Below, piece by piece: positions 1-64,000 of a stretch of DNA of 64,000 nucleotides. The notes beneath the pieces were generated by a model that saw only the letters and a program-made list of their open reading frames with translations, was not told where the DNA came from and searched no databases. Both the position numbers and the translations under genes were made by a program. This stretch comes from Bdellovibrionales bacterium RIFCSPHIGHO2_01_FULL_40_29 (lineage in GTDB: Bacteria > Bdellovibrionota > Bdellovibrionia > Bdellovibrionales > Bdellovibrionaceae): assembly GCA_001771815.1 (NCBI GenBank), contig MEPU01000007.1:62001-126000 (forward strand). The letters run 5' to 3'. How positions within the stretch are numbered: position 1 is the stretch's first letter; every line of letters starts with the position of its first letter.

Positions 1-354
1 TTTGTGGATCCACTTATTTCTATTTTTGCTGTTGCAGTCATCATGGGTGTTGGTGGTTTTGTTTCAGCAAAAAAAATTGCTGAAACAATGTCGTATCAGA
101 TTACGGAACTGAATGATGGACAAGGCTTGTCAGCAAATCTTGTCACAAGTCTTGTGGTCATTGGCGCTTCGCAATTAGGTGTTCCAGTATCGACGACACA
201 TGTGTCTTGCGGTTCGCTATTTGGTATCGGTGCCGTCACAAAAACGGCGCACTGGGGATCCATCTTAAAAATTGTTCTGGCCTGGTTGATCACGCTTCCT
301 GTGGCTTGCGTATTTGGTTTTTTGGCCTTCGCTGTTTTTAGAGGAGCTTTTTAA
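1..354 (+). CDS. Inorganic phosphate transporter, PiT family (C-terminal part)
   Basis: This is the last 117 codons of a gene that begins before the window. The protein is hydrophobic and carries the C-terminal PiT signature: a Gly-rich helix followed by VSAKKIAETM, then a second repeat with VPVSTTHV and a final membrane helix ending in FAVFRGAF. PiT proteins import phosphate, and often arsenate, with a cation across the inner membrane. The stop codon overlaps the ATG of arsS (TAATG), so it is translationally coupled to the arsenosugar genes. That context suggests it supplies the arsenic or phosphate substrate, though the link is inferred. The in-frame GTG at position 4 is internal and not a start. 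Confidence 0.85.
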   Translation, partial: FVDPLISIFAVAVIMGVGGFVSAKKIAETMSYQITELNDGQGLSANLVTSLVVIGASQLGVPVSTTHVSCGSLFGIGAVTKTAHWGSILKIVLAWLITLPVACVFGFLAFAVFRGAF

Positions 355-1310
355 TGAAAACATTTATGGATTCAATAACGGATTCGAATTTAAAGTTGAA
401 CCGAAAACCTGTTGAAATTTTGCAAATCAATATCGGACGACTTTGTAATTTGGCTTGTCATCACTGTCACGTCGAGGCAGGACCCAAGCGTACTGAGAAT
501 ATGGATTCGGCAACTGTTGATAAAATTATTGAGCTGCTTGCAGAATCTAAGACCATTCAAACAGTTGATTTGACGGGTGGTGCTCCTGAGTTGAATCCTC
601 ACTTTCGCCGTTTGGTGACCTCCGCACGAGAATTGAAGAAGACTGTTATTGATCGGTGCAACTTAACAGTTCTTTATGAACCTGGTCAGGAAGAGACCGC
701 TTTTTTTCTTAAGGAAAATAATGTTCATATTGTGGCGTCACTTCCATGTTATTCTAAAAAGAATGTTGAGCAGCAACGAGGTCGTGGTGTTTTTGATAAA
801 AGCATCGAAGCGCTGAAGTTATTTAATAAACTGGGATATGGAAAATTTGATTCAAATTTAAAAATGGATCTTGTGTATAACCCGACGGGTCCATTTTTGC
901 CACCAGCACAAGAAAAATTACAACATGATTACAAGATCGAATTGAAAGAGCTTTTTGATATTGAGTTTAATGAGCTTTTCACAATAACAAATATGCCGAT
1001 CAAACGATTTCTTAACGATCTAGAACGTTCTGGGAAGTGGACCGAGTATATGGAGCTGTTAGCAAATAGCTTTAATCCAACAGCGGCAAAGGGAATCATG
1101 TGTCGCAATTTGGTATCTGTCAGTTGGAATGGCGATGTTTTTGATTGTGATTTTAATCAGATGCTAGAGCTTCCGTTGGGGGCTGGTCGAAAAACACTTT
1201 GGGATTTAACATCTTTTGATGAATTAGAAAATAAACCAATAACTTTTGCAAATCACTGTTATGCCTGCACAGCAGGGGCTGGTAGCTCGTGCGGTGGGGC
1301 ATTGGTGTAA
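354..1310 (+). CDS. arsS: Arsenosugar biosynthesis radical SAM protein ArsS-like
   Basis: A 318-residue radical SAM enzyme. The [4Fe-4S] cysteines lie at residues 31, 35 and 38 (CX3CX2C in CNLACHHC), followed by HVEAGPKR, which is typical of the ArsS family. The C-terminal half is the DUF3641-type region and ends in a Cys-rich tail (CYACTAGAGSSCGG). ArsS joins a 5'-deoxyadenosyl group to dimethylarsenite during arsenosugar synthesis. The start overlaps the permease stop, and arsM follows after 10 bases with a good ribosome binding site (AAGGAG). Family assignment rests on both the motif and the neighbours (ArsM plus two glycosyltransferases). Confidence 0.93.
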   Translation: MKTFMDSITDSNLKLNRKPVEILQINIGRLCNLACHHCHVEAGPKRTENMDSATVDKIIELLAESKTIQTVDLTGGAPELNPHFRRLVTSARELKKTVIDRCNLTVLYEPGQEETAFFLKENNVHIVASLPCYSKKNVEQQRGRGVFDKSIEALKLFNKLGYGKFDSNLKMDLVYNPTGPFLPPAQEKLQHDYKIELKELFDIEFNELFTITNMPIKRFLNDLERSGKWTEYMELLANSFNPTAAKGIMCRNLVSVSWNGDVFDCDFNQMLELPLGAGRKTLWDLTSFDELENKPITFANHCYACTAGAGSSCGGALV

Positions 1311-1320
1311 GGAGAAAAAA

Positions 1321-2373
1321 ATGGAACAACCTCTTCAGGGTCTTGAAAGTGTTAAAGAGTACTATGGCAAGGTCCTTAAATCCAATCAGGATCTTAAAAC
1401 CAGTGCCTGCTGTACGGCTGAAGCGATGCCTGCGCATTTGCGAGATATTCTTCGCGATGTTCATGATGAAGTGAAAGATAAATTCTACGGTTGTGGGTCA
1501 CCAATTCCTCATGCGCTTGAAGGCAAGACCGTTCTTGATCTTGGCAGTGGAACCGGAAGGGATTGCTATATTCTTTCGAAACTTGTTGGCCCTCGGGGGC
1601 AAGTTATTGGTATCGATATGACGGATGAGCAAATTGCTGTTGCTCAAAAACATTTGGATTATCACACCAAAAAATTTGGGTACTCAGTACCAAATGTGAA
1701 ATTCATCAAAGGCTATATCGAAGATCTTGAAACGGCAGGAATAAAAAACTCCTCGATAGATCTTGTTGTTTCCAATTGTGTCATCAATCTGTCGCCCAGT
1801 AAGGAACGTGTTTTTTCAGAGATCTTTCGTGTTTTGAAGCCGGGTGGGGAACTTTATTTTTCTGATGTCTTTGCAGGTCGACGAATTCCTCAAGATCTGG
1901 CTCGGGATTCGGTGTTGGTTGGTGAATGCCTTGGGGGTGCTCTTTATACAGAAGATTTTAGGCGTATGATGGCAAAACTGGGGTCTCTGGATTATCGTTT
2001 GATGAGTCGATCTCAAATAGAGCTTCACAATGCCGATATCGAGCGCGCAGCTGGAATGATTGATTTTTACTCGATGACGGTAAGGGCCTTTAAACTAAAT
2101 CTTGAAGATCGTTGTGAGGATTATGGACAAGTTGCTATTTACAAAGGCGGCATTCCGGACTGTCCTCATTTTTTTGTTCTGGATGATCATCATATCTTTG
2201 AAAAAGGAAAGCCAATGGCGGTTTGTGGAAATACGGCAATGATGCTTCAGGGGACGCGCTATGCAGAATATTTTAATATTATTGGAGACATGACAAAGCA
2301 TTTTGGACTTTTTGAGTGTGAATCAACGAATAGTATAAATTCAAAAGACTCCGCTATCGGCGCGTGCTGTTAG
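1321..2373 (+). CDS. arsM: Arsenosugar biosynthesis arsenite methyltransferase ArsM-like
   Basis: A 350-residue class I SAM methyltransferase. The start at 1321 was chosen because it follows AAGGAGAAAAAA; upstream in-frame codons would run inside arsS. The SAM-binding loop is LDLGSGTGRD, followed by GIDMTDEQ. Arsenic-binding cysteines are plausible in SACC near residue 25, in SNCVINL, and in the terminal GACC. The family methylates trivalent arsenic to methyl- and dimethylarsenite, the substrate for ArsS. A C-terminal extension of about 100 residues with a further Cys (PDCPHFF) matches the arsenosugar-associated subfamily. The stop codon TAG lies inside the Shine-Dalgarno of the next gene, so the genes are tightly coupled. 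Confidence 0.9.
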   Translation: MEQPLQGLESVKEYYGKVLKSNQDLKTSACCTAEAMPAHLRDILRDVHDEVKDKFYGCGSPIPHALEGKTVLDLGSGTGRDCYILSKLVGPRGQVIGIDMTDEQIAVAQKHLDYHTKKFGYSVPNVKFIKGYIEDLETAGIKNSSIDLVVSNCVINLSPSKERVFSEIFRVLKPGGELYFSDVFAGRRIPQDLARDSVLVGECLGGALYTEDFRRMMAKLGSLDYRLMSRSQIELHNADIERAAGMIDFYSMTVRAFKLNLEDRCEDYGQVAIYKGGIPDCPHFFVLDDHHIFEKGKPMAVCGNTAMMLQGTRYAEYFNIIGDMTKHFGLFECESTNSINSKDSAIGACC

Positions 2374-2382
2374 GAGATTTCT

Positions 2383-3081
2383 ATCAAACTGTCAGTGATT
2401 ATTCCAGTAGCGAAAGGCGATGAAACGTGGCGAAATCTACTTCCGGATCTTGTGGCACTTGATTTCGTGGACGAAATTATTTTTGTGTCTCCGAAATCAA
2501 AAGAAGCTGATTTGGCATCCGAGGTGGCCCGCGTGGGTCTTGCTCGTTCTTGTCAGTGGATGACTTCAGAGGAAGGACGCGCTAAACAGTTTAATTGGGG
2601 TGTGAAAAATTCTTTGAATAGCGTCTTGTGGTTTTTGCATTGTGATTCAAGAGTATCTAACGCTGGAATTAGAAAACTTAAACGCATGAGTGCTATGAAC
2701 CCGAAGCATATTTTATTCTTTGACCTGGATTTTTTAATGGATGGGCCTCGCATGATTTTTATAAATAAAATTGGTGCCTGGATTCGATCTCGAATTTTGC
2801 GATTGCCGTTTGGGGATCAAGGTTTCTGTATGTCTCGGGAAGTATTTTTAAGTTTAGGTGGGTTTGATGAGAAGGCTTCTTATGGAGAGGATCACCTTCT
2901 GATATGGAAAGCCCATCAGAGTGGGGTTCCCATGAAATGTATTGGTGGCGGGTTGAAGACAAGTGCCAGAAAATATGCAAATCAAGGTTGGATAAAGACA
3001 ACTTTTTGGCATGTCACGCTAACTATTCGACAGGCTCTTCCAGAATTAAAACTTTGGCTTCGCGATCGGAGACCATCATGA
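2383..3081 (+). CDS. Arsenosugar-associated family 2 glycosyltransferase (TIGR04283-like)
   Basis: A GT-A fold glycosyltransferase, 232 residues from 2383. It opens with KLSVIIPVA, has a nucleotide-sugar acidic motif (LHCDSRVS) and the acceptor-side GGFDEKASYGEDHLL. It most resembles the short glycosyltransferases that accompany ArsS/ArsM. The start is odd. The Shine-Dalgarno AGGAG at 2372-2376 sits six bases before ATC at 2383, which aligns with the expected Met-Lys-Leu-Ser start. The first conventional start is GTG at 2395, 18 bases from that Shine-Dalgarno and inside the first beta strand. Either ATC is used or the gene is poorly initiated. The stop overlaps the next ATG (ATGA). Confidence 0.85.
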   Translation: MKLSVIIPVAKGDETWRNLLPDLVALDFVDEIIFVSPKSKEADLASEVARVGLARSCQWMTSEEGRAKQFNWGVKNSLNSVLWFLHCDSRVSNAGIRKLKRMSAMNPKHILFFDLDFLMDGPRMIFINKIGAWIRSRILRLPFGDQGFCMSREVFLSLGGFDEKASYGEDHLLIWKAHQSGVPMKCIGGGLKTSARKYANQGWIKTTFWHVTLTIRQALPELKLWLRDRRPS

Positions 3082-3755
3082 GCATTCGAGGAGTACTGGC
3101 CATTTTTGTTAAAACTCCAGAATATTCACCAGTTAAAACTCGTCTTGCGACAGGTATAGGTTTGAGGAATGCGCTTCAGTTTTACAATCATTCTCTTGTG
3201 GCAACGACGGCGTTGGCCCAGCAGGTAAAATCTGAACTGCATAATTTAGACGTGATGTGGGCAGTTGCTGAAGCAGAGGGTATGAAATCAACTCGGTGGA
3301 AAAAATTTAATACTGTTTTTCAAAAAGAGGGAAGCTTGGGGCAGAGACTGCACACAGTTTATGAAGAGCTTCTTCAGCGATATGATTTTGTGGCGTTCAT
3401 GGGGGCGGATTCACCGCATCTTGCCAGCGATGAACTGATGCAGGCATTGAGACTCATTGAAAAAATACGACAAGACGGCTTTGTCATTGGTGAAACGGAT
3501 GATGGTGGATTTTATTTTTTTGGAGGAGGAAAAACACTTCCCAAAGAGGTTTGGTTAAGTGTTGAGTACAGCTCGGAGCACACCGCAAAACAGTTAGAAT
3601 CTCAGTTAGCACAGTTTGGCTGTGTCGAGAAAATTCAAAAAACATTTGATATTGATACTATTGAAGATTTGCGAAGTTTAAGTCGTTGTCGCATAAGACT
3701 GCTGCCAGAGCAGGCCGCATTGATAGAATGGACGAGGTCAGTAAATGAGATTTAG
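3078..3755 (+). CDS. Arsenosugar-associated glycosyltransferase (TIGR04282/DUF2064)
   Basis: A 225-residue protein of the DUF2064 nucleotidyltransferase-like glycosyltransferase family. It begins with VLAIFVKTPEYSPVKTRLA, a CofC/MobA-like nucleotide-binding start. It continues with the acidic motif FMGADSPHL, GETDDGGFYFFG, and a C-terminal FDIDTIEDL. The ATG at 3078 overlaps the preceding stop by four bases. This family is the regular second glycosyltransferase in arsenosugar clusters and probably acts on the ribosyl-arsenic intermediate. The exact sugar cannot be told from sequence. The next gene overlaps its end by 11 bases. Confidence 0.88.
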   Translation: MSIRGVLAIFVKTPEYSPVKTRLATGIGLRNALQFYNHSLVATTALAQQVKSELHNLDVMWAVAEAEGMKSTRWKKFNTVFQKEGSLGQRLHTVYEELLQRYDFVAFMGADSPHLASDELMQALRLIEKIRQDGFVIGETDDGGFYFFGGGKTLPKEVWLSVEYSSEHTAKQLESQLAQFGCVEKIQKTFDIDTIEDLRSLSRCRIRLLPEQAALIEWTRSVNEI

Positions 3756-4398
3756 TGACAGAATAAATACATTTCTTTTTGCGGTGATGCTTATTCCCAC
3801 CACCAATTTAACTGATTGGAAGGTCGAGCAGTTTTCAGGTGTTCCAAAAAATGAAGTCACGGCATCGGAAAAGGGAATCCGAGTTCATGTGGACAAATCA
3901 GCAGGGCCATTGATTCATCCGTTGAAGGCCATAACCAAAATCACCGGATTTAAAATTAGCGGTCATTTTTTGGGATTACCACAATTTGCAAAAGCATCAT
4001 CACAGGGAGAAAAAGGATTTGATGATTATTCATTGCGAGTTGGTTTTGTTTTATCAGGTGAGAAAACACTAACGGGTTTGAAAAAAGCATTTGCTGCAAA
4101 CTGGGTGAAGCGACTTTATGAACAAGCCCCCGAGGGGACTGGAATTGATTCAGTTCGATTTTTTAATGTCACTCAAAATCCACAACAGATCGGGCGCAAA
4201 AGATTGCATCCCGCAACAGATTTATTTCAAGAAGAGTTTTTTGCTGAAGTCAAATCTTCAGGGCCCTATTTGTATGATATTCAATTTGAAAAACCCATTG
4301 AAATTGTGGCTATTTGGATCAGTATTGATGGTGATGACACAAATTCAACTTATGATGTCTTGATTTCGAATCTTGAGCTGCACGTCTTATTGAAATAA
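3745..4398 (+). CDS. Secreted hypothetical protein, last gene of arsenosugar operon
   Basis: A 217-residue protein with a short hydrophobic N-terminus (RINTFLFAVMLIPTTNLT) that could be a signal peptide. The rest is beta-rich. The C-terminal pattern of a hydrophobic strand, DGDDTNS and another strand is loosely like DUF3047 proteins, but this is a weak resemblance. It overlaps the glycosyltransferase gene by 11 bases, so it is co-transcribed. Its role is unknown. An exported protein at the end of the operon could handle delivery or binding of the arsenosugar product in the envelope, which is speculation. Confidence 0.6.
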   Translation: MRFSDRINTFLFAVMLIPTTNLTDWKVEQFSGVPKNEVTASEKGIRVHVDKSAGPLIHPLKAITKITGFKISGHFLGLPQFAKASSQGEKGFDDYSLRVGFVLSGEKTLTGLKKAFAANWVKRLYEQAPEGTGIDSVRFFNVTQNPQQIGRKRLHPATDLFQEEFFAEVKSSGPYLYDIQFEKPIEIVAIWISIDGDDTNSTYDVLISNLELHVLLK

Positions 4399-4482
4399 TA
4401 TTCGGCTGTCAAAAAAAGGAATCTGTTCAGAGGGGACTGTTTCTGAAAAACGAGTGTTGGATTTAATATAACCTATGCGTTG

Positions 4483-4505
4483 ATGATGATCTGTCAGATC
4501 ATCAT
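4483..4505. terminator. Perfect 23-base palindrome between convergent genes
   Basis: ATGATGATCTG, one central T, then CAGATCATCAT: 11 perfect pairs. It lies 84 bases after the arsenosugar operon stop and overlaps the last codons of the convergent lipoprotein gene. No U-run follows on either strand, so it may be a weak bidirectional terminator or an RNA-stabilising hairpin. Confidence 0.4.
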
Positions 4506-5650
4506 TCAGCGATCGTCATATCAGATATGCATTTTGTATCGCCACCATAGTTATAAAATGGAGTGGGTCCACTTCGGGTCAGCACACTTGAATTTGAAAC
4601 GCCAATTTGCGTGGGATCATATGAAAATTTTTCGATGGCATAGTTCGCAATGGTGGTTGTGGTATTGATAGCTGTCGCAATATAAAGTGAGTTGTCCGCT
4701 GGATCGAGAACCATTTCCGAAATACCATAAAGGAGATAGGGATAGGTTGTTGGATACTGATTGGCATCATAGATTTTATTAGCGGCTCCGACAGTCACCG
4801 AGGATATTGTTTCTGTGATGTCGTAGGCATAGATACTGTTGATATTATCGTTGGTGGTATTTCCGGCGTAGGCCACGATGAGTTTTGAATTTACAGCATC
4901 GTAGGCTGTAGCAACAGGGAAGGATGCTGCATTTGGTGCTGCTTGTGCGGGAGTACAGTCTCCGGCAGATCCGTATCCTGCAGGAGCAACAAATCCAAAT
5001 CTATTTTGAGAAGTGGCGGCATGTAAAAAGACAATAAACTGATTGCTGAGGGTAGAAACCTTAGACATCAGCGTTGTGGATGTGGCACACGGGGCCGCGG
5101 GAGCATTGACGTAAGGACTTGCGCCTTTGGTTACGCGGACATTGGCCGATGTTATTTTTTCAATCGCTGTGTTTTTATTAATTAAAAGATCTCCACCGTC
5201 GAGCATGTGTAATCCACGCAGTGTCACATTCAGAGCCGTTGTATTATTACTAAAAAGAATTCTGGTACCAGCAGATTTTTTCTCAACTTTTTCAATTCTT
5301 CGAGCACCAGCAGTGGTATTTTCAATCAGCACATAGATATCGTTGGAGTCAATACTGGCGATTCCAACAGGGGAGTCTCCGGCTTGTGATGGGGACGAAT
5401 TATAGTCCGCGATAGTTGCGTCTTTTTCGCCGGTAGATAGATCAATTCGATAAACAACGTTAGACGATGTGGTATTGGAAAAAGTCGTGTTTCCACCGCC
5501 GGAATAGCAGGCACCAGAAGCCACATACAAATAGCGCGAACTGACATTTGTCACAGTGACGTCATCTTCAGTGGGTTTTGAACAACCTGTACAAAAGGAA
5601 AGGCCAATTAACAGAACTAAAAGAAATCTAAATTTTGTTTTTCCATCCAT
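4502..5650 (-). CDS. Hypothetical lipoprotein, probable beta-propeller
   Basis: A 382-residue lipoprotein. The signal peptide MDGKTKFRFLLVLLIGLSFC ends in a TGC lipobox, with the lipidated Cys at about residue 23. The mature part is rich in Ser, Thr, Asn and Ala. It shows repeated strands of the type YLYVASG, NDIYVLIEN, NSLYIATAI and SKLIVAYAG, as in NHL/SMP30-like propellers that report values along a path. No catalytic residues are recognisable. It stands alone, converging with the arsenosugar operon and transcribed away from the response regulator gene. Envelope location is well supported; function is unknown. Confidence 0.7.
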   Translation of the reverse strand: MDGKTKFRFLLVLLIGLSFCTGCSKPTEDDVTVTNVSSRYLYVASGACYSGGGNTTFSNTTSSNVVYRIDLSTGEKDATIADYNSSPSQAGDSPVGIASIDSNDIYVLIENTTAGARRIEKVEKKSAGTRILFSNNTTALNVTLRGLHMLDGGDLLINKNTAIEKITSANVRVTKGASPYVNAPAAPCATSTTLMSKVSTLSNQFIVFLHAATSQNRFGFVAPAGYGSAGDCTPAQAAPNAASFPVATAYDAVNSKLIVAYAGNTTNDNINSIYAYDITETISSVTVGAANKIYDANQYPTTYPYLLYGISEMVLDPADNSLYIATAINTTTTIANYAIEKFSYDPTQIGVSNSSVLTRSGPTPFYNYGGDTKCISDMTIAE

Positions 5651-5748
5651 ACTGTGTGATCGGTCAAATCTAAAAATATTTAAATAGTTTGTTGTAAAAA
5701 CAAGACTTAAGTGGTGAGTGAATTTAGAAAAATAATTGATAATAATTT

Positions 5749-6102
5749 TTAGGCTGCGGCCATTTTATGAACTAAAGTACTGATATCTGAGATGTAAGGT
5801 TTTTGAACAAAGGCATTGGCGCCTGCGGCTAAAATGACTTTTTCGTTATAGTTTCCTCCGGTCAGAATGACGATTGGCATTGTTTTGCCTGACTGTCTGA
5901 TCTCTGCAAGAAGTTCTAAGCCATTTTTGATTGGCATATCAATATCGGTAATTATTAAATCGACTTGCTGATCGGCAATAATTTCCAAGGCAACCTGGCC
6001 ATTTGCCGCCTCGAGAATGTTGTAATTAGCCATAAAAATAAGTTCTCGGAGTAGTGATCTCAAATTTTCATCATCTTCAACAATTAAAATATTTTTTGTC
6101 AT
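5749..6102 (-). CDS. Single-domain response regulator (CheY-like receiver)
   Basis: A 117-residue stand-alone receiver domain. It has the acidic pair in ILIVEDDEN, the phospho-acceptor Asp in LIITDIDMP, the Thr of VILTGG and the Lys of FVQKPY, so it should be phosphorylatable. The start at 6102 (MTKNILIV) fits the family better than the ATG six codons upstream. No output domain or histidine kinase is next to it. It would act by protein-protein contact, in chemotaxis or as a phosphorelay intermediate. Confidence 0.87.
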   Translation of the reverse strand: MTKNILIVEDDENLRSLLRELIFMANYNILEAANGQVALEIIADQQVDLIITDIDMPIKNGLELLAEIRQSGKTMPIVILTGGNYNEKVILAAGANAFVQKPYISDISTLVHKMAAA

Positions 6103-6178
6103 AATAAATAGTATCAGCATTAATATTTAATTTGCATAGTCCTGGACGGTAGAACTATACCGACGGCTTAATCAAACC

Positions 6179-6197
6179 GACTCTATACAATAGAGTC
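6179..6197. promoter_or_regulatory. Palindrome directly abutting the start codon of the XRE gene
   Basis: GACTCTAT, ACA, ATAGAGTC: eight perfect pairs with a three-base loop, ending one base before the ATG at 6198. It could be the operator of the small HTH protein or an RNA hairpin controlling initiation. There is no clear Shine-Dalgarno outside it, so translation may be leaderless or hairpin-controlled. Confidence 0.5.
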
Positions 6198-6422
6198 ATG
6201 AGTTCGACTGAAGATAAATACAATAAATTGATCCGCGCCATCGGAGCAAATTTAAAGAAAGCCAGGAAATCCAAAGACTTATCTCAAGCAGATATGACGG
6301 AATTTGGCTTTGAACTGCGATATTACCAACGACTTGAGTCGGGGACGCATTCGCTAAATCTCTTTACTCTTCAGAGACTCGCCATAATATTTGATTGCGA
6401 CGTCAGCGATTTTTTGAAATAA
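6198..6422 (+). CDS. Small XRE-family HTH regulator
   Basis: A 74-residue protein that is almost entirely one helix-turn-helix domain (residues 13-72). The pattern is IGANLKKARKSKDLSQADM, then YYQRLESGTHSLNLFTLQRLA and the closing FDCDVSDFL, as in Cro/C1-type domains. There is no extra dimerisation or sensor domain. The palindrome at 6179-6197 just before the ATG is a candidate autoregulatory operator. It lies between two response regulator genes and has no obvious target. Confidence 0.8.
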   Translation: MSSTEDKYNKLIRAIGANLKKARKSKDLSQADMTEFGFELRYYQRLESGTHSLNLFTLQRLAIIFDCDVSDFLK

Positions 6423-6528
6423 AAAGAAGAGATTAGAGTAAGATCTTACGTCCAGTAAATGGAGTCACTTGATTTCTGAACTTTATTAATTTGTCTGAAC
6501 AATCTAAACTAAAGCTTCGAGGTTTAAA

Positions 6529-7227
6529 ATGAAGCGACCCATAGTTTTGATTGTTGATGACGACTCTTATATCAGAGAATTACTAGCCCAAATTCTTTCT
6601 GAGAATTTTCAAATTGCACTGGCAAAAGATGGCGATGAAGTCCTTGAGGACGCAAGACTTATAAAGCCGGCGCTTATTATTCTGGATATGATTATGCCTG
6701 GAAAAAATGGAATTGAAGTTTGCAAAATTCTCCGTGAACAACCCGAATTAAAAGAGACTCCAATTATTATGATGACAGCCATTGATGATTCGGAGCAACG
6801 AATCAACGCATTCAATGCGGGGATTGATGATTATATAGTAAAGCCATTTCTGGTTGAGGAGTTGGTTGCCAGAATTAACCGTAAACTAGAACGTACTTCG
6901 GCCAAGCGAGCCATCTTTGGGGATTCCGAGGTGCGTTTTGGAAATTTAAAACTTCAGTTCAATGATCTGAGTGTTGAAATTGATGGCACAAGGTGCGAGC
7001 TGGGACAAGTAGAATATAAAATATTAAATGTGCTTTTGAAAAAAAGTGGCGAGCTTGTTTCAAGACAAGAACTGAATGATTCAATTTGGGGTCAAGAGCT
7101 CCCATCGGATCGAGCATTGGATCCGCATATCACGTCACTGCGTAAGAAAATTCAAAAATCGCAAGGCGAGCTCAAAACTGTTTACGGCAAAGGCTATAGT
7201 ATTATACTCAAAAACTCAGAGTGTTGA
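6529..7227 (+). CDS. OmpR/PhoB-family response regulator
   Basis: A 232-residue two-domain regulator. Receiver (1-120): DDD acidic cluster in LIVDDDSY, phospho-acceptor in LIILDMIMPG, Thr in IIMMTAID and Lys in DYIVKPF. Winged-helix DNA-binding domain (130-230): FNDLSVEIDGTRCELGQVEYKIL, a recognition-helix region ending in DRALDPHITSLRKKI, and the wing YGKGYSI. No partner histidine kinase is adjacent. It ends directly against the convergent gene at 7228 with no spacer. Confidence 0.92.
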   Translation: MKRPIVLIVDDDSYIRELLAQILSENFQIALAKDGDEVLEDARLIKPALIILDMIMPGKNGIEVCKILREQPELKETPIIMMTAIDDSEQRINAFNAGIDDYIVKPFLVEELVARINRKLERTSAKRAIFGDSEVRFGNLKLQFNDLSVEIDGTRCELGQVEYKILNVLLKKSGELVSRQELNDSIWGQELPSDRALDPHITSLRKKIQKSQGELKTVYGKGYSIILKNSEC

Positions 7228-7818
7228 TTACTGAGCATTTTTTGAGTCTATTATCTTTTGGACAGTGTCTGCACTTGGCGTTTGTGCTGTGGGATTATAG
7301 TTAGAACGTGTTGATCGAAGTTCGTACTTATTAAATTTAACCAGTTCTTCTGCATTTGTTGAAGCCTCACTCGAATTGACGAAAACGGCTGTCCCAAGCC
7401 CAATCAAAGCGGCAGGACCTAGCAACTGAGTGCTGATTTTTCCAGAATAAGCCCACGGTGCATTTCTTTTTGCAACAGTAGCTTGTCGATCACTCATTTC
7501 AAATTTTTCCTGTTGGAGTTGTGTTTTAGCTGCGCGATTCTGGTCAAGACTATTTAGAATATATCTGTTCTTATCAGCAATAGTATCTGTCAGATTAAGG
7601 ATTTGCTGTCTGAGAGGACTGTCGGTTCTACCGCCAGAGCGGAGCCATTCTTTTTTCAAAGCCTCTCGTTGAGTTTCCAAATTTACTTTTTGCGATTGAA
7701 CTTTTTGGAGTTCTTCTAAGGACTTTGTTTCAATTGATACTTGAGCAAATGCACATGTCGAAATCAACAAGGTACCAAAAGTGATACTCAGTCGCTGAGC
7801 AAAATTCATTTGTTTCAT
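7228..7818 (-). CDS. Secreted hypothetical protein with coiled-coil region
   Basis: A 196-residue protein from the ATG at 7818 (MKQMNFAQRLSITFG), with a signal peptide ending near CAFAQ. The mature part begins with a heptad-like, charged helical segment rich in Gln, Glu, Lys and Leu (about residues 24-105). A short hydrophobic stretch (LLGPAALIGLGTAVFVNSS) follows, possibly a membrane segment, and then a low-complexity tail. GGAG lies about 11 bases upstream of the ATG. No family was recognised. Confidence 0.65.
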   Translation of the reverse strand: MKQMNFAQRLSITFGTLLISTCAFAQVSIETKSLEELQKVQSQKVNLETQREALKKEWLRSGGRTDSPLRQQILNLTDTIADKNRYILNSLDQNRAAKTQLQQEKFEMSDRQATVAKRNAPWAYSGKISTQLLGPAALIGLGTAVFVNSSEASTNAEELVKFNKYELRSTRSNYNPTAQTPSADTVQKIIDSKNAQ

Positions 7819-8069
7819 AGTGAGACTCCATTTTTTAGTTGTTGAAATATGGAGTTCATACATTGTGCCAAAAAAACTAAGCTTGGTTTGATTTAAGTTG
7901 AAACGATAAGTGGATCAATTTATATCCTTTTTTAAAAATGAGACAGTTTTTAAAAAAGGATTGGAATTTTAAAATTGACAGGCGATCAATCTATCGACAG
8001 GGGTGTGGCTTGTTTTTAGTATGGAAAAATAGGATTGCCGTGCTGTCAGAAAACTGGATTAATAGAGAG

Positions 8070-9440
8070 ATGACTTTATTTCTTGGAGTGTATTTTTTAG
8101 GAGCTATGGCATTGGCTTCTGATGCTCAACGAGCTGGTGTAGAGCAAAAAAAAGTGATCAGTTCGCCTTCTCAGAGTAAGCTTCCGAAAATGGCAGACTA
8201 TGATGTCTATTTTGATTCATGTCAAAAATCGAAATCACTCAATTCAAAGGGGCAGATTTCGGCGATAAATCCAAATCATTTGGGCATTCCCGCGCTTGTT
8301 CAAAAAGATCAAAATGGAGTGCAAGCGTTTGATTTAGTGAATGCTGCTTACAAGCACACAGATAAAATGCTCAAACAGAATTTAGAAAAAACAAAAGAAT
8401 CTAAAAAATGTTTAAAGGCTGTGTTTAGTACTGAGTTTAAAAACTTAACGACATTTTGCCAGGATGTTTATGTTCAGATTATGCAAACATCGGCGTCGAT
8501 TTACCGAGCCCGTTTGCAACTGGCAATGGCTCTGCCATCATCATCAGAATTAACACCCTTGCAGTACAAAACATTAAATACGAATTTAAATGTACCTGTG
8601 AATACATTTAAAGTTGAAAAATGGATGCCCTTGTCAAAGGATGAAAAAAACAGGCTTTCACAAGAGTGGACCGAATTATTAAGCATCATTGAGAAAAAAG
8701 CATCAATGGATATGAAGCCAAGCAACAGTGGTTTTATGTCTGGTGCTGACGAGTACAAGAAAAATTTAATACAACAGGTTCGCCAAAAGGCTCTTCTGAA
8801 TTATCATATTGAAATGACTCAGTATCCACTGATTCAGTTTTTAAAATCAAGTGAGCCCACTGAAAAAGAATTTGAGTCAGCCTACGATAAAGCTATTCAA
8901 AGCATCGAAAAAGAAATCGATAACATCAGAGCACATCAAAACAAATTAGTTCTATCGGATAAAAAAATCATTACAGAGGATGATCTTTTTATTTTAAATT
9001 ATGCTTCGACAGAAGAGGTTCTGCGATCTAATGGACAGTTCTGCTCGGTGGCGCAATCTTTAGTTGAGTATCAAAAATTAAAAAACATGTATGTGTCCTA
9101 TGGATCGATGGTTTTATTTATCGGTGCAAGTTATTTGAAGGTGCCAGCCACAGCTCTATTGACAGCTGGAATAGGATTGTCAGGGCTTTCGCTTTATCAG
9201 TCACAAGTTGAATATAAAAAAGCATTGCAGGCGCATTTAGCCTCGCCTAGTTATGATGATCAAGTTTTTCGAAAATCAAAAGTCGATGAATCTAAAGAAG
9301 GCATTGTTTTAAATAGTGCTTTCTTGGGTTTGGCTGGAGCGGGTGGTCTTTCAAACTTCAGACAAGCGATTTTGATTTCAAAGCAGGTGGCTGGTCAGCA
9401 AGTGACTCAGTTTTTTAACCGCGCCAAGAGCGGGCTTTAG
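8070..9440 (+). CDS. Secreted hypothetical protein (456 aa)
   Basis: The start at 8070 was chosen because MTLFLGVYFLGAMALAS reads as a signal peptide; longer versions from 7938 put 44 unlikely residues in front. The mature protein is mostly helical and charged, with a Cys pair early (DSCQK and KKCLK). Two hydrophobic segments near the C-terminus (VLFIGASYLKVPATALLTAGIGLSG and VLNSAFLGLAGAGGL) could sit in a membrane. It is divergent from the coiled-coil gene before it. No known domain was recognised. Confidence 0.65.
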   Translation: MTLFLGVYFLGAMALASDAQRAGVEQKKVISSPSQSKLPKMADYDVYFDSCQKSKSLNSKGQISAINPNHLGIPALVQKDQNGVQAFDLVNAAYKHTDKMLKQNLEKTKESKKCLKAVFSTEFKNLTTFCQDVYVQIMQTSASIYRARLQLAMALPSSSELTPLQYKTLNTNLNVPVNTFKVEKWMPLSKDEKNRLSQEWTELLSIIEKKASMDMKPSNSGFMSGADEYKKNLIQQVRQKALLNYHIEMTQYPLIQFLKSSEPTEKEFESAYDKAIQSIEKEIDNIRAHQNKLVLSDKKIITEDDLFILNYASTEEVLRSNGQFCSVAQSLVEYQKLKNMYVSYGSMVLFIGASYLKVPATALLTAGIGLSGLSLYQSQVEYKKALQAHLASPSYDDQVFRKSKVDESKEGIVLNSAFLGLAGAGGLSNFRQAILISKQVAGQQVTQFFNRAKSGL

Positions 9441-9559
9441 TTTTTTTGCACCATTTTGAATCGTTTCATATTTGTTTAAAGATGAAATAGCTTCTTCGAG
9501 ACATATGAAAGTCTCATAAAATGTTTAAGTATTTTACATTTTTGTCGATAAGTCTATGT

Positions 9560-11713
9560 ATGCGCAACCACTTAAAGGTACTGACATGCTTAGTTCTTTT
9601 GACGGTCTTTATTGGGGCGTGCAGCAGTTCATCAGACTCTGAAGAAGCAGTCACTCTGCCTGCAGCACCTATAGAGGAGCCCATAGACAGTCCGGTGTCT
9701 TCTGCTCAAATTATTTTACTAGAGTCGCCAGACTATGACTTCGGTGATGTAAATGCTGGTTCTGTATCTGAAGCTGTATTAAATATTTCGAATACAGGTA
9801 CTTCAGCGGCCTCTCAGATATCTGCCTCGGTGAATCAACCATTTAAATTCAAAGGCGGATCATACCCAGGGTTGGGAGGAAACTGTACAAGCTCACTCGG
9901 TGTTGGTTCGACTTGTCAAGTATCTGTTGTTTTCAATCCGACAAGTGGTGATGTATCTCAGGAGCCTTTAACTATTAACTACTTAAGTGGAATCACAGAA
10001 TCCACAGCAACAATACAGCTTTTAGGAACAGGATTGATGACATCGCCAACTCATCTGTCTATTTCATCAATAAATGGTTTTACTATTAATAAATGCTATC
10101 CAATTCAAGTTTCCACAGTCACTGATCTTAATATAGAATCTGTAGTCACTTCTGGTACAACAATAAATTTACTTGTTAACAATGGAACGGGCCTATTTTA
10201 CGACAATGCTGATTGCTTAAATGTGATATCTTCAACAGTCATTAGTGCCGATCAAAAATCCACACTGGTTTATTTTAAAAGTTCCAGCGCTCCTCAAGAT
10301 TTGACTTTAATTGCAACAGCTATGGGATTAACCTCCGCACAAAAATCAAATTCGATTTCAAATATCACATCACAGTTAAGTTTAACTGGTGATTCTCAAA
10401 TAAAACTAGGAGTTTGTCGCCAAATTGATGTCGCGCGATTAGATGCCTCTGGCTATCAAGTTTATGATGATGCGCCACTGATTATTAATATTGCACATGA
10501 CAGTCAAGTGACTATTTTTAGTGATTCAAACTGCTTATCAACAATCAATGCAATAACAATCGAAACTTATAGTTCCTCCAAACGTTTTTATATTAAAAAT
10601 TCGACGTTAACAGGAAATGCGAATATTAGCGTTGCAGCAACGGATATAACAATATCAAGTACTCAGCTTAATATTAATTTTGTTGATCAGCTGAGTTGGT
10701 GGAATCCAAACTGGCCCTATCGATTTAAGCTCAATCTGAATAATTTAGATCAAAATGTCGCATTTAATAACCAAGCCGTCCTTATTAAATTAGATAGTTC
10801 TAAAATAAATTACTCCGCTATGAAATCTGATGGGACCGATCTTCGTATTTTGAACACTGATGATCTGACTGAATTAAGTTATGAAATTGAAAAATGGAAC
10901 CCGGTCGGCGAATCCTATGTTTGGGTTCGTATACCTCTCATCTCGGCAAGCAGTCAGTCTGATTTTATTTACCTCTATTTTGGAAATTTATCCGCAGGAG
11001 ATATTCAAAATAAAAATGACGTTTGGATTCAATACAATTCTGTATGGCATTTAAATGAAGATCTGAGTATGCCGGCGGCTCAAATACTGGACTCATCTTC
11101 TTCAAATCGACACGGAACTTTGCAAAATGCACCAACATCTTCTTATGGAGTTATAGGATCTGGAATCAATCTTAATGGAGATTCTGACTCGTTCGACGTT
11201 GGTAATTTAGCGCCTGTTTTGGGAACAACAACAACCATGAGCTTTTGGATGAAGACTTCACAGATCGGAAACAATACCAATTGGCTGGCCCCTGGAATAA
11301 CCGGCGTTGAACAAGCCGGTGGAGCCAATGATATATTTTTTGGTTGGATCAATGGTGGTGGCTATTTAGGGATGACTGTTGGCAACTCTGCAGGCGCGCT
11401 ATCAAATTTTATTGTCAATAACAATGCTTGGCGGCACATAACGGTCAGTCGTCATTCAACCACAGGCATTTGTTCGTTTTATGTAAATGGCGTTCTGAAT
11501 GGATCTTCAAATTGTGGCGCTGGAGATGTTACAACGGCATTTAGTCAAATTGGAATCATCGCGGACACGGGTGGAACACCCACTGAATTTGACGGGGAAC
11601 TTGATGAAATTAGAATTTTCAATACAGTCAAAACAGATGCGGAAATTAAAGCCGATTATAAATTTCAAAATCAAAGTCATATCATTTTTGGTGCTATTGA
11701 AATGATTCCTTGA
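9560..11713 (+). CDS. Surface lipoprotein with HYDIN-like, DUF2341 and LamG-like domains
   Basis: A 717-residue lipoprotein from the ATG at 9560, with signal MRNHLKVLTCLVLLTVFIGA and the lipidated Cys at residue 21. An ATG 13 codons upstream is also possible. The first domain has the choice-of-anchor/HYDIN-type immunoglobulin pattern (YDFGDVNAGS, then NISNTGTSAA and TCQVSVVFNPTS). A middle region of beta repeats follows. Then comes a DUF2341-type segment beginning WWNPNWPYRFKL and ending in FIYLYFGN. The C-terminal part is a concanavalin-A/LamG-like domain (SVWHLNEDL, AWRHITVSRH, GELDEIRIFN). Such proteins bind glycans or other surfaces. A role in surface attachment is inferred. Confidence 0.85.
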   Translation: MRNHLKVLTCLVLLTVFIGACSSSSDSEEAVTLPAAPIEEPIDSPVSSAQIILLESPDYDFGDVNAGSVSEAVLNISNTGTSAASQISASVNQPFKFKGGSYPGLGGNCTSSLGVGSTCQVSVVFNPTSGDVSQEPLTINYLSGITESTATIQLLGTGLMTSPTHLSISSINGFTINKCYPIQVSTVTDLNIESVVTSGTTINLLVNNGTGLFYDNADCLNVISSTVISADQKSTLVYFKSSSAPQDLTLIATAMGLTSAQKSNSISNITSQLSLTGDSQIKLGVCRQIDVARLDASGYQVYDDAPLIINIAHDSQVTIFSDSNCLSTINAITIETYSSSKRFYIKNSTLTGNANISVAATDITISSTQLNINFVDQLSWWNPNWPYRFKLNLNNLDQNVAFNNQAVLIKLDSSKINYSAMKSDGTDLRILNTDDLTELSYEIEKWNPVGESYVWVRIPLISASSQSDFIYLYFGNLSAGDIQNKNDVWIQYNSVWHLNEDLSMPAAQILDSSSSNRHGTLQNAPTSSYGVIGSGINLNGDSDSFDVGNLAPVLGTTTTMSFWMKTSQIGNNTNWLAPGITGVEQAGGANDIFFGWINGGGYLGMTVGNSAGALSNFIVNNNAWRHITVSRHSTTGICSFYVNGVLNGSSNCGAGDVTTAFSQIGIIADTGGTPTEFDGELDEIRIFNTVKTDAEIKADYKFQNQSHIIFGAIEMIP

Positions 11714-11739
11714 AATAGACTCCAACACTTCTTAAGGAT

Positions 11740-12360
11740 TTAAGTTTTAGAATAATACGATGTAACCAAGGATTCATCTAATGCAAATGGAACCGCATCA
11801 AAAGCAGGTTCAGCATTTATTCTGAGTGTTGCTTCCGTGTCTGATTCTGTTTTTGTGAGCCAATCGGGTAATGGCAGTCGTGGTGAATGCTTTGCGAAAA
11901 GATAGGCTTGATTCTGTAGCGCCGATGCTTTTAATGAAACAAGATCGCGCTGTTTTACGGTGTATGATCTGATGGTGACTTTCTTTCCATTAATTAAAAT
12001 TTTACCATGTGAAATCAACTGATTCGCAGACGCAATGCTTTGAGCAAATCCACCTCTGAAAATAATATTATCTAAGCGTTTTTCAAGTGAGTTAATCAGT
12101 GCATGGCACCATCTGCTGTCAGATTTTTTTGCTTTTTTAACGAGACGAATGAGCTGTTCTTCGCGAAGACCATAATGAATTCTAATTTTTTGTTTTTCTT
12201 CGAGTTGAAGTCGGTGTTCAGAATATTTTATTCTGCGCTGACCGTGCTGCCCCGGAGGGTATGGTTTTCGATCAAGTGCGCCAGCTTTGCCAAGGCCTGG
12301 AAGTTCAACCATTAATCGGCGTTGAAGTTTAAATCGTGGAATTTTATTTTTGGGGTTCAT
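11740..12360 (-). CDS. rpsD: 30S ribosomal protein S4, stand-alone copy
   Basis: A 206-residue S4, the usual length. The ATG at 12360 has AAAGGTG just upstream and gives MNPKNKIPRFK; the GTG two codons earlier is less likely. The N-terminal globular region contains KPYPPGQHGQRR and LREKQK-like LEEKQKIRIHYG. The S4 RNA-binding domain is intact (RLDNIIFRGG, then ANQLISHGKILINGK). The four N-terminal zinc-ligand cysteines found in some S4 proteins are absent; the only Cys is in RWCHAL. The gene is not beside other ribosomal genes. A 27-base Fur/Zur-like palindrome lies 171 bases upstream. It may be a zinc- or iron-regulated paralogue rather than the only S4, which the window cannot decide. Confidence 0.93.
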   Translation of the reverse strand: MNPKNKIPRFKLQRRLMVELPGLGKAGALDRKPYPPGQHGQRRIKYSEHRLQLEEKQKIRIHYGLREEQLIRLVKKAKKSDSRWCHALINSLEKRLDNIIFRGGFAQSIASANQLISHGKILINGKKVTIRSYTVKQRDLVSLKASALQNQAYLFAKHSPRLPLPDWLTKTESDTEATLRINAEPAFDAVPFALDESLVTSYYSKT

Positions 12361-12530
12361 AAACACCTTTGGTTAAGCGAATAAGGATAACTGGACAAAT
12401 CCGAAGTCTACAAAGATCCGTCGCAGATATCTTTTTTTTATCTTGAAGCAGAGTCATTAAAAAATATGTTCTGTTGCTCATCATCACATCCGTGTTCTTT
12501 AGATAGTGATCTGATTTGTTGGTGAAAACA

Positions 12531-12557
12531 AGTTATTGATAATGGTTATCAATAACT
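12531..12557. promoter_or_regulatory. Fur/Zur-type palindromic operator
   Basis: A perfect 12-base inverted repeat, AGTTATTGATAA and TTATCAATAACT, with TGG between. Its core TGATAAT-G-GTTATCA fits the 7-1-7 pattern of Fur-family sites (TGATAATNATTATCA) with one departure. It is the only strong feature in the 315-base divergent gap between rpsD (minus) and the small secreted protein gene (plus), so it could control either or both. The rest of the gap is AT-rich and shows nothing else clear. Confidence 0.6.
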
Positions 12558-12675
12558 GAAAACGTAATGCGAATGAAAATGAAATGAGAGACATTTTTAT
12601 TAAGAATAGTTTAATTTTATATTGAATCTGAAATTATTCAGACATTTAATAATGGTCGAAAAGGGGAATCCATCC

Positions 12676-12990
12676 ATGAACAAAATGAATCTTTTTATTC
12701 TAACAATCGTCTGCGCTTTAAATACATTTGCTGCTATCTCAGAAACGAGTGATGTCGCTCTGCAAGTGAAAGAAACCGAATTAACAATTGCAACAACAAC
12801 AGAGAGCTCAGTGGCAAATGAGGGACGATGTGTTCCGGCTTATGCTGCGCTGACTGAAGTCGTTGATTATATCAATCAAAATAAAAAAGCAGTTAAGATT
12901 TTAGATGTTAACTATTTAAACTCTGTGGACGCGACAGCTTGCCCAGCGGAATTTAATTTAAAAGTTCTAGTTCGCTATATGGCTAAGTAG
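12676..12990 (+). CDS. Small secreted hypothetical protein
   Basis: A 104-residue protein. The start at 12676 is preceded by AAGGGGAATCCATCC and gives a clean signal peptide, MNKMNLFILTIVCALNTFAA. The mature part has two cysteines (GRCVPAY and TACPAEF) that could form a disulfide, and a mixed alpha/beta pattern. No family was recognised. The Fur/Zur-like palindrome lies 119 bases upstream, so metal-dependent expression is possible. It converges with the response regulator gene nine bases after its stop. Confidence 0.6.
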   Translation: MNKMNLFILTIVCALNTFAAISETSDVALQVKETELTIATTTESSVANEGRCVPAYAALTEVVDYINQNKKAVKILDVNYLNSVDATACPAEFNLKVLVRYMAK

Positions 12991-12999
12991 TTTTTTTAC

Positions 13000-13848
13000 T
13001 TATCCCATCGAGGAGACTTCGGATCGGAAGTCTCCTAATTCTGGACAGACAAATGGGATAACAATGGTCTGATGTTGTGAGTGATGAGAAAGGGAGTGTC
13101 CGTTTCCTTGCACGATGATGGGAATGGCAGGTTTGATATTCATGCCACCTTCATTGAGAACTTTCTTCGCGGCACCAAAAATAATATTCAATAATTCGGC
13201 CACGGCATCTTTGTTCTCTTCGTTGATTGTTTTATATTCTTCGCCGAGCATTTTTGAGACGATCGCTAAGAATCCAGCTTCAGGAAATGAAAGTGAAACT
13301 GTTCCTTTAAATCCAGAGCTCACAACACCAACAACTCCGCTGATATCGCCACTGCACTCGCCCTTTTTTTTGACATAGGGTTTTCCAGCTGTGACGGTAA
13401 ATTCTGTCATTTTTGAAATAACATCAATGGTTGCGTTGAGAATAGGGTTGATAAAGCGCACATCAATTTTAGAGATGGCAAGGGGGTGAAGGATAACATC
13501 CTTCACTTTTTCTCGTAATTCGGTCAATGATGTGGGTTTTGGAAGAAAATGAATGCGCGTGTTTCCAGCAAAGCTATCAATGACTTGATTGTCGATAAAA
13601 CCACTTGAAATAATAACGGGACAGGGCAAAACGCCACGTTCAGCTTGTAAGAGTTCGATAAATTTAGATCCTGTTATTTTTTCCATATTCAGATCGGTGA
13701 TAATGACATCAACTTTATCAAGCTTTAACTTTTTCAAAGCATCCATAACATCAAGTGATGTGACAATACTGTGGGCATCCATTTTAAGTGCATCAGAATA
13801 CGATGTCAGGACCTGTTCTTCATTATCAACAATTAAAATTTTTCCCAT
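13000..13848 (-). CDS. Response regulator with C-terminal CheX-like domain
   Basis: A 282-residue protein. The receiver domain (1-120) has ILIVDNEEQ, the phospho-acceptor in VIITDLNMEK, Ser in VIISSGF and Lys in FLPKPT. A CheX/CheC-like domain follows (about 128-282): RFINPILNATIDVISKM, then GDISGVVGVVSSGFKGTVSLSF and the active-site-type helix DAVAELLNIIFGAAKKVL with the E-x2-N-x3-G spacing. CheX-type proteins dephosphorylate CheY-P. Fusion to its own receiver suggests a phosphatase gated by phosphorylation, acting in chemotaxis or another phosphorelay. No kinase is adjacent. Confidence 0.87.
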   Translation of the reverse strand: MGKILIVDNEEQVLTSYSDALKMDAHSIVTSLDVMDALKKLKLDKVDVIITDLNMEKITGSKFIELLQAERGVLPCPVIISSGFIDNQVIDSFAGNTRIHFLPKPTSLTELREKVKDVILHPLAISKIDVRFINPILNATIDVISKMTEFTVTAGKPYVKKKGECSGDISGVVGVVSSGFKGTVSLSFPEAGFLAIVSKMLGEEYKTINEENKDAVAELLNIIFGAAKKVLNEGGMNIKPAIPIIVQGNGHSLSHHSQHQTIVIPFVCPELGDFRSEVSSMG

Positions 13849-13954
13849 AGTTTAAGGTATCTAGGATTTGATCATTTGGCTAGCGCCCAGCTAGAACCTG
13901 TCCTTTGGGTTTAGAAGCTTTAAGAAAAAATAACTGTAAGAAATTGAACTGGAT

Positions 13955-13983
13955 TTGCACTTATACAACTGAATGAATAAAAT
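13955..13983 (+). promoter_or_regulatory. Possible promoter of the YceI-bufferin operon
   Basis: TTGCAC and TAAAAT separated by 17 bases, with the YceI ATG 18 bases after the -10 and a strong GGAGGAAAA between. The spacing fits a housekeeping promoter, but the leader would be very short. The operon also encodes an ECF sigma factor, so a second, ECF-type promoter in 13860-13955 is equally possible. Confidence 0.3.
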
Positions 13984-14001
13984 CATCATTTCGGAGGAAA
14001 A

Positions 14002-14610
14002 ATGAAAATCAGAAGGGTTCTATTAATGGCGGCGTCTCTAGTCATCAGTTCTAACGTCTGGGCTGGGCGATATAAGATTGATGAATCGCATACTCAGGTG
14101 GGTTTTAAAATCAAGCATTTGGTTATTTCAACGGTATCGGGGCGTTTTAATAAATTTTCTGGAGATTTTGATTTTGATCCTAAAAAAGGTGAAGTGACGG
14201 GGCTTAGCGTTGAAATTGAAACGTCTTCCATTGATACCAATGAGCTTGATCGCGACAAGCATTTGAGGAGTGCTGATTTTTTTGATGTTGAAAAATTTCC
14301 GAAGATCACATTTGTATCTAAAAAAACAATCACAAAAGAAAACAAACCAACAAAAATTGAAGGTGATCTAACTATTCATGGTGTTCAAAAACCTGTCACG
14401 TTAGTCGTTGACTATAAGGGGTCCACAATTGATCCTTGGGGCAATGAACGAATTGCTTTTGAAGCCTCGACTCAAGTGAATCGCAAAGACTTTGGACTCA
14501 AGTGGAATAAGAATCTTGATAAAGGCGGAGTCATGATTGCTGATGAAGTTAAGATTTTAATTGAGGGAGAAGCTCTCAAACAAACACTCAAAAAGGAGAA
14601 CGAAAAATGA
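14002..14610 (+). CDS. YceI-family periplasmic protein
   Basis: A 202-residue protein with signal peptide MKIRRVLLMAASLVISSNVW and cleavage after AG. The mature part is a complete YceI lipocalin-like barrel: RYKIDESHTQVGFKIKHL, SGRFNKFSGDFDFDP, the central HLRSADFFDVEKFPKITF, then LTIHGVQKPVTL and FEASTQVNRKDFGL. YceI proteins bind isoprenoid-type lipids in the periplasm. The stop overlaps the ATG of the bufferin precursor (ATGA), so it is the first gene of the bufferin operon. Its function beside the metallophore genes is not established. Confidence 0.92.
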   Translation: MKIRRVLLMAASLVISSNVWAGRYKIDESHTQVGFKIKHLVISTVSGRFNKFSGDFDFDPKKGEVTGLSVEIETSSIDTNELDRDKHLRSADFFDVEKFPKITFVSKKTITKENKPTKIEGDLTIHGVQKPVTLVVDYKGSTIDPWGNERIAFEASTQVNRKDFGLKWNKNLDKGGVMIADEVKILIEGEALKQTLKKENEK

Positions 14611-14867
14611 ATAAAACAGCACTCTTATCTGCAGCGCTAACAGGTCTTATGATGGCGGGTTGTGCCTATGGAGTTGCAGCCACTCCGGATGCTTCAGGCA
14701 CTGTTGCTCAGGGCGAATGTCATGGTATGAATTCATGCAAAGGGACCGGTGAATGCGGTGGTGCAGGGCACTCGTGTGCCGGTAAAAATTCATGCAAAGG
14801 AAAAGGTTGGGTTAAACTTTCAAAAGCAGATTGTGAAGCAAAGGGCGGAACATTTAAAGGCATGTAA
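14607..14867 (+). CDS. bufA2: BufA2-like bufferin precursor (Cys-rich metallophore)
   Basis: An 86-residue precursor. A signal peptide (MNKTALLSAALTGLMMAG, with a Cys at 19) is followed by a Gly- and Cys-rich core. Core cysteines lie at 38, 44, 50, 57, 63 and 76, in units such as GECHGMNSCKG, HSCAGKNSCKG and ADCEAKGG. This is the pattern of BufA2 bufferins. These are exported RiPPs in which cysteines are converted to thiooxazole-type rings by the MNIO enzyme BufB and which bind copper or zinc. The cognate bufB and bufC follow immediately. Which cysteines are modified cannot be read from sequence. Confidence 0.88.
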   Translation: MNKTALLSAALTGLMMAGCAYGVAATPDASGTVAQGECHGMNSCKGTGECGGAGHSCAGKNSCKGKGWVKLSKADCEAKGGTFKGM

Positions 14868-14891
14868 GATTGTGGACAGGAAGCGAGTCGT

Positions 14892-15722
14892 ATGAACAGC
14901 AAAAATCCGATGGTTGGTGTTGGTCTTCGATCTACTCACTATCCAGAACTAGAAACCGGTCGAGAAACCAAGGTTGATTGGTTTGAGGCCATTTCTGAGA
15001 ACTATATGAATACGGAAGGGCGTCCTTTAAAGATGCTCCTTCAAGTCCGTCAAGATTACCCCATGGCTTTGCATGGGGTAGGTCTTTCCATTGCTTCGCA
15101 TGATGGGGTATCTCCCATTTATTTGAACAAGTTGAAAACTCTTATCGAGCGAGTCGATCCTGTATTGGTTTCGGATCACTTTTGTTGGTCAAGCCGTGGT
15201 GGGCACTATTCGCATGATCTGCTGCCATTTCCATTTAATTTGGAAACTCTCAATACAATTTGTCAAAATGTTGAAGAGGTTCAAAATTTCTTGGGTCGTC
15301 AAATTTGTCTCGAGAATATTTCGTATTATTTAAAATCTCAAAATGATGAAATGTCTGAATCTCAACTGATTAATGAAGTCTGTCGAAGAACAGGTTGCGG
15401 GCTTCTTTTAGATTTAAATAATGTGGATGTGAATGCAAAGAATCATGGATTTCAAGCTATTGATTTTATCAAAGAGATTGATTTTAATCGAGTGAAACAG
15501 ATTCATTTGGCCGGTCCTTCACAGGAGGATGGGTTTATTTTTGATACTCATTCGACTCCGGTGCCTGATTCAGTATGGGAGCTTTACCGTCAGTTTTCTG
15601 ATTTAAAAAAAGATGTTCCTGTTATTGTTGAATGGGATGAAAATATTCCGTCATTTGAAGTTCTCGAAGATGAGGTTGAAAAAGCACGTCAAATTGTAAT
15701 GGCTATGGAGTTGCATTTATGA
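14892..15722 (+). CDS. bufB: BufB-like MNIO (DUF692) iron enzyme
   Basis: A 276-residue DUF692/MNIO protein, a multinuclear non-heme iron oxygenase of TIM-barrel fold. Likely metal ligands are the His of ALHGVGLS, the His of SDHFCW, the Glu of CLENISYY, the Asp/Asn of LDLNNVDVN, the His of QIHLAG, the His of DTHSTPV and the Glu of VEWDENIP. All are present. It would modify cysteines in the BufA2-like precursor encoded 24 bases upstream. A good AGGAAG precedes the ATG, and the stop overlaps bufC (ATGA). MbnB of methanobactin synthesis belongs to the same superfamily. Confidence 0.93.
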   Translation: MNSKNPMVGVGLRSTHYPELETGRETKVDWFEAISENYMNTEGRPLKMLLQVRQDYPMALHGVGLSIASHDGVSPIYLNKLKTLIERVDPVLVSDHFCWSSRGGHYSHDLLPFPFNLETLNTICQNVEEVQNFLGRQICLENISYYLKSQNDEMSESQLINEVCRRTGCGLLLDLNNVDVNAKNHGFQAIDFIKEIDFNRVKQIHLAGPSQEDGFIFDTHSTPVPDSVWELYRQFSDLKKDVPVIVEWDENIPSFEVLEDEVEKARQIVMAMELHL

Positions 15723-16504
15723 AGGATGCCACTTTGAAAAATGAATCCTTAGAGAAGTGGCAAGTCCATTTTTTGAGTTACATTTTAGGAATTGAGCAGA
15801 ACTTTCTGAATGAGGCGACTTCCATGAATGAGTTACCAGTTCGATCGTGTGCTGATATTTACAAGCGTGGTTACAAAGCCCGTTTGGTCGAGAGTTTAGG
15901 TGAAACCTATTCTGCAACATGGTGGGTTCTGGGGGATGATGACTATCTGAAGTTAGCGGAGGAGTTTGTAGCAAGCACGCCTTCACGAAGTTTTGATCTT
16001 TCTGATTACGGCAAAGAGTTCCCTGATTTTTTAAAATCGTCAGTGGTTGTCAGTGAAATTCCATTTATTTCCGAACTTTCTCGGTTTGAGTGGGTTTTTA
16101 AGATTTTATTTCATTCAGCAGATGTTCCAAACAAAGAGAATTTTTTAAGTCGTTTGAGCCAGAATCCAGAAATGAAGCTTCGACTTTTGCCGTCGACTAT
16201 TTTGTGGAGATCCAATTTTTCTATCTATGAAATCTGGAAGCAAAGGGATGGGGATATAGCAGCACTAAATGATATTGATTTGGAGTTGCCAGAATTTATT
16301 TTGTGTCGCAAATTAGAGGGCAAGGTCCGCATGAACTATTTAGAGGAGTCAGAATTGCGATTGCTACAACAGTTTGAGACCCCTCGGTCAATTGATGAGG
16401 CCGTTGCTAGCTATCAGAATCTGTACGGTGAATTGACACCAGAATCGGTACAAAGTCTATTTTCGCGAATCGGTGTGCTGGGTGTTCTCGAAGGAGCTAT
16501 TTGA
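15719..16504 (+). CDS. bufC: BufC-like partner protein (DUF2063)
   Basis: A 261-residue protein. The N-terminal region has the DUF2063 'putative DNA-binding' pattern: SCADIYKRGYKARLVESLGETYSATWWVLGDD and the LAEEFVASTPSRSFDLSDYG motif, followed by a domain with FEWVFKILFHSAD. In bufferin and methanobactin-type loci this partner contacts the precursor leader and supports BufB, rather than binding DNA. The ATG overlaps the bufB stop. The last codons overlap the TTG start of the sigma factor gene (TTGA), so the whole set is translationally coupled. Confidence 0.88.
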   Translation: MKDATLKNESLEKWQVHFLSYILGIEQNFLNEATSMNELPVRSCADIYKRGYKARLVESLGETYSATWWVLGDDDYLKLAEEFVASTPSRSFDLSDYGKEFPDFLKSSVVVSEIPFISELSRFEWVFKILFHSADVPNKENFLSRLSQNPEMKLRLLPSTILWRSNFSIYEIWKQRDGDIAALNDIDLELPEFILCRKLEGKVRMNYLEESELRLLQQFETPRSIDEAVASYQNLYGELTPESVQSLFSRIGVLGVLEGAI

Positions 16505-17085
16505 CTCAGCTATTAACGACATCTGAAATAATAGCTGCTTTTCGCGCCCAAAATTGGGTGGCTTTGGAAGGTCTCGTTCAGCAGTATACCGAGATGTTGC
16601 TAAAAGGGGCTTTGAGTCTTGGATTTCGAGATCAACAAGCTGACGACCTGGTTCAGTCGGTGTGGATGACTTTTTTCGAAGTTGTTTCAACCTTTGAAGG
16701 TCGCTCGCAGGTGAAGACTTTTTTATATGGTATTTTGATCAATAAGTCTCGCGAGCTGAGGCGCGAGACTAAAAAAAATGACAACCACGACCCAATTGAA
16801 GAGGTGATGGAGGAGCGTTTTGATCAGCGTGGCCATTGGACGAGGCCACCCATTTCGCCAGATCGTTTTATTGAATCCCTTCAAAATCTGAAAGTCATTC
16901 AAGATTGTATCGAACATTTACCAGTGAATCAACGCGCTGCTTTTTGTTTCCGAGAAGTTGATGATCTTGAAATGCCAGAAATCTGTAAGATCTTGGACGT
17001 GACCAACACTAACTTAGGTGTCCTTCTGTATCGTGCGAAGAATCGTCTGAGGGAATGCATTGAAAGAAAAGTGGGTCAAAACTAA
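16501..17085 (+). CDS. ECF-type RNA polymerase sigma factor
   Basis: A 194-residue group 4 sigma factor. Region 2 is residues 20-95 (FRDQQADDLVQSVWMTFFE and SQVKTFLYGILINKSRE). Region 4 is residues 130-185 (LPVNQRAAFCFREVDDLEMPEIC and TNLGVLLYRAKNRLRE). The start is TTG at 16501, four bases after AAGGAG; no ATG fits. It overlaps the bufC stop and is followed at once by a zinc-finger anti-sigma gene. It probably activates this operon in response to metal stress, the usual arrangement in bufferin loci. The inducing metal is not evident. Confidence 0.9.
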   Translation: MTQLLTTSEIIAAFRAQNWVALEGLVQQYTEMLLKGALSLGFRDQQADDLVQSVWMTFFEVVSTFEGRSQVKTFLYGILINKSRELRRETKKNDNHDPIEEVMEERFDQRGHWTRPPISPDRFIESLQNLKVIQDCIEHLPVNQRAAFCFREVDDLEMPEICKILDVTNTNLGVLLYRAKNRLRECIERKVGQN

Positions 17086-17333
17086 TGTTATCCTGCAAAG
17101 AGACTGTTCTCATCTTATCATCAGACAAAGAGCTCTCGTTTCGACAGAGAATTGAACTTCGTTTCCACTTATTGATGTGTAAGCACTGCGCGTCTTATTC
17201 AAAGCAAATTGGCGCCATCGTGGGTGAATTAAAACGGATGTACCGAGAGACCACGAAAATAGATGTCAGTCGAGTTGCCTATCTCGAAAATCAGATTATC
17301 GAAAAAATGAAGAAATTTAAGAGTAAAGATTAG
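17085..17333 (+). CDS. Short zinc-finger anti-sigma factor
   Basis: An 82-residue protein. It has the ZAS-type zinc-binding pattern: Cys4, then His28-x3-Cys32-x2-Cys35 in RFHLLMCKHC. Unlike many anti-sigma factors it has no transmembrane segment, so it should be a soluble, cytoplasmic regulator. It would hold the ECF factor until zinc is lost or the cysteines react with copper or oxidants. It starts at the last base of the sigma gene stop (TAATG overlap). The remainder is a basic helical tail. Confidence 0.85.
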   Translation: MLSCKETVLILSSDKELSFRQRIELRFHLLMCKHCASYSKQIGAIVGELKRMYRETTKIDVSRVAYLENQIIEKMKKFKSKD

Positions 17334-17400
17334 TTCATGTTTTTATATTCACACCAGCCGAGTAATGCAAAAAAAATTTGGTCCAGATAAATAGATTTTT

Positions 17401-17664
17401 TTATTCATTAATACTCTTTACAAGATCGTTCACAGGTACATCGAGTGACTGGGCTATTTTATAAAGAGTAATAAATGTAAGACTGAGTTGGCCGGCCTCG
17501 ATTTTTTGCCAATGCTGACGGGATCTGATCGGCAAATCTTCTCCGGTGACATCGTAAACAGATAATTTTTTCTTGTTTCGAATCTCTCGAATTCGATTTC
17601 CCAAAGCTTTTAAAAGCTTTCTGTCCTGTGCGGATACCAGTGTAGTTCCTTTTTTAAGCCCCAT
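17401..17664 (-). CDS. XRE-family HTH regulator
   Basis: An 87-residue HTH protein from the ATG at 17664 (MGLKKGTTL); an alternative start five codons upstream exists. The HTH spans residues 17-80: ALGNRIREIRNKKKLSVYDVTGE, then HWQKIEAGQLSLTFITLYKIAQ and LDVPVNDLV. It diverges from a small gene at 17786. The 120 bases between hold two copies of a TGCGTA-GATCTTATGC element, probably its operators, one next to its own start. That points to autorepression and control of the divergent gene. Confidence 0.82.
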   Translation of the reverse strand: MGLKKGTTLVSAQDRKLLKALGNRIREIRNKKKLSVYDVTGEDLPIRSRQHWQKIEAGQLSLTFITLYKIAQSLDVPVNDLVKSINE

Positions 17665-17681
17665 TTGCCTCCAAATCATGA

Positions 17682-17751
17682 TGCGTATGATCTTATGCGA
17701 TTGATTTTCTCGCTTTTTTGGGGTTTAATGTGCGTAAGATCTTATGCACAT
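17682..17751. promoter_or_regulatory. Two copies of a palindromic operator in a divergent promoter
   Basis: The right copy (17728-17751) is a 24-base palindrome with 11 of 12 pairs, ATGTGCGTAAGA followed by TCTTATGCACAT. The left copy (17682-17700) shares TGCGTA-N-GATCTTATGC with it; the GATC centres are 49 bases apart. TATTAT at 17751-17756 right after the stronger copy could be the -10 of the rightward gene. Such paired sites fit repression by the divergently encoded HTH protein. Confidence 0.6.
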
Positions 17752-17785
17752 ATTATGATTGGTCTTAACATTTGGGGATTGGTGT

Positions 17786-18028
17786 ATGATGGTAAATGAT
17801 TTGAAAAATATGAATTTAAATCTTGGAGAGTGCTTTCGTTCGGCTTTTGCTTCCGCTTCAGCCGAGAAGAGAGGGCGGTTGAATGATCTACTACAAAATG
17901 CAGCTCTAAGTATTGAGAACGTCTTCCAAAATCCTATTGGAATTCCAAATAACCTACTGATGAGTATTTCAAATGAGCTTGAGATAACCCAATCTGTCCT
18001 AGAAATCATGATAAAGTATTCGAATTGA
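17786..18028 (+). CDS. Small hypothetical protein divergent from the XRE gene
   Basis: An 80-residue, mostly helical protein from the ATG at 17786 (an ATG one codon later is equally possible). It has no signal peptide or membrane segment. A conserved-looking part reads LGECFRSAFASASAEKRGRLNDLL. No family was recognised. Support comes from the operator-like palindrome and a TATTAT box immediately upstream and from the HTH gene pointing the other way. It may be the target of that regulator. Confidence 0.5.
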   Translation: MMVNDLKNMNLNLGECFRSAFASASAEKRGRLNDLLQNAALSIENVFQNPIGIPNNLLMSISNELEITQSVLEIMIKYSN

Positions 18029-18167
18029 AATTCTCTATAGTAAACACATTGAACTACTGTCGCCAATTTTCGGCGTTTTTTCAAACAGTCTCGGTTTGAT
18101 ACAATCAAGTAAACTATATGGCATTTGATAGGTGTATGGCTTGCTAATGCTCATTTTAGAGGGATTA

Positions 18168-21100
18168 ATGAAAATACTTATTTTGGCTGTATTCAGTTTA
18201 TTTATGTCGAATGTTGTTTTTGCTGCAGTCAAATGTGAAAAACTATTTCAAATAAATGAAAAAAAAATCAATGAAGTTGTAAAAATAAGCGCAAAAGAAA
18301 CAAAACAATTTTATGAGATACTATTAAAAGACGCAAAAGATAACACACCTGACGCTTTTTTTAAAATATACCAAGATTTAATATTATCTGGATTTTTTAA
18401 GAAAAATGTTTTTTCTTTAGAGAATAAGTTTGAAATTTACAGAAGGTTTATTCATAAGAATTTTGAAAATTTTGATACTGCAATTAAATTGTATGAAAAT
18501 TTCACATTTGATAATCCACAATATGAAAGAATTAAGAATGATGAATTTCACAGGGCAGTATCAAATAAGATAAGATTCACAGGGTATAATACAGGTGCAC
18601 CACCATCTAAAGAGCTTAAAGAGTTTCAGCAAAGTCTTGTTTCTTTTTTCAGAAGACAAGGTCTTAAAAATCAGGCTCACTTTGAAGATTTTGAAAGCAG
18701 GCACTATATAGTCAAGAATATTCTAGACCATGTGCATTTCGGTTTTTTTTCGCCAATTGTAGCTGAGTTCTCAACAATTGAATTAAAAAACTTTCTTTAT
18801 ATTGTTAGAAAAGTTTCAACCGAATCAGAGTTTAGAAACATTATCAACAGTAAGGATATTCTTAAAAGATTAGAAGATAGTGATTTTTATGAAATAGATA
18901 AAGAGTATTTTTTTAAGTTAAAATATTATTCCGATATTCGTCAATTAGGCATCTTAAAAAATAAAGCAAAAAAAAGTGGCATTGATGATCAGGTTATTCA
19001 ATTTATTGAAGTTCACTTTGATAAAAAAGATCAGCTTGTTATATTTTCTACATTACCACTATTAAAGACAAAAGTGCTTCAGCAGCATTTTGTTAAAAAT
19101 TACCAACTTACCAGTAAACTCCTGTCAATAGATTATTTGGATCTTCATATTAGAAATGGATTTTATGTTTTCACTGAATTCACTTCAAATCGTTCTGAAA
19201 ATTATCAAGAAAGTTTAGATAGTTTATTTAAAATTTCTCAAAAAACAGATGAATCTAGTATTTTTGCAAATAAAATCTATGAGCATTTTTATAATCAAAA
19301 GATTGAGGGTCCATTTAATCTCAAAGAAGAAGTTTTGCGAGTTAAATCTGAAGCATTAAAATTTGATTTTAATGTATCGAAATTAAAAAACATGTCTTAT
19401 GAGGATCGACTAAAAATTATAAGTGAGCTCGTCGATTTAGAAAATAAAGGAATTGTGATCCCGGTTTCTGCTTCTGAAGCTGTTATTGTCGAAATGATTC
19501 CGTATCTTAAGGCTCTTGAACCAAAATTAGTTAAAATGATTCATTTGGAATCATTGAATAGCTTTTGGGAAATATTTTCAAGTTTTAATTGGAAAATACA
19601 GGCTCATGTTTCGTCTAATTTTAAGAAATTAAACAATATATTTGAGATGTCTCAGCAAGAAATTATTGTAAATTGGCTTTTGAATACTATTGCTGGTCGG
19701 CAAAATTTATTTCAAAAATCAGAAAATAGTATAGAGTTTCTAAAAAAACTTTATGCGGTTAATATCAATGCAAATGATTTTCAATCTATGTCTGAAATGA
19801 CTAAAAATTATTTTCTAAACCTTATTAAAAGATTATCAGATAATAGCTCTAAGCTTGAAATTTTTAAAAGAATCGATGCAGAGCTTTACTCTAAAGAAAA
19901 TATTAAGAAAACGTTGGAACTTATTCAGTTTTATTCTTTGATTGAGCTAGAATCAGATACTAAAGTCAGGATCAAATCGCAATTGGTAAAAACTAGAATT
20001 AGTCTGCACAACAGAGATGCTGAATTAGAAAAATATAGAGCGCAACTTTTGAAAGAGTTTAAAGAAATTATTTCAGACGAAAACTTTAAAATCTCAGAAA
20101 AACATATGTCAGAGCTAATTGATAAATGGGGTGATTTAGAAGTTCTATTTGTTCTTAGTAGTAGGTTGGAAAACAAAGAAGTTGATGTCTTACGAGAAAT
20201 TATTAAACAAGAACTCAGTGGTAAGTTTCATGAGTACAAGTTTTCTGGAAGGACTGCAGAAGAGAAATCCCTTTCAAAAAAGCAGATGAGTATGCTGACT
20301 CCTGCTGATCAAATAGTCTGGGAGACCCCTATAGCTAAAGTTGCTTTTCCAAAAGCAAATCAAGCTGAAATACAGCCTTTAAGAGAAAAAATTGAAATTC
20401 TTAAGAACATTTTTTTGCATGAAGTAGAACGAAGTGGGTATAAAGTTGACAATAAAATTACACAAATTAGAAATCAATGGATCAGTAGAATTATTTCGTA
20501 TAAAGGAAATCCGAATGAATTTTTTAAAGTACAGAATGTGCCTGAAATTATAGATCAGGTTAAAATACTATTTTATGCTGTAGATGAATTGATGAATTCG
20601 AAGAACGGTCAATTTGAGTATAAGCAATTGCTTTCAATTGTGAGATGGAATTTACATAATGGAGTTAAATTTCAAAACGAAGAAGTTAATGCGGCATTGT
20701 TAACTCAATTAAAAGATATTCATGAATCTATTCAAAAATTAAATAGCGATTCGAACAGATTAATTTTATCTGTTAAATCCAGTGATCCCAAGTTGTTACT
20801 TACAATTGGTGATTGCGTTAATGCAGCATCTTGTCAAAATTTTAGAGAGGGAACTGTTATTCGGACATTACCGGGCTATGTGATTGATGCCAATGTTCAA
20901 GCCTTACTAAGTTTTGAATTAAACAGCTCTACTTTTGATTCCGTTCAGGATTTTTCTAAGGTTAAGAATTGGGTCAAAAATTCAGGAGTTAAATTAAAAG
21001 TTAAGTTTGATGGAAATCTAAAAGTTGTCACATTTACATTTGAAAATGAAGTCATTACAAGCCGCCAATTGGATAAAGGATATTTAAGAAATATGATTAA

Positions 21101-21365
21101 ACTTGGAAAAATGGATAAATCAAAAAAAGCTGGAATCGCTATTGAATCCGGTTATTCTCAGACTCATCCAGACATTGAATTTATGATAAGCCAGCATATT
21201 GAAATTGTTAAAGAAATGATTGAAAAAATTTCTGGTTCTACAAAAGGCCAAATGACTGTCTATAAATCTAAAAATCCAGCAGGTCATTATTCCGACTTAG
21301 GATCGGGAATAGAAACTGATAATTACACTCTTCAGTTTAATCTTGATCATGTGAGAATGAAGTAG
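18168..21365 (+). CDS. Very large exported protein of unknown function
   Basis: A 1065-residue protein. The start at 18168 follows GAGGGATTA and gives signal peptide MKILILAVFSLFMSNVVFA, followed at once by the motif CEKLF (Cys23). The long body is almost all helical and charged (Lys, Glu, Asn, Ile), looks repeat-like without clear repeats, and uses AT-rich codons more strongly than its neighbours. The last 200 residues look like a separate, more globular domain, with GDCVNAASCQNF, LPGYVIDANVQ and FTFENEVITSRQ. It precedes the AAA+/M41 gene by 138 bases in the same direction, so the two may work together. No enzyme motif was identified. Confidence 0.75.
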   Translation: MKILILAVFSLFMSNVVFAAVKCEKLFQINEKKINEVVKISAKETKQFYEILLKDAKDNTPDAFFKIYQDLILSGFFKKNVFSLENKFEIYRRFIHKNFENFDTAIKLYENFTFDNPQYERIKNDEFHRAVSNKIRFTGYNTGAPPSKELKEFQQSLVSFFRRQGLKNQAHFEDFESRHYIVKNILDHVHFGFFSPIVAEFSTIELKNFLYIVRKVSTESEFRNIINSKDILKRLEDSDFYEIDKEYFFKLKYYSDIRQLGILKNKAKKSGIDDQVIQFIEVHFDKKDQLVIFSTLPLLKTKVLQQHFVKNYQLTSKLLSIDYLDLHIRNGFYVFTEFTSNRSENYQESLDSLFKISQKTDESSIFANKIYEHFYNQKIEGPFNLKEEVLRVKSEALKFDFNVSKLKNMSYEDRLKIISELVDLENKGIVIPVSASEAVIVEMIPYLKALEPKLVKMIHLESLNSFWEIFSSFNWKIQAHVSSNFKKLNNIFEMSQQEIIVNWLLNTIAGRQNLFQKSENSIEFLKKLYAVNINANDFQSMSEMTKNYFLNLIKRLSDNSSKLEIFKRIDAELYSKENIKKTLELIQFYSLIELESDTKVRIKSQLVKTRISLHNRDAELEKYRAQLLKEFKEIISDENFKISEKHMSELIDKWGDLEVLFVLSSRLENKEVDVLREIIKQELSGKFHEYKFSGRTAEEKSLSKKQMSMLTPADQIVWETPIAKVAFPKANQAEIQPLREKIEILKNIFLHEVERSGYKVDNKITQIRNQWISRIISYKGNPNEFFKVQNVPEIIDQVKILFYAVDELMNSKNGQFEYKQLLSIVRWNLHNGVKFQNEEVNAALLTQLKDIHESIQKLNSDSNRLILSVKSSDPKLLLTIGDCVNAASCQNFREGTVIRTLPGYVIDANVQALLSFELNSSTFDSVQDFSKVKNWVKNSGVKLKVKFDGNLKVVTFTFENEVITSRQLDKGYLRNMIKLGKMDKSKKAGIAIESGYSQTHPDIEFMISQHIEIVKEMIEKISGSTKGQMTVYKSKNPAGHYSDLGSGIETDNYTLQFNLDHVRMK

Positions 21366-21503
21366 AGGCGTGTAAAGCAAATTGACAGCTGTTTAGCGTT
21401 AATGGTTTTTTCGCACAAATGACTTCATTTGAAATCTCCAAACGAAATATAAAGTATTTGACTGGATTTAGTTTTGCTTTTCTTAGTTTCGAAGGTGGTT
21501 CCA

Positions 21504-24500
21504 ATGAGAAGTTCAATAGTTATTATTTTAATAGTCCAGCTCATGACATGCGTTTCATTGGCGCAAAAATTTAAACAGCAACTGTCTCAATCTGAATCAG
21601 GGGCTGCTATCCTGAAGTTGATGCCAAAGTTATTAACCGATCAAGCTAAAATTGAACGGGCTAAGGGAATATTAAATTTGATTACAGATAGAGAGGCCGA
21701 AGCCAATCAAGTCATTGATACTTTGGTGCGAATTAAAGGCACAAATCCTGTTCTATTAGGTGAAGCCGGAGTTGGGAAAACGGCAGTTGTTGAAAAAGTA
21801 TCGCAAATGATTGCTCTGGGAAGTGTCCCTCGAGCTAAGGTTTTCTCGAAGGAAATTTTAAATGCAGAAATTATTCAATTAGAAGCATCAAGTGTAAAAC
21901 AGTTGGGTAAAAGACCAGAGGATGCTGCGTTGGCATTAGTAAATCATTTAAAACAAATAGAAAAAGACACTGGAGTGCCAGTTATTTTATTTATTGATGA
22001 GATACACAGTCTTGATTCAGATATGTGGGATGTTTTAAAAACAGCAATGGATGCTAAAGATGGTATCCGGCTTATCGGTGCGACAACTGAGCGTGAGTTT
22101 CAGTTGAAGTTTGGAAATGAAGAAGCCATGCTACGACGATTTGCTCCAGTTGGAGTTGCCGAATTTACTGAAGAACGGTCCATTGAAATTTTATCAGGCT
22201 CATGGAAATCACAAATTGAAAAAAGATATGATGTTGAAATTTCAGATGAATTGATTAAGCAAGTGGTTAAGAATTATAAAAAAATTCTTCCTGATGTCGC
22301 ACGTCCTGATGGGCCGATAAAAGTGCTGGTGGATTTGGCAGTTCAGGCGCACCGACATACAGTTAAAAAAATTGCGACTGCTGATTTTTTTAAATTTGTA
22401 AAAGATCGAACCAAAATTCCAGCAAATCCACAAGATTTAAATGAAATCAACTCGTTCATGAAAGAAAAGGAAAGTATTCTTAAGTCGAGAATACTTGGAC
22501 AAGACCGTATGGTTGAATCGACACTTTCAGTTTATCGCAATTTACTCTTGTCGGGTGGTGATAAACCTCAAGTGATCATGTTAATGGGATCAACAGGTGT
22601 TGGTAAAACATATTTAGCTGAAAGCGTAGCGCAGGCATTATTTGGTGGTGAGCATCGATTCTTTAAAATTGATGGATCAGCCTATGCAACCAAAGTAAAT
22701 GGCTCTTCGCCATTATCCAGTTTGCTGGGGCCTAAGCCGGGTACAGTTGGATATAAAGAAACCACTGGTAGCCTTATTGAATGGATGAGTAATCCTGGTA
22801 AAGGGCGTTTCGGAGGTGTCTTGCTGATTGACGAGATTGAAAAGATGCATCCGGATACGCTTAAAGAACTTGCGATGAATTTATTTGATAAAGGAGAAGT
22901 TTCTGCGGGAAATGGGAAAAAAATAAAAGTTCCGAACCTTTTAATTATGGGAACGACAAATCATGCAGTTAATCAAGTTCTTCCTGAAGGTTATCAAAAC
23001 TGGTCTGAAGAGGAGCTTAGAAAAAGAATTGCTGACTTTGATCAAAAAGATTTGAAAAATCTATTCATTCAGCCCACTGAAGCCGATAGTGATTTTAAGT
23101 GGCCACGCGAAATCGTCAATCGAATCGGCACGTATATTTTTGCGAATCCAATTACAAATCAAGAGGCTTTTCGAATTTCTAAACTTGAATTTGCAAAAAG
23201 AATTAAAATTTATAGTGAAAGAAATAACCTCCAATTCAAAATCGAAGACGACGTTATTCAATTCTTGACCGATCAAGTTTTTAACCGAGAAGATGGTGTT
23301 CGCGATTTATCAAGATCCATTGAATCCTTTTTTAACATAGTCACAAAAAGAATAACGTCAGGTGTGATTCAAATTAAAATGGATAGACAAGGATCAAAAA
23401 ATAATTGGAGCTTTTTAGTTTCTAACGGGAAAGAACAAATTAAAATTACAGATCATCCATTTAAAAAAGCTCAAAATGCTGCATCTATAGAAGAATTAAA
23501 AGATTTAAAAACTTTAACGAATCGTGTGAATAATGAAATTTATGGTCAAGACGAAATGATTCAAAAAGTAATCAATGTTGTTCGAAACTGGAGAGTCTTG
23601 CCTTCAGGAAAGCCATTAACCATTATTGCTGTGGGATCAACGGGAACAGGTAAAACTGAAACGGCCAAAGTACTAGCAAAAGAACTTTATGGCTCAGAAG
23701 CAAAGGCTCCAATCGTTGCAATGGGTGATGTTGGACGAATTGAAAACTTGAATAAAATTTTTGGTTCAGATCCAGGTTTTGTAAAATCGAATCAAATGGG
23801 GACTTTTGAAAAAGCATTACTTCAAGTTATGAGTGGCGGATTTTTAGTTCTTGATGAAATTTCAAATGCTGGTGGTACTGATAAAAATCAGCGTCAAGAA
23901 ATTATGTTTAAATTTTATAATATCATTGAAGAAGGATTTTGGATTTCTCCGAATACGGGGCGTCGTTATGATTTATCAAAAGTTATTTTTTGGATGACGG
24001 GTAATGATATGCAAGATTACTACTATGGTGTTTCCAGTGATGATATGCGTGAGTCCATTTACAATCGAATCAAGGACGAAAATAATGTCAGATCTGAACT
24101 TCGTAAGCGTGGATTTCCCGAAGCTATTTTGGGACGTGCCCAATTGGTTGTTCATACAAAGCCCCTTTTAACTCAGCACACTCTTGGAATTTCTCAGCGG
24201 GTTGTGAATAAATCTGTTGAAAATATTAGAAAAAATTTCCCTGGAGCTGAAGTTATAATTTCTGAAGCAACAATTAAAACTGCCAATGAAGTTTTCTTTA
24301 ACCATGATCAAGGTGGACGTTCAATACGCAATAAATTCGAAAGCGAAATTCAAGGTCTTATCTCGGAATCAATTCTGTTGACAGACACGACACCGGAGAA
24401 TGCTCAGGATCGTGTATTTGAAGTGAAGATCGTAGATGGGCGTTCTAAAAAACATTATGCCATCAAAGGGTTGCAACAATATTTTCTTGTAGAAGTAGTT

Positions 24501-25247
24501 GTTAAAAATAGAAAAGGTGAAACTTTACAAAAAGTTTCCAACGATCTTGCTAGTAAAGTTGATTTAAGCAAACCGGATGCTTCTGAATTGGTTAAGGTCT
24601 CCTTTCACGAGATAGGTCATGCAATGCTTAACGATGAAAATGTTTCTGGTCAAAGACTTCGTTTTGTAACAATAAAACCAGGTTCATCTGGTGACGGTTC
24701 AAGGTATTTAGGCTACGCCGCTTACGATGATGTTAAAAAGAAGAATACAGGTCTTACTGAACTTCGCAGAAATTTAATGAGAATTGTTGCGGGACGCGTT
24801 GCTCAAGAAGTTGCAGGATTTCAACCAGATCGTGGCTGGCAGTCTGATTATAATAAAATGGTCAAACTGATCTCAAGTTTTTACGTCACTTCGGGACTTG
24901 ATCCAAAGCTTTGGGGAACAAGTTTTGACAAAGAAAATCGTCTTGTCGGAACAAGTGCTCAGCAAGAGTATTTTCATCAACTCATTATTGCTGAAATTAC
25001 GAAAGCACAAGATCAAACCCGTGAATACTTAACAGCTCATATTGGACTCTTAAGATTTTTAACTGCGCAGCTAGTAAAAAACCAAAGTCTTACCGGAGAA
25101 CAATTCCGAATCTACTTAGAAGGTTTTAAATCGGGTATGAATAGCAGACAAATTCAGAAGGGTAAGGTCGTTGTCATTGATAAAATTGTTCAAAAAAATG
25201 GAAGTTCTAAAAATTCAGTAATGAGTTGTAAAAAACTTTTTAACTAG
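21504..25247 (+). CDS. Exported triple AAA+ / FtsH-like M41 metalloprotease fusion
   Basis: A 1247-residue protein from the ATG at 21504 (GAAGGTGG upstream), with signal-like N-terminus MRSSIVIILIVQLMTCVSLA. Three AAA+ modules follow. Module 1 is ClpB-D1-like: Walker A GEAGVGKT at 86-93, Walker B FIDEIH near 165. Module 2 is ClpB-D2-like: GSTGVGKT at 362-369, LIDEIE near 443. Module 3 has GSTGTGKT at 711-718 and LDEI near 784. The C-terminal region is M41 peptidase-like: HEIGH at 1035-1039, then GRVAQEVAGF and a likely third zinc ligand Asp1115 in GWQSDYNKMV, matching the FtsH GA-x-ND region. It ends CKKLFN. Clp unfoldases normally recruit separate ClpP; here unfoldase and protease share one chain, apparently exported. 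Domain calls are firm; location and substrate are inferred. Confidence 0.9.
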   Translation: MRSSIVIILIVQLMTCVSLAQKFKQQLSQSESGAAILKLMPKLLTDQAKIERAKGILNLITDREAEANQVIDTLVRIKGTNPVLLGEAGVGKTAVVEKVSQMIALGSVPRAKVFSKEILNAEIIQLEASSVKQLGKRPEDAALALVNHLKQIEKDTGVPVILFIDEIHSLDSDMWDVLKTAMDAKDGIRLIGATTEREFQLKFGNEEAMLRRFAPVGVAEFTEERSIEILSGSWKSQIEKRYDVEISDELIKQVVKNYKKILPDVARPDGPIKVLVDLAVQAHRHTVKKIATADFFKFVKDRTKIPANPQDLNEINSFMKEKESILKSRILGQDRMVESTLSVYRNLLLSGGDKPQVIMLMGSTGVGKTYLAESVAQALFGGEHRFFKIDGSAYATKVNGSSPLSSLLGPKPGTVGYKETTGSLIEWMSNPGKGRFGGVLLIDEIEKMHPDTLKELAMNLFDKGEVSAGNGKKIKVPNLLIMGTTNHAVNQVLPEGYQNWSEEELRKRIADFDQKDLKNLFIQPTEADSDFKWPREIVNRIGTYIFANPITNQEAFRISKLEFAKRIKIYSERNNLQFKIEDDVIQFLTDQVFNREDGVRDLSRSIESFFNIVTKRITSGVIQIKMDRQGSKNNWSFLVSNGKEQIKITDHPFKKAQNAASIEELKDLKTLTNRVNNEIYGQDEMIQKVINVVRNWRVLPSGKPLTIIAVGSTGTGKTETAKVLAKELYGSEAKAPIVAMGDVGRIENLNKIFGSDPGFVKSNQMGTFEKALLQVMSGGFLVLDEISNAGGTDKNQRQEIMFKFYNIIEEGFWISPNTGRRYDLSKVIFWMTGNDMQDYYYGVSSDDMRESIYNRIKDENNVRSELRKRGFPEAILGRAQLVVHTKPLLTQHTLGISQRVVNKSVENIRKNFPGAEVIISEATIKTANEVFFNHDQGGRSIRNKFESEIQGLISESILLTDTTPENAQDRVFEVKIVDGRSKKHYAIKGLQQYFLVEVVVKNRKGETLQKVSNDLASKVDLSKPDASELVKVSFHEIGHAMLNDENVSGQRLRFVTIKPGSSGDGSRYLGYAAYDDVKKKNTGLTELRRNLMRIVAGRVAQEVAGFQPDRGWQSDYNKMVKLISSFYVTSGLDPKLWGTSFDKENRLVGTSAQQEYFHQLIIAEITKAQDQTREYLTAHIGLLRFLTAQLVKNQSLTGEQFRIYLEGFKSGMNSRQIQKGKVVVIDKIVQKNGSSKNSVMSCKKLFN

Positions 25248-25322
25248 GGTTTAAAATGATAAAAATTTTAAATATTTAAAAATTCTTGTCACAAATCAAG
25301 TGCATCTGTCGTAGTAAGGGAC

Positions 25323-26522
25323 GTGAAGCTTTTTACGGCCTTCTGTATCATTATGGGACTCGCTTTTTCGAGCAATTCTTCTGCCGAAGAACTGCTGACT
25401 TATGAGCACTTTCTTAAGATGGTTTTCGAGAAAAATCTTGATCTCAAAATAGAGTCAGCCAAGCTGGACGCGGCAGAATCCCAGACCAAAAAACTAAATA
25501 TTCCACCACCGATGATTGGCTACATGAGAATGACTGATGAAAGCGGAAGCGCGAATGGATTTGAGGTTTCTCAAATGATTCCATTTCCGTCAAAAGTTTC
25601 AGCGGGTCGAGCTTCAAGAAAATTTGAAGCAGACTCGCAAAAAGAAGTGATTGTGGGCATGGAATCTGAAATTCATGCAAAAGCGCGATTGATTTATTTT
25701 TCTATTTGGCAAGGACAGGCCAAGATTGATGCATTAAAGGAAAAAAAAGATGTCATCAAATCTCATCTTCAGCTGGCACGGGCCGGGGCGAGGTCGGATA
25801 GTTTCTTGAAAATTCACTTGCTGAAGACTGAGTCGGATTTGGATCTTTTGGAAAATGATATGATGTCAGCCGAGCAAGATCTGCTCGAGAGGCAAATCCG
25901 AGCCGCCAAGTTTGCAAATATTGATCCCATCGATTTTCATCCAAAGGCGGAGGACCCCGGTCTTATTCAGCTTCCGACTCAAAAAAGCCTTTCAGCTCCT
26001 GCACAAATTGAATCCACAAAATTAATTTTAGAAAGTTTTAAAGCCCGCGAACAAGAAGAGCGCTCGTCTTGGTTTCCAGACTTGTATCTTCGCTATCAAG
26101 AGATTGGTAAAACAGAAATGATGCCTAAAATTTCTGAAATCATGATTGGAGTGAGTCTTCCATTCTTGTTTCCATGGGATGCTTCGGCCAGTGCTGACCA
26201 AGCAACGGCGCAGAGGCTTCAAGCAGAGTATATTCTTGAACAAGAAAAACGTCGCGTTGATTCAGAAAAAGAAACTTTAGTGGCTCGAGCTACTTTTTTA
26301 AGAAAGCAACTCGATAATTTGAATCACAATTTGCTTCCGCGGGCCGAGAGACGTATGAAACTTGTTCGCAATTTAGCGCCGCGAGATTTAGAATCACTTC
26401 AGGATCATCGTGAGGCAATGGAGGCTTTTCCTGATCTGAAAATCAAAGTTCTTGATGTTCGTTTTCAATATGAGGAAGCTATTTCAGAACTTCTTAAATT
26501 TTCAAGGAGTCGCTCACAATGA
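25323..26522 (+). CDS. TolC-family outer membrane efflux protein (CusC/CzcC-like)
   Basis: A 399-residue outer membrane factor. It uses a GTG start at 25323 with AAGGG close upstream and has signal peptide MKLFTAFCIIMGLAFSSNSSA. Two TolC-type helical repeats are visible: FLKMVFEKNLDLKIESAKLDAAE with IPPPMIGYMRM, and later LILESFKAREQEERSSWFPDLYLRYQE with a membrane strand IGVSLPFLFPWD. It would form the exit duct of the efflux pump encoded downstream. The next gene overlaps its stop (ATGA). The metal is probably copper, silver or another divalent ion, judged by the neighbours. Confidence 0.87.
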   Translation: MKLFTAFCIIMGLAFSSNSSAEELLTYEHFLKMVFEKNLDLKIESAKLDAAESQTKKLNIPPPMIGYMRMTDESGSANGFEVSQMIPFPSKVSAGRASRKFEADSQKEVIVGMESEIHAKARLIYFSIWQGQAKIDALKEKKDVIKSHLQLARAGARSDSFLKIHLLKTESDLDLLENDMMSAEQDLLERQIRAAKFANIDPIDFHPKAEDPGLIQLPTQKSLSAPAQIESTKLILESFKAREQEERSSWFPDLYLRYQEIGKTEMMPKISEIMIGVSLPFLFPWDASASADQATAQRLQAEYILEQEKRRVDSEKETLVARATFLRKQLDNLNHNLLPRAERRMKLVRNLAPRDLESLQDHREAMEAFPDLKIKVLDVRFQYEEAISELLKFSRSRSQ

Positions 26523-27454
26523 AAAAAATAGGAATCATTATTATTGTCGTCGCAACAATTTTTGGATTTTGGATGACACAAAAGTATTCTCCAAAAATGA
26601 TCTCTTCAAAAGATGAATCCACAGCAGAACTCAGTGAGCAAACTTATTGGACGTGTCCGATGCATCCTCAAATTCATCAGGATCATGCGGGTGAGTGTCC
26701 GATTTGTCATATGAAACTTGTGCAAGTCAAAGTCGATCCTCAAGATTCAGATCCGACGGCATCCGAAAAAAAAGGCTCAGTTCAGATTAATTCTGAGCAA
26801 ATGACTTTGCTGGGCGTGCAACGCGCCGAAGTGGAAAAGATGACGCTTAAAATGAAAATACCTATTTCTGGACGTTTTATTTCATCAACGTCTGTGGCCT
26901 TTCAAATTTATGAAAGTGATCTTAAGTATGTAAAACGGGGACTTGTGTTTAAAGGTGTGAGTCACTTTTCACCAGACAATGAAATTTCAGGAATTATTAC
27001 GGTGGTTGATTCGATCGTAGATCCAACAAGTCGAACCATTCGTGTGGTGGGTTCCATAAAGAATGGTTTTTCAAAAATACCATCTGAGACTAGTTTCCGT
27101 GGAGATATTATTGTTGAATTGAAAGATAGAATTTCTATTCCCGAAAGTTCGGTATTGCACACAGGAGCGGGTGATTTTGTCTATATCTTTGTGAAAGACA
27201 ATGAACTGATTCCCAGAAAAGTTTCTTTAGGAATCAAGACTGAAGGTTTTTATGATGTCTTAGCAGGAGTTCAACCTGGTGAAATAATGAGTTCTGGTCC
27301 TAATTTTCTTATAGACTCTGAAAGTAAGATCAGAGCGATTTCTATGCCCACAACGGATGAAATGGGTGGGCCAGAGAAATCCTCAGTGCCAAGTTGTCCT
27401 AAAGGTCAGCATTGGGATATACCAATGTCCATGTGCATGCCTGGCAAGGGGTAG
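26519..27454 (+). CDS. CusB-like periplasmic adaptor with heavy-metal-binding domain, shortened
   Basis: A 311-residue membrane fusion protein with one N-terminal membrane anchor (residues 4-22). A heavy-metal-binding domain is at about 42-70 (YWTCPMHPQIHQDHAGECPICHMKL), with the CPMHP and CPICHM ligands intact. The chain then goes from the first adaptor strand (EVEKMTLKMKIPISGRF) almost directly into the beta-barrel (SSTSVAFQIYESDLKYVKRG). The lipoyl/barrel-sandwich part and the alpha-hairpin usual for CusB appear to be missing. Beta-barrel (VDPTSRTIRVVG) and membrane-proximal domains (IPESSVLHTG) are present. A Cys/Met-rich tail (SCPKGQHWDIPMSMCMPG) may bind metal. Reading frame and overlap are intact, so this is not a recent frameshift. 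Confidence 0.87.
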   Translation: MKKIGIIIIVVATIFGFWMTQKYSPKMISSKDESTAELSEQTYWTCPMHPQIHQDHAGECPICHMKLVQVKVDPQDSDPTASEKKGSVQINSEQMTLLGVQRAEVEKMTLKMKIPISGRFISSTSVAFQIYESDLKYVKRGLVFKGVSHFSPDNEISGIITVVDSIVDPTSRTIRVVGSIKNGFSKIPSETSFRGDIIVELKDRISIPESSVLHTGAGDFVYIFVKDNELIPRKVSLGIKTEGFYDVLAGVQPGEIMSSGPNFLIDSESKIRAISMPTTDEMGGPEKSSVPSCPKGQHWDIPMSMCMPGKG

Positions 27455-27457
27455 CTC

Positions 27458-30400
27458 ATGATTCGTAAGATTATTTCTTTTTCTGCACATAATCGTGTTC
27501 TTGTTCTGATCGTGGTTTTTCTCATTTCACTTGTGGGTATTTATTCTGTGAAGCATATTCCACTTGATGCCATTCCAGATCTTTCAGATACGCAAGTTAT
27601 TATATACTCGCGCTGGGATCGATCCCCCGATATTGTCGAGAATCAAGTGACGTATCCGATTGTCTCGGCAATGTTGGGTGCTCCTCGAGTAAAATCTGTT
27701 CGCGGATTTTCAGACTATGGCTTTTCATATGTTTATATTATTTTTGAAGATGGTGTGGATCTTTACTGGGCCCGAAGTCGTGTTCTTGAAAGTATAAATC
27801 GAATTTCATCGCAAATTCCGGATGGTGTAAAAACAGAGATTGGTCCTGACGCGACGAGTGTGGGTTGGGTTTACCAGTATGTTTTAAGGGATGAGTCCGG
27901 ACGCTTCAATGCTGCCGATTTGCGTTCCATGCAGGATTGGCTTGTTCGCTTTCAGCTTCAGTCTGTTCAGGGTGTTGCTGAAGTTGCTGCGGTGGGTGGT
28001 TTTGTTAAACAGTATCAGATAAAAGTTGATCCCACCAAGCTGGCGTTATTTCAATTGACGATGAAGCAAGTCATGGATGCGGTCAGGCTATCCAATCAAG
28101 AAAGCGGAGGGCGTACCATTGAATTTTCTGGAACTGAGGCCATGGTCAGAAGCCGTGGTCTTGTGGAGCGAGTCGAAGATATTGAAAATGCTGTTATCCT
28201 GGATAATCCTCGAAGTCGTGCTCCGATTTTAGTGAAGCAAGTGGCGACAGTGTCTGTAGGACCTGAAATGCGACGAGGGATCACAGATTTTAATGGGCTC
28301 GGAGACACCGTTGGTGGGATCGTGGTGATGCGGCAAGGAGAAAACGTTCCGGCTGTCATTGACCGCATTAAAGAAAGAATAGTGTCAATTCAAAAAGCGC
28401 TTCCAGAGGGGGTAAAGATAATTCCGGTCTATGACCGCTCTGATCTTATTGCGCGTGCCATTGATACTTTAAAGGGAACTTTAATTGAAGAGCTGGTGAT
28501 TGTGAGTCTTATTGTTCTTTTGTTTCTTTGGCATATTCCTTCGGCTTTGGTGCCGATTGTGACGATTCCAATTTCAGTTCTTTTAGCATTCATACCGCTT
28601 TATTTTATGGGGCTTTCGTCGAATATTATGTCGCTATCAGGGATTGCGATTTCAATTGGTGTTTTGGTTGATGGTGCCATTGTCGAAGTCGAGAATGCTT
28701 ATCGTAAAATTTATCTTTGGCAAGAGGGCGGTCGCAAAGAAGATTTTTTTAAAGTTCGTTTAAGTGCTCTTATGGAAGTCGGGCCATCAGTTTTTTTCTC
28801 TTTACTTGTGATTGCGGTAGCTTTTTTGCCAATATTCACGCTTGTTGATCAAGAGGGGCGACTTTTTAAACCACTGGCGTACTCAAAAAACTTTGCCATG
28901 GCGATAGCAGCGCTTTTGGCAATTACTCTTGATCCTGCGATGAGAATGCTCTTTGCGCGAAGTGAGCCCTTTCAAACTAAAAGTCCTTGGCTTAATCGGA
29001 TTGGAAATGCGACTCTGGTTGGGACTTATTACTCCGAACATAAGCATCCGATCAGTCGCAGACTATTTCAAATTTATGAGCCCGTGTTAGATTGGGTTCT
29101 AAAATACAAGAAGGCAACGCTTGCTTTGGCATTTGTGGGATTACTTTCTGTTATTCCTGGTTTTTTATTTCTTGGTTCGGAATTTATGCCTACTTTACAT
29201 GAGGGCAGTCTTCTTTATATGCCAACTGCTCTTCCGGGTGTGTCCGTGACAGAAGCGCAACGTTTGCTTTCGGTGCAAGATAAAATTTTAAAATCATTTC
29301 CGGAAGTCGATACGGTATTTGGAAAAGCTGGACGTGCAGAAACATCTACGGATACGGCACCCTTAAGCATGTTTGAGACAACAATTGTTTTAAAACCTAA
29401 AGCAGAATGGCGTCAAACAGAGCGTTGGTACTCTTTTTTTCCGGCGTTTATGAAAGGACCCTTTCAGCGGATTTGGCCTGAAACAATCAGCGAAGATCAG
29501 CTTATTGATGAGATGAATGAGAAACTCAGCTTTCTTGGAATGCCGAACATCTGGACGATGCCGATTAAGAATAGAATTGATATGCTTTCCACGGGCATTA
29601 GAAGTCCCGTTGGAGTTAAAATTTTTGGTCCGGATTTAAAAATAATTCAATCCATCGGACAAGATATTGAGCGTGAAATTAAAAAATTGGACGGAACGCG
29701 ATCAGTTATTGCTGAACGCATTGCCGGAGGATACTTTCTTGATATTGATTTTGATCGTGAGAAATTAAAAATTTATGGTCTTTCGCTGAAAGAGGCTCAA
29801 GATCAAGCGATGATTTCTGTGGGCGGTGAAAATGTCTCGCAGATTTTAGCCGGTCGAGAGCGATATCCCATTCAAGTTCGCATGGCCCCAGCTTTTCGAC
29901 AGGATGAGAGCGCTATCAAACGATTACTGATGACCACATCCACGGGGGCTCAGATTCCATTGAGTGAAATAGCTCAAGTTCATTTTCGAAATGGACCTTC
30001 GATGATTCGTGATGAGAATGCGCAGCTTGTTGGTTATGTGTATGTGGATATGGATTTATCAAAAGTCGATATCGGAACCTATGTTGAGCGCGCCAAAAAA
30101 CTAGTCGAAGAAAAAATTTCAATACCAAGTGGTTATGTCATTGCGTGGAGTGGCCAGTTTGAAAATATGGAGCGTATCAAAGAACGTCTTAAGTTTGTGA
30201 TTCCAATCACACTGTTGCTGATTGTATTTCTTCTTTTTTTCAATACAAGATCGTGGGTGAAAACGGCAATTGTACTTTTGGCTGTTCCTTTCTCGTTGAT
30301 TGGGGCTGTGTGGCTATTGGTCTTATTGGGATATAATCTTTCGATTGCAACCTGGGTTGGGATGATAGCTCTTCTTGGACTTGATGCCGAGACGGGTGTT

Positions 30401-30718
30401 TTTATGTTGATGTACTTGGATCTTGCATTTGATGATCGTGTTCGTCGGGGTGAGATGCAAACACCTTCGGATCTGAAAGCCGCTGTTGTTGAAGGAGCTG
30501 TTCATCGTGTGCGACCAAAGTTGATGACAGTGGCTGCACTTTTTATGGGACTTCTTCCGATCATGTGGTCAACTGGAGCCGGAGCTGATGTTATGAAAAG
30601 AATTGCAGCTCCAATGATTGGTGGCCTAGCCACATCATTTCTTTTGGAGTTGTTGATCTATCCAGTTGTTTTCTACTTGTGGAAATCAAGAATCCTTTTT
30701 AAAGAAATAAAAAATTAA
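27458..30718 (+). CDS. CusA/CzcA-family heavy-metal RND efflux pump
   Basis: A 1086-residue RND inner membrane pump, the normal length. It starts MIRKIISFSAHNRVLVLIVV, has the family motif HIPLDAIPDLSDTQVIIYSRW, and shows twelve membrane segments in two halves separated by two large periplasmic loops. The TM4-like segment has SLSGIAISIGVLVDGAIVEVEN, as in heavy-metal exporters. The periplasmic cleft carries GMPNIWTMPIKNRIDMLSTGIRSPVGVKI, as in CusA. It exports monovalent copper/silver or divalent metals with proton entry. It follows the adaptor gene by three bases and closes the CBA operon. Confidence 0.95.
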   Translation: MIRKIISFSAHNRVLVLIVVFLISLVGIYSVKHIPLDAIPDLSDTQVIIYSRWDRSPDIVENQVTYPIVSAMLGAPRVKSVRGFSDYGFSYVYIIFEDGVDLYWARSRVLESINRISSQIPDGVKTEIGPDATSVGWVYQYVLRDESGRFNAADLRSMQDWLVRFQLQSVQGVAEVAAVGGFVKQYQIKVDPTKLALFQLTMKQVMDAVRLSNQESGGRTIEFSGTEAMVRSRGLVERVEDIENAVILDNPRSRAPILVKQVATVSVGPEMRRGITDFNGLGDTVGGIVVMRQGENVPAVIDRIKERIVSIQKALPEGVKIIPVYDRSDLIARAIDTLKGTLIEELVIVSLIVLLFLWHIPSALVPIVTIPISVLLAFIPLYFMGLSSNIMSLSGIAISIGVLVDGAIVEVENAYRKIYLWQEGGRKEDFFKVRLSALMEVGPSVFFSLLVIAVAFLPIFTLVDQEGRLFKPLAYSKNFAMAIAALLAITLDPAMRMLFARSEPFQTKSPWLNRIGNATLVGTYYSEHKHPISRRLFQIYEPVLDWVLKYKKATLALAFVGLLSVIPGFLFLGSEFMPTLHEGSLLYMPTALPGVSVTEAQRLLSVQDKILKSFPEVDTVFGKAGRAETSTDTAPLSMFETTIVLKPKAEWRQTERWYSFFPAFMKGPFQRIWPETISEDQLIDEMNEKLSFLGMPNIWTMPIKNRIDMLSTGIRSPVGVKIFGPDLKIIQSIGQDIEREIKKLDGTRSVIAERIAGGYFLDIDFDREKLKIYGLSLKEAQDQAMISVGGENVSQILAGRERYPIQVRMAPAFRQDESAIKRLLMTTSTGAQIPLSEIAQVHFRNGPSMIRDENAQLVGYVYVDMDLSKVDIGTYVERAKKLVEEKISIPSGYVIAWSGQFENMERIKERLKFVIPITLLLIVFLLFFNTRSWVKTAIVLLAVPFSLIGAVWLLVLLGYNLSIATWVGMIALLGLDAETGVFMLMYLDLAFDDRVRRGEMQTPSDLKAAVVEGAVHRVRPKLMTVAALFMGLLPIMWSTGAGADVMKRIAAPMIGGLATSFLLELLIYPVVFYLWKSRILFKEIKN

Positions 30719-30835
30719 ATTTTTTACAGAAAATCTCGACGCAACTTTAGTCTGTGTTCAATCAAAATAGGTCATATTTTATTGTATCTCCAGAATGATT
30801 CTTCCATATTGAAAACTCAAACCGAAGGAGAAAAA

Positions 30836-31606
30836 ATGTTAAAGAGTTGTGTTTTTTTTGCATCAGTATTGGTTTTTTCAGGTTGTGTGAGTTCAGGAAA
30901 ATATAAAACCTTAGCTGATCTAGAAGCAAAAACAAATAAAGAGAATGAAACTTTAAAATTAGAATACGGAGCTTCACAAAATAAAGTGTCCGAGCTCAGC
31001 AAAAAACTTGGAATCGCGGATACGCAAAACTCTCAGATGCAGGATTCATTGAATGAAATGAAAGCCGCAATGGATCAGATGAAACAAAGAAGAGCAGAAT
31101 CAGAAAAAAGATTAAAAGAATACAAAGAGCTCACATCTAAATTCAGCAAGCTTGTGAATTCGGGAAAGCTCAGTGTTAAAATGGTTAATGGCCGCATGAC
31201 AGTCGATGTGTCTACGGATATTTTATTTTCATCAGGTTCAGCAAAATTATCAGCCGAGGGTGTAAAGGCCATCAAAGAAGTTTCAAATTTACTAAAAACC
31301 TTACCGAACAGAAAATATCAAATCGAAGGTCACACGGATAATGTACCTATCAAGAGCGAGCTTTATCCATCAAATTGGGAGCTAGCTTCAGCCAGATCAT
31401 TGACCGTTTTAAAAACAATGATCGATGCAGGTTTACCAGCGGATCAAATCAGTGGTTCATCGTATGCTGATACTCAACCCACAGCAGATAATGCGACACC
31501 TGAGGGTAGAAAGTTAAATCGCCGTATTGCTATAGTTATAGTTCCTGATTTGTCAGATCTTCCAGGCAATGACGAGATCGAAAAACTCGAAGAAAAAACT
31601 AACTAA
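30836..31606 (+). CDS. OmpA-family peptidoglycan-binding lipoprotein
   Basis: A 256-residue lipoprotein. The ATG at 30836 follows GAAGGAGAAAAA. Signal MLKSCVFFASVLVFSG is followed by a lipidated Cys17. A coiled coil (about 25-110) precedes the OmpA C-terminal domain (about 125-240): VDVSTDILFSSGSAKLSAEG, QIEGHTDNVPIKSELYPSNW with the diaminopimelate-binding Asp, SARSLTVLKTM and EGRKLNRRIAIV with the Arg. It should sit in the outer membrane and bind peptidoglycan through a long spacer. It has its own promoter region, separate from the efflux operon, and a strong hairpin follows. Confidence 0.92.
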   Translation: MLKSCVFFASVLVFSGCVSSGKYKTLADLEAKTNKENETLKLEYGASQNKVSELSKKLGIADTQNSQMQDSLNEMKAAMDQMKQRRAESEKRLKEYKELTSKFSKLVNSGKLSVKMVNGRMTVDVSTDILFSSGSAKLSAEGVKAIKEVSNLLKTLPNRKYQIEGHTDNVPIKSELYPSNWELASARSLTVLKTMIDAGLPADQISGSSYADTQPTADNATPEGRKLNRRIAIVIVPDLSDLPGNDEIEKLEEKTN

Positions 31607-31625
31607 TCATATAAAGATTCTATAA

Positions 31626-31662
31626 CAATATTCAATATTCCAAATCGGAATATTGAATATTG
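31626..31662 (+). terminator. Strong 16-base-pair hairpin after the OmpA gene
   Basis: CAATATTCAATATTCC and GGAATATTGAATATTG, perfectly complementary with a five-base loop AAATC. It starts 20 bases after the OmpA-lipoprotein stop. AT-rich arms and no U-tract make it more likely an RNA 3' end stabiliser or a weak terminator than a classical one. A protein-binding site is also possible. Confidence 0.5.
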
Positions 31663-31734
31663 AGACGCGATTGCTTGACTGATGTTGTCGTCTTTAGACT
31701 TGAATAGCTCGGTCTATTGCCCTAACTTAATGGT

Positions 31735-32739
31735 ATGACAGATGCTGGTTTGAGTGTTGTTATTCCATTTTATTCGCATAGCTCGGATCTGTCGCCACTT
31801 CTGCTATCGCTCGAACAAAGTTTTTCTTCCTTATGCGTTTCTGACCAAAAAAATATAGAAATTATTATTGTGAATGATTCAAGCCCGTGCTCCCCACGAG
31901 AATCGCTTATCTTGCCATTGAGGCGTATTGATCTGGCAGTGAATCGTGGGGTCGGTGCTACTCGAAATGTCGGCATTAAAGCGGCCACATTTAACTGTTT
32001 CTTTTGCCTTGATTCCGACACTTTTGTACCAGTGGATTTTTTTGAAAAAGTTAAGAAAGTGCGCCAGCTTCATGGTCACGAGCCAATTATTCAGGGGATT
32101 GTTCTGGAAAAAACAGGAGCATCAAGGTTTCAAAAATACCTATCGATCGTTAATTTTGCTGATGCCTCCATCTATCGTTCAGGTGATTATGCAGAATTTC
32201 TTTGTTCTGGCTGCTTTATGAGCACAAAAGATTTTTGGGAGGAGATCGGATATTTTGAAGAAAAATTTACTGCCAGTGGAGGGGAGGAGTTTGAGATTCT
32301 GAGTCGAATTCCTTTTCGTTCTATTTACCAAAGTTTTCTCATCGAAGTGCAGCATGACTATGACAATATGGGGGTGCGAATTCGAAAAATATGGCATCGA
32401 AGCAAGCACTACACAAAAACAGCTGCGCTTAATCCTAGATTCTCATTGGCTCTTAAGCTAGCCGCCGGTGCTCGTCTTCTATTATCAGTGCTCATGTTTT
32501 TTGGTGCCGCTGTTTTATTCCTAGATTTTTCATTCGGGATCACTTTGATTGGCCTAGCGTATCTGGGCTTCTTGGTGGCGGATGGAGGTCGTTATGCGCG
32601 ATATATTTTTGATCGAGGCGGCTTATGGCTCCTATTGTTGAGCCCATTTTTTTTATTCTTGGAGTATTTCACGGCTGGTTTGGGCGCGATCTTTCATGGA
32701 AGCACACTCATTCGCAATTGGAGGAGAAGACGTGATTAG
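31735..32739 (+). CDS. Family 2 glycosyltransferase, membrane-associated
   Basis: A 334-residue GT2 protein. It begins LSVVIPFYSHSSDLSPLL, has IEIIIVNDSSP, the motif RGVGATRNVGIKAA and the metal-binding acidic triad in FFCLDSDTFV. After the catalytic domain (about 1-235) come two or three C-terminal membrane segments (LLLSVLMFFGAAVLFL, ITLIGLAYLGFLV, LLLLSPFFLFLEYF). It probably transfers a sugar to a lipid or a membrane-bound acceptor. The following radical SAM gene begins inside its last codons, so the two are coupled. No clear Shine-Dalgarno precedes the ATG. Confidence 0.85.
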   Translation: MTDAGLSVVIPFYSHSSDLSPLLLSLEQSFSSLCVSDQKNIEIIIVNDSSPCSPRESLILPLRRIDLAVNRGVGATRNVGIKAATFNCFFCLDSDTFVPVDFFEKVKKVRQLHGHEPIIQGIVLEKTGASRFQKYLSIVNFADASIYRSGDYAEFLCSGCFMSTKDFWEEIGYFEEKFTASGGEEFEILSRIPFRSIYQSFLIEVQHDYDNMGVRIRKIWHRSKHYTKTAALNPRFSLALKLAAGARLLLSVLMFFGAAVLFLDFSFGITLIGLAYLGFLVADGGRYARYIFDRGGLWLLLLSPFFLFLEYFTAGLGAIFHGSTLIRNWRRRRD

Positions 32740-33787
32740 AAAGCTAAAATTTTTATGGGAACAGAAGCCATCGTATTTGATTTATTGGGTGTCACAGGCC
32801 TGCAATTTCACCTGTGAGCATTGTTTCAATCACGAAGAGAATCAACGCAGGAGTCATCAATTAAGTTTAGATGAGGTTCAGAAAATTTCACAGTCTTTTG
32901 GTCACATTAAATATATCACTTTCGCTGGGGGAGAACCCTTCCTTCGCAGTGATCTTCTTCAGTTGGCCACTGTCTTTATCCAGCAAAATGATCTTCAGCA
33001 GTTGAATATTGTAACGAACGGCTGGTTTGAGGAACGTATACTTGAATTTAGTCGTGGTTTTTTAAAGATGCACCCCCAAGTGCAGCTCACGATCAACATT
33101 TCATTGGATGGATTTCAAGAAGAGCATGACCAGATTCGTAGAAAGGACGGCAGCTTTCAAAAGTGTGTCTCGCTCATCCATCAATTAAAACAGCTGGTGA
33201 CCAGCAACTTCGAAGTGGGTGTGAACTCAGTTTACAATGCGAAAAATGCAAATCAGATGGAGCGCTTTGGTGAATGGGTGATCGATCAACTGGGTGTTCC
33301 GTTTACCATTAATTTACTTCGTGGCCAAAGTATTCCAGAGGAACAGCTTCGTTCATTTGATCCAAGTCATTATTTTAGAATCGCTCGACATTTGCATAAA
33401 AAGAATATTTCCCTGAGGAAGCCGTTGAGTCATCTTTCTTTTGAGCAGTTGGTGGCTGGGGTGCAAATGACGGTTTTGGATATTGCAGAAAAAAGTGTCT
33501 CTCATAATCAGATGACTGTTCCCTGCAAGGCGGGACGCAAGGGGATTGTATTGAAAGCCGACGGGGAAATTCTACTTTGCGAGATTTTAGGTACCAGTCT
33601 TGGAAATATTCGAGAGCATGATTTTGATATAGGAAAACTTTTAGAAACACCCACAGCTCAAGCACATATCAGTAAGTTGATCGAGGATAAATGCCATTGC
33701 ACGTGGGAGTGTTTTCAATCGCTGAATGTGGTGCACTCGCCCAGTCTTTACCCTAAGGTTATTAAACGCACTTTTTTGGGAGCTTAA
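32732..33787 (+). CDS. Radical SAM protein with SPASM-like C-terminus
   Basis: A 351-residue protein. A GTG start at 32732 is placed by GGAGGAG five bases upstream and lies within the end of the glycosyltransferase gene. The radical SAM cluster cysteines are 24, 28 and 31 (CNFTCEHC), with ITFAGGEPFLR as the SAM-contact strand. The C-terminal region has SPASM-type cysteines: VPCKAGRKGI, GEILLCEILGTSLGNIRE and DKCHCTWECF, consistent with an auxiliary iron-sulfur cluster. Such enzymes modify peptides or cofactors. It is flanked by GT2 and ArsC-like genes, so a role in building a modified glycoconjugate or arsenic metabolite is possible but unproven. Confidence 0.87.
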   Translation: MIRKLKFLWEQKPSYLIYWVSQACNFTCEHCFNHEENQRRSHQLSLDEVQKISQSFGHIKYITFAGGEPFLRSDLLQLATVFIQQNDLQQLNIVTNGWFEERILEFSRGFLKMHPQVQLTINISLDGFQEEHDQIRRKDGSFQKCVSLIHQLKQLVTSNFEVGVNSVYNAKNANQMERFGEWVIDQLGVPFTINLLRGQSIPEEQLRSFDPSHYFRIARHLHKKNISLRKPLSHLSFEQLVAGVQMTVLDIAEKSVSHNQMTVPCKAGRKGIVLKADGEILLCEILGTSLGNIREHDFDIGKLLETPTAQAHISKLIEDKCHCTWECFQSLNVVHSPSLYPKVIKRTFLGA

Positions 33788-33789
33788 TT

Positions 33790-34209
33790 ATGAAATTGAA
33801 GATTTTATTTTTATGTGTGGCAAACTCTGCGCGAAGTCAACTGGCTGAGGGATTGGCTAAATCATTGTTTGGTGCAAATGCTGAAATACAAAGTGCAGGA
33901 TCAGAACCCTCGGGCACCGTGCAACCTTGGGCAATCACAGTCTTGAATGAAATTGGAATCGACATCAGCAAGAATTCTTCGAAATCCTACGATCAATTAT
34001 CTTCTAAGTTTTTGGCTGAACTGGATTATGTCATCACACTTTGTGCGGAAGAAGTCTGTCCAGCGATGATCTCTAAAGCCACAAGGCTCCATTGGCCAGT
34101 CAAGGACCCTGCGAAGGTCCCCGAAAGCCAAAAGGCAGAAGCCTTTCGTATTGCAAGAGATGAAATAAAGCAAAAATTAGAGAACTTTAGAGCTGAAATT
34201 CGCTTTTAG
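33790..34209 (+). CDS. Arsenate reductase / low-molecular-weight phosphatase fold (ArsC-like)
   Basis: A 139-residue protein of the thioredoxin-coupled ArsC family. The P-loop CVANSARSQ (CX5R) is near residue 9, followed by GLAKSLFG, SAGSEPSGTVQPWAI, the GIDISKNSSKS motif, two redox cysteines in LCAEEVCP, and the DPA-containing end DPAKVPESQKAEAF. The two extra cysteines favour an ArsC-type reductase over a tyrosine phosphatase. It starts two bases after the radical SAM stop, in the same operon. Its last 33 bases overlap the convergent NAD(P)-binding gene. Confidence 0.88.
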   Translation: MKLKILFLCVANSARSQLAEGLAKSLFGANAEIQSAGSEPSGTVQPWAITVLNEIGIDISKNSSKSYDQLSSKFLAELDYVITLCAEEVCPAMISKATRLHWPVKDPAKVPESQKAEAFRIARDEIKQKLENFRAEIRF

Positions 34210-35055
34210 AAAAGCATGAATGTCAGCGGCTGGCTTGCCAGAGAGTTTCTGAACAGCATCAGTCACAAGCCCAGAGTCACCTTGTTTAGCCGCAAGATCA
34301 AAGCTTACAAAAAGTTGTGCGTATAATTCTGGAAGCCCCGAACTTATCGCACCGGCTTTAAAATCTTCTGGTGAGATATCAATGTAGGTTACTTTTTTTC
34401 CGGTCACTTCATTCAGAACATTCAAGAGTTCTGGATACGAGTACGCTTTGGGGCCTGTAATATCGAAATAAGTATTTTCATATTTCTCGGCGTTGATAAG
34501 AGCGCCTGCGGCAGCAGCGGCACAATCTTCACGCATCACATATGAGACTTTTCCATCGCCCGCGCAACCAAATAGTTTTCCCGACTCGATGGCGTTCGGT
34601 AGGGAGTAGAAAAGATTTTGTGTATAAGGGTTGTTTCGTAAAAATGTATATTTCAATCCGCTTTCTTTGATAAGATTTTCAGTTGCTGCATGATCCGGTG
34701 CGACCAATGCCGGTGATGTTTCAGTATTGGGCCACGACGTGTAGAAGATGTGTTTCACGCCAGCTTTCTTGGCCGCATCAATGGCATTTTTATGCTGTTC
34801 AATTCGTTGGCCGATGTCTGCTGTGCTAATCAGAAGCAGACGAGTCGCGCCTCTGAAGGCTTCAACCAGGCTAGAGATATTATTAAAATCTGCGGCTCTG
34901 ATTTCGACGCCCTTTTGGGTCAAGTGGGCCAGTTTATCCGGACTTCGAGTTGTTCCAATTAAATCCTTTTGGCCGGACTTTAATAAATTTTCCAAGACCA
35001 ATTGCCCCAGGTGTCCAGACGCTCCGGTAACTAAAATTCTTTCGTTTGATGCCAT
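34177..35055 (-). CDS. NmrA/QorB-like NAD(P)-binding oxidoreductase
   Basis: A 292-residue atypical short-chain dehydrogenase. The dinucleotide-binding loop TGASGHLGQLV is at the N-terminus, with IGTTRSPDKL for NADP specificity and AADFNN. The middle has FYTSWPN and FLRNNPYTQNL, and the C-terminal part binds the substrate. The closest well-known relative is the quinone reductase QorB. GGAGGAAAAC precedes the ATG. It diverges from a LysR-type regulator gene 112 bases away, the usual pairing for a regulator and its target. Confidence 0.9.
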   Translation of the reverse strand: MASNERILVTGASGHLGQLVLENLLKSGQKDLIGTTRSPDKLAHLTQKGVEIRAADFNNISSLVEAFRGATRLLLISTADIGQRIEQHKNAIDAAKKAGVKHIFYTSWPNTETSPALVAPDHAATENLIKESGLKYTFLRNNPYTQNLFYSLPNAIESGKLFGCAGDGKVSYVMREDCAAAAAGALINAEKYENTYFDITGPKAYSYPELLNVLNEVTGKKVTYIDISPEDFKAGAISSGLPELYAQLFVSFDLAAKQGDSGLVTDAVQKLSGKPAADIHAFLKANFSSKVL

Positions 35056-35167
35056 ATTTGTTTTCCTCCGTTATGAAAATTCAACCCACTTAGTATCGAG
35101 CTAAAAGGACTAGACTACTAGATAGTAAAATCTGGAATTACTTTACGGATAACCGTATAATCTACTG

Positions 35168-36064
35168 ATGAGTCAACTTGATGGAATCGAAGTCTTTGTT
35201 AAAGTCGTGCAATGTGGAAGTTTTAGCGCCGCCGCAAGGCTTCTGGGAATGCCTGTGACCACAGTCAGCGGAAAAGTCGCGGCCTTAGAAAAAAGGCTTG
35301 GTGTGACGCTGCTGCATCGAACGACAAGAAAGTTAAATATCACTCAATCTGGTGAAGCGTATTTTTCCCATTGCGTGCGGGCGCTTGAGGAAGTGGATGC
35401 CGCAGAAAGAAAGCTTCACACAACAAAAGCCGAACCCGAGGGTCTTTTACGAATTTCTGCGACACCGGATATTGGCCACTTGTTATTACCGCCAATTATT
35501 CGAAACTATCTGAGGGCTTTTCCGAAAACTCAAATTGAATTGATACTGACCAGCCGAGTTGTCGATCTGGTCGGAGAAGGCATCGATCTGGCCATCCGCA
35601 CTGGCAAATTGAAAGACTCCACTTTGATCGCAAAAAAATTTTTTGATGTGGAAGTCTTCTTATTTGCAAGCAGTGCTTATATTAAAAAAAATGGTTTTCC
35701 TCGAGAGCCTCAAGATCTCAAGAATCATTCTTTGATAGCGCTTAAATCTTTTCCGAATCCTTTAAGTTTTATAAAAGACCGAAAGGCTGTGAAAGTTCCC
35801 TATCAACCGCGAATCATTGTAGATGATATGGAAGCCGTAAAAGTTTTTGTCATGGACAGCGACGGTCTGGGTGTTATGCCGTCACTTATTTGCGAGCCAG
35901 AATTGAAAAGTGGAAAGCTCATCAAAATTTTGCCAGAATGGACGCTAGATTTCGGATTTGGATCCAAAGGACATTTTTCCTTCGTCTATCCACCACAAAG
36001 ATACATTTCGCCTAAGATCCAATCGTTTATTAAGATAGCGAGTAAAATCAGTGGGGTGGAGTAG
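35168..36064 (+). CDS. LysR-family transcriptional regulator
   Basis: A 298-residue LysR protein. The N-terminal winged HTH (1-60) contains FVKVVQCGSFSAAARLLGMPVTTVSGKVAALEKRLGVTLLHRTTRKLNIT. The C-terminal effector-binding domain (88-290) has the two-lobed periplasmic-binding-protein fold (LLRISATPDIGHLL and the final PPQRYISPKIQSF). It diverges from the NAD(P)-binding reductase gene and probably regulates it in response to a small redox-active compound. The effector is unknown. Confidence 0.93.
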   Translation: MSQLDGIEVFVKVVQCGSFSAAARLLGMPVTTVSGKVAALEKRLGVTLLHRTTRKLNITQSGEAYFSHCVRALEEVDAAERKLHTTKAEPEGLLRISATPDIGHLLLPPIIRNYLRAFPKTQIELILTSRVVDLVGEGIDLAIRTGKLKDSTLIAKKFFDVEVFLFASSAYIKKNGFPREPQDLKNHSLIALKSFPNPLSFIKDRKAVKVPYQPRIIVDDMEAVKVFVMDSDGLGVMPSLICEPELKSGKLIKILPEWTLDFGFGSKGHFSFVYPPQRYISPKIQSFIKIASKISGVE

Positions 36065-36090
36065 GGTAGGTACCAACTTAAAAATTTCCT

Positions 36091-36693
36091 TTAGCTTCTA
36101 GCGAACGCAATCAGAGGATTAAAATCATTTTTATCAGCCTTCTTAAGTGCCGCGAGATAGTCGGAACGAGTTCTGCCTTCGGCTTCAAGTGGGGTGTAAG
36201 TTCCATTTGTTCCCCAACTGAACCTGGAAGCTCCATTTTTCATTAAAATCAAATCTGTCATTAGGCGAGCATGACGACCATTGCCGTTTGGAAACACATG
36301 TATTTGGACGAGCCGATGATGAAAGCGTGCCGCGGTCTCATCAATATTGTATGTGTTGTTCTTAATCCAGTATTGGGTGTTTCCGAGAAGCTGACCCAAT
36401 TCATTCATGATGTGCTCTTTACCGACGCCGATATTTGTATTTGATCTCCTCATCTTGCCGGCCCACGTCCACACTTGGTCGAACATTTTTTGATGCAATT
36501 TAATGATGAAGGATGCGCTTAAGAGATCCGCTTGAATTTGCTTTTCTGCCCAGACAAATCCATCTGCAATATTGGATTGTTCAGCTTGGTTAAGTTCGCT
36601 CATTGTAGAAATATAGTCGGGAATTAAATCCCTAAGACCATCTGGCTCAATCGGAGTAGCACCGCTTGGGTACGTGACTTTGAATTTAGACAT
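36091..36693 (-). CDS. Fic-domain protein, mobile mystery protein B
   Basis: A 200-residue Fic/DOC protein. The catalytic Fic loop HVFPNGNGRHARL retains the His, the Asn/Asp position and GNGR, so AMP-transfer activity is possible. Typical flanking features are IKLHQKMFDQVWTWAGKMR and the N-terminal region PIEPDGLRDLIPDYI. It matches the 'mobile mystery protein B' family, always encoded with an XRE protein (A). The ATG overlaps the end of gene A by eight bases. The pair behaves like a toxin/regulator module on mobile DNA; activity is not shown here. Confidence 0.93.
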   Translation of the reverse strand: MSKFKVTYPSGATPIEPDGLRDLIPDYISTMSELNQAEQSNIADGFVWAEKQIQADLLSASFIIKLHQKMFDQVWTWAGKMRRSNTNIGVGKEHIMNELGQLLGNTQYWIKNNTYNIDETAARFHHRLVQIHVFPNGNGRHARLMTDLILMKNGASRFSWGTNGTYTPLEAEGRTRSDYLAALKKADKNDFNPLIAFARS

Positions 36694-37186
36694 TCTTTTT
36701 CCTTTTTGTTTCTATGTCCCAAATTCTATTGTCTCCAGATTCGATGAGTTCATTCGCGATGCGCTTGATTTCGTCCCTTACTTGCTTGTCTGAAGTACCT
36801 TGTGCCTCGAGTCTCATTGTATGGGAAACTTCCTTTAGAATTTTCGATGCAGCTGCGGTCGCTTTATTTCTAATGATATCGTCGAGTGTTGCTCCGCTCT
36901 CTAGGGGTACAATGCCATAAACAACTTTACAATCCATGGCTCGCGCGGCATTTTCCAGTGATTCGAGAGTCACTCTTTTTTTGGGTTCACGTTTTTCAAG
37001 CTGATTGATCGATCCATGACCGACACCGACTCTCTCGGCGAGCTGTCGAATAGATAGCCCGAGAGAGCCTCGAATAGCCTTGACCCAGCCGGACGGTGGC
37101 ATTGGTTCGTTCAACTTTGAGAGTTGATCGAGCTTCTGTTGTACGATCCGCTTTTGGTAGCTCTTCTTCTTTTTATCGGTTTTCAT
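36686..37186 (-). CDS. XRE-type mobile mystery protein A
   Basis: A 166-residue protein. A basic N-terminus is followed by WVKAIRGSLGLSIRQLAERVGVGHGSINQLEKREPKKRVTLESLENAARAM, a clear HTH domain (about 33-85). The C-terminal helical part presumably contacts protein B. The ATG at 37186 has GGGGAGCAA upstream. It is the first gene of the pair and likely represses it through the ATAC-containing palindromes immediately upstream (37203-37292). Confidence 0.93.
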   Translation of the reverse strand: MKTDKKKKSYQKRIVQQKLDQLSKLNEPMPPSGWVKAIRGSLGLSIRQLAERVGVGHGSINQLEKREPKKRVTLESLENAARAMDCKVVYGIVPLESGATLDDIIRNKATAAASKILKEVSHTMRLEAQGTSDKQVRDEIKRIANELIESGDNRIWDIETKRKKNV

Positions 37187-37202
37187 TTGCTCCCCAATCT
37201 GT

Positions 37203-37292
37203 ATACTTTAAAGTATTCATATCGGCTTTTACTGTATACTTATAAAGCTACAAATGTCAATCTTATGTATACTTTTAGATATACAAAAGTAT
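37203..37292. promoter_or_regulatory. Operator region of the mobile mystery A/B pair
   Basis: Repeated ATACTTT-type half sites. A perfect palindrome, ATACTTTAAAGTAT, is at 37203-37216. A related ATACTTATAAAG follows near 37237. A split inverted repeat, ATACTTTT and AAAAGTAT with eight bases between, is at 37269-37292. They lie just upstream of gene A and fit binding sites for its HTH domain. The rest of the gap to 37457 shows no gene. Confidence 0.55.
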
Positions 37293-37457
37293 GTCTATAA
37301 AGGAATATAAAAATGCTAAAGTGAATAGGTTGGCGCTGGCCTTCAATTGGATTGAACTATGCGAATTTCAGCAATATCCCGCCCGGAATAGTTGGAGCCA
37401 ACACCTGACAATGATTTCTTTGATGATCAAAGACCTGCCTTGAAGTAGAATCAAAGA

Positions 37458-38669
37458 ATGCAAAGTGACTCTACTCAAAGATTCAGTAATAGAGTCGACG
37501 ACTATGTAAAATTTCGACCGAGCTATCCGTCCGAGGTCTTAAGCACCTTGAAATCAAAGTTCGGCCTAAGTTCTTCATCTACAGTTGTCGATGTCGGCTC
37601 AGGCACGGGGATTTCCTCTGAACTTTTTTTAAAAAATGGAAATATTGTTTATGGAGTCGAGCCAAACGAACCTATGCGCAAAGCGGCTGAATCGTTACTC
37701 AAGAACTATAAAAATTTTCAAAGTGTTTCAGGAACGGCCGAAGTGACTACATTACCCTCTAGATGCGCAGACTTTGTGATTGCTGCTCAGGCGTTTCACT
37801 GGTTTTCACCAAAACCGACTCAGGAAGAATTTCGCCGTATCCTGAAAGCTGACGGATGCGCCGTTGTACTATTCAATGACAGAAAGACTATGGGATCAAA
37901 TTTTGCGATTCAATACGAGGCCATGCTGAATAGCTTCGGAACTGATTACAAGGATGTGAATCACAAGAATGTCAGCCAAAAACGGCTTCGAGAATTTATG
38001 GGACAATACGAGGATTTCTATTTTTCAAATTACCAAGAATTTGATTTCGAAGGACTTCTCGGGCGAGTGAAGTCATCCTCATATGCGCCCAAAGAAGGCG
38101 ACCCAATATTTTCTGAGATGGTTCAGAAAGTGAAAGAAATTTTTGATGAAAACCAACAGGATGGACTAGTCAAAATGGAATACACCACCCAAATGTTTTG
38201 CTCTCGACTCAATCAGCAAGTAAGCATGACTCCTTATCAACTTGATCAACCAAAAGCCGAAAACTATGAATTCCTGAAGACTGTTTACCACATTACTTTA
38301 AAAGAACACGTGGCAAAAATTTGGGGATGGGACGAGACAACTCAAGACAATTTATTCAATGAAGATTTTGAGTCAGGTCAAATTCAAATCATTAATTCGT
38401 CGAATGGCCCTGTTGGCTATCTTCAGTTGAAGCAAGATGATGTCGCAATTTATATTGTAAATATTTTGATTCTACCAGAGTTCCAAAACCAGAAGTTTGG
38501 GGCATCAATTATCAAAGATTTAATCTCTACGGCTATTGCTGCGCGCCTCATGCTGAGGCTTGGTGTTTTTAAGGTCAATACGCGTGCAAAGAGTTTATAT
38601 AGTTCTCTTGGATTTCAACTCTACAGTGAAACCGAGACTCACTATCTCATGCAAATAAATCCCGCTTAG
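37458..38669 (+). CDS. Class I methyltransferase fused to a GNAT acetyltransferase
   Basis: A 403-residue two-domain protein. Residues 1-250 are a SAM-dependent methyltransferase: SNRVDDYVKFRPSYP, the SAM loop VVDVGSGTGISS, VEPNEPMRK and AQAFHWFSP. Residues 270-403 are a GNAT acyltransferase: YHITLKEHVAKIWGWDE, GYLQLKQDDVAIYIVNILILPEFQNQ and the acetyl-CoA loop FGASIIKDLI, ending in SLYSSLGFQLYSETETHYLM. The GNAT CoA-loop consensus (Q/R-x2-G-x-G/A) is kept as QKFGAS. The fusion joins two group-transfer activities, perhaps on one small substrate or a resistance target. No partner gene points to the substrate. Confidence 0.87.
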   Translation: MQSDSTQRFSNRVDDYVKFRPSYPSEVLSTLKSKFGLSSSSTVVDVGSGTGISSELFLKNGNIVYGVEPNEPMRKAAESLLKNYKNFQSVSGTAEVTTLPSRCADFVIAAQAFHWFSPKPTQEEFRRILKADGCAVVLFNDRKTMGSNFAIQYEAMLNSFGTDYKDVNHKNVSQKRLREFMGQYEDFYFSNYQEFDFEGLLGRVKSSSYAPKEGDPIFSEMVQKVKEIFDENQQDGLVKMEYTTQMFCSRLNQQVSMTPYQLDQPKAENYEFLKTVYHITLKEHVAKIWGWDETTQDNLFNEDFESGQIQIINSSNGPVGYLQLKQDDVAIYIVNILILPEFQNQKFGASIIKDLISTAIAARLMLRLGVFKVNTRAKSLYSSLGFQLYSETETHYLMQINPA

Positions 38670-38703
38670 TGCTAAACGCTAAGCTTCAATTTAAGAGGTG
38701 AAA

Positions 38704-39078
38704 ATGGATTTGCTGGAAAAAGTGAAGGCGGCGCGAGCTGAAGGCTCTTTTGAAAAAACGATGGCAATACTGAATGAAGAGGTTGCGAAAAATCCAGAAA
38801 ACTCAGTCGTACATTTACAAGTTGCTTGGACGCACGATGCGCTTGGAAAAGAACATGATGCTATCCCTGCATATGAGAAAGCAATCAGCATGGGCTTGCA
38901 GGGGCAAGATCTAAGTGACGCCTATCTTGGCCTCGGTAGTACTTATCGTACAATTGGAGAATACACAAAATCCAAGGACGTTTTTGATAAAGCAGCTACG
39001 ACATCGGACACTTCGATTAAAGACTATAACGGAGCATTATTATTTTACTCCGATAAGTTAGACCAGAAATTTAACTAG
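38704..39078 (+). CDS. Tetratricopeptide-repeat protein
   Basis: A 124-residue cytoplasmic protein from the ATG at 38704 (AAGAGGTG upstream; a GTG two codons earlier is possible). It contains about three TPR-like helix pairs: ARAEGSFEKTMAILNEEVAKNPEN, LQVAWTHDALGKEHDAIPAYEKAI and AYLGLGSTYRTIGEYTKSKDVFDKA. It resembles the short TPR proteins found near acetyltransferase genes in Firmicutes. It follows the methyltransferase-GNAT gene by 34 bases, probably in the same transcript. Confidence 0.8.
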   Translation: MDLLEKVKAARAEGSFEKTMAILNEEVAKNPENSVVHLQVAWTHDALGKEHDAIPAYEKAISMGLQGQDLSDAYLGLGSTYRTIGEYTKSKDVFDKAATTSDTSIKDYNGALLFYSDKLDQKFN

Positions 39079-39106
39079 TTTTTTGGAACTTCAGAACCTC
39101 TTGAAT

Positions 39107-39499
39107 TTACTCTAGAAGAATTGGTCCAGAAAGCTGGCAAGAAAGAAGATAATTTTCTTTTCCTCGATGATCAAGTGTGCCGGATCCTTCAATTTTATTT
39201 ACGCCTAATACAAATGATTCGTCTTCTGACGCCAGAATGAAACCTTCGTTACCAGCCATAACAACTTTAACTTCAATTTTATTGTAATCATTTGCGTAAT
39301 CAGTGACTTGGATAGTTGCACCTTCTTGAATTTTTGATGGAAAAACGTAGTGAAAGTAACCGTCAGTTTTAATCTGTGAGTAATCATTGATACAGATAAA
39401 AGAATCCCCACCCGAGTTCGGTTCGACTCGTTCGATGCCTGTCGCCATTGAAGTTAAAGAAACAGATGTTAAAAGGGCTACTATTAATAACTTATTCAT
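39107..39499 (-). CDS. Small secreted hypothetical protein
   Basis: A 130-residue protein with signal peptide MNKLLIVALLTSVSLTSMAT. The mature part is a beta-rich domain with two cysteines (FICINDYS and LLSCQLSG) likely joined by a disulfide. No family was recognised. It converges with the TPR gene. Upstream (39598-39617) is a small inverted repeat, CCTGTAA and TTACAGG, of unknown role. Confidence 0.65.
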   Translation of the reverse strand: MNKLLIVALLTSVSLTSMATGIERVEPNSGGDSFICINDYSQIKTDGYFHYVFPSKIQEGATIQVTDYANDYNKIEVKVVMAGNEGFILASEDESFVLGVNKIEGSGTLDHRGKENYLLSCQLSGPILLE

Positions 39500-39725
39500 A
39501 TAGATTTCCTCGCTTTTTGATTAAAATTAAACAGGATCAGCCTACTTGATTATTTGGCCCGCAGATAGATGTCAGGTTTTTTGACAGGTATTTTTTGCCT
39601 GTAAAAATACTTACAGGAGAAAATTAGTTTTTTTGAATATATAGTCTTTGAAATTATGTAAGTTTGATTAAAGGGAAATTAATCCCACAAACTTTGGAAC
39701 GGTATCTTTTCATTAAGGAGATTAT

Positions 39726-40304
39726 ATGAAAAAAGTTAGTCTATTGTTTGCACTTTTTATGGCTTCACAAACTATGGCTGCAGAATGTCCGCAAATTATT
39801 CAGGTCGCGGTAAAAGGTTTGAAATCTATTTCTGCTGAAAACGAAATCGCGATTGAAAAGATTTATAAACAAGGTGAAGAGCAAACTGATAAGGAATATA
39901 TTCAAACTATTCTTAAATCTGTGAATGAAATCACCTCGTTTAAAGATGTTCTTGTGATTGTAAAGTCGCAGTCGAAAGATAGAAACTGCCAGTATAAGGG
40001 AAGTAATTCTACCTTAACGATAACCTCAAGAATTTATGGCAAACCAGTCGCAAGTGCTAAACTTAAAATTGGCCGAGTTAATTATGAAGGTAATTCGCCG
40101 ACTAATGCCTGGGGATATCAATCTACACTGAAATCTGATTTAACTAAGTTTGATAACACGCAAGTGGTTCCCTATAAGAATCGAAAAAGCATCCTAACGA
40201 CTAACATGTATGTCCAAATTCCATTAAACGACGGAACAGATGGATTTGATACAGATGTTAAAATTGGCGCTGCTGATTCTGTTACCTATAAGGTGATTCA
40301 ATAG
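39726..40304 (+). CDS. Secreted hypothetical protein (192 aa)
   Basis: A 192-residue protein with signal peptide MKKVSLLFALFMASQTMAA, preceded by AAGGAGATTAT. The mature protein has two cysteines (ECPQII and RNCQYKG) and alternating strands. There is no recognised domain. It is separated from its neighbours by its own upstream region and diverges from the small secreted gene at 39107. Confidence 0.68.
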   Translation: MKKVSLLFALFMASQTMAAECPQIIQVAVKGLKSISAENEIAIEKIYKQGEEQTDKEYIQTILKSVNEITSFKDVLVIVKSQSKDRNCQYKGSNSTLTITSRIYGKPVASAKLKIGRVNYEGNSPTNAWGYQSTLKSDLTKFDNTQVVPYKNRKSILTTNMYVQIPLNDGTDGFDTDVKIGAADSVTYKVIQ

Positions 40305-40345
40305 GGTTGTCTTGACAAAACCCACTCACTAGAATGGGATAAACC

Positions 40346-41110
40346 ATGTCTTGGGAATTTGATAGCAAAACTGAAATGTATAATTTGCTTGTCGGTAAGC
40401 ACTATGGCGCAAATCCTGAAAACATAAGCGCTAATATTGATCAGGACCGTGTCAAAATCGGAAAAGCTATTTCTAGCTACCTTCAATTAAAATCCACTGA
40501 TCATGTGTTAGAAATTGGATCTGGTTCTGGTGACATGGCTGCTCGTTTAGCGCCTCAACTTGAAAGACTGTATTGCGCCGATATCAGTCTCTCCTTTTTA
40601 GAAATTGCTCAGAAAAAATGCGAAAAATGGTCTCATGTTAGCTTTCACCATTTACAAAGTTTTGACTTGGATTTTATAGAACCAGGCACGCTTGATGCCA
40701 TTTACTCACATGCTGTTTTTATTCATTTAAATTTGTACGATTTTTATTGGTATTTCAAAATTTTTTCAGCCGTGTTAAAAGAAAATGGTCTTATCTACAT
40801 CGATTTTCTTTCATCAAAGAATCTTAATTTGACGGCCGATTCTTATTTCAGTGAACATGCGGGTTATTATCGATCGAGTAAAAATAGTCTTTCAAGCTTG
40901 CTTAGTTTTCATAATCCACAAGCCATTATAGATCTTGCACAGCACTTTAATTTACAACTCGAGGTTTCATGGTCCAGCAAAAGTGGAACAGTAGGGCTCA
41001 TTTTGAGAAAATTAGAAAGTCCATATTTCTTAACATTAATTTATAATAGGTTAAGGACTTTAATATATCTCATTAAGCTGCGAATTACTCGTCGATTTTT
41101 TTCACGATAA
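40346..41110 (+). CDS. Class I SAM-dependent methyltransferase
   Basis: A 254-residue protein. The SAM-binding core is VLEIGSGSGDMAARLAPQL, then CADISLSFLEIAQKK and the post-motif AIYSHAVFIHLNLYDF, ending IYIDFLSS. The C-terminal part ends with basic residues. The fold is a standard Rossmann methyltransferase; the acceptor cannot be predicted. It starts 41 bases after the preceding secreted protein gene. A 157-base gap to the chemoreceptor gene (convergent) holds no gene. Confidence 0.83.
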   Translation: MSWEFDSKTEMYNLLVGKHYGANPENISANIDQDRVKIGKAISSYLQLKSTDHVLEIGSGSGDMAARLAPQLERLYCADISLSFLEIAQKKCEKWSHVSFHHLQSFDLDFIEPGTLDAIYSHAVFIHLNLYDFYWYFKIFSAVLKENGLIYIDFLSSKNLNLTADSYFSEHAGYYRSSKNSLSSLLSFHNPQAIIDLAQHFNLQLEVSWSSKSGTVGLILRKLESPYFLTLIYNRLRTLIYLIKLRITRRFFSR

Positions 41111-41267
41111 CTTGATACTCTTGATGTACAATTTTGATTTTAGAAGTATGTTTTTTTAAAAACGAATCAATGCCCTCTTTTGGACTTTGACCGACGTGAT
41201 GTATTGCTGGCTGACGAAGTTCTGCCGTCTGCGGACGCTTTGAAATTGAAATGATCAAGATTATCAA

Positions 41268-42566
41268 TCAAGCTGCCTTCGACTTAAATCCTAGTTCTTT
41301 ATTGAAATCATTCACCAAATGCTTCATCCGCTCGGAGTAGCCCTGAATTTCAGAAACCGAATCAGCTACGACGTTCGAACTTGATGCGTTTTCCTGCGTT
41401 GAAGCATCCAGCGAGTTCATGGATCTGCTGATCTGTGAAATTCCATTTGATTGTTCTTGGCTTGCGTGTGCGATCTCGCTATTGATCTCCGCAACTTTTT
41501 TGACAGAAGCAACGATGGCCTGAAGCACTTCGCCGCTTCGATCCGCTACTTTCACGCCGGATTCAATTGTACCGGTGCTTTCTTTGATTAACAAATTAAT
41601 ATCTTTAGCGGCCGAAGCGCTCCGCTGGGCCAAAGAGCGAACGGCATCAGCAACTACGGCAAAGCCCCGCCCTTGTTCACCAGCCCGCGCTGCTTCAACA
41701 GCTGCATTCAACGCCAATAAATTTGTCTGAAATGCAATATCGTCAATCACGTTGATGATTTCTTCGATCTTTTTTGATGACGATGAAATTCGATCCATGG
41801 ACGCGATCAAAGAACGGACTTCGGCATCACCGTTTTCAGCACTCGTCTGTGATTGCTGTGATAATTTTGAAGCGACCAACGCATTTTCAGCGTTTAATTT
41901 AACGATGGCATTAAGCTCCTCGAGAGCGGTAACTGTTTCTTCTAGCGTTTTAGCAGATTGTGATGACGAATTTGATAATTCCCGACCTGATGCCGCCATC
42001 GAGAAAACAGTGGCTGTCATTTTGTTCCCAATTCCTTCAATTTCACCAACTGTCGTGTCCTGTAATTTAATGAGCCGCTGTATTTTCGTTGCGATGTAAA
42101 GCGCCGGTACAGCTTCAAGAATCACAAAAAAAGCGTGCAATAAAACGATATTGAACGAAGCTTGATAATTGAAAACACTTGTCGGAAGTAGAAAAAACAA
42201 CGCAACGTGATGCACAGCTGTTGTTGCGACACCGACCACTATCGGAGTTTTCAAACCAAAAGCGATAAAGGCAGCTAACATTATAAAAATATGAAAATGC
42301 AGCTCGATGAGCCCGCCCCCTAAATGAATCAGCAAGCCAGAAAATCCAATCGTACTAAATGCAATGACTGAGGGAAGTAAAGCCGATGTTACCCCCATAG
42401 CATAAAGGACCACGGGACCCGCAAGCAAGAAAACCCCTAATGCTAAAGAGCTCAATAGATCTTTGTCATTCCCCAGTGCCATAAAAATTATAACCGGTAC
42501 ATGAAGAGCCAAGGCAATCAAAAAATAGAAACTGATCTGGCGATTGTATTTTTCCCGAATATTCAC
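41268..42566 (-). CDS. Methyl-accepting chemotaxis protein without periplasmic sensor
   Basis: A 432-residue chemoreceptor. The N-terminus has about six membrane helices (residues 13-165) with only short loops, so it senses within or across the membrane instead of using a periplasmic ligand domain. The cytoplasmic signalling part (about 200-425) has the hairpin tip [39 protein letters not shown] and flanking coiled coils with candidate methylation sites. It overlaps the upstream thioredoxin-like gene by four bases (ATGA), so the two should work together. There are no che genes nearby. Confidence 0.92.
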
Positions 42567-43150
42567 TTCACGTCTCCTGCGTATTTGGTTTTAAAGGGAT
42601 CAATTAGTTTCTGAAATCGAGAGCTTGCTGCGCATCCAAAAATCGGAAAACTCGCTGGCGCGCGTCCGCCCTGGAGTGATGCAAAAATGGCTAAATCCTG
42701 AATCGGAGAACCTTGAATGATCTTCCGATCTCCGTACCCACCCGCGTACACGATATCGGAGCCCGGCTTTGTAATAATTAAAAAAGGTACGCCCACCGAG
42801 AATTCGTCATCTTTCAATAGATTAGGATCGCGCTCTTCGGCCATAAATCCACTGGCCAAGAATTTTTTTATTAACTCAGGTGATTTCCCTAAGAGAATTA
42901 TGGTCTCTGAAGTTCCGATCTGAGCTTTGCGTTCGATCAAATATTTCGCCACCGTTTCCGAGCATTTACAATCAACACTCAACACATGAGTCATCGACCA
43001 ACCTTTTGAATTCGAAGTTTGTATCAGGCCAACGTGCGGTAAAAAGCTCACCACATGGCTACTGTGCATAACAGAAACGATACCTAAACAGACGACTGCC
43101 CAGATTGCAAAACAAGTTACAAAAATGGATTTTTTGAGGTTCTTAATCAC
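42563..43150 (-). CDS. Membrane-anchored thioredoxin-like protein
   Basis: A 195-residue protein with one N-terminal membrane helix ([19 protein letters not shown]). The periplasmic part has a thioredoxin-like arrangement, with VDCKCSETV in place of CxxC (a CXC pair), then [10 protein letters not shown] and [23 protein letters not shown]. Another Cys is at [10 protein letters not shown]. It resembles the RedB-like proteins of delta-proteobacteria, a loose assignment. It is translationally coupled to the chemoreceptor gene. This suggests a redox signal feeding the receptor. Confidence 0.6.
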
Positions 43151-43224
43151 CTCAAGGTTTCGGAAGTTTTTGTGGAAATGTTAAGATAAAAATCGTCTTC
43201 TCAGTCTGAGACAATCTTACACCT

Positions 43225-43530
43225 TCAAAGCTCAATCATCTCGCGGTCAATATTCGTCTTGTAGCTTTGTGCGAGCTCGTCATAATTTACGAGTTCTATC
43301 TTAAATGAAAACCGGGACTCTTCGAGTTCAAAGTGAATTTTAGAAACTATTCCTGTTGCAAGCTGAATATTTTTGGGAAGTTTATATGTCAAATCGATAT
43401 CGGAAAAGGGTTTATATTTCCCATTTGCTCGTGAACCAAATATAAATACTCGCGCCCCACTTTTTTTCAGCGGTTCAACGACTTTGTCAAATAAGAATTC
43501 TAAATCAGAGTCACTTAAACCGAATTTCAT
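43225..43530 (-). CDS. MNT-type minimal nucleotidyltransferase
   Basis: A 101-residue nucleotidyltransferase with the complete GS-x10-D-x-D active site (FGSRANGKYKPFSDIDL) and a later acidic strand (FKIELVNYDEL). These small enzymes pair with HEPN-type substrate-binding proteins as toxin/antitoxin modules, the MNT adding nucleotides to the HEPN partner. Here the upstream partner is truncated (43530-43700). The ATG overlaps the partner's stop by one base (TAATG). Confidence 0.88.
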   Translation of the reverse strand: MKFGLSDSDLEFLFDKVVEPLKKSGARVFIFGSRANGKYKPFSDIDLTYKLPKNIQLATGIVSKIHFELEESRFSFKIELVNYDELAQSYKTNIDREMIEL

Positions 43531-43700
43531 TAAATTTTTTGTAGTTTCAAAATAAGTTGTTCAAGTTCAGGAATTAGTTTTTCAGCCTCAAGGTAAACTG
43601 CTTTTGCAACTTCTTCAGCATAGGTATGGGATGTTTTGTTCCGTGCTAATAAAAAATCAAACCAAACTTGTGGGTCAGCTATTAAGTTATTTTGGGCCAT
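43530..43700 (-). pseudogene. Truncated HI0074/HEPN-type substrate-binding partner
   Basis: Fifty-six codons from the ATG at 43700 encode only the C-terminal half of an HI0074-family protein: IADPQVWFDFLLARNKTSHT, then YAEEVAKAVY and a final Leu-rich helix. The family is normally about 130-145 residues. Upstream in the same frame is HLPEKPKQ before a stop, and AIDWV is in another frame. Losing one base from the AAA run and adding one T would explain this, so the N-terminal half looks decayed. It could still be expressed as a short protein. The R-x4-H-type RNKTSH motif is intact. Confidence 0.75.
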
Positions 43701-43820
43701 AAACCCAATCTATTGCTTTGGTTTTTCAGGTAAATGGCGGAGTTATTTCCGCCATCGTCTGGTCATGAAGGTTCAGTCTCTTTGTTCATGAAGTGAGAAA
43801 TAGCCGGTGTTTGGTAATCG

Positions 43821-44162
43821 CTAAATATTGGGTGGATTCATAATAGACAAGATCCAGTGGATTGCATAAACAACAATCGGAACAAGAGCTACAAGCCATA
43901 CCGACCTAACACTTTTGTTTATTCCGATGCCGAACATGATAGCAGAAAGAAAAAGAAGAGAACCATTGAGTAAACTCGATCCAGCATACGCCTCCGCCGA
44001 TAAATAAGGCCATCCTCCAGCTGCAACCATTGGTTCATCTCCGAAATGATAGGACTCGATGATTGTTTGATCCTTCACGAGACCGATGCGTATATATTCG
44101 TAAAAGTAGAATGCAGAGAGAATCAAAAATATAATAGGAATTACGTAAATAAATTTTCTCAT
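43821..44162 (-). CDS. Small membrane protein, function unknown
   Basis: A 113-residue protein with three probable membrane helices (FIYVIPIIFLILSAFYFY, SSLLNGSLLFLSAIMFGIG, VWLVALVPIVVYAIHWIL). Between the first and second is a periplasmic-type loop with SYHFGDEPMVAAGGWPYLS. No family was recognised. It is alone, with no clear operon partner. Confidence 0.6.
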   Translation of the reverse strand: MRKFIYVIPIIFLILSAFYFYEYIRIGLVKDQTIIESYHFGDEPMVAAGGWPYLSAEAYAGSSLLNGSLLFLSAIMFGIGINKSVRSVWLVALVPIVVYAIHWILSIMNPPNI

Positions 44163-44420
44163 TAACAGAATTCTAGTGGAACTCGTTCAAAACGGTCCAG
44201 AACCAAATGCTTTTATACGCTGCTCGATCAACTGCTACCTAGCTTTTTGGAGAAGCCTTCTCGGAAAGAACGGCGAAGTGTCAGACCTCGCCCCTCCATG
44301 AAACAAGTGCACATTCTCGATTCTTTAAAATTTAGCTCAAAAAAGAAGAACAATATTGGCCAATATTTCCAAGACACTGGGCGTGAAGTTACTGAACAAT
44401 ACTTACAAGACAATCTAAGT

Positions 44421-44822
44421 CTATTCCGATTTGTTAAACCAAGATCTCGATTCAGATTTTAACAACAAGTATAAACAATACCCATTGATAAAAATTAATG
44501 TTGCATTTATTAACACCGAAAAAAAATTAAGAGTAAGTACACCTTGAAGTACGTCGACCAATAGCCGCGAGAACGGCGTTGTTATAATTGTCGCTGCATT
44601 TATTATACAAAAAAGTATCCATGCCCACTTTTTTCTTTTTGATACCATCGAAATGAGAAAAAGTATTAAGATGCTAGAGAAAGTCATGCCAAAAATATTA
44701 TCAAAATCTAGAAGTTTTGAAGTCAACGATAGTCTCCAAATTTCAAAGATCAATGAAAATACTGTAGAAATAAGCGTGAGCAAAATAGCATTTTGAACTG
44801 GTTTAGGCTTAGTGTAAGTCAT
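44421..44822 (-). CDS. Membrane protein, function unknown
   Basis: A 133-residue protein with four probable membrane helices separated by short basic turns (for example SKRKKWAWILFCIINAATIITT). It begins MTYTKPKPVQNAILLTLI and ends SRSWFNKSE, a common tail in small uncharacterised integral membrane proteins. No family was named. The region 44163-44420 downstream has no convincing gene. Confidence 0.62.
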   Translation of the reverse strand: MTYTKPKPVQNAILLTLISTVFSLIFEIWRLSLTSKLLDFDNIFGMTFSSILILFLISMVSKRKKWAWILFCIINAATIITTPFSRLLVDVLQGVLTLNFFSVLINATLIFINGYCLYLLLKSESRSWFNKSE

Positions 44823-44913
44823 CCTTGATTAGGGTATAGTATTTGCCTAATAAAATAAACTACAAACCTTCTAACACCATCTCAAGTTTTTAAATTGGAT
44901 AAATAACTGTTCA

Positions 44914-45084
44914 CTATTTCGATGGAGGCAGCAAAAATGCCTGCCCCCACTTGGATGCCTTGGAATCTTGGATGAGTTGTAGTTGCGCCTGTCGGACGAG
45001 CTTAAGGGCTTTGGGTAAGTGGCCACTTCCGACCACCAAGACCGCAACGATCGCAATTGATTGAATAAGTTTATCGAGTCCCAT
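44914..45084 (-). CDS. Small membrane-associated peptide with strong ribosome binding site
   Basis: A 56-residue protein. The ATG at 45084 has a near-perfect AAAGGAGG four bases upstream, a stronger site than most genes here, so it is probably real. A hydrophobic N-terminal segment (LIQSIAIVAVLVVGSG) is followed by an amphipathic helix (ALKLVRQAQLQLIQDSK). There is no known family. Its upstream region (45085-45395) is structured, holding inverted repeats and three 11-base-spaced TGTTACCA boxes. That suggests strong, regulated expression. Confidence 0.65.
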   Translation of the reverse strand: MGLDKLIQSIAIVAVLVVGSGHLPKALKLVRQAQLQLIQDSKASKWGQAFLLPPSK

Positions 45085-45163
45085 GGGGCCTCCTTTGTTG
45101 GTTTGGTTTTGAGCCTTGGAACTTTGAGGGACGAGGGATTTCGTCCTAAAATTAAGAATCCGA

Positions 45164-45195
45164 TTTCTAGAATTTGGAATTTCCAATTCTAGAAA
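45164..45195. promoter_or_regulatory. Large inverted repeat upstream of the 56-residue gene
   Basis: TTTCTAGAATT and AATTCTAGAAA flank TGGAATTTCC, itself partly self-complementary, so up to 15 pairs can form with one bulge. A second small hairpin, GGACGA and TCGTCC, lies at 45129-45146. Both are within 115 bases of the small gene start at 45084 and could be protein-binding sites or 5' leader structures. Confidence 0.45.
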
Positions 45196-45242
45196 GGGTT
45201 CTCAAACCTGATGTGGGCCAACAAAAGTTGCGTTCGGAACAG

Positions 45243-45272
45243 TGTTACCAGCGTGTTACCATTCTGTTACCA
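45243..45272. repeat. Three TGTTACCA boxes spaced exactly 11 bases
   Basis: TGTTACCA occurs at 45243, 45254 and 45265, one per helical turn, all on the same strand (TGGTAACA on the minus strand). This phasing is typical of cooperative binding by a regulator to one face of DNA. The boxes lie between tRNA-Gln and the small minus-strand gene at 44914-45084, so they probably control that gene. Confidence 0.6.
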
Positions 45273-45395
45273 AACTTCGGAAATGCTTCGAAATATCGTG
45301 AAATACTGATCCACTCGATTTTCTAAATGAAATTAAGCCGCTACCGCGACTTTACTAAGTTTTTTTAGGTCTAAATTTTTTAGGAGGAAAATTGG

Positions 45396-45468
45396 ATGGG
45401 GTAGCAGGACTCGAACCTGCGAATGATAGAATCAAAATCTATTGCCTTACCAACTTGGCGATACCCCA
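45396..45468 (-). tRNA. tRNA-Gln (UUG anticodon)
   Basis: On the minus strand the 5' TGGGGTA pairs fully with TACCCCA at the 3' end. The anticodon stem ATAGA/TCTAT encloses the loop TTTTGAT with anticodon TTG (plus-strand 45433-45435), reading Gln. The T arm is GCAGG-TTCGAAT-CCTGC. The discriminator is T, and CCA is encoded next to it at 45393-45395. All helices are intact. Confidence 0.95.
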
Positions 45469-45539
45469 ACAGAACTTGTGAATAGAAAAATTATGAGATT
45501 TTAAGCCAAAGGGCAACAAAAAATACCTTTGAAAGAAAG

Positions 45540-45584
45540 AAAGCCCAGCCTGCTTTGCTGAAAATAGCTAGCAATCTGGGCTTT
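45540..45584 (-). terminator. Probable terminator of spoVG
   Basis: On the minus strand, AAAGCCCAG and CTGGGCTTT form nine perfect pairs around a 27-base loop, followed by a T-rich run (CTTTCTTTC). It lies about 125 bases after the spoVG stop. A second inverted repeat, GTGTTTGAT/ATCAAACAC at 45593-45646, sits between and could form a stacked structure. Confidence 0.55.
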
Positions 45585-45707
45585 GAAAGTGGGTGTTTGA
45601 TTTTAGGAAAAAATTTTCTTCGCAGGGTCTTTCCATGATCAAACACTTTTGGTCGTACATGTTGCTAAAAATCTATACATAAGTTGATTGCTTGCTGGCT
45701 TTGCCAA

Positions 45708-46031
45708 CTAGTAATCGTCTGAACCGGACATTGCAGGGGCCTTCTGGCGCTTTAAGTTGACCAAAGTTTCACCCATGCTTTTCAGCTCTTTTTCATAAGC
45801 CTCGAAAACCATATCTTCAATCATTTGTCTGGTTTCCTGATTCAGTGGATGAGCAATATCACGAAATTGTCCATCTTTGCGCTTTTTACTCGGCATGGCG
45901 ATAAAAAGACCTTGAGGACCTTGGATAACCTTAAGATCTCTGACAACAAAGCTGCCTTCGATTGTTATGGTGACATACGCTTTTAAGCGCTCTTCGTTGA
46001 CCGGGAAGATCTTAACTTCGGTGATTTTCAC
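45708..46031 (-). CDS. spoVG: SpoVG-family RNA/DNA-binding regulator
   Basis: A 107-residue SpoVG protein. The GTG at 46031 was chosen because it gives the family start MKITEVKIFPVNEERLKAYVTI and has GAGG seven bases upstream; the ATG six codons earlier is less typical. The conserved core contains FVVRDLKVIQGPQGLFIAMPSKK and then DIAHPLNQETRQMIE. SpoVG proteins bind nucleic acids and tune gene expression. They occur in spore formers, spirochaetes and Bdellovibrionota, so the gene supports the lineage assignment. It is monocistronic, with its own terminator. Confidence 0.95.
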   Translation of the reverse strand: MKITEVKIFPVNEERLKAYVTITIEGSFVVRDLKVIQGPQGLFIAMPSKKRKDGQFRDIAHPLNQETRQMIEDMVFEAYEKELKSMGETLVNLKRQKAPAMSGSDDY

Positions 46032-46079
46032 TGTCGTGCCTCGTTTCATGTTGTCGTCTTCGTGCTGTCATTCAAAATT

Positions 46080-46104
46080 ATGCGTAAGCCTAAGGCTTTC
46101 GCAT
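46080..46104 (-). terminator. Near-perfect 25-base palindrome upstream of spoVG
   Basis: ATGCG and CGCAT outside, AAGCCT and AGGCTT inside, one T/T mismatch per arm and a central A: 11 pairs. It lies between the membrane-protein gene (ends 46219) and spoVG. On the minus strand AATTTT follows, so it may terminate the upstream gene. It could also be an operator for spoVG. Confidence 0.45.
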
Positions 46105-46218
46105 ATCGTCATGTTGTTAGTGTCTTTATCGGGGACTGCTGGACTGGACTTTAGTTTGTTTAATGTTTTGCCTACATAAGTGGTGGCCGTATCACTTTGA
46201 AACGCAGGTTGAGTTTTT

Positions 46219-46689
46219 TTAACGACGCGTGGTCAGGCGCTTTATAAAAATAGAAGCCAGTGTCGCGATCAAGACACCACTAGCAACCCATTTGCCACAA
46301 GTGATCAATCCTAGCCAATCGAAATAATTTTGTTGAACCGTAGTTTTAAGGGCATAAAGAATAGCCGTGGTCTCGATCAGGTCAAAAATACCAGGTAAGA
46401 GTGTCAAGATAATCGGTATTTTTGCAAAATATTTCTTTGTGAAGAAAAATACTCCCCATGTGTAAGTCGATAAAAAAATCAAATCCAATGTGGCAATAGT
46501 TTTATAGAGTCGGAGGTCATTCTCATTGAGTGCTTTTAAAAAATTTCGTGCAGCAGCACCTGTGTAATATAGCTGAACATCTAAAATTTCTGGTAAAATC
46601 ATGACGGCTCTTAAAACAATCATCGTGATCAAAGGCACGAGTAAGACAATTAAAAAAATCGTATTCACTTTTTTTGAAGGAGTCGTCAT
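46219..46689 (-). CDS. Hypothetical membrane protein with four membrane helices
   Basis: A 156-residue integral membrane protein: helices at about 10-31, 63-82, 92-110 and 130-148. The first loop contains a soluble-looking segment, YYTGAAARNFLKALNENDLRLYKTIATLD. No family was recognised. It follows the HtrA gene by 22 bases on the same strand, so it may be co-transcribed with it. Confidence 0.7.
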   Translation of the reverse strand: MTTPSKKVNTIFLIVLLVPLITMIVLRAVMILPEILDVQLYYTGAAARNFLKALNENDLRLYKTIATLDLIFLSTYTWGVFFFTKKYFAKIPIILTLLPGIFDLIETTAILYALKTTVQQNYFDWLGLITCGKWVASGVLIATLASIFIKRLTTRR

Positions 46690-46711
46690 GATTTCTGTTT
46701 CGGACTATTCT

Positions 46712-48217
46712 TTAGCGGACTTCGACTTCGAGCATGCTGACTCCCGAAGGACGTGCGACTTTCAATGTGTTGGTCCCTTTTTTCAGATTTTTTAAAACAT
46801 CTTTCGCTGATTTGATTTCGGTTTTATTGATCTCTAAAATTAAGTCGCCAGTGCGTATACCCTGTCGGCTAGCAGCCGAGTTGCGCTCTGTTTCGATGAC
46901 AATAGGTTTATTGACTTCGGCCGTGATTTTCCATTCTTTGCGAATGTCATCCGTTAAGTCAGCAACAACAAAACCCAAATTGAACGGTGCTTTTTGTCCG
47001 GAATATTTTTTTGGTTCAGTGTAAGCCACTTGGGTTGGGCGCTCCGACGGGCGTTCGCCAATAGTGACCGTCAGTGTTTGTGGTTTTTCATTGCGAATAA
47101 TTTTGAGTTTAACTTTTTTTCCGGGTTCGATATCAGAAATAGTATCGACCAAATCTGTTGAGTGTTTAATTTTTTTTCCATCGACTTCGGTGATCACATC
47201 ATAAATTTTAAGACCACCTTTTCGGCCAGGACCATCGCCAATTCCCATAACTACGGAACCGCGGTGTTCATCCAAACCCAAGTAGCTGGCGGCTTGATCA
47301 TCCAGATCGCCAGGATTGATTCCTAGGAAACCTTTGCGGATGCTGCCTCGTTGTTCTAATTGCGGAATGATGGTTTTAACCTCATCAATAGGAATTGCAA
47401 AACCAATCCCTTGAGCACGGGCATCAATGGCGGAATTCACACCGATGACTTGTCCTTTGCTGTTGACTAGTGGACCACCTGAATTTCCAGGGTTGATGCT
47501 GGCATCGGTTTGTAATAGTGGGATTTTATTTATTTCTTCAATAGCACGACCTTTTGAAGAAATAATTCCTTTGGTCATAGAGTGTCCATGACCATACGGA
47601 TTTCCAAAAGCGGCCACCCATTCACCAACTTCAACATCAGCGCTAGATCCAAGGCTGGCTACAACTAATTTTTCTTTAGGCACAATTTTAATCAAAGCAA
47701 TATCTGTTCGCAGATCACTACCGATCACAGTGGCCTTATAGGGTTTTGAATCACCTTCAGACACCTGCACTTCAATCAGATCAGCCCCTTGAATCACATG
47801 ATTATTGGTGATGATCAATCCGTCTTCGCGAATAATGAATCCTGTTCCTAGGCCCATGCGTTGAGGTTTTCCCGGTGTAAAGTCCGGAGCCATCTTTCGG
47901 CCATAAAATTGTTCTAGCATTTCTAGCATGGGGTCGCGTTGATATCCTTGACGTCCTTGTGGAATGACGGAAGTCGAAATATTCACAACAGCTGGATTAA
48001 CGGCCTTAGCCAGTTCAACAAATAAATTGGCTGGCAGTGGATCGGAAAGTTTCAAAGTCGGAAGAGTCTTTGTTAAATTGGAGGCCGTGTTTGTGGTTGT
48101 TGGCACCTTGTTTTGCGCATCACTATCAGGCGCGCCAAAAAAACACGACACCAGGACAAAAGTAAATGCGATGGGTAGAGTTAAAGATAGTTTTCGAGTG
48201 AACCATTTTTTCATCAT
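46712..48217 (-). CDS. HtrA/DegP-type serine protease, likely lipoprotein
   Basis: A 501-residue periplasmic protease. The N-terminus MMKKWFTRKLSLTLPIAFTF has a lipobox-like VLVSC (Cys25), so membrane attachment by lipid is possible. The trypsin-like domain has the full triad: His140 in TNNHV, Asp172 in DLRTDIAL and Ser246 in GNSGGP. Two PDZ domains follow (about 285-370 and 410-495; KKIKHSTDLVDTISDI and ILEINKTEIKSAKDVL). It degrades or refolds misfolded envelope proteins. The ATG at 48217 follows AAAGGGTTTCTC. It is near the Bat operon but transcribed the other way. Confidence 0.95.
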   Translation of the reverse strand: MMKKWFTRKLSLTLPIAFTFVLVSCFFGAPDSDAQNKVPTTTNTASNLTKTLPTLKLSDPLPANLFVELAKAVNPAVVNISTSVIPQGRQGYQRDPMLEMLEQFYGRKMAPDFTPGKPQRMGLGTGFIIREDGLIITNNHVIQGADLIEVQVSEGDSKPYKATVIGSDLRTDIALIKIVPKEKLVVASLGSSADVEVGEWVAAFGNPYGHGHSMTKGIISSKGRAIEEINKIPLLQTDASINPGNSGGPLVNSKGQVIGVNSAIDARAQGIGFAIPIDEVKTIIPQLEQRGSIRKGFLGINPGDLDDQAASYLGLDEHRGSVVMGIGDGPGRKGGLKIYDVITEVDGKKIKHSTDLVDTISDIEPGKKVKLKIIRNEKPQTLTVTIGERPSERPTQVAYTEPKKYSGQKAPFNLGFVVADLTDDIRKEWKITAEVNKPIVIETERNSAASRQGIRTGDLILEINKTEIKSAKDVLKNLKKGTNTLKVARPSGVSMLEVEVR

Positions 48218-48269
48218 GAGAAACCCTTTCACAGAAAGTTTTATGAGTTTACCAGAAATAAGAGTCCGA

Positions 48270-48554
48270 TTATTTCATCTGCAAGAACTTCATTTGTAAA
48301 TCTTGAAGTATATGTGTCAAAAGGTCTTGTTCTTCTGCAGTTAAATTAGTTTTCGTTTTTTCCTTGAGGATAGCGAGCAAATCAATATTAAAACGGGCCA
48401 CGTTTTTGTCGGGTTGCATTTTTCCAGTATGAGGATCTGGCGATAAGCCCAGGGACATCAAAGCGCTGGAGGCAATGGACATGATCAGCATAGAAAAAGA
48501 AGCCTCTAATTTTTCATGTCCAGTTTGTGGAGAATTTTCATTGGGTGTGTTCAT
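48270..48554 (-). CDS. DUF1844 domain protein
   Basis: A 94-residue protein of the DUF1844 family. The pattern is LEASFSMLIMSIASSALMSLGLSPDPHTGKMQPDKNVARFNIDLLAILKEKTKTNLT, then helices with conserved Leu. The family is small, of unknown function, and often near envelope genes in delta-proteobacteria. It lies between the HtrA gene and the peptidase-like gene on the same strand. Confidence 0.87.
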   Translation of the reverse strand: MNTPNENSPQTGHEKLEASFSMLIMSIASSALMSLGLSPDPHTGKMQPDKNVARFNIDLLAILKEKTKTNLTAEEQDLLTHILQDLQMKFLQMK

Positions 48555-48577
48555 AGTGTTGACCTCGTTGTTAAGTT

Positions 48578-49339
48578 TTACGGCACAAAACCCATCACTG
48601 TTAAAAAACGTGTTCGGAGACGGGGTTGGCCATAGTTTTTAAGAAATGAATGCTTGCGTGATGTGAGAACCGAGAAATACTCCGCTCCGTGTAATTTTTG
48701 AGAGGAGTGAAATTTAAAATCATGCAACTTCTTTAAAAAGTAACCAAACTCATAACTTGAAGCATGGCTATTTTGCAAACTCATCAAATCAGATTGCAAG
48801 TAGTATTGCGGTGATCTGAATAGGGTGGCCACTAAACTGATAATGGGTGAAAATAAAAATTGTAAATGTAAAAATCCCATTTCAAAAACTGAAAATAGTC
48901 GGGGCCGAAACGTGGGGTGCATTTTTAAATGTGAAAGCAAAAAATGGGCAAGAATTTTTTTTTCATTTTCAGTCAAATGCTCAAGCAAAGATTCATGAAT
49001 CACGATAAAACCTTTGTTGGGATAATCTTTCCAGACTAGTGGTGGGGTATTGTCTTTTGCAAAAAACAAGTGCAAGTCCATGTGCTGACCACCCGTATAC
49101 TGAATATTCAAGGTGTTGAGTAATTTCACAAATCCTGTGGGGTCTGATCCCAGCTGTTCTTTGTATGAGAGCTGGTTTTTAAACAGCAATACGCCTCGAT
49201 GCAGAATAATATAAATTAAAAAGAGGCTGAATAAAAAACTCAAAAATAGGCCCAAGCGGCCGCGCAGCTGAAAACCAATAACTAATAATGTGATCGTCAG
49301 GGTAACAAAAAATACCCAGACTTGAGTCAAGGTTCGCAT
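48578..49339 (-). CDS. M48-peptidase-like membrane protein, apparently inactive
   Basis: A 253-residue protein with an N-terminal pair of membrane helices (TQVWVFFVTLTITLLVIGF and LFLSFLFSLFLIYIIL). The central part aligns in outline with HtpX-type M48 peptidases: FIVIHESLLEHLTENEKKILAH, then a position where HExxH is expected reads HFLLSH. The Glu is missing and the spacing is one residue longer, so zinc-protease activity is unlikely. Another hydrophobic region follows (LHLQFLFSPIISLVATLF). It diverges from the MoxR gene 83 bases away. The family link is an inference from layout and motif remnants. Confidence 0.6.
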   Translation of the reverse strand: MRTLTQVWVFFVTLTITLLVIGFQLRGRLGLFLSFLFSLFLIYIILHRGVLLFKNQLSYKEQLGSDPTGFVKLLNTLNIQYTGGQHMDLHLFFAKDNTPPLVWKDYPNKGFIVIHESLLEHLTENEKKILAHFLLSHLKMHPTFRPRLFSVFEMGFLHLQFLFSPIISLVATLFRSPQYYLQSDLMSLQNSHASSYEFGYFLKKLHDFKFHSSQKLHGAEYFSVLTSRKHSFLKNYGQPRLRTRFLTVMGFVP

Positions 49340-49421
49340 AGCCTCTTATTTTGCATTTAGATTATATTGAAATCAAGACAGGTTGTGACACAATAATCAG
49401 ATCTTAAATATGGAGAAATAC

Positions 49422-50417
49422 ATGGCAGAAAACGATTTTCTAGCTTTGAACCAAGCCGTCAAAGACCAGAGCCTTTTTGTAACCCAAATGATGAATGAAA
49501 TGAGCAAAATGATTGTCGGTCAGCGGGAAATGATCGAGGGCATGACCATGGGGCTATTGACCGGGGGCCATATCCTGCTTGAGGGCGTTCCAGGGCTTGC
49601 GAAAACATTAACAATTTCAACCATGGCTCAAACGATTTCATTGCAGTTTCAACGGATCCAGTTCACTCCGGATCTTTTGCCGACAGATTTGATTGGTACC
49701 ATGATCTTTAATCCCAAATCAGGAGAATTCACGGCCAAGAAAGGTCCGGTATTTTCCAATATTGTTTTGGCGGATGAGATCAATCGAGCACCAGCAAAAG
49801 TTCAATCAGCTCTGTTGGAAGCCATGGCCGAGAAACAAGTCACCATTGGCGATCAATCGTATAAATTGGATAGTCCATTTCTGGTTTTAGCGACACAGAA
49901 TCCCCTGGAGCAAGAAGGCACTTATCCATTGCCTGAAGCGCAAATGGATCGATTCATGTTTAAAATCAATGTTTCTTATCCCAGCAAATCCGAAGAGCTT
50001 GAAATTATTTCTCGGATGGGCTCATTAGAAAAGCCGCAAATTCAGACGGTGATTTCAAAAGAACAACTTTTGAAAACGATTTCGATTGTGGATCAAATTT
50101 ATGTCGATCAAAAAGTAAAGAATTACATTGTGGATTTAATTATGGCCTCTCGCGAACCCAAATTGTATGGCTTGGGTCGTTTAGAAAAATTGATTGCTGT
50201 GGGCGGATCACCGCGCGCTAGTTTGAGTTTAATTCGCGCTTCAAAAGCACATGCTTTTATTCGTGGTCGTGGTTTTGTGACAGTCGAAGACATCAAAGCG
50301 ATTATTTACAAAGTGTTGCGGCACCGATTGATATTAACTTATGAGGCCGAAGCAGAAGGTTTAAAACAAGACGATATCATTAAGGAAATCATTTCAGCGA
50401 TTGAAGTGACGGCTTAA
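49422..50417 (+). CDS. MoxR-family AAA+ ATPase
   Basis: A 331-residue ATPase. The start at 49422 follows TGGAGAAATAC; an ATG four codons earlier overlaps that site. Walker A is EGVPGLAKT, Walker B VLADEINRAPAKVQSALLEAM, sensor 1 LATQNPLEQEGTYPLPEAQMDRF, and the C-terminal lid ends in YEAEAEGL. MoxR ATPases act as chaperones that load or switch von Willebrand A proteins and are usually encoded with DUF58 and Bat genes, as here. It is the first gene of a seven-gene operon. Confidence 0.94.
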   Translation: MAENDFLALNQAVKDQSLFVTQMMNEMSKMIVGQREMIEGMTMGLLTGGHILLEGVPGLAKTLTISTMAQTISLQFQRIQFTPDLLPTDLIGTMIFNPKSGEFTAKKGPVFSNIVLADEINRAPAKVQSALLEAMAEKQVTIGDQSYKLDSPFLVLATQNPLEQEGTYPLPEAQMDRFMFKINVSYPSKSEELEIISRMGSLEKPQIQTVISKEQLLKTISIVDQIYVDQKVKNYIVDLIMASREPKLYGLGRLEKLIAVGGSPRASLSLIRASKAHAFIRGRGFVTVEDIKAIIYKVLRHRLILTYEAEAEGLKQDDIIKEIISAIEVTA

Positions 50418-50448
50418 TTTTTTTGAATTCAGTTCAGAAGGATGTTGA

Positions 50449-51324
50449 ATGACCGTTCCTGCGGAAATTCTAAAAAAGGTAAAACGTGTCGAAATCGACA
50501 CGCGAAAGCTGGTGAATAATATATTCTCTGGCGAGTATCACACAGCCTTCAAAGGGCAAGGGATGACTTTTTCTGATTTTCGCGAGTACGTTGCTGGTGA
50601 TGATGTGCGTGCCATTTCTTGGGCACTCACCGCGCGAGCTGGCAAACCCTATATCAAAACATTTGAAGAAGAACGCGAGCTAACGATCATGTTGTGTGTG
50701 GATGTCAGTGGTTCGCAAGATTTTGGTTCCAAGACTTACTTAAAAGGTGAAACCTTGACTTATGTTGCGGCGACATTGGCTTTTAGTGCTATTAAAAACA
50801 ATGACCAAGTGGGATTGGTTCTTTTTTCAGACGAAGTGGAATTGTATATTCCAGCAAAAAAAGGCCGCGCACAAGTTTTTCGGATTCTGCGAGAGCTTCT
50901 TTATTTTAAGCCTAAAAAAAGTAAAACTAAAATTTCAGTAGGACTTGATTTTTTACGTGGAATTTTAAAAAAGCGCGCCACGATTTTTTTACTGAGTGAT
51001 TTTCAAGATCAAAATTATGATGCTTCATTAAAACTATTGGAACGCAAACATGAAGTCATTGCTGGCCTTGTTCAGGATGAAGCCGAGTTTAATTTTCCGG
51101 ATGTGGGTTTGATCGAATTGCAAGACTCCGAAACCGGAGAAACGTTGATGTTGGATTCGTCGAATCCGGCCTTTCGCGAACAAATGAAGACCCGATTCAA
51201 CAAAGATTTTGAATCATTTCAAAAAAATCTTAAAAAAGCAGGTGTGGATTCATTTCGTTTTGAAGCCAATGATGATTACCACAAAGCGCTTCTGGCATTT
51301 TTTAAACGCAAAAGGACCAAGTAA
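50449..51324 (+). CDS. DUF58 von Willebrand A-like protein
   Basis: A 291-residue protein. The N-terminal DUF58 motif reads HTAFKGQGMTFSDFREYVAGDDVRAISWALTARAGKPYIKTFEEERE. A vWA domain follows with the MIDAS motif DVSGSQDFG, then ATLAFSAIKNNDQVGLVLFSDE. This is the cytoplasmic partner of MoxR in Bat operons. It starts 31 bases after the MoxR stop with AAGGATG upstream. Confidence 0.93.
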   Translation: MTVPAEILKKVKRVEIDTRKLVNNIFSGEYHTAFKGQGMTFSDFREYVAGDDVRAISWALTARAGKPYIKTFEEERELTIMLCVDVSGSQDFGSKTYLKGETLTYVAATLAFSAIKNNDQVGLVLFSDEVELYIPAKKGRAQVFRILRELLYFKPKKSKTKISVGLDFLRGILKKRATIFLLSDFQDQNYDASLKLLERKHEVIAGLVQDEAEFNFPDVGLIELQDSETGETLMLDSSNPAFREQMKTRFNKDFESFQKNLKKAGVDSFRFEANDDYHKALLAFFKRKRTK

Positions 51325-51327
51325 ATC

Positions 51328-52161
51328 ATGGCTCTGGCGTGTGTTCGACAAATTCCACAGGTTAAAGGACTTAAAGACCAAGAAATCACAGTTGGTCGGC
51401 ATGTTTTTATAGAATGTACTGGTGATTGGGATCGTGCTTTTAAATTTGAATCTGCCTCAATAAAGTCCGATGAACAAAATAAATTGAAAGTCAAAGTGAT
51501 CAAAGCTGAAGCTCGTTCGGCAACAATTTTTGACGTGGATTTGGTTTTTTACTCTGCAGGTGAATTCAAATTTCCGGATATGATTTTAACCGATGGCGTG
51601 ATTGAACTTTCATTGGGTGAGCAAAACCTGACAGTGCAAACTGTGGTTAAGCCCACTGAAGATGGCAAACCTCCGGAACCATTTGGACCAGTTGTGCCGA
51701 TGCCATTGGCTTGGCCGATGGCCTACACTCTTATAGGTGTAACTGTGTTGGTGTTGATGGTGGGGCTGGCAGTCTATTCTTTGCGCCGGCGTTATCGTTA
51801 TCGCCAATTGATAGCAAAATTGAAGGACTATGAATCTTCGATGGACCCGGATTTGCAATTTTATAAAGCGATTCGTAAATCCGAGCCGACGGGAATGCCA
51901 CTGAAAGATTTAAATCAAGCATTTAGGATGTATGTGCTTCGTCGATTTCAAATTCCGATGTTTGATTTGAAGCCAGCATCAGTTATTCGATTTTTTAAAA
52001 AAACTCATCCGTGGCTTAAAAAAGAACGTCTTGAATTGAAGAAAATTCTTGAGGACTTCGCGGTGGCTAAAGACGCTGGTGACGATAAAAAACTTTTACT
52101 ACAAAAGATTTATCATTTTGTAGATCGCGCCGAAGAGTTATTAAAAAAGGGAAGCCTATGA
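51328..52161 (+). CDS. Single-pass membrane protein of the Bat operon
   Basis: A 277-residue protein. The N-terminal part (1-125) is beta-rich and carries no classical signal peptide. One membrane helix is at about 131-150 (AYTLIGVTVLVLMVGLAVYSL). The C-terminal part is basic and helical, with FRMYVLRRFQIPMFDLKPASVIRF, similar in layout to DUF4381-type proteins of Bat operons. The following vWA gene overlaps its stop by four bases. It probably helps assemble the membrane complex; the exact role is unknown. Confidence 0.75.
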   Translation: MALACVRQIPQVKGLKDQEITVGRHVFIECTGDWDRAFKFESASIKSDEQNKLKVKVIKAEARSATIFDVDLVFYSAGEFKFPDMILTDGVIELSLGEQNLTVQTVVKPTEDGKPPEPFGPVVPMPLAWPMAYTLIGVTVLVLMVGLAVYSLRRRYRYRQLIAKLKDYESSMDPDLQFYKAIRKSEPTGMPLKDLNQAFRMYVLRRFQIPMFDLKPASVIRFFKKTHPWLKKERLELKKILEDFAVAKDAGDDKKLLLQKIYHFVDRAEELLKKGSL

Positions 52162-53207
52162 GTTCCTTTTTAAAATCTTGGAGTTCACTGGATAGTTATT
52201 TGTGGGGACAACCTTGGTTCTTACTGCTTATTTTACCTTGGATGGGGTTGGTCTATTATCTTTTAGTTTATAACAAACGCCAATCGTCAACGCTGCAGAT
52301 GAGTTCTTTGATTTCATTTAAATCTTGGGCTGGGCGTGGGCGTGTGTTTTTTGTTAAGTTGAACCGCTTTGTCATGCTGTTGTCATTGTTGTTGCTGATT
52401 TTAGCATTGGCGCGACCACAGCGTTCAGATTCTAAGGTCAAACGCAATATCGAAGGTTTAGATATTGTGGTTGTCTTGGATATTTCAGATTCAATGTTGA
52501 TCGAAGACATGAAACCTTTTAATCGGATGGAATCAGCCAAGGACACCTTAAATAAATTTGTCAAAATGCGTTCATCGGATCGTATCGGAGTCGTTATTTT
52601 TGCAGGGGAAGCCTTTACGTTGGTTCCGCCGACTTTGGATTATGATTTGATTATGGAGCGTGTTTCAAAAATCACCACCGCCGCCAGAGCGCGAATTAAG
52701 GATGGAACAGCAATTGGTGTGGGGATTGCCAGTGGCGCTGCTCGATTGAAAGATTCTCAGGCCAAATCTCGGGTGATGATTTTTATGACGGACGGTGAAA
52801 ACAATTCTGGTACGATTGATCCTGAAACGGGTTTAGAAATTGCTAAGGGTTACGGAATTAAAATTTATTCGATTGGAGTTGGGCGCAGTGGTCCTACAAA
52901 AATCCCAGTGGTCACGCAGGATATGTTTGGTAATCCTGTGAAAAGGTATCAACCGTTTGAAAGTACGGTGAATGACGAATTATTGGCTCGTATGGCTTCG
53001 GAAACGGGCGGCAAGTATTTTCGTGCCACGAAGGAAGATTCTTTGACCGGGGTTTTTAATGAAATCAATACTCTGGAAACCACAAAAATCGAAGACAACA
53101 AGTATGTTCAGTACCAAGAGTATTTTCATATCTTTGCCACAGCGGGATTATTTTTATTTTTACTATCACAGCTGTTGAGTTTAACGTGGTTACGGGTGGG
53201 TCCATAG
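52158..53207 (+). CDS. BatA-like von Willebrand A membrane protein
   Basis: A 349-residue protein with two N-terminal membrane helices (LILPWMGLVYYLLV and FVMLLSLLLLILALARP), a vWA domain (about 90-310) and a C-terminal helix. The MIDAS motif is DISDSM, with the Thr at GTAIGVG and MTDGEN as a second site. The typical BatA pattern VLDISDSMLIEDMKPFNRM is present. It would display the vWA domain on the periplasmic face under control of MoxR. The next gene begins directly after its stop. Confidence 0.92.
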   Translation: MSSFLKSWSSLDSYLWGQPWFLLLILPWMGLVYYLLVYNKRQSSTLQMSSLISFKSWAGRGRVFFVKLNRFVMLLSLLLLILALARPQRSDSKVKRNIEGLDIVVVLDISDSMLIEDMKPFNRMESAKDTLNKFVKMRSSDRIGVVIFAGEAFTLVPPTLDYDLIMERVSKITTAARARIKDGTAIGVGIASGAARLKDSQAKSRVMIFMTDGENNSGTIDPETGLEIAKGYGIKIYSIGVGRSGPTKIPVVTQDMFGNPVKRYQPFESTVNDELLARMASETGGKYFRATKEDSLTGVFNEINTLETTKIEDNKYVQYQEYFHIFATAGLFLFLLSQLLSLTWLRVGP

Positions 53208-54290
53208 ATGAATGAAGTTTTAAGATGGGGAAATTCCAGCGCATTTTATTATTTTATTTTTGTCGCTTTATTGGCTGTGATCTTTTTTATTTTCGAAAAA
53301 ATATCTGCAAAAAAAATGAGTCTGAATTTTGGCGAGAAAAATGCATTATTTTTAACTCAAAATGTGTCTTATGGGATGCGCCGATGGCGTTTGCTATTGC
53401 AAATTCTGGGATTATTTTTTGTTGTGTTGGCTTTGGCACGCCCGCAGATGGGCATAAGTCAGCAAGAAATTCGCAGTGAAGGAATTGAACTTTTAATTTT
53501 AGCGGATGTCTCGGACAGCATGCTGGCTGAAGATGTGCGGCCTTCCCGATTAGCTCAGATGCGTGTTGAACTTTCAAAATTATTGGATCTTATGCCTGGC
53601 AATAAAGTGGGTGTTATTGCTTTTGCGGGAAGCAGCGCGCTTTTATCGCCTTTAACGACAGATCCCAATGCTCTTAAAATGTATATTGATTCTCTAGATA
53701 CCACTTCGGTCAGTTCACAAGGTACAAACTTTGAATCTGCTCTGAGCTATGCCAAAGAAGCTTTTGAAAAAGGTGGTGTCACTCAAGATCAAACCACGAA
53801 AACCACTCGAGCTATTTTAATAGTTTCTGATGGTGAGGACTTAGAAAAAGGAGCCCTCGAGATCGCGCAAAAGTTAACAGAGCAAGGGGTTCGAATTTTT
53901 TCTATGGCCTATGGCACGGCTAAGGGTGCTGCAATCCCAATGCGTGATATGCGTGGAAATCAAATTGGATTTAAAAAAGACAGTACTGGTCAAACAGTGG
54001 TGACCCAAGTTCATGGTGATTTTTTAAAACAATTGGCAGATACGGGGAAGGGGCAATTCTATTTTGCCTCTTTTGGTGGAGACCATTTGCGCCAGTTTGT
54101 CGATCAATTGTCAGAGCTTGAAAAATCTCAATTTCAATCTAATTTGACAACCCAGTATGATGAAAAATTCACTTATCCATTATTGATGGGACTGATTTTA
54201 TTGGTATTCAGTATTTTGATTTCAGATCGAAAAAAAATCAGCGGCAGAACAGCTGCTGATTGGAAGGGGCGCTATGAAGTCTCTTCTTAA
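53208..54290 (+). CDS. BatB-like von Willebrand A membrane protein
   Basis: A 360-residue paralogue of the preceding protein, with the same layout of N-terminal membrane helices, vWA domain and C-terminal helix (YPLLMGLILLVFSILI). The MIDAS motif is DVSDSM, in LLILADVSDSMLAEDVRPSRL, and SDGEDLEKG lies later. Tandem BatA/BatB pairs are standard in this operon. The next gene starts inside its last 17 bases. Confidence 0.92.
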   Translation: MNEVLRWGNSSAFYYFIFVALLAVIFFIFEKISAKKMSLNFGEKNALFLTQNVSYGMRRWRLLLQILGLFFVVLALARPQMGISQQEIRSEGIELLILADVSDSMLAEDVRPSRLAQMRVELSKLLDLMPGNKVGVIAFAGSSALLSPLTTDPNALKMYIDSLDTTSVSSQGTNFESALSYAKEAFEKGGVTQDQTTKTTRAILIVSDGEDLEKGALEIAQKLTEQGVRIFSMAYGTAKGAAIPMRDMRGNQIGFKKDSTGQTVVTQVHGDFLKQLADTGKGQFYFASFGGDHLRQFVDQLSELEKSQFQSNLTTQYDEKFTYPLLMGLILLVFSILISDRKKISGRTAADWKGRYEVSS

Positions 54291-55086
54291 TTTCTATTTG
54301 CAGGGACTATTTTTCAGTTTCTGTATGGTGAGTTTGATGGGCTGCCAGGCTCAGCAAGAGCCTTCGCTAACTGCATTCTGGAATAGCTATAAGGCGGGGA
54401 AGTATCTCGAGAAGAAAAATGAAGAATCGGCAAAAGCCTTATTTTTTAAAACACTTGAATCGAATCCTGATTTGCCAGCCATGCACTCCAATCTGGGTGT
54501 TTTGTTTATGCTTGAGGAAAAAAATGAAGAGTCCGAAAAAAGTTTGAATCAGGCTTTGCGATTGGCACAAATACAAAAAGATTCAGCGTCTGAAGCCATT
54601 ATTCGCTACAACTTGGGCGTACTATTTGGTCAACAAAAAAAAGTTTCCGAAGCCTTAGAACAGTATCAAGCCGCATTGGAAATAAATCCCACTTCAGTGA
54701 TGGTTAAACACAATATTGAATTATTGATTCAAAATAATTCGGGCAGCAAATCTGGTGATCAACAGCAAAAAGAAAAAAATAAAGACGGTCAAGGCCAAGA
54801 AAATCAAGAAAACCAAGACAATAAAGAGGGTCAGGGCGATCAAGATCAAAAAGACAAAGATAAAAACAAAGACAATAAAGATTCTGAAGACGAGAAAGAT
54901 AAAAAAGATCAAAAACAAGGTTATGAACCAAACGCGAAGTACAAACCCCGACCATTTCAAGGCGAAGAGCTCTCTGAGGGGGATGTGAAGAAAATTTTAG
55001 GTGAATTAAAAAATCAAGAGCAACGCATTCGTGCAAATTTTGAAAAGAAAGAAAGAAAAGAAAAGAAAAATGATAAAGACTGGTAA
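54274..55086 (+). CDS. BatC-like TPR lipoprotein with charged low-complexity tail
   Basis: A 270-residue lipoprotein: signal MKSLLNFYLQGLFFSFCMVS with lipobox LMGC (Cys24). TPR repeats follow (about 45-145): ALFFKTLESNPDLPAMHSNLGVLF, LNQALRLAQIQ and ALEQYQAALEINPTSVMVK. From about 155 the chain is almost pure Lys, Asp, Gln, Glu and Asn for 60 residues, then a conserved C-terminal part (GEELSEGDVKKILGEL). TPR plus charged tail fits BatC. The end overlaps the start of the next gene by 17 bases. Confidence 0.87.
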   Translation: MKSLLNFYLQGLFFSFCMVSLMGCQAQQEPSLTAFWNSYKAGKYLEKKNEESAKALFFKTLESNPDLPAMHSNLGVLFMLEEKNEESEKSLNQALRLAQIQKDSASEAIIRYNLGVLFGQQKKVSEALEQYQAALEINPTSVMVKHNIELLIQNNSGSKSGDQQQKEKNKDGQGQENQENQDNKEGQGDQDQKDKDKNKDNKDSEDEKDKKDQKQGYEPNAKYKPRPFQGEELSEGDVKKILGELKNQEQRIRANFEKKERKEKKNDKDW

Positions 55087-57064
55087 TTATAATTTAAAAC
55101 TTAATTTGAGCTTTTTTTTGTTTATCTTTTTTATGGGCGCATCCTATGCCATGGCGGCAAATCAATCCACTGTTCGAGCCTCTGTTGATCGAGATCAAAT
55201 GGGAATTGGGGATTCATTCACGCTTTCGGTAGAAGTGGTTTCAAATGAAGACTTTGAAAGTGAGCCCAAGCTTCCGACCTTAAATGGAATCGAAGTTTTA
55301 AATTCGTGGGCGGATGGAAAATCCTCATCGACACGTATGACCTTTATTAATGGAAAATCAGAGTATTCAAAAACAGTATCGCAACAGTTTCATTTTATGT
55401 TGTCGCCGCAAAAAGAAGGACGATTGGTCATTCCGGTGATTGATGTTGAAATCAATGGTCAAACATATAAGACTCAGCCGTTAACAATTTCTGTAGCTGA
55501 AGAGTACCGCGGAGCAAGACCCAAACCCCAGTCTCAGCGTGGAGTTCGACCACAACTGGTACCAGGTTTTGATGAAGAAGATCCTTTTGCAGAAGATGAT
55601 ATTTTTAATCAGTTGATGAAGCAGCGTGAAAAAATATTTGATCAGTTGCGGCGCGGTGGTGGGGCCAATCCTTTGGGTGGTGGCGGATCCGGAGCTCCAA
55701 TCCCAGAGCGAAAATTAAACATCAATACAAATGAGGCTTTTTTTATCCATTTGGATGTGGATCGCACAGAGGCCTATGAGGGGCAGCAAATTACTGCCAA
55801 TTGGTATATTTATGTTCGCGGTCAGATTGAATCTTTGGATCGGACAAAATTTCCAGACTTAAAAGGTTTTTGGAAAGAGATCGTGGAAGAAGTTCCAAGC
55901 CTTCAGTTTTTTCCTGAGATTGTGAATGGAGTAACTTATCAGAAAGCTCTGTTAGCAAGTCATGCACTGTTTCCCATTAAGCCTGGTGTCGCTGTGATTG
56001 ATGAATTTAAAATCAAGGCGCGCACACGTACGCCAACGCAGTTTGGCCTTGGAAAGCCCCATGATTTTACAAAAGTATCAAAACGTCAGCCCATTCAGGT
56101 TTTAGCGTTACCGACCGAAGGAAAACCACTGAATTTTTCTGGAGCCGTGGGATCATTTCAAGTGAACTTAAAAACGGAGGGCTTGCAATTTCCGGCGCAT
56201 CAACCTTTTTTATTGAAGGTTCGTTTTGAAGGTTCGGGCAATGCTAAACTGATTGATTTACCTGTTATTAATTGGCCAGCTTCGTTAGAAGTTTTTGACA
56301 CAAAAAGTGAATCTCGATTTTTTAAAAATGGACAGAGCTATAAAGAATTTGAAATTTTATTGGTGCCCCGCCAAGAAGGAACGGTCACCATTCCGGCCAT
56401 CGAGTTTTCACACTTTGATCCAGAGCAAAAAAAATATATTTCATCTTCAACGGAGCCCTTGGTTTTAACAATCACCCCCGGGACACCAGGTGCAACCAAC
56501 CTCAAGCCGGGTGGTCCATCGGGTGCAACAACGGATTCGCGCACTCTGTCCGCAGCACGGCCCATTTTGGAAATGCCCGAAGCTTCAATGATCACGTTAC
56601 CAATGCGTTGGGGAATTTACTTGGGATTGTTTGTGCTTTCACTTTTTGGTATTGCAGGCTCCTTTTTTCGTCAGTTTCAAGCGCTGAAGCAAGATCCTAT
56701 TTTGGATTTAATTGTTCAAAGAAAACTGCAATTGATTCAACAGAATCTCAATACAAATAATTTTCGCCAAGTGGGAGCCGAGGGCGTGAATCTAGTTTAT
56801 GCTTTAGCCGCATATCTATCTGGTGAAAAAACAGCGAACCAAGAGTGGCTGCAGCTGACTGAGAATATTCCCATTAAGTTGAAAGAAAAGTTTCTTCCGT
56901 CATTAGCGAGCTCATTTGATTTTTTTCAACTGCTGGGCTTTGCTCCAGACGCCGTGCATGCTCAAATTGTGTCAGCGAACAAGACGGAAAACGAAATTGA
57001 AAAGCTAAAAAAAGTGGCTATTCAGATCTCAGATGAATTGAAAAAGAACGAGACCGAATCTTAG
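55070..57064 (+). CDS. BatD-like envelope protein
   Basis: A 664-residue protein from the ATG at 55070, with signal peptide LNLSFFLFIFFMGASYAMA. The mature part is a series of Ig-like or beta-sandwich domains (STVRASVDRDQMGIGDSFTLSVEV, FHFMLSPQKEGRLVIP), a Gly- and Pro-rich linker (about 195-220), a further domain with LDVDRTEAYEGQQITANWYIYV, and one C-terminal membrane helix (MRWGIYLGLFVLSLFGIAGSFF). This matches BatD. Its start lies in the last codons of batC, in a purine-rich AAAGAAAAGAAAA stretch that serves as the ribosome binding site. Confidence 0.9.
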   Translation: MIKTGNYNLKLNLSFFLFIFFMGASYAMAANQSTVRASVDRDQMGIGDSFTLSVEVVSNEDFESEPKLPTLNGIEVLNSWADGKSSSTRMTFINGKSEYSKTVSQQFHFMLSPQKEGRLVIPVIDVEINGQTYKTQPLTISVAEEYRGARPKPQSQRGVRPQLVPGFDEEDPFAEDDIFNQLMKQREKIFDQLRRGGGANPLGGGGSGAPIPERKLNINTNEAFFIHLDVDRTEAYEGQQITANWYIYVRGQIESLDRTKFPDLKGFWKEIVEEVPSLQFFPEIVNGVTYQKALLASHALFPIKPGVAVIDEFKIKARTRTPTQFGLGKPHDFTKVSKRQPIQVLALPTEGKPLNFSGAVGSFQVNLKTEGLQFPAHQPFLLKVRFEGSGNAKLIDLPVINWPASLEVFDTKSESRFFKNGQSYKEFEILLVPRQEGTVTIPAIEFSHFDPEQKKYISSSTEPLVLTITPGTPGATNLKPGGPSGATTDSRTLSAARPILEMPEASMITLPMRWGIYLGLFVLSLFGIAGSFFRQFQALKQDPILDLIVQRKLQLIQQNLNTNNFRQVGAEGVNLVYALAAYLSGEKTANQEWLQLTENIPIKLKEKFLPSLASSFDFFQLLGFAPDAVHAQIVSANKTENEIEKLKKVAIQISDELKKNETES

Positions 57065-57179
57065 TGACAAAGGTCCAGGTTCGAAAAAAGTGAGTACTTT
57101 TTTTTCGGTCGAAAGTTTTGATTAAAATTGAAATTATCTCCAGAGCTTTATACTCTAACAGTCTAACGTTGGAGTTTCA

Positions 57180-58640
57180 GTGAAGTTCAAATTATTGCTT
57201 GTTGTATCTGCTGTTGCAGCCGTGGGCTTGATGTCCGGCTGTGCTCACTCGACGAATCCAAATTCTTCTGAAAATTCAGCAGAATCTTCTGAAGAGCCAA
57301 CTCAATTTCGAGTGGCTGATTTAAATAAAACAAGTGCTGAGCCAGCTGTTGAATTAGAAATTATACCGACTGAAATTAATTCAAAGGTTGAAAAATGGAT
57401 TAATTATTTTCAAGGTCGTGGCCGTCCACATATGGAACGCTACTTGTTGCGTTCCACACGGTATGAAGCTCTTATGAAAAAGGTTTTGCGTGATAATAAA
57501 TTGCCAGAAGATCTTTTTTACATTGCACTCATTGAATCAGGATTTAGTTCATCGGCATTTAGTCATGCGTCAGCTGTTGGTTATTGGCAATTTATTCGTG
57601 GAACGGGGAAACGTTATAAATTAAGAATTAATCAGTTGGTTGATGAGCGCCGCGATCCTGTTCTTTCGACTCAAGCCGCAGCAGATTATTTTAAAGATCT
57701 CTATAAATTGACGAACTCTTGGTACTTGTCGATGGCTTCGTACAATGTCGGCGAAGGGCGTATTCTTAGGGCCATGCGCAAGTACAAAACAAATGATTTT
57801 TGGGAATTATCACGAAATAAGCGGGCCTTACCACGAGAAACAGATGACTATGTTCCTAAGTATATTGCAGCCAAGTTGATTGCAAAGAATCCAGACAAGT
57901 ACGGGTTTGATGGAATTGATTATATGGCGCCCATTGAATTTGATCATGTGACCTTAAATCAGCCCGTCAATTTGCGCGTGATGGCTGAAAAAATGAATTA
58001 CAATTACGAAGAATTCAAAGCTTTGAATCCCAAGTTTAAAGGAGAGGTTGCTCCCCTAGATTCAGAAAATATTTTGGGATTGCGTATTCCAGTTGGGGGA
58101 TACGAAGTGGCGATGAAGGCCGCACAAGAAAGTATTGTCGATAAAATTGAATACGTCGCTGATCATAATGAAGTTCAAAATTATCGTGTGCGCCGTGGAG
58201 ATACCTTTTCTGGAATCGCACGTCGATTCCGAACCAATGTGGCTTTTTTACGTGATTTGAATGATTTTCCTCGTAAGAAAAAGTTGCGTGCAGGTCGATT
58301 GATTTTAGTTCCAGATCGCACTCCATTGGTTGAAAAACGTCCAGAAGTGATCGCAAAAACAAAAGCAGCTAGCGCACGATCAGGATCTGAAAAATTTTAT
58401 ATTGTACAACCAGGGGATTCGTTGTGGTCTATCGCAGATAAATACAAAGTATCGATGCTGAGTTTACAAAGACTGAATAATATCACTCGAAAAAGTAAAT
58501 TGAAATCAGGTTCAAGACTGATTATTCCTGAAAATAAAGAAGCTAAGCTTGATAATAAGAACAATTCCACTTATAAAAAAGCAAAATCTAAAAAGCGTAT
58601 CGTTTCCAATAAAAAATCCCGAAAGATTGCTCGCGATTAG
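57180..58640 (+). CDS. MltD-type lytic transglycosylase with two LysM domains
   Basis: A 486-residue lipoprotein (signal MKFKLLLVVSAVAAVGLMSG, Cys21). The GTG start follows TTGGAGTTTCA. The lytic transglycosylase domain (about 90-225) has the catalytic Glu in LIESGFSSSAFSHASAVGYWQFI and the downstream motifs MASYNVGEGRIL and ETDDYVPKYIAAKLIA. Two LysM domains bind peptidoglycan (about 336-380, YRVRRGDTFSGIARRFRTN; and about 405-450, YIVQPGDSLWSIADKYKVS). It cleaves glycan strands in the periplasm. It could serve wall remodelling of self or prey; this cannot be decided from sequence. Confidence 0.95.
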   Translation: MKFKLLLVVSAVAAVGLMSGCAHSTNPNSSENSAESSEEPTQFRVADLNKTSAEPAVELEIIPTEINSKVEKWINYFQGRGRPHMERYLLRSTRYEALMKKVLRDNKLPEDLFYIALIESGFSSSAFSHASAVGYWQFIRGTGKRYKLRINQLVDERRDPVLSTQAAADYFKDLYKLTNSWYLSMASYNVGEGRILRAMRKYKTNDFWELSRNKRALPRETDDYVPKYIAAKLIAKNPDKYGFDGIDYMAPIEFDHVTLNQPVNLRVMAEKMNYNYEEFKALNPKFKGEVAPLDSENILGLRIPVGGYEVAMKAAQESIVDKIEYVADHNEVQNYRVRRGDTFSGIARRFRTNVAFLRDLNDFPRKKKLRAGRLILVPDRTPLVEKRPEVIAKTKAASARSGSEKFYIVQPGDSLWSIADKYKVSMLSLQRLNNITRKSKLKSGSRLIIPENKEAKLDNKNNSTYKKAKSKKRIVSNKKSRKIARD

Positions 58641-58654
58641 AAGCTTGATTAAGC

Positions 58655-58694
58655 AAAAAAAAATGCAAGCTTACCATCCAATGACAAGCTTGCA
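58655..58694 (-). terminator. Rho-independent terminator of the riboswitch RNA
   Basis: On the minus strand, TGCAAGCTT and AAGCTTGCA form nine perfect pairs with a 13-base loop, followed by nine T residues. It lies 84 bases after the c-di-GMP aptamer, with no coding sequence between them. The aptamer RNA would therefore end here as a short transcript. Confidence 0.8.
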
Positions 58695-58778
58695 CTAAGG
58701 GGAATGAAACCAATCCATGATATAATGTTTAGAACAGATTTTTCCTTCCATTGCGATTTTCACCGCAGGCTTTTCTAT

Positions 58779-58861
58779 CCTTTGGCAGCTGGCTGGCAGT
58801 CTTTCGAAGCCCCTCTAGCTTTGCGTCCCCCAGTTTCCCGAGGTTTGCCTTGAGGCAAAAG
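58779..58861 (-). ncRNA. c-di-GMP-I (GEMM) riboswitch RNA, apparently free-standing
   Basis: The minus strand has the core elements of the GEMM-I aptamer. P1 is CTTTTG/CAAAGG, then the conserved GGCAAACC. The next stem is CCTCGG with a GAAA tetraloop and CTGGGG, followed by the hallmark GACGCAAAGC. The 3' side reads GCCAGCCAGCTGCC. A 5' hairpin with a GTGA loop (ATACGG/CCGTAT) precedes it. The next plus-strand gene is mltD, in the opposite sense, and no gene follows in the minus direction before the terminator at 58655. It would thus make a short RNA that binds cyclic di-GMP. A similar, highly abundant RNA has been reported from Bdellovibrio attack phase; identity with it is inferred. Confidence 0.85.
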
Positions 58862-59023
58862 AAGGATACGGTCACCCGTATTTTAAAGTCCGCTAAGCGC
58901 CTCCTATTAATTAAATTGTTTAATAGTGCACAGAACTCTTCTTTTACTTATAAAAGGTGAATCATTTTATTGGAGCTACTTCACTTTGGTGATTTGTCAT
59001 TGTGATTATATATTCTTCTCACA

Positions 59024-59041
59024 CGTCCCCCATTTTCCCGA
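59024..59041 (-). repeat. Partial second copy of the riboswitch core
   Basis: An 18-base stretch matches 58824-58841 at 17 of 18 positions (minus-strand TCGGGAAAATGGGGGACG against TCGGGAAACTGGGGGACG) and lies exactly 200 bases away. The following ligand-binding CAAAGC is replaced by TGTGAG. It may be a decayed duplicate or chance. The remaining sequence of 58695-59166 shows no gene. Confidence 0.35.
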
Positions 59042-59166
59042 CAACTGTCCCGAGTGACCTACTCAGGCTTACGTCGATTGTCATCCGCATACATAAAAGA
59101 ATAGCTCTTGGAAAAAAAAGTTTCCAATTTATATTTTTATTTATCAAAATAGATCAGAATTTTGTC

Positions 59167-60591
59167 TCAATTAGACGCGTCTTCATCGCCAGTCTTTCGA
59201 ATGTAATTAAACTTACCGGCATGAGCGGCATTTTTAACGTAACGGTAGTAAATCCCCACCATCTCGGTAATTTTATCATCGTATTTTGTTACTTGTGGTT
59301 CCGGTGCAGATTTTTTATCGGCAAAGTCAATTCCAACAGCCATTTTCATTGATGTCACAGGCACTTTTAATTCCACATGCCGAGCATCTGAGACACCAGT
59401 TTTAATCACACTATTGGATTTAATGACCGTGAGTGGATTTTTTAAATACCGAGCTGTGTACATGTGATCCAAGTACAGGCCTTGATCGCGATCGATCGTT
59501 GTTTGCAATCCACCTTTGCTTTCAAAGGCTGTGCGGTGATAAGTCGTGGCGCCTTCGATCATTAAAAAATCCGGATTTTCCAGAATTCCTTCTCGAATGA
59601 TGTCAAAAACGGCTTCAATACGTGATTGATTCTCCGGGAATTTTTTGGTCAATTCACGAATGATAGAATCCACGCGACTCAAGGATTCAGATTGTTTTTT
59701 ATCTATCGTATCGGTTTTTAGCGGTGCAAAAAATTTTGAAACTTGGGCTGGCGTCAGAGTGACATCTAGTTTCTGAACCATATGATTTCCAGCAAGAAGA
59801 GGGTATTTTTCTCCGGAGATGGTGTCACTCAGAACACTTTTGATTTCAAGTTTAAATGTTTTACCGTGAGGCGCATAGAATCGAGGAGTCCAGCCATAGC
59901 GGGATCGCATTTGTTCTAATGACAGCGATTCTTGCGTTGTGGTTGTTGGCTTATCTCCACTAACAACTAAATATTGACTGACATTTTCTCGTGTGATGGT
60001 CACTAAATTACTTTTTGAATCAAATGCTGTGACAGAGCTGCCAACAGGAATTTCGCGCCATTCAATTTCACGCAAGTAAGTTCGAATGCGCACCTGGTGT
60101 TTACCGTCGCCAGAAGCATTTTTGATGGGTTTCGTGTAATAAGTAAAGGTGGTGTCTCGGGCACCGCGCGGGGCAGGTTTGTCGCGAACAGAAATTTGAT
60201 CTTCAGGATGGTTTTTTTGAGATGTTTGTAACTCATACATGCGTTGGTGTACTTGTCGAGTAAAGCCCTCGTGTCCGAGATCCAATCCGTCAAGAACAAA
60301 AGCACGACTCTCCACGGTTAGGAAATGATTAATCAAATCAAAAGTATACCGATTGGATTCAGCAACAGATAATTTTGTTTTCCATTCGCTGCGCCAAACT
60401 GTTGCTAACTTTCCAGATAGAGTGTTTCGAAGGTTTTTGATTTTTTGAGAAAAAATTTTGTCATGAACAACAATATTTTCAATGGGCTGAATAAAGAGTG
60501 ATTTGCAAAGTGGTTCGGCCCACCCTGTTGTCGGCAGAAGTAGCATTAAAGCCAATACACCCGGAAGAAATCGTTTAAAAATTAAACTCAT
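59167..60591 (-). CDS. Exported VTC/CYTH-like domain protein
   Basis: A 474-residue protein with signal peptide MSLIFKRFLPGVLALMLLLP and cleavage after WA, followed by PLCKSLF (Cys29). Beta strands and motifs resemble a VTC/CYTH (triphosphate tunnel) fold: KHQVRIRTYLREIEW, FKLEIKSV, TYHRTAFESKGGLQTTIDRDQGLYLD and HVELKVPV. These are the Arg/Lys- and Glu-rich strands that bind polyphosphate or nucleotide triphosphates. VTC domains polymerise polyphosphate. This call is from motif order and needs a profile search. It is encoded with two other exported proteins; its ATG overlaps the stop of the upstream gene. Confidence 0.65.
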   Translation of the reverse strand: MSLIFKRFLPGVLALMLLLPTTGWAEPLCKSLFIQPIENIVVHDKIFSQKIKNLRNTLSGKLATVWRSEWKTKLSVAESNRYTFDLINHFLTVESRAFVLDGLDLGHEGFTRQVHQRMYELQTSQKNHPEDQISVRDKPAPRGARDTTFTYYTKPIKNASGDGKHQVRIRTYLREIEWREIPVGSSVTAFDSKSNLVTITRENVSQYLVVSGDKPTTTTQESLSLEQMRSRYGWTPRFYAPHGKTFKLEIKSVLSDTISGEKYPLLAGNHMVQKLDVTLTPAQVSKFFAPLKTDTIDKKQSESLSRVDSIIRELTKKFPENQSRIEAVFDIIREGILENPDFLMIEGATTYHRTAFESKGGLQTTIDRDQGLYLDHMYTARYLKNPLTVIKSNSVIKTGVSDARHVELKVPVTSMKMAVGIDFADKKSAPEPQVTKYDDKITEMVGIYYRYVKNAAHAGKFNYIRKTGDEDASN

Positions 60592-61754
60592 TTTGTTTTC
60601 TCTATAGGCTGTTCTAAGGAGTGGCCCTGGTTCTTAATATAATCAATTAAGTTTTTGTATTTTATCGCATTCACTTCAATTAAAAAATAAGTGATTCCAA
60701 CATTGCCGTCATTCGAAAATTCCTCGGTAAAAGCAAGATAGGTGTGCTTTGATCCTGTATTTTCATTGAACTTGTCGAAAACAAAAAGACCATTATCTCT
60801 TGAGAAGACATTGGCTGGATCAATGGCAACATCAAGTGCTGTCAGATTGGAAAAAGAACGCGCTTTGGTCTCGCGCATCGCTTGAATTCGAATCTCTTCA
60901 AATTGCTGGCGCACGACGCTGTTTTGTGCAATCAATGGAAAGCGGTCCAAGATTTTTGTGACGTTAACTGTTGGCGCTGTCAATTCGATTGGAGTGACAG
61001 GCTTATCTGGAAAAATCAATGCCGAGTTGAAAACGGCAAACATCAAAGTACCGCCGATGATCATTTTAAACGGTTCTTTAATGAGAACATCAAAGAACAC
61101 TTTTTTTGCTCGACCGAGTTTTAATGTCGATTCTATTTTAAATAAATTATCGGATTTGAAAATTTTGGCTAGCTGTTCTTTTTCAAAGAATTCAAAGTAA
61201 TCTGCCATCTTGGCAAACTTGCGAATAAGCGGTCCCTGAATAACTGTTGGAATTTTTAATTTCAAATGTGAATTTAAAGGGAGCATATCTTTTAGATCAA
61301 ATTCGCTTTTAATCAAATCACCAGTTAGTGGATGAACCAATTCATTGGTCACTTTAAATTCTTGAACGGAGTGTGGAGTTAGTAAAACTATTTTATCTTG
61401 CAGGATAAAGCGAGGCTCAAATGAGGAGCGGGATTCATATGTGAGTTCTAAAACATATCCATCTTTGACGGGGATGGCCAATGTAAATTTATTCTTGATC
61501 AGAACATTTTTATCTTCAAGTTTATAGGATGAGTTTTGAACCAGAAGGCGAACCATTTCAATAATGGCTTTATTGACATCGTTGGAAAAAGGCATTTTTT
61601 CTATAAACAGTTTAGCATTGGTCTCGTCGGCTTTAAGCGCAATGACTTCTAAGCGATCCGCAGTTGAGCTAAATAAGTCCATGCACAGATTGGCCTGCGC
61701 TATGGCGCTAGTCAGATAAACAATGGCAAATAGTGCTTGGAACATGCTTTTCAT
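60588..61754 (-). CDS. Exported hypothetical protein with internal membrane helix
   Basis: A 388-residue protein from the ATG at 61754 (AGAGGACTATTCC upstream). Signal peptide MKSMFQALFAIVYLTSAIAQ is followed by ANLCMDLF (Cys24). An N-terminal beta-rich domain with charged strands (YKLEDKNVLIKNKFTLAIPV) is followed by one membrane helix at about 225-245 (FKMIIGGTLMFAVFNSALIF) and a C-terminal domain. No family was recognised. It overlaps the VTC-like gene start by four bases (ATGA), so it is translated with it. Confidence 0.65.
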   Translation of the reverse strand: MKSMFQALFAIVYLTSAIAQANLCMDLFSSTADRLEVIALKADETNAKLFIEKMPFSNDVNKAIIEMVRLLVQNSSYKLEDKNVLIKNKFTLAIPVKDGYVLELTYESRSSFEPRFILQDKIVLLTPHSVQEFKVTNELVHPLTGDLIKSEFDLKDMLPLNSHLKLKIPTVIQGPLIRKFAKMADYFEFFEKEQLAKIFKSDNLFKIESTLKLGRAKKVFFDVLIKEPFKMIIGGTLMFAVFNSALIFPDKPVTPIELTAPTVNVTKILDRFPLIAQNSVVRQQFEEIRIQAMRETKARSFSNLTALDVAIDPANVFSRDNGLFVFDKFNENTGSKHTYLAFTEEFSNDGNVGITYFLIEVNAIKYKNLIDYIKNQGHSLEQPIEKTK

Positions 61755-61929
61755 GGAATAGTCCTCTTCAATCAATGAGGTACAAAATAGATGCCCTTTT
61801 CTTGAGTATGAGAACGATTTTAAAGGGTAATGAGTGGGTGGATTTAAATCAGGTCTGGTGTTAGAACGGATTTACGCTCGACTCTGACTAAATATTTGTC
61901 GTCTCGATTTGAGATCAAATTCAGTAGAA

Positions 61930-62778
61930 CTAGTCTGCAACTCGAATTTCATAGTGATCTAGAAAATGTTCTACACGTGGGCGGATTTTTTCAGGAAAGC
62001 TAACTACGGTGAATTCATCAATTTCTTGACGTAAAATTTGGCTGGCATAATCGTCACAGATCTCGCCTAATTTTAGATTTGTTTTTTTAAGGAATTCAAT
62101 TTCTGGGGTATCTTGGTCAGTCAAGTTGACAGCATTCTGCATTTGCATGAATCTCAAAATATCACGTAAATTTTTTCGCACATCATGAACTTCGTCGACG
62201 GTTAAGTTGGTTTTGGCCATGAGGGCTTTAGTGTCTTTAAGAAGCGATTTAAAATATTTTTTGACTGATTTTTTCTTTGCTGGTTGTGAGCTTTTTAAAA
62301 GAGCATCAAAATCAAGCTCATCATGTCGTTTGAGGATTCTTTTCGCCATCTTTTGAGCACCTTCAGAGTCCACCATCAGTAAGTAATCTTTGAGCACTCC
62401 AAAATCTCGTACAAATTCAGCGAATTCCTTAGGACTTTTGTGTCTTTCATCCGAGGTTTGAAAAATAGACCGCAAGAATGAAGAACTTTGGCGGAGCTTG
62501 ATAATAAATTTTCGTTCGTCAGAGGGGAGCTCTTCAAGACCATTATCCTTAATGAATGATAAAATGGAATGCAGTTTTGAAATTTCAAAATCGCTGGTTA
62601 AATTATTGTGGGCCATTGTCAAGAATTGCTGGGATTGTTTTTTTCCAGTGATCGAAATGATAAACTCAGTTGTTTTAAATGTTTTTTCAAAGAGTTCCGT
62701 ACAAGACAAACCTTGGCCATGGGCACTTCCCATGGCAATCAGGATCAGTATCGGCAGTAAAAATCTGAGAATTGGCAT
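61930..62778 (-). CDS. Exported CHAD-like helical protein
   Basis: A 282-residue protein from the ATG at 62778, with signal peptide MPILRFLLPILILIAMGSAH, followed by LSCTELF (Cys26). The rest is all-helical. The C-terminal half has a CHAD-like pattern: TVDEVHDVRKNLRDILRFMQMQ, then IEFLKKTNLKLGEICDDYA. This fits the His-x2-Arg and LG-x2-xD spacing of CHAD domains, which bind polyphosphate. The call is an inference from pattern. Encoded upstream of the VTC-like gene with a 175-base gap, it suggests a polyphosphate-related set in the periplasm. Confidence 0.6.
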   Translation of the reverse strand: MPILRFLLPILILIAMGSAHGQGLSCTELFEKTFKTTEFIISITGKKQSQQFLTMAHNNLTSDFEISKLHSILSFIKDNGLEELPSDERKFIIKLRQSSSFLRSIFQTSDERHKSPKEFAEFVRDFGVLKDYLLMVDSEGAQKMAKRILKRHDELDFDALLKSSQPAKKKSVKKYFKSLLKDTKALMAKTNLTVDEVHDVRKNLRDILRFMQMQNAVNLTDQDTPEIEFLKKTNLKLGEICDDYASQILRQEIDEFTVVSFPEKIRPRVEHFLDHYEIRVAD

Positions 62779-62931
62779 TGGACGAATGTAGCGTAAAGCG
62801 TATGCTTTCCACAACTGTAATGATTTTGACAGGGAAAACATGAAAGTGTCGAAGTTATGTATGCTGCCTCATGGGTAAAATGGCTCTAATCAAATTTTGA
62901 CATTTTTTGTCGTTTCAAGGATACTTCCGGC

Positions 62932-64000
62932 ATGGTTTCATTCAATGCAGTTACAAAACAACACGGTACACGAATTCTCTACGCCAACGCTTCATTTCAA
63001 ATTAATCCCGGAGATAAGGTCGGATTGGTAGGGCCCAATGGTGCTGGCAAAACCACATTGTTTCGTTTGTTGATGAAAGAAGAATCTCCAGATGCGGGAT
63101 CAGTCAGTGTTCCTGAAAAATTGCGATTAGGTTATTTTTCACAAAATATTGAAGAGATGCGCGGACGCAGTGTTTTGGAAGAAGTTTTGTCTGCAGGAAA
63201 CTTGGAAAGTCTCAACAAAGAAATTCAAGCCTTAGAAACCAAGTTGTCCGATCCTGATTTGACCGAAGCAGATATGATTGTCACGGTTGAGCGCTATGGT
63301 GAATTGCAATCTCAGTTTGAAGCTGTTGGTGGTTATGACCTAGAAAGCAAAGCTCAAGAAATTTTAGGCGGATTGGGATATTCAAACGAGGATATGCGAT
63401 TGGATGTCGGTAAATTTTCTGGTGGATGGAAAATGCGAGTGTCCTTAGCTAAAATTTTATTGCTGATGCCCGATATGCTTTTGATGGACGAGCCAACGAA
63501 TCACTTGGATGTGGAGTCCATCGTTTGGTTAGAGCAATGGCTCAAAGAGTACAAAGGCGCTCTTTTAATGACGTCGCATGACCGCGAATTTATGAATCGT
63601 CTCTGTACAAAAACCATCGAAGTCGCCAATAAGGCGCTGACTGTTTATGGTGGCAATTATGACTTTTATGATCGTGAAAAAGCCATTCGTCGTGAGCAAC
63701 TTTTAGCTGCAGCTTCACGCCAAGAAGATATGCTGGCCAAAGAAGAAGAATTTATCGCACGTTTTGCAGCCCGGGCTTCGCATGCGGCACAAGTGCAATC
63801 GCGCGTGAAAAAAATTGATAAAATTGATCGTATTGAAATTCCACCTGAAGATCGCGTGATGAATTTTGAATGGCCAACTCCTCCGCGCGGTGGAGAAGAA
63901 GTCGTAAAATTTCAGAACCTATCAAAAGTTTATGATTTAGAAGATGGTCGTCGTAAAAATGTTTTTTCAAATGCAACGGGATTGGTGAAACGCCAAGATC
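62932..64000 (+). CDS. ABC-F family ATPase (5' part)
   Basis: The first 356 codons of a gene running off the window; the start is the ATG at 62932 with AAGGA upstream. The first ATPase domain is complete: Walker A GPNGAGKT near 38, signature FSGGWKMRVSLA, Walker B LLLMDEPTNHLD and H-loop SHDREF. The interdomain linker (basic, coiled) follows, and the second domain has just begun (KFQNLSKVYDLEDG). There is no membrane domain. ABC-F proteins act on the ribosome as translation or antibiotic-resistance factors. It diverges from the CHAD-like gene. Confidence 0.93.
   Translation, partial: MVSFNAVTKQHGTRILYANASFQINPGDKVGLVGPNGAGKTTLFRLLMKEESPDAGSVSVPEKLRLGYFSQNIEEMRGRSVLEEVLSAGNLESLNKEIQALETKLSDPDLTEADMIVTVERYGELQSQFEAVGGYDLESKAQEILGGLGYSNEDMRLDVGKFSGGWKMRVSLAKILLLMPDMLLMDEPTNHLDVESIVWLEQWLKEYKGALLMTSHDREFMNRLCTKTIEVANKALTVYGGNYDFYDREKAIRREQLLAAASRQEDMLAKEEEFIARFAARASHAAQVQSRVKKIDKIDRIEIPPEDRVMNFEWPTPPRGGEEVVKFQNLSKVYDLEDGRRKNVFSNATGLVKRQD

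Follow-up and report, generated by a model that had tools for sequence, protein, structure and literature searches.

A gene on the forward strand of the 64,000-nucleotide stretch of DNA analysed here (the window), running from an ATG at 21504 to a stop codon ending at 25247, encodes a protein of 1247 residues in which three HSP100-type AAA+ modules, D1, D2 and D3, are followed in series by an FtsH-type peptidase domain of family M41. This domain identity is practically certain from sequence profiles and models. The chain is predicted to leave the cytoplasm and we judge it probable, on the same two kinds of evidence, that it is an extracytoplasmic, single-chain ATP-dependent metalloprotease held in place by a Cys tag; ATP-driven proteolysis outside the cytoplasm is likewise a probable reading of the sequence. 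The domains are known, their combination is new and the predicted compartment is unusual. In open-licence papers we found no description of an architecture that joins HSP100 modules to M41. Sequence comparisons indicate that the protein is a member of a family and not a one-off.

Domain organization

A Shine-Dalgarno-like AAGGTGG (21492–21498) lies just 5′ of the start codon. All features described below are on the forward strand. Residues 1–21 (MRSSIVIILIVQLMTCVSLAQ, 21504–21566) resemble a signal peptide, with an h-region and an AxA-like site; the N-terminus reads MRSSIVIILIVQLMTCVSLA/Q, where the slash marks a cleavage site placed by eye. Module D1, similar to HSP100 D1, covers residues 52–280 approximately (21657–22343) and carries a Walker A motif at 86–93 (GEAGVGKT), FIDEIH and LRRF. 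D2 is HSP100 D2-like (residues ~300–612, 22401–23339), with Walker A at 362–369 (GSTGVGKT) and LIDEIEK. D3, a second HSP100 D2-like module (residues ~660–985, 23481–24458), has its Walker A starting at residue 711 (GSTGTGKT). The M41 domain (residues ~1023–1202, 24570–25109) contains the zinc-binding motif HEIGH at 1035–1039 (24606–24620) and Asp1115 (24846–24848), which aligns with the SND motif of FtsH and is presumed to be the third zinc ligand, in the FtsH arrangement. The tail, residues 1203–1247 (25110–25244), is predicted to be disordered over its last 30 residues and ends with a CxxLF tag, Cys1242-Lys-Lys-Leu-Phe1246 (25227–25241), the Cys of which is the only one outside the signal peptide.

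An earlier note, made from the sequence alone, had read the protein as D1, D2 and a third, D2-like AAA+ module joined to M41, and profiles and models bear this out. The three Pfam models that it proposed to check all match. AAA_2/AAA modules are present, AAA_2 and ClpB_D2-small matching in D2, the latter at residues 554–608; the Torsin model matches also. Peptidase_M41 aligns with residues 1031–1202 at 29.1 bits when the whole protein is scanned, marginally below the cut-off of 29.9, and scores 32.9 bits, above the cut-off, when the domain is scanned alone; all 32 family members match it at E<0.01. With NCBIfam, residues 1028–1200 match FtsH_fam (7e-13), and ClpV-, ClpA- and ClpB-like stretches are present. 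The full-length FtsH equivalog cut-off is not reached (48 bits versus 600, the best stretch being the M41 part), nor are those of ClpV, ClpA and ClpB (312/885, 278/993 and 242/1232 bits, respectively). Profiles of the family are more decisive in value: the M41 part, built on 32 members, matches solved FtsH at 1.9e-34, D3 matches D2 of ClpC/ClpB at 1.5e-41 and D1 matches ClpC D1 at 7e-35.

The AlphaFold model of residues 24–1223 has a mean pLDDT of 85 and a pTM of 0.49, so that the individual domains are reliable and their relative placement is not. VIA-align superposes D1-D2 on ClpC (Z 28.7) and model residues 638–981, corresponding to D3, on the C-terminal AAA+ domain of ClpB (Z 28.4). Foldseek, also proposed earlier as a check, gives the same pairings. 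Because the AAA+ domains filled the whole-chain VIA-align list and left M41 unrepresented, M41 was folded and searched separately; the model has a pLDDT of 87, falling below 50 in the C-terminal tail (residues 254–283 of that model), and its best Foldseek match is FtsH (3kds, 3.7e-9). The protein therefore displays what defines peptidase family M41, namely a profile match over cut-off (domain alone), HExxH with a downstream Asp and the M41 fold, and what defines the HSP100/Clp AAA+ superfamily, namely D1- and D2-type modules, Walker A and B motifs, an Arg finger and sensor 2.

The C-terminal Cys tag

A Cys occurs in the last 28 residues of all 46 members compared, a set that leaves out L165, whose reading frame runs off the contig, and two N-terminal fragments. 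In 43 of them it is no more than 15 residues from the end, and the usual form is C-x-x-[LIF]-[LF]. Among FtsH sequences, the final 30 residues contain a Cys in only 2 of 52. A census covering approximately 1.19 of the 2.93 Mb of the genome found strict CxxLF directly after the signal in 7 of 361 signal-bearing proteins, in mid-protein in none of these 361, and in none of 587 proteins with no signal. Four of the seven are encoded in the window, by the gene immediately upstream (18132–21365) and by three adjoining genes at 59167–62841. Outside this genome, too, a large exported gene adjoining the protease is often tagged. The protease of L036 has the C-terminus NRCADLLSGKL and its neighbour has NRCADLLSG after the signal, the pair in L049 carries SCKSLF and SCKSLFR, and L165 has the protease joined in one chain with a large exported neighbour of this kind, the joint having no Cys. 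The simplest reading of these sequences is that CxxLF is a docking or attachment signal shared by exported proteins; we did not find the tag described in open-licence papers. It might instead direct modification or covalent attachment (to a lipid, by a thioester, or by a disulfide to a shared surface protein) and not be a docking peptide at all. That the Cys is alone in otherwise Cys-poor mature chains, and that the motif is N-terminal in some exported proteins and C-terminal in others, would suit such a role, but no enzyme or receptor was found in this analysis and we consider it rather unlikely. Covalent attachment would refine our explanation of the protein, not oppose it.

The upstream gene, on the forward strand, encodes a predicted exported protein of 1077 residues with its tag, CEKLF (18234–18248), right after the signal peptide and with no match in Pfam. 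We considered it as an obligate partner of the protease and rejected this, as only two further genomes of the order have a homologue of it, and these do not carry the same protease branch; the gene is without conserved adjacency to the protease family. Neighbours of the protease in relatives encode FGE-sulfatase domains (L035, L036 and L042) and an ATP-grasp domain (L052). Regions of L036, L042 and L165 taken by eye for a nucleotidyltransferase and an ADP-ribosyltransferase gave no match in a profile search of the PDB.

Conservation of the motor and peptidase

In the M41 part H1035, E1036, H1039, G1070, D1115 and Cys1242 are invariant over 32 sequences. Conservation of HEIGH and Asp1115 had been put forward as a check on the original reading and both hold, the sole exception to invariance of the zinc ligands being a fragmentary relative, L020, which lacks HExxH. 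The D3 module of the main branch of the family (branch A) is equally strict with respect to the Walker A Lys (K717), Walker B Asp-Glu (D784, E785), sensor 1 Asn (N834), Arg finger (R878) and sensor 2 Arg (R939). The other two modules vary: D1 is degenerate or absent in many relatives and intact in the window's protein, and the Walker B Asp of D2, kept here, is Asn in most relatives. D3 and M41, kept while D1 and D2 vary, are therefore the conserved core and presumably the working one, to which D2 and D1 are additions.

The periplasm does not normally contain ATP. A chain exported to that compartment could then serve without ATP-driven activity, either as a scaffold resembling a chaperone or as a periplasmic M41 peptidase that works independently of ATP, and the degeneracy or loss of D1 and the Asn in D2 in many relatives fit such a role. 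The invariant ATPase residues of D3 across branch A would be unexpected if ATP were never used, and we assign this explanation a small likelihood. ATP hydrolysis appears, from these residues, to be under selection, which in turn suggests that ATP is used at the protein's site of action, wherever that is. The pore-loop aromatics are only partly kept in the window's protein (GFVK in D3, GTVG in D2), a point against the reading as an ATP-dependent protease. By eye, no ClpP-binding loop of the IGF/IGL type is seen in D2 or D3, consistent with a built-in peptidase.

Evidence for export

Signals were called with a hydropathy rule, with controls, on 37 full-length family members. A strong hydrophobic N-terminal stretch is present in 33 of the 37, compared to 3 of 540 random internal segments that pass the same rule. 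An AxA-like site is found in 29 of the 33 signal-like members (29 of 37 overall), and in 26 members the N-side is more positive than the far side of the hydrophobic stretch. In the window's protein the difference in charge between the two sides of the h-region is neutral (+1/+1), whilst its 60% relative has +4/+1. Cys has a frequency of 0.00059 in the mature family core; the values for the genome are 0.0118 among non-exported and 0.0075 among signal-bearing proteins, so that the mature chain is approximately 20-fold depleted. Such depletion is expected from selection in an oxidising compartment and constitutes a line of evidence independent of the signal rule. Together with a Cys tag common to exported proteins, these observations support the export inferred in the earlier note and make it very probable, as judged from sequence, that the HSP100-M41 chain leaves the cytoplasm.

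The N-terminal segment might, on the other hand, be an uncleaved anchor, with the AAA+ modules and M41 inside as in FtsH and drawing on cellular ATP. ATP is present in the cytoplasm, FtsH likewise has an N-terminal membrane part, and a clear positive-inside bias is missing in some relatives, the window's protein included. Against this, FtsH has two transmembrane segments with a domain between them, whereas here there is a single N-terminal segment, the N-side of which is mostly more positive and which is followed by AxA-like sites in 29 of 37 members, so that an N-in/C-out arrangement is predicted. A cytoplasmic chain would not readily account for the approximately 20-fold depletion of Cys, nor for a terminal Cys motif common to signal-bearing proteins. 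We regard a cytoplasmic anchored protease as improbable.

Distribution and phylogeny

The earlier note had proposed a search for homologues of the same architecture; such homologues exist, with HExxH and the Asp kept. There are about 60 relatives, scattered within apparently one phylum of mostly predatory bacteria, and long relatives occur in approximately 25 of 141 genomes of the order. Of 369 genomes in the phylum, a D3-M41 profile of branch A (A3) detects 36, and profile A9 detects 26; the latter represents a second branch that has diverged further, with some 1340 residues and the Walker A LSSTGKT. Either branch is present in 56 genomes, a total that counts G107 under the second branch only, and both are present in five. 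In two outside phyla A3 at 1e-60 detects none of 299 and none of 198 genomes (497 together); only A3 was used in this search and the empty result is uninformative by itself, but in eight outside genomes A3 does match Clp-sized and FtsH-sized proteins, separately. A first scan of genome contigs for the architecture gave no match, and a second returned, among the matches listed, FtsH-region matches only, which are uninformative on carriers of D3-M41. A phage or plasmid origin was considered and rejected. Viral contigs gave no match, and with respect to plasmids and phages, matches span about half of the query and none reaches 80%; the annotated ones among the matches listed are Clp/ClpV-type.

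The M41 tree sets 28 FtsH sequences from many phyla, that of the genome itself included, apart from all 32 family members, of both branches, with an SH-aLRT of 99; this is a quick tree with long branches, and its inner order is unsure. The M41 of the family is, on this sequence evidence, a lineage apart from FtsH, and a canonical FtsH is encoded separately in the same genome. A duplicated housekeeping FtsH or Clp, fused by chance and of no special role, might be suggested by the Clp- and FtsH-like modules and the patchy distribution, but is largely refuted by an architecture conserved in two deep branches in 56 of 369 genomes, by the separate M41 clade and by retention of canonical FtsH, and we give it very little weight.

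The distribution also bears on function. One genus (g4) of the same taxonomic family as the window's genome, which we take to be Bdellovibrio, a periplasmic predator, has neither branch in 24 of 24 genomes, and in the window's own genus only 2 of 14 genomes have one of the two. A family so patchy, and absent from that genus, would not belong to the core machinery of predation; its absence there argues against a general role in predation and weakens a direct link to predation in the periplasm. The role inside prey suggested by the earlier note is at most tentative. The note's domain identity is confirmed and its export supported, and it had missed the Cys tag, the second branch and the degeneracy of D1 and of the D2 Walker B in relatives.

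Comparison with known systems

What FtsH, AFG3L2 and YME1 have in common with the window's protein is an AAA+ motor followed in the same chain by an M41 domain that has HExxH and the downstream Asp. FtsH is built with one classic-AAA module and two transmembrane segments and acts on the cytoplasmic side; here the motors are HSP100-type and up to three in number, the chain appears to be exported and the M41 lineage is separate. The D1- and D2-type modules match ClpB, ClpC, ClpA and Hsp104 in motifs and folds. The window's protein differs from these in having no HSP100 N-terminal domain, no space for the ClpB coiled coil and a second D2-like module, and in that the peptidase is in the chain and is not ClpP.

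In the PTEX translocon of Plasmodium the HSP100 AAA+ protein is HSP101, whose site of action, the vacuole membrane, lies beyond the cytoplasm of the parasite (PMC7355975). HSP101 and Skd3 are among the VIA-align structural matches of our model. HSP101 feeds a membrane pore and not a protease, and is eukaryotic; it provides a precedent for the compartment and is no special relative. Torsins, in the ER lumen, and Skd3/CLPB, in the mitochondrial intermembrane space, are further Clp-type AAA+ proteins outside the cytosol, but they have no peptidase and reside in organelles of eukaryotes, which have ATP supplies of their own. The HSP100 precedents outside the cytosol (HSP101, Skd3 and torsins) are all eukaryotic.

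Proposed mechanism and implications

The chain would be exported by Sec and the signal peptide then cleaved. By analogy with HSP100 proteins and FtsH, six chains may assemble into stacked AAA+ rings that would pull substrate through the pore, unfold it and deliver it directly into the M41 chamber. With the motors feeding the M41 of the same chain, ClpP would be unnecessary. Through the Cys tag it would be attached to the envelope, or else to a partner common to other exported CxxLF proteins.

Where might the ATP come from? Predators, and bacteria that live on other cells, could encounter ATP outside themselves. In the most speculative step of the scheme, for which the malaria parasite's HSP101 is the model, a neighbouring, prey or host cell would supply the ATP, and the enzyme would digest folded proteins outside its own cytoplasm. 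A foreign origin of the ATP is a tentative suggestion that we do not favour strongly. The full picture, of an unfoldase-protease that runs outside the cytoplasm on foreign ATP, be it from prey, from a host or from a neighbour undergoing lysis, and is tethered by a CxxLF motif marking an undescribed class of exported proteins in the phylum, we hold to be doubtful.

We know of no bacterial ATP-driven protease that acts outside the cytoplasm. AAA+ proteases are generally regarded as limited to compartments that contain ATP, and M41 to a single classic AAA module of the FtsH type. If the proposal is true, an exported HSP100-M41 family would break both rules and would represent a compact natural unfoldase-protease that does not need ClpP. 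The running of ATP machines by a bacterium on the ATP of another cell would become testable, and the Cys tag common to these exported proteins would hint at a pathway of attachment or sorting that is new.

Genomic neighbourhood

Upstream of the protease gene and the adjacent gene for an exported protein, window positions 16501-17333 encode an ECF-type sigma factor (sigma-70 r2 and r4) and then a small protein which, judged by eye, resembles a zinc-finger anti-sigma factor. Directly downstream of the protease gene is a heavy-metal RND efflux operon (25323-30718), comprising an OEP, an HMBD-containing membrane-fusion protein and an AcrB/CusA-type pump, and probably unrelated to the protease.

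The CxxLF tag, C-terminal in the protease, forms a second cluster in the window. Three adjoining genes on the minus strand (59167-60591, 60588-61775 and 61930-62841) encode exported proteins, none with a Pfam match; the motif directly follows the signal peptide in all three, its cysteine being the sole, or almost the sole, cysteine of each.

Related loci

Large exported proteins that neighbour the protease or are fused to it in other genomes (L036:11459-14629, L042:13323-16631, the C-terminal half in L165 and L043:6175-8955) have a conserved region in common, and most carry an FGE-sulfatase domain in addition. By eye the region looks nucleotidyltransferase-like and ADP-ribosyltransferase-like; a PDB profile search with it gave no match. 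At locus L052, a minus-strand gene (4398-7595) lies between protease genes of branch B (520-4347) and branch A (7689-11663). Its product carries a signal and a circularly permuted ATP-grasp domain, and is thus a further ATP-using enzyme that appears to be exported.

A branch A relative (L020:765-3317) lacks HExxH and retains the C-terminal cysteine (ACAELL). This protein may have no protease activity, or its sequence may contain an error; the loss, if real, would mean that the cysteine tag is kept apart from proteolysis.

Follow-up and report, generated by a model that had tools for sequence, protein, structure and literature searches.

Riboswitches of the c-di-GMP-I class usually precede structural genes, and leader ORFs such as tnaC and mgtL of Salmonella mgtA precede a structural gene of the same transcript. 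The closest described relative of the RNA reported here is merRNA of Bdellovibrio bacteriovorus HD100, a 445-nt transcript (1,073,741–1,074,185, minus strand) whose expression was two-fold above that of tmRNA in the attack-phase transcriptome (Karunker et al., 2013; PMC3627812). A second paper likewise describes it as a predicted c-di-GMP riboswitch with very high expression in attack phase (PMC11323537). In the 2013 report, no conserved ORF is given downstream of the merRNA riboswitch, merRNA is held not to be a usual cis-regulator, its conservation is not found outside the Bdellovibrio lineage, and a role as a c-di-GMP buffer or reservoir is offered by the authors themselves as speculation (PMC3627812). 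Reportedly expressed at massive levels in the attack phase of a model bacterial predator, merRNA has been explained as a non-coding c-di-GMP store.

The locus described here lies in a 64,000-nucleotide stretch of DNA (the window) from Bdellovibrionales bacterium RIFCSPHIGHO2_01_FULL_40_29, and its features are collected in Table 1. A covariance-model search matched RF01051 over its full length (1–87, E 2.7e-9) and above the gathering score, bearing out the full GEMM-I core that the initial annotation had read on the minus strand; a genome-wide search returned the window copy as the sole RF01051 match in its own genome. By this score the window RNA is a c-di-GMP-I riboswitch, for which c-di-GMP binding is predicted. 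The variant ligand class RF03167 was preferred to RF01051 in one comparison, but the window aptamer scores 54.7, below the cut-off of 59 for that sub-family, and the assignment was rejected; one relative (L062) passes the cut-off (66.6). A stretch of GEMM-like appearance, GTCGGGAAAATGGGGGACG (59042–59024), was also considered as a second 5′ aptamer and discarded: no second c-di-GMP match was found at E values up to 10, and the stretch proved to precede ORF1, one of two micro-ORFs described below. The start of the aptamer, TTTGCCTCAAGGCAAA (58859–58844, minus strand), is able to fold into a hairpin incompatible with the aptamer structure, and a hairpin of this kind is present in the predicted lowest-energy folds of several relatives.

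Table 1. Positions in the window of the riboswitch RNA, its parts and its convergent neighbor.
Feature	Position	Strand	Basis or remark
-35-like hexamer TTGGAA	59122..59127	(-)	Read directly; 18 nt from TATTCT; judged by comparison only
-10-like hexamer TATTCT	59098..59103	(-)	Read directly and by comparison with the HD100-like copy
ORF1, 13 codons, GTG start, VRRIYNHNDKSPK-stop	58981..59022	(-)	Frame-specific selection in 12 loci of the genus
AGGAGG, perfect SD-like hexamer	58900..58905	(-)	Without a start codon at the usual distance
P0 5′ strand TCCTTCT	58860..58866	(-)	Pairs with 58749-58743; permutation and shuffle tests
c-di-GMP-I (GEMM-I) riboswitch aptamer	58859-58781	(-)	RF01051, 60.3 bits against a gathering score of 35
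Hairpin P4, UGCGGU-GAAA-AUCGCA	58752..58767	(-)	Single-sequence fold, predicted -6.3 kcal/mol
ORF2, 18 codons, MEGKICSKHYIMDWFHSP-stop	58695..58751	(-)	Frame kept throughout the family; occupies most of the linker
P0 3′ strand GGAAGGA	58743..58749	(-)	From the G of the ORF2 ATG to codon 3
Intrinsic terminator hairpin	58696-58662	(-)	Terminator scan; first base inside the ORF2 stop codon
Run of nine T	58663-58655	(-)	Read directly
Convergent mltD-like gene, lytic transglycosylase-like and LysM-like sequence	57180..58640	(+)	Named by reading its translation; synteny marker

In the HD100-like copy (relative G003), the aptamer occupies 1073868–1073951 of the minus strand, inside the published merRNA coordinates, and the window copy aligns with this copy through sequence blocks common to both. 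We therefore place the window RNA in the merRNA family and, as judged from sequence, regard it as the counterpart of merRNA, which means that a stand-alone riboswitch RNA of this kind was already known; the relation is stronger than the likeness to the Bdellovibrio attack-phase RNA claimed at first. Across relatives, a single copy of the aptamer was present in 59 of the 66 genomes of the family (f1), in 88 of 140 at the level of the order and in 90 of 143 at that of the class. The detailed comparisons below concern the 88 loci of the order, two further class-level loci being read by eye. In the seven family genomes without the aptamer, a laxer search gave nothing over the cut-off; five of them are split into at least 130 contigs and the G027 assembly is 54% complete, which leaves G032 (20 contigs, 97% complete) as the one apparent true loss.

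The transcript appears to extend well upstream of the aptamer. The HD100-like copy carries TTGAAA, 18 nt and TATCCT upstream of the published merRNA start, and the equivalent pair in the window was recognized by comparison with it, being absent from the output of a consensus promoter scan of the window. These promoter-like pairs end 238 nt (window) and 250 nt (HD100-like copy) before the aptamer, and with the 234-nt distance from start to aptamer of published merRNA the window transcript would begin at about 59093. Since the window pair is placed like that of the HD100-like copy, we infer a transcript of about 437 nt that probably starts near 59091. Of the extent of 58655–58861 initially assigned to the RNA, the 3′ parts stand and the 5′ end, placed at 58861, probably does not. 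At the 3′ side, the gap between aptamer and hairpin (58780–58697) is 84 nt, exactly as had been noted along with the nine T residues. Both strands of 57800–59700 hold six terminator-like sites (1.7 ± 1.2 in shuffled sequences), among which this hairpin has the most pairs (16), and by these sequence features the window RNA has its own terminator.

The initial description of a stand-alone RNA agrees with its surroundings, in which a single aptamer is followed by a convergent gene and no same-strand gene of ordinary size. The same-strand gene upstream ends at 59167, and minus-strand frames antisense to the convergent gene reach at most 108 aa. In 83 of the 88 loci the flank examined includes an ORF of 90 aa or more downstream of the RNA (the other five have none); the nearest such ORF is convergent in 60 and same-strand in 23, the latter varying in length and distance. 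No conserved gene of ordinary size was therefore found downstream of the RNA in these 83 loci, in line with the published view that merRNA does not act as a usual cis-regulator. In 55 of the 88 loci, a relative of the mltD-like gene faces the 3′ end of the RNA in convergent orientation, at about 0.2 to 4.5 kb (38 of the 59 loci in f1, plus loci in f5, f6, f7, and f9); it lies upstream of the RNA in two f5 loci, and no mltD-like gene was seen in the flank examined at 31 of the 88. This neighborhood is widely kept, though not beside the HD100-like copy, where 5,868 nt of 3′ flank hold no mltD-like gene. Within the window transcript, the candidates for ligand-controlled expression are micro-ORFs only.

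Two such micro-ORFs speak against the claim that no gene is under control of the RNA: a conserved frame of 13 codons 5′ of the aptamer (ORF1) and an 18-codon frame between aptamer and terminator (ORF2). ORF1 measures about 10–19 codons across loci. It reads MRTHEHHDDELK-stop in the HD100-like copy (1074121–1074083, minus strand, inside published merRNA), MKNRIHDHHDEPPK-stop or MKHRIHDHHDEPPK-stop in many copies of the HD100-like genus; in families f7 and f9, readings like MAKRPKDWRLDPPPK-stop occur. A pattern count recognized it in 64 of the 88 loci (45 of 59 in the family, 19 of 29 outside) and did not recognize it in 14 of the 59 family loci.

With rows chosen by the C-terminal pattern, dN/dS of ORF1 was 0.17 in the window’s genus (12 of 13 loci), 0.28 in 24 loci of genus g4 and three others, and 0.43 in 18 loci of f7 and f9. 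The other two plus frames at the same place gave 1.24–1.32 in the window’s genus and 1.16–1.70 over all three groups. A second choice of rows, picked by their SD with no peptide rule except the last codon, gave ORF1 in 10/13, 21/21, and 17/23 loci of the three groups, with ratios of 0.17, 0.25, and 0.43 that were matched by 3, 4, and 0 of 500 column shuffles, respectively. The window ORF1 is not among the first ten because its SD-like sequence (GGGGGA) is weak; for the group, ORF1 combines a short ORF, an SD and amino-acid conservation. A minus-strand gene over ORF1 was weighed and rejected: the ratio in the minus frame is also low (0.16, 0.31, 0.49), as expected from shared wobble positions, yet stops interrupt this frame in 10 of 12 g1 rows and 16 of 16 g4 rows. 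In f7 and f9 the minus frame is free of stops, so there the plus strand is favored by the SD and by stop conservation only, the stop codon itself varying between TGA, TAA, and TAG. ORF1 is under purifying selection on its amino acids, and this is the strongest single result of the analysis. Consensus folding of the 5′ part gave no pairs in g1 and weak ones in g4 and g19. In the g19 loci L002, L008, L010, L013, L014, and L032, ORF1 is unrecognizable, and another repeated reading, such as NNYQQ.YQNDT.Y-stop, was seen by eye in the 5′ region, with a start codon that is not clear in all.

Ribosomes pause at Pro-Pro-Pro, and proline-rich leader ORFs such as mgtL are known. ORF1 could be a leader peptide acting in cis, in which a ribosome held at the proline-rich end would set how the aptamer part folds, how stable it is or how it terminates, while the peptide itself did nothing elsewhere. 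The ORF is short, 57 of the 64 recognized copies have P[KE] directly before the stop (a pattern written after the peptides had been seen), often preceded by more prolines and reading DPPPK or DPPPE in other families, and its stop codon falls in or under a small predicted hairpin in 52 of the 64 (an uncontrolled count). However, no conserved structural gene follows for such a leader to control, the HD100-like ORF1 ends in DDELK, without proline, and that of the window has a single one, leaving this reading possible but rather doubtful.

ORF2 is read as MEGTNTYKDWFHSP-stop in the HD100-like copy (1073832–1073788), again inside merRNA. Its two anchors, ATGGAAG and a C-rich end, are both present in 48 of the 59 family loci, and the distance between them is in frame in 45 of these 48 (the HD100-like copy included), or in 32 of 35 unique spacers, with in-frame lengths of 28, 31, 34, 37, 40, 43, 46, and 55 and exceptions in L020, L045, and L052. 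None of the 48 anchored loci has a stop in frame 0, whereas among the 35 unique spacers 9 carry a stop in frame +1 and 9 in +2. Parsimony on a tree of the aptamer and upstream sequence places 17 length changes in ORF2, of which 14 are multiples of three (binomial p 4.7e-5); in the flanking segments, aptamer to ATG and motif to T-run, the corresponding counts are 6/19 and 6/23 (Fisher p 3e-4 against the pooled 12/42). With permissive endings, ORF2 ends at the motif in 48 of the 59 family loci, in L020 only via an inner ATG that leaves 7 codons; the stop is displaced in 9, and 2 have no ORF2 (L029, L045). A fully conserved peptide was rejected, as the middle codons are free, with mismatches of 30, 50, and 27 by codon position, no third-position excess, and 73 non-synonymous against 11 synonymous changes. 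The reading frame and the ends of ORF2 are kept and its middle is not; the ends may be kept by RNA pairing. The SD energy before ORF2 represents a modest gain over shuffled sequence (-5.6 vs. -4.6), the window being weak (-3.0).

ORF2 corrects the published statement that no conserved ORF lies downstream, as far as can be read from the DNA, and membership in the merRNA family is not weakened by it. A conserved 20-mer at the ORF2 end has 21 matching stretches in the genome collection, 20 of them titled Bdellovibrio, Pseudobdellovibrio, Bdellovibrionaceae or Pseudobdellovibrionaceae and one only “bacterium.” Outside the family, ORF2 was not recognizable by eye in f7 and f9. The terminator helix starts inside the ORF2 stop codon in 37 of the 46 loci tested and further upstream in the other 9, two of the 48 loci having been left out as too short. 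In the clade of L035, L036, L040, and L046, the stop is lost and the frame runs ten codons further into the terminator hairpin, with extended readings of FHSPRLRVIKDDSS or FHSPRLGAINDDYS. Three f5 loci (L068, L079, L086) combine a strong AAGGAGG with an ORF that starts at ATG and extends into the terminator hairpin; its prolines lie near the end or within. In the class-level relatives L117 and L118, a P0 strand resembling an SD and a short ORF starting with ATG were seen by eye after the aptamer, suggesting that a micro-ORF in this position may predate the family.

The start of ORF2 is tied to the aptamer by a helix, P0, which is continuous with the aptamer stem P1, so that a helix joined to the aptamer covers the ORF2 start codon region. 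Across copies the 5′ strand reads UCCUUC(C/U) just 5′ of the aptamer. P0 was noticed while reading the alignment and tested afterwards. In swaps of P0 partners, none of 2000 permutations paired as well as the own partners, whether in 48 unique family loci, in 28 loci of other families or in all 76. In the 56-row family alignment, 91.4% of P0 cells pair, and both partners have changed in 10 cells where 2.7 would be expected; none of 500 shuffles reached the observed value for paired cells, for double changes or for the covariation score, while the number of pairs with double changes (3) was reached by 49 of 500 and further pair types by 134 of 500. Slid by +1 column, P0 still pairs in 78%. For example, codon 3 of ORF2 in the window’s genus varies among GGA, GTA/GTT and GAA, matched on the 5′ strand by C, A and T, respectively, the pair being C-G (as in L001), A-U (L006, L009, L011, L017, L022, L024, L030) or U-A (L026). 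P0 covaries and closes the aptamer domain. An RNAalifold consensus fold of the whole module returned the aptamer helices only, we think because MAFFT misaligns the linker. Similarly to the class-level relatives above, several deep family members and some f5 loci have, by eye, a P0 strand that is SD-like before an ATG.

Hairpin P4 ends immediately before the ORF2 ATG and contains a weak SD-like GGTG, and hairpins with other letters are predicted at the same place in many relatives. When 45 loci were folded with and without the aptamer enforced, openness of the AUG region was predicted to rise in 16 and fall in 4, and that of the SD region before ORF2 to rise in 3 and fall in 8, so this folding does not support a clear off switch. 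Upstream of the aptamer, AGGAGG recurs at 15–65 nt in 55 of the 59 loci of the family and in 17 of 28 elsewhere, where shuffles expect 0.55 and 0.23; in the resulting 72 of 87 loci tested, ATG, GTG or TTG stands at the usual distance in only 13. This orphan AGGAGG could serve as a pairing partner for the P0/P1 strand or as a ribosome-binding site.

These results must be set against the published view, shared by the initial annotation, in which the RNA would be purely a sponge, a non-coding merRNA that holds c-di-GMP in attack phase and frees it after prey contact, any ORFs being incidental. The extreme abundance of merRNA in HD100 attack phase and the absence of a same-strand gene, as reported, favor this view (PMC3627812), as does the convergent orientation of most downstream neighbors (60/83). 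Amino-acid selection on ORF1 and conservation of the ORF2 frame are nevertheless not what a sponge would lead one to expect, and a helix over a start codon would be needless to it, making a sponge in this pure form unlikely, even though the published reservoir idea as such is compatible with the ORF1, ORF2, and P0 results. Also unlikely is that ORF2 is untranslated, AUGGAAGG and UUCAUUCCCCUUAG being RNA elements (the P0 strand and a C-tract able to pair with the aptamer AGGGG) whose in-frame spacing reflects chance or another constraint: both ends are nearly invariant at the nucleotide level in most of the family, P0 covaries, and in two of the ten loci folded (L001, L021) the lowest-energy structure joins AGGGG to CCCCU, but length changes in multiples of three exceed those of the flanks and frame 0 is free of stops in every anchored locus. 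Covariation between the C-tract and AGGGG showed little variation inside the family and no clear pattern outside it, by eye.

The explanation we lean towards, with some confidence, is that the merRNA counterpart is a riboswitch mRNA in miniature, rather than a sponge that codes for nothing. The transcript, of about 437 nt and with its own promoter and terminator, would be built around one c-di-GMP-I aptamer, the ORF1 micropeptide being translated from its 5′ part and ORF2 starting inside P0, which would extend the P1 stem. Binding of c-di-GMP would stabilize P1 and P0, cover the ORF2 start codon and reduce ORF2 translation, and a fall in c-di-GMP would open the start; since P0 is continuous with P1 and lies over the ORF2 start, a lowering of ORF2 translation by c-di-GMP is the simplest reading. 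Because the terminator stem has its base at the ORF2 stop codon, a ribosome that completes ORF2 would come into contact with it. At high abundance the RNA may also hold c-di-GMP. A more specific form of this explanation, which we put forward tentatively, is that merRNA is a bicistronic micropeptide mRNA, in which two peptides of about 10–20 residues flank an aptamer that gates the second through the start-codon helix. If the bicistronic form were true, the most abundant RNA of the predator would be a c-di-GMP-controlled peptide switch in the change from hunting to growth. In this form, ribosomes at the ends where proline stands next to the stop, or at the orphan AGGAGG, may contribute to the action of the RNA.

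While the stand-alone c-di-GMP riboswitch RNA was known, the conserved micro-ORFs and P0 in a merRNA-type RNA and its spread across the order appear to be new, in that no description of them was found among the matches listed in the open-access literature, subscription papers being mostly outside the scope of the search. If merRNA carries selected micropeptides, its best-known explanation is incomplete and existing merRNA data need to be re-read; merRNA function would be directly testable in strain HD100, and this would be an unusual riboswitch RNA whose sole gene products are peptides of about 20 residues or fewer.

Compared with merRNA, the window RNA has the same single c-di-GMP-I aptamer, order of parts and terminator, and likewise no same-strand gene of ordinary size, with similar lengths of 445 nt (published) and about 437 nt (inferred). 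The two differ in that RNAs of the window type hold two conserved micro-ORFs, while merRNA was published as non-coding, in that the aptamer reaches 88 of 140 genomes of the order, beyond the published range, and in that the mltD-like neighbor of the window is absent within 5.9 kb of the HD100-like copy. Compared with other c-di-GMP-I riboswitches (RF01051), the window aptamer is alike in sequence and structure, but its transcript holds only micro-ORFs. Like mgtL, ORF1 is a very short ORF in an RNA with a ligand-sensing structure and has Pro codons near its stop; unlike mgtL and tnaC, it is followed by no structural gene in the window transcript.
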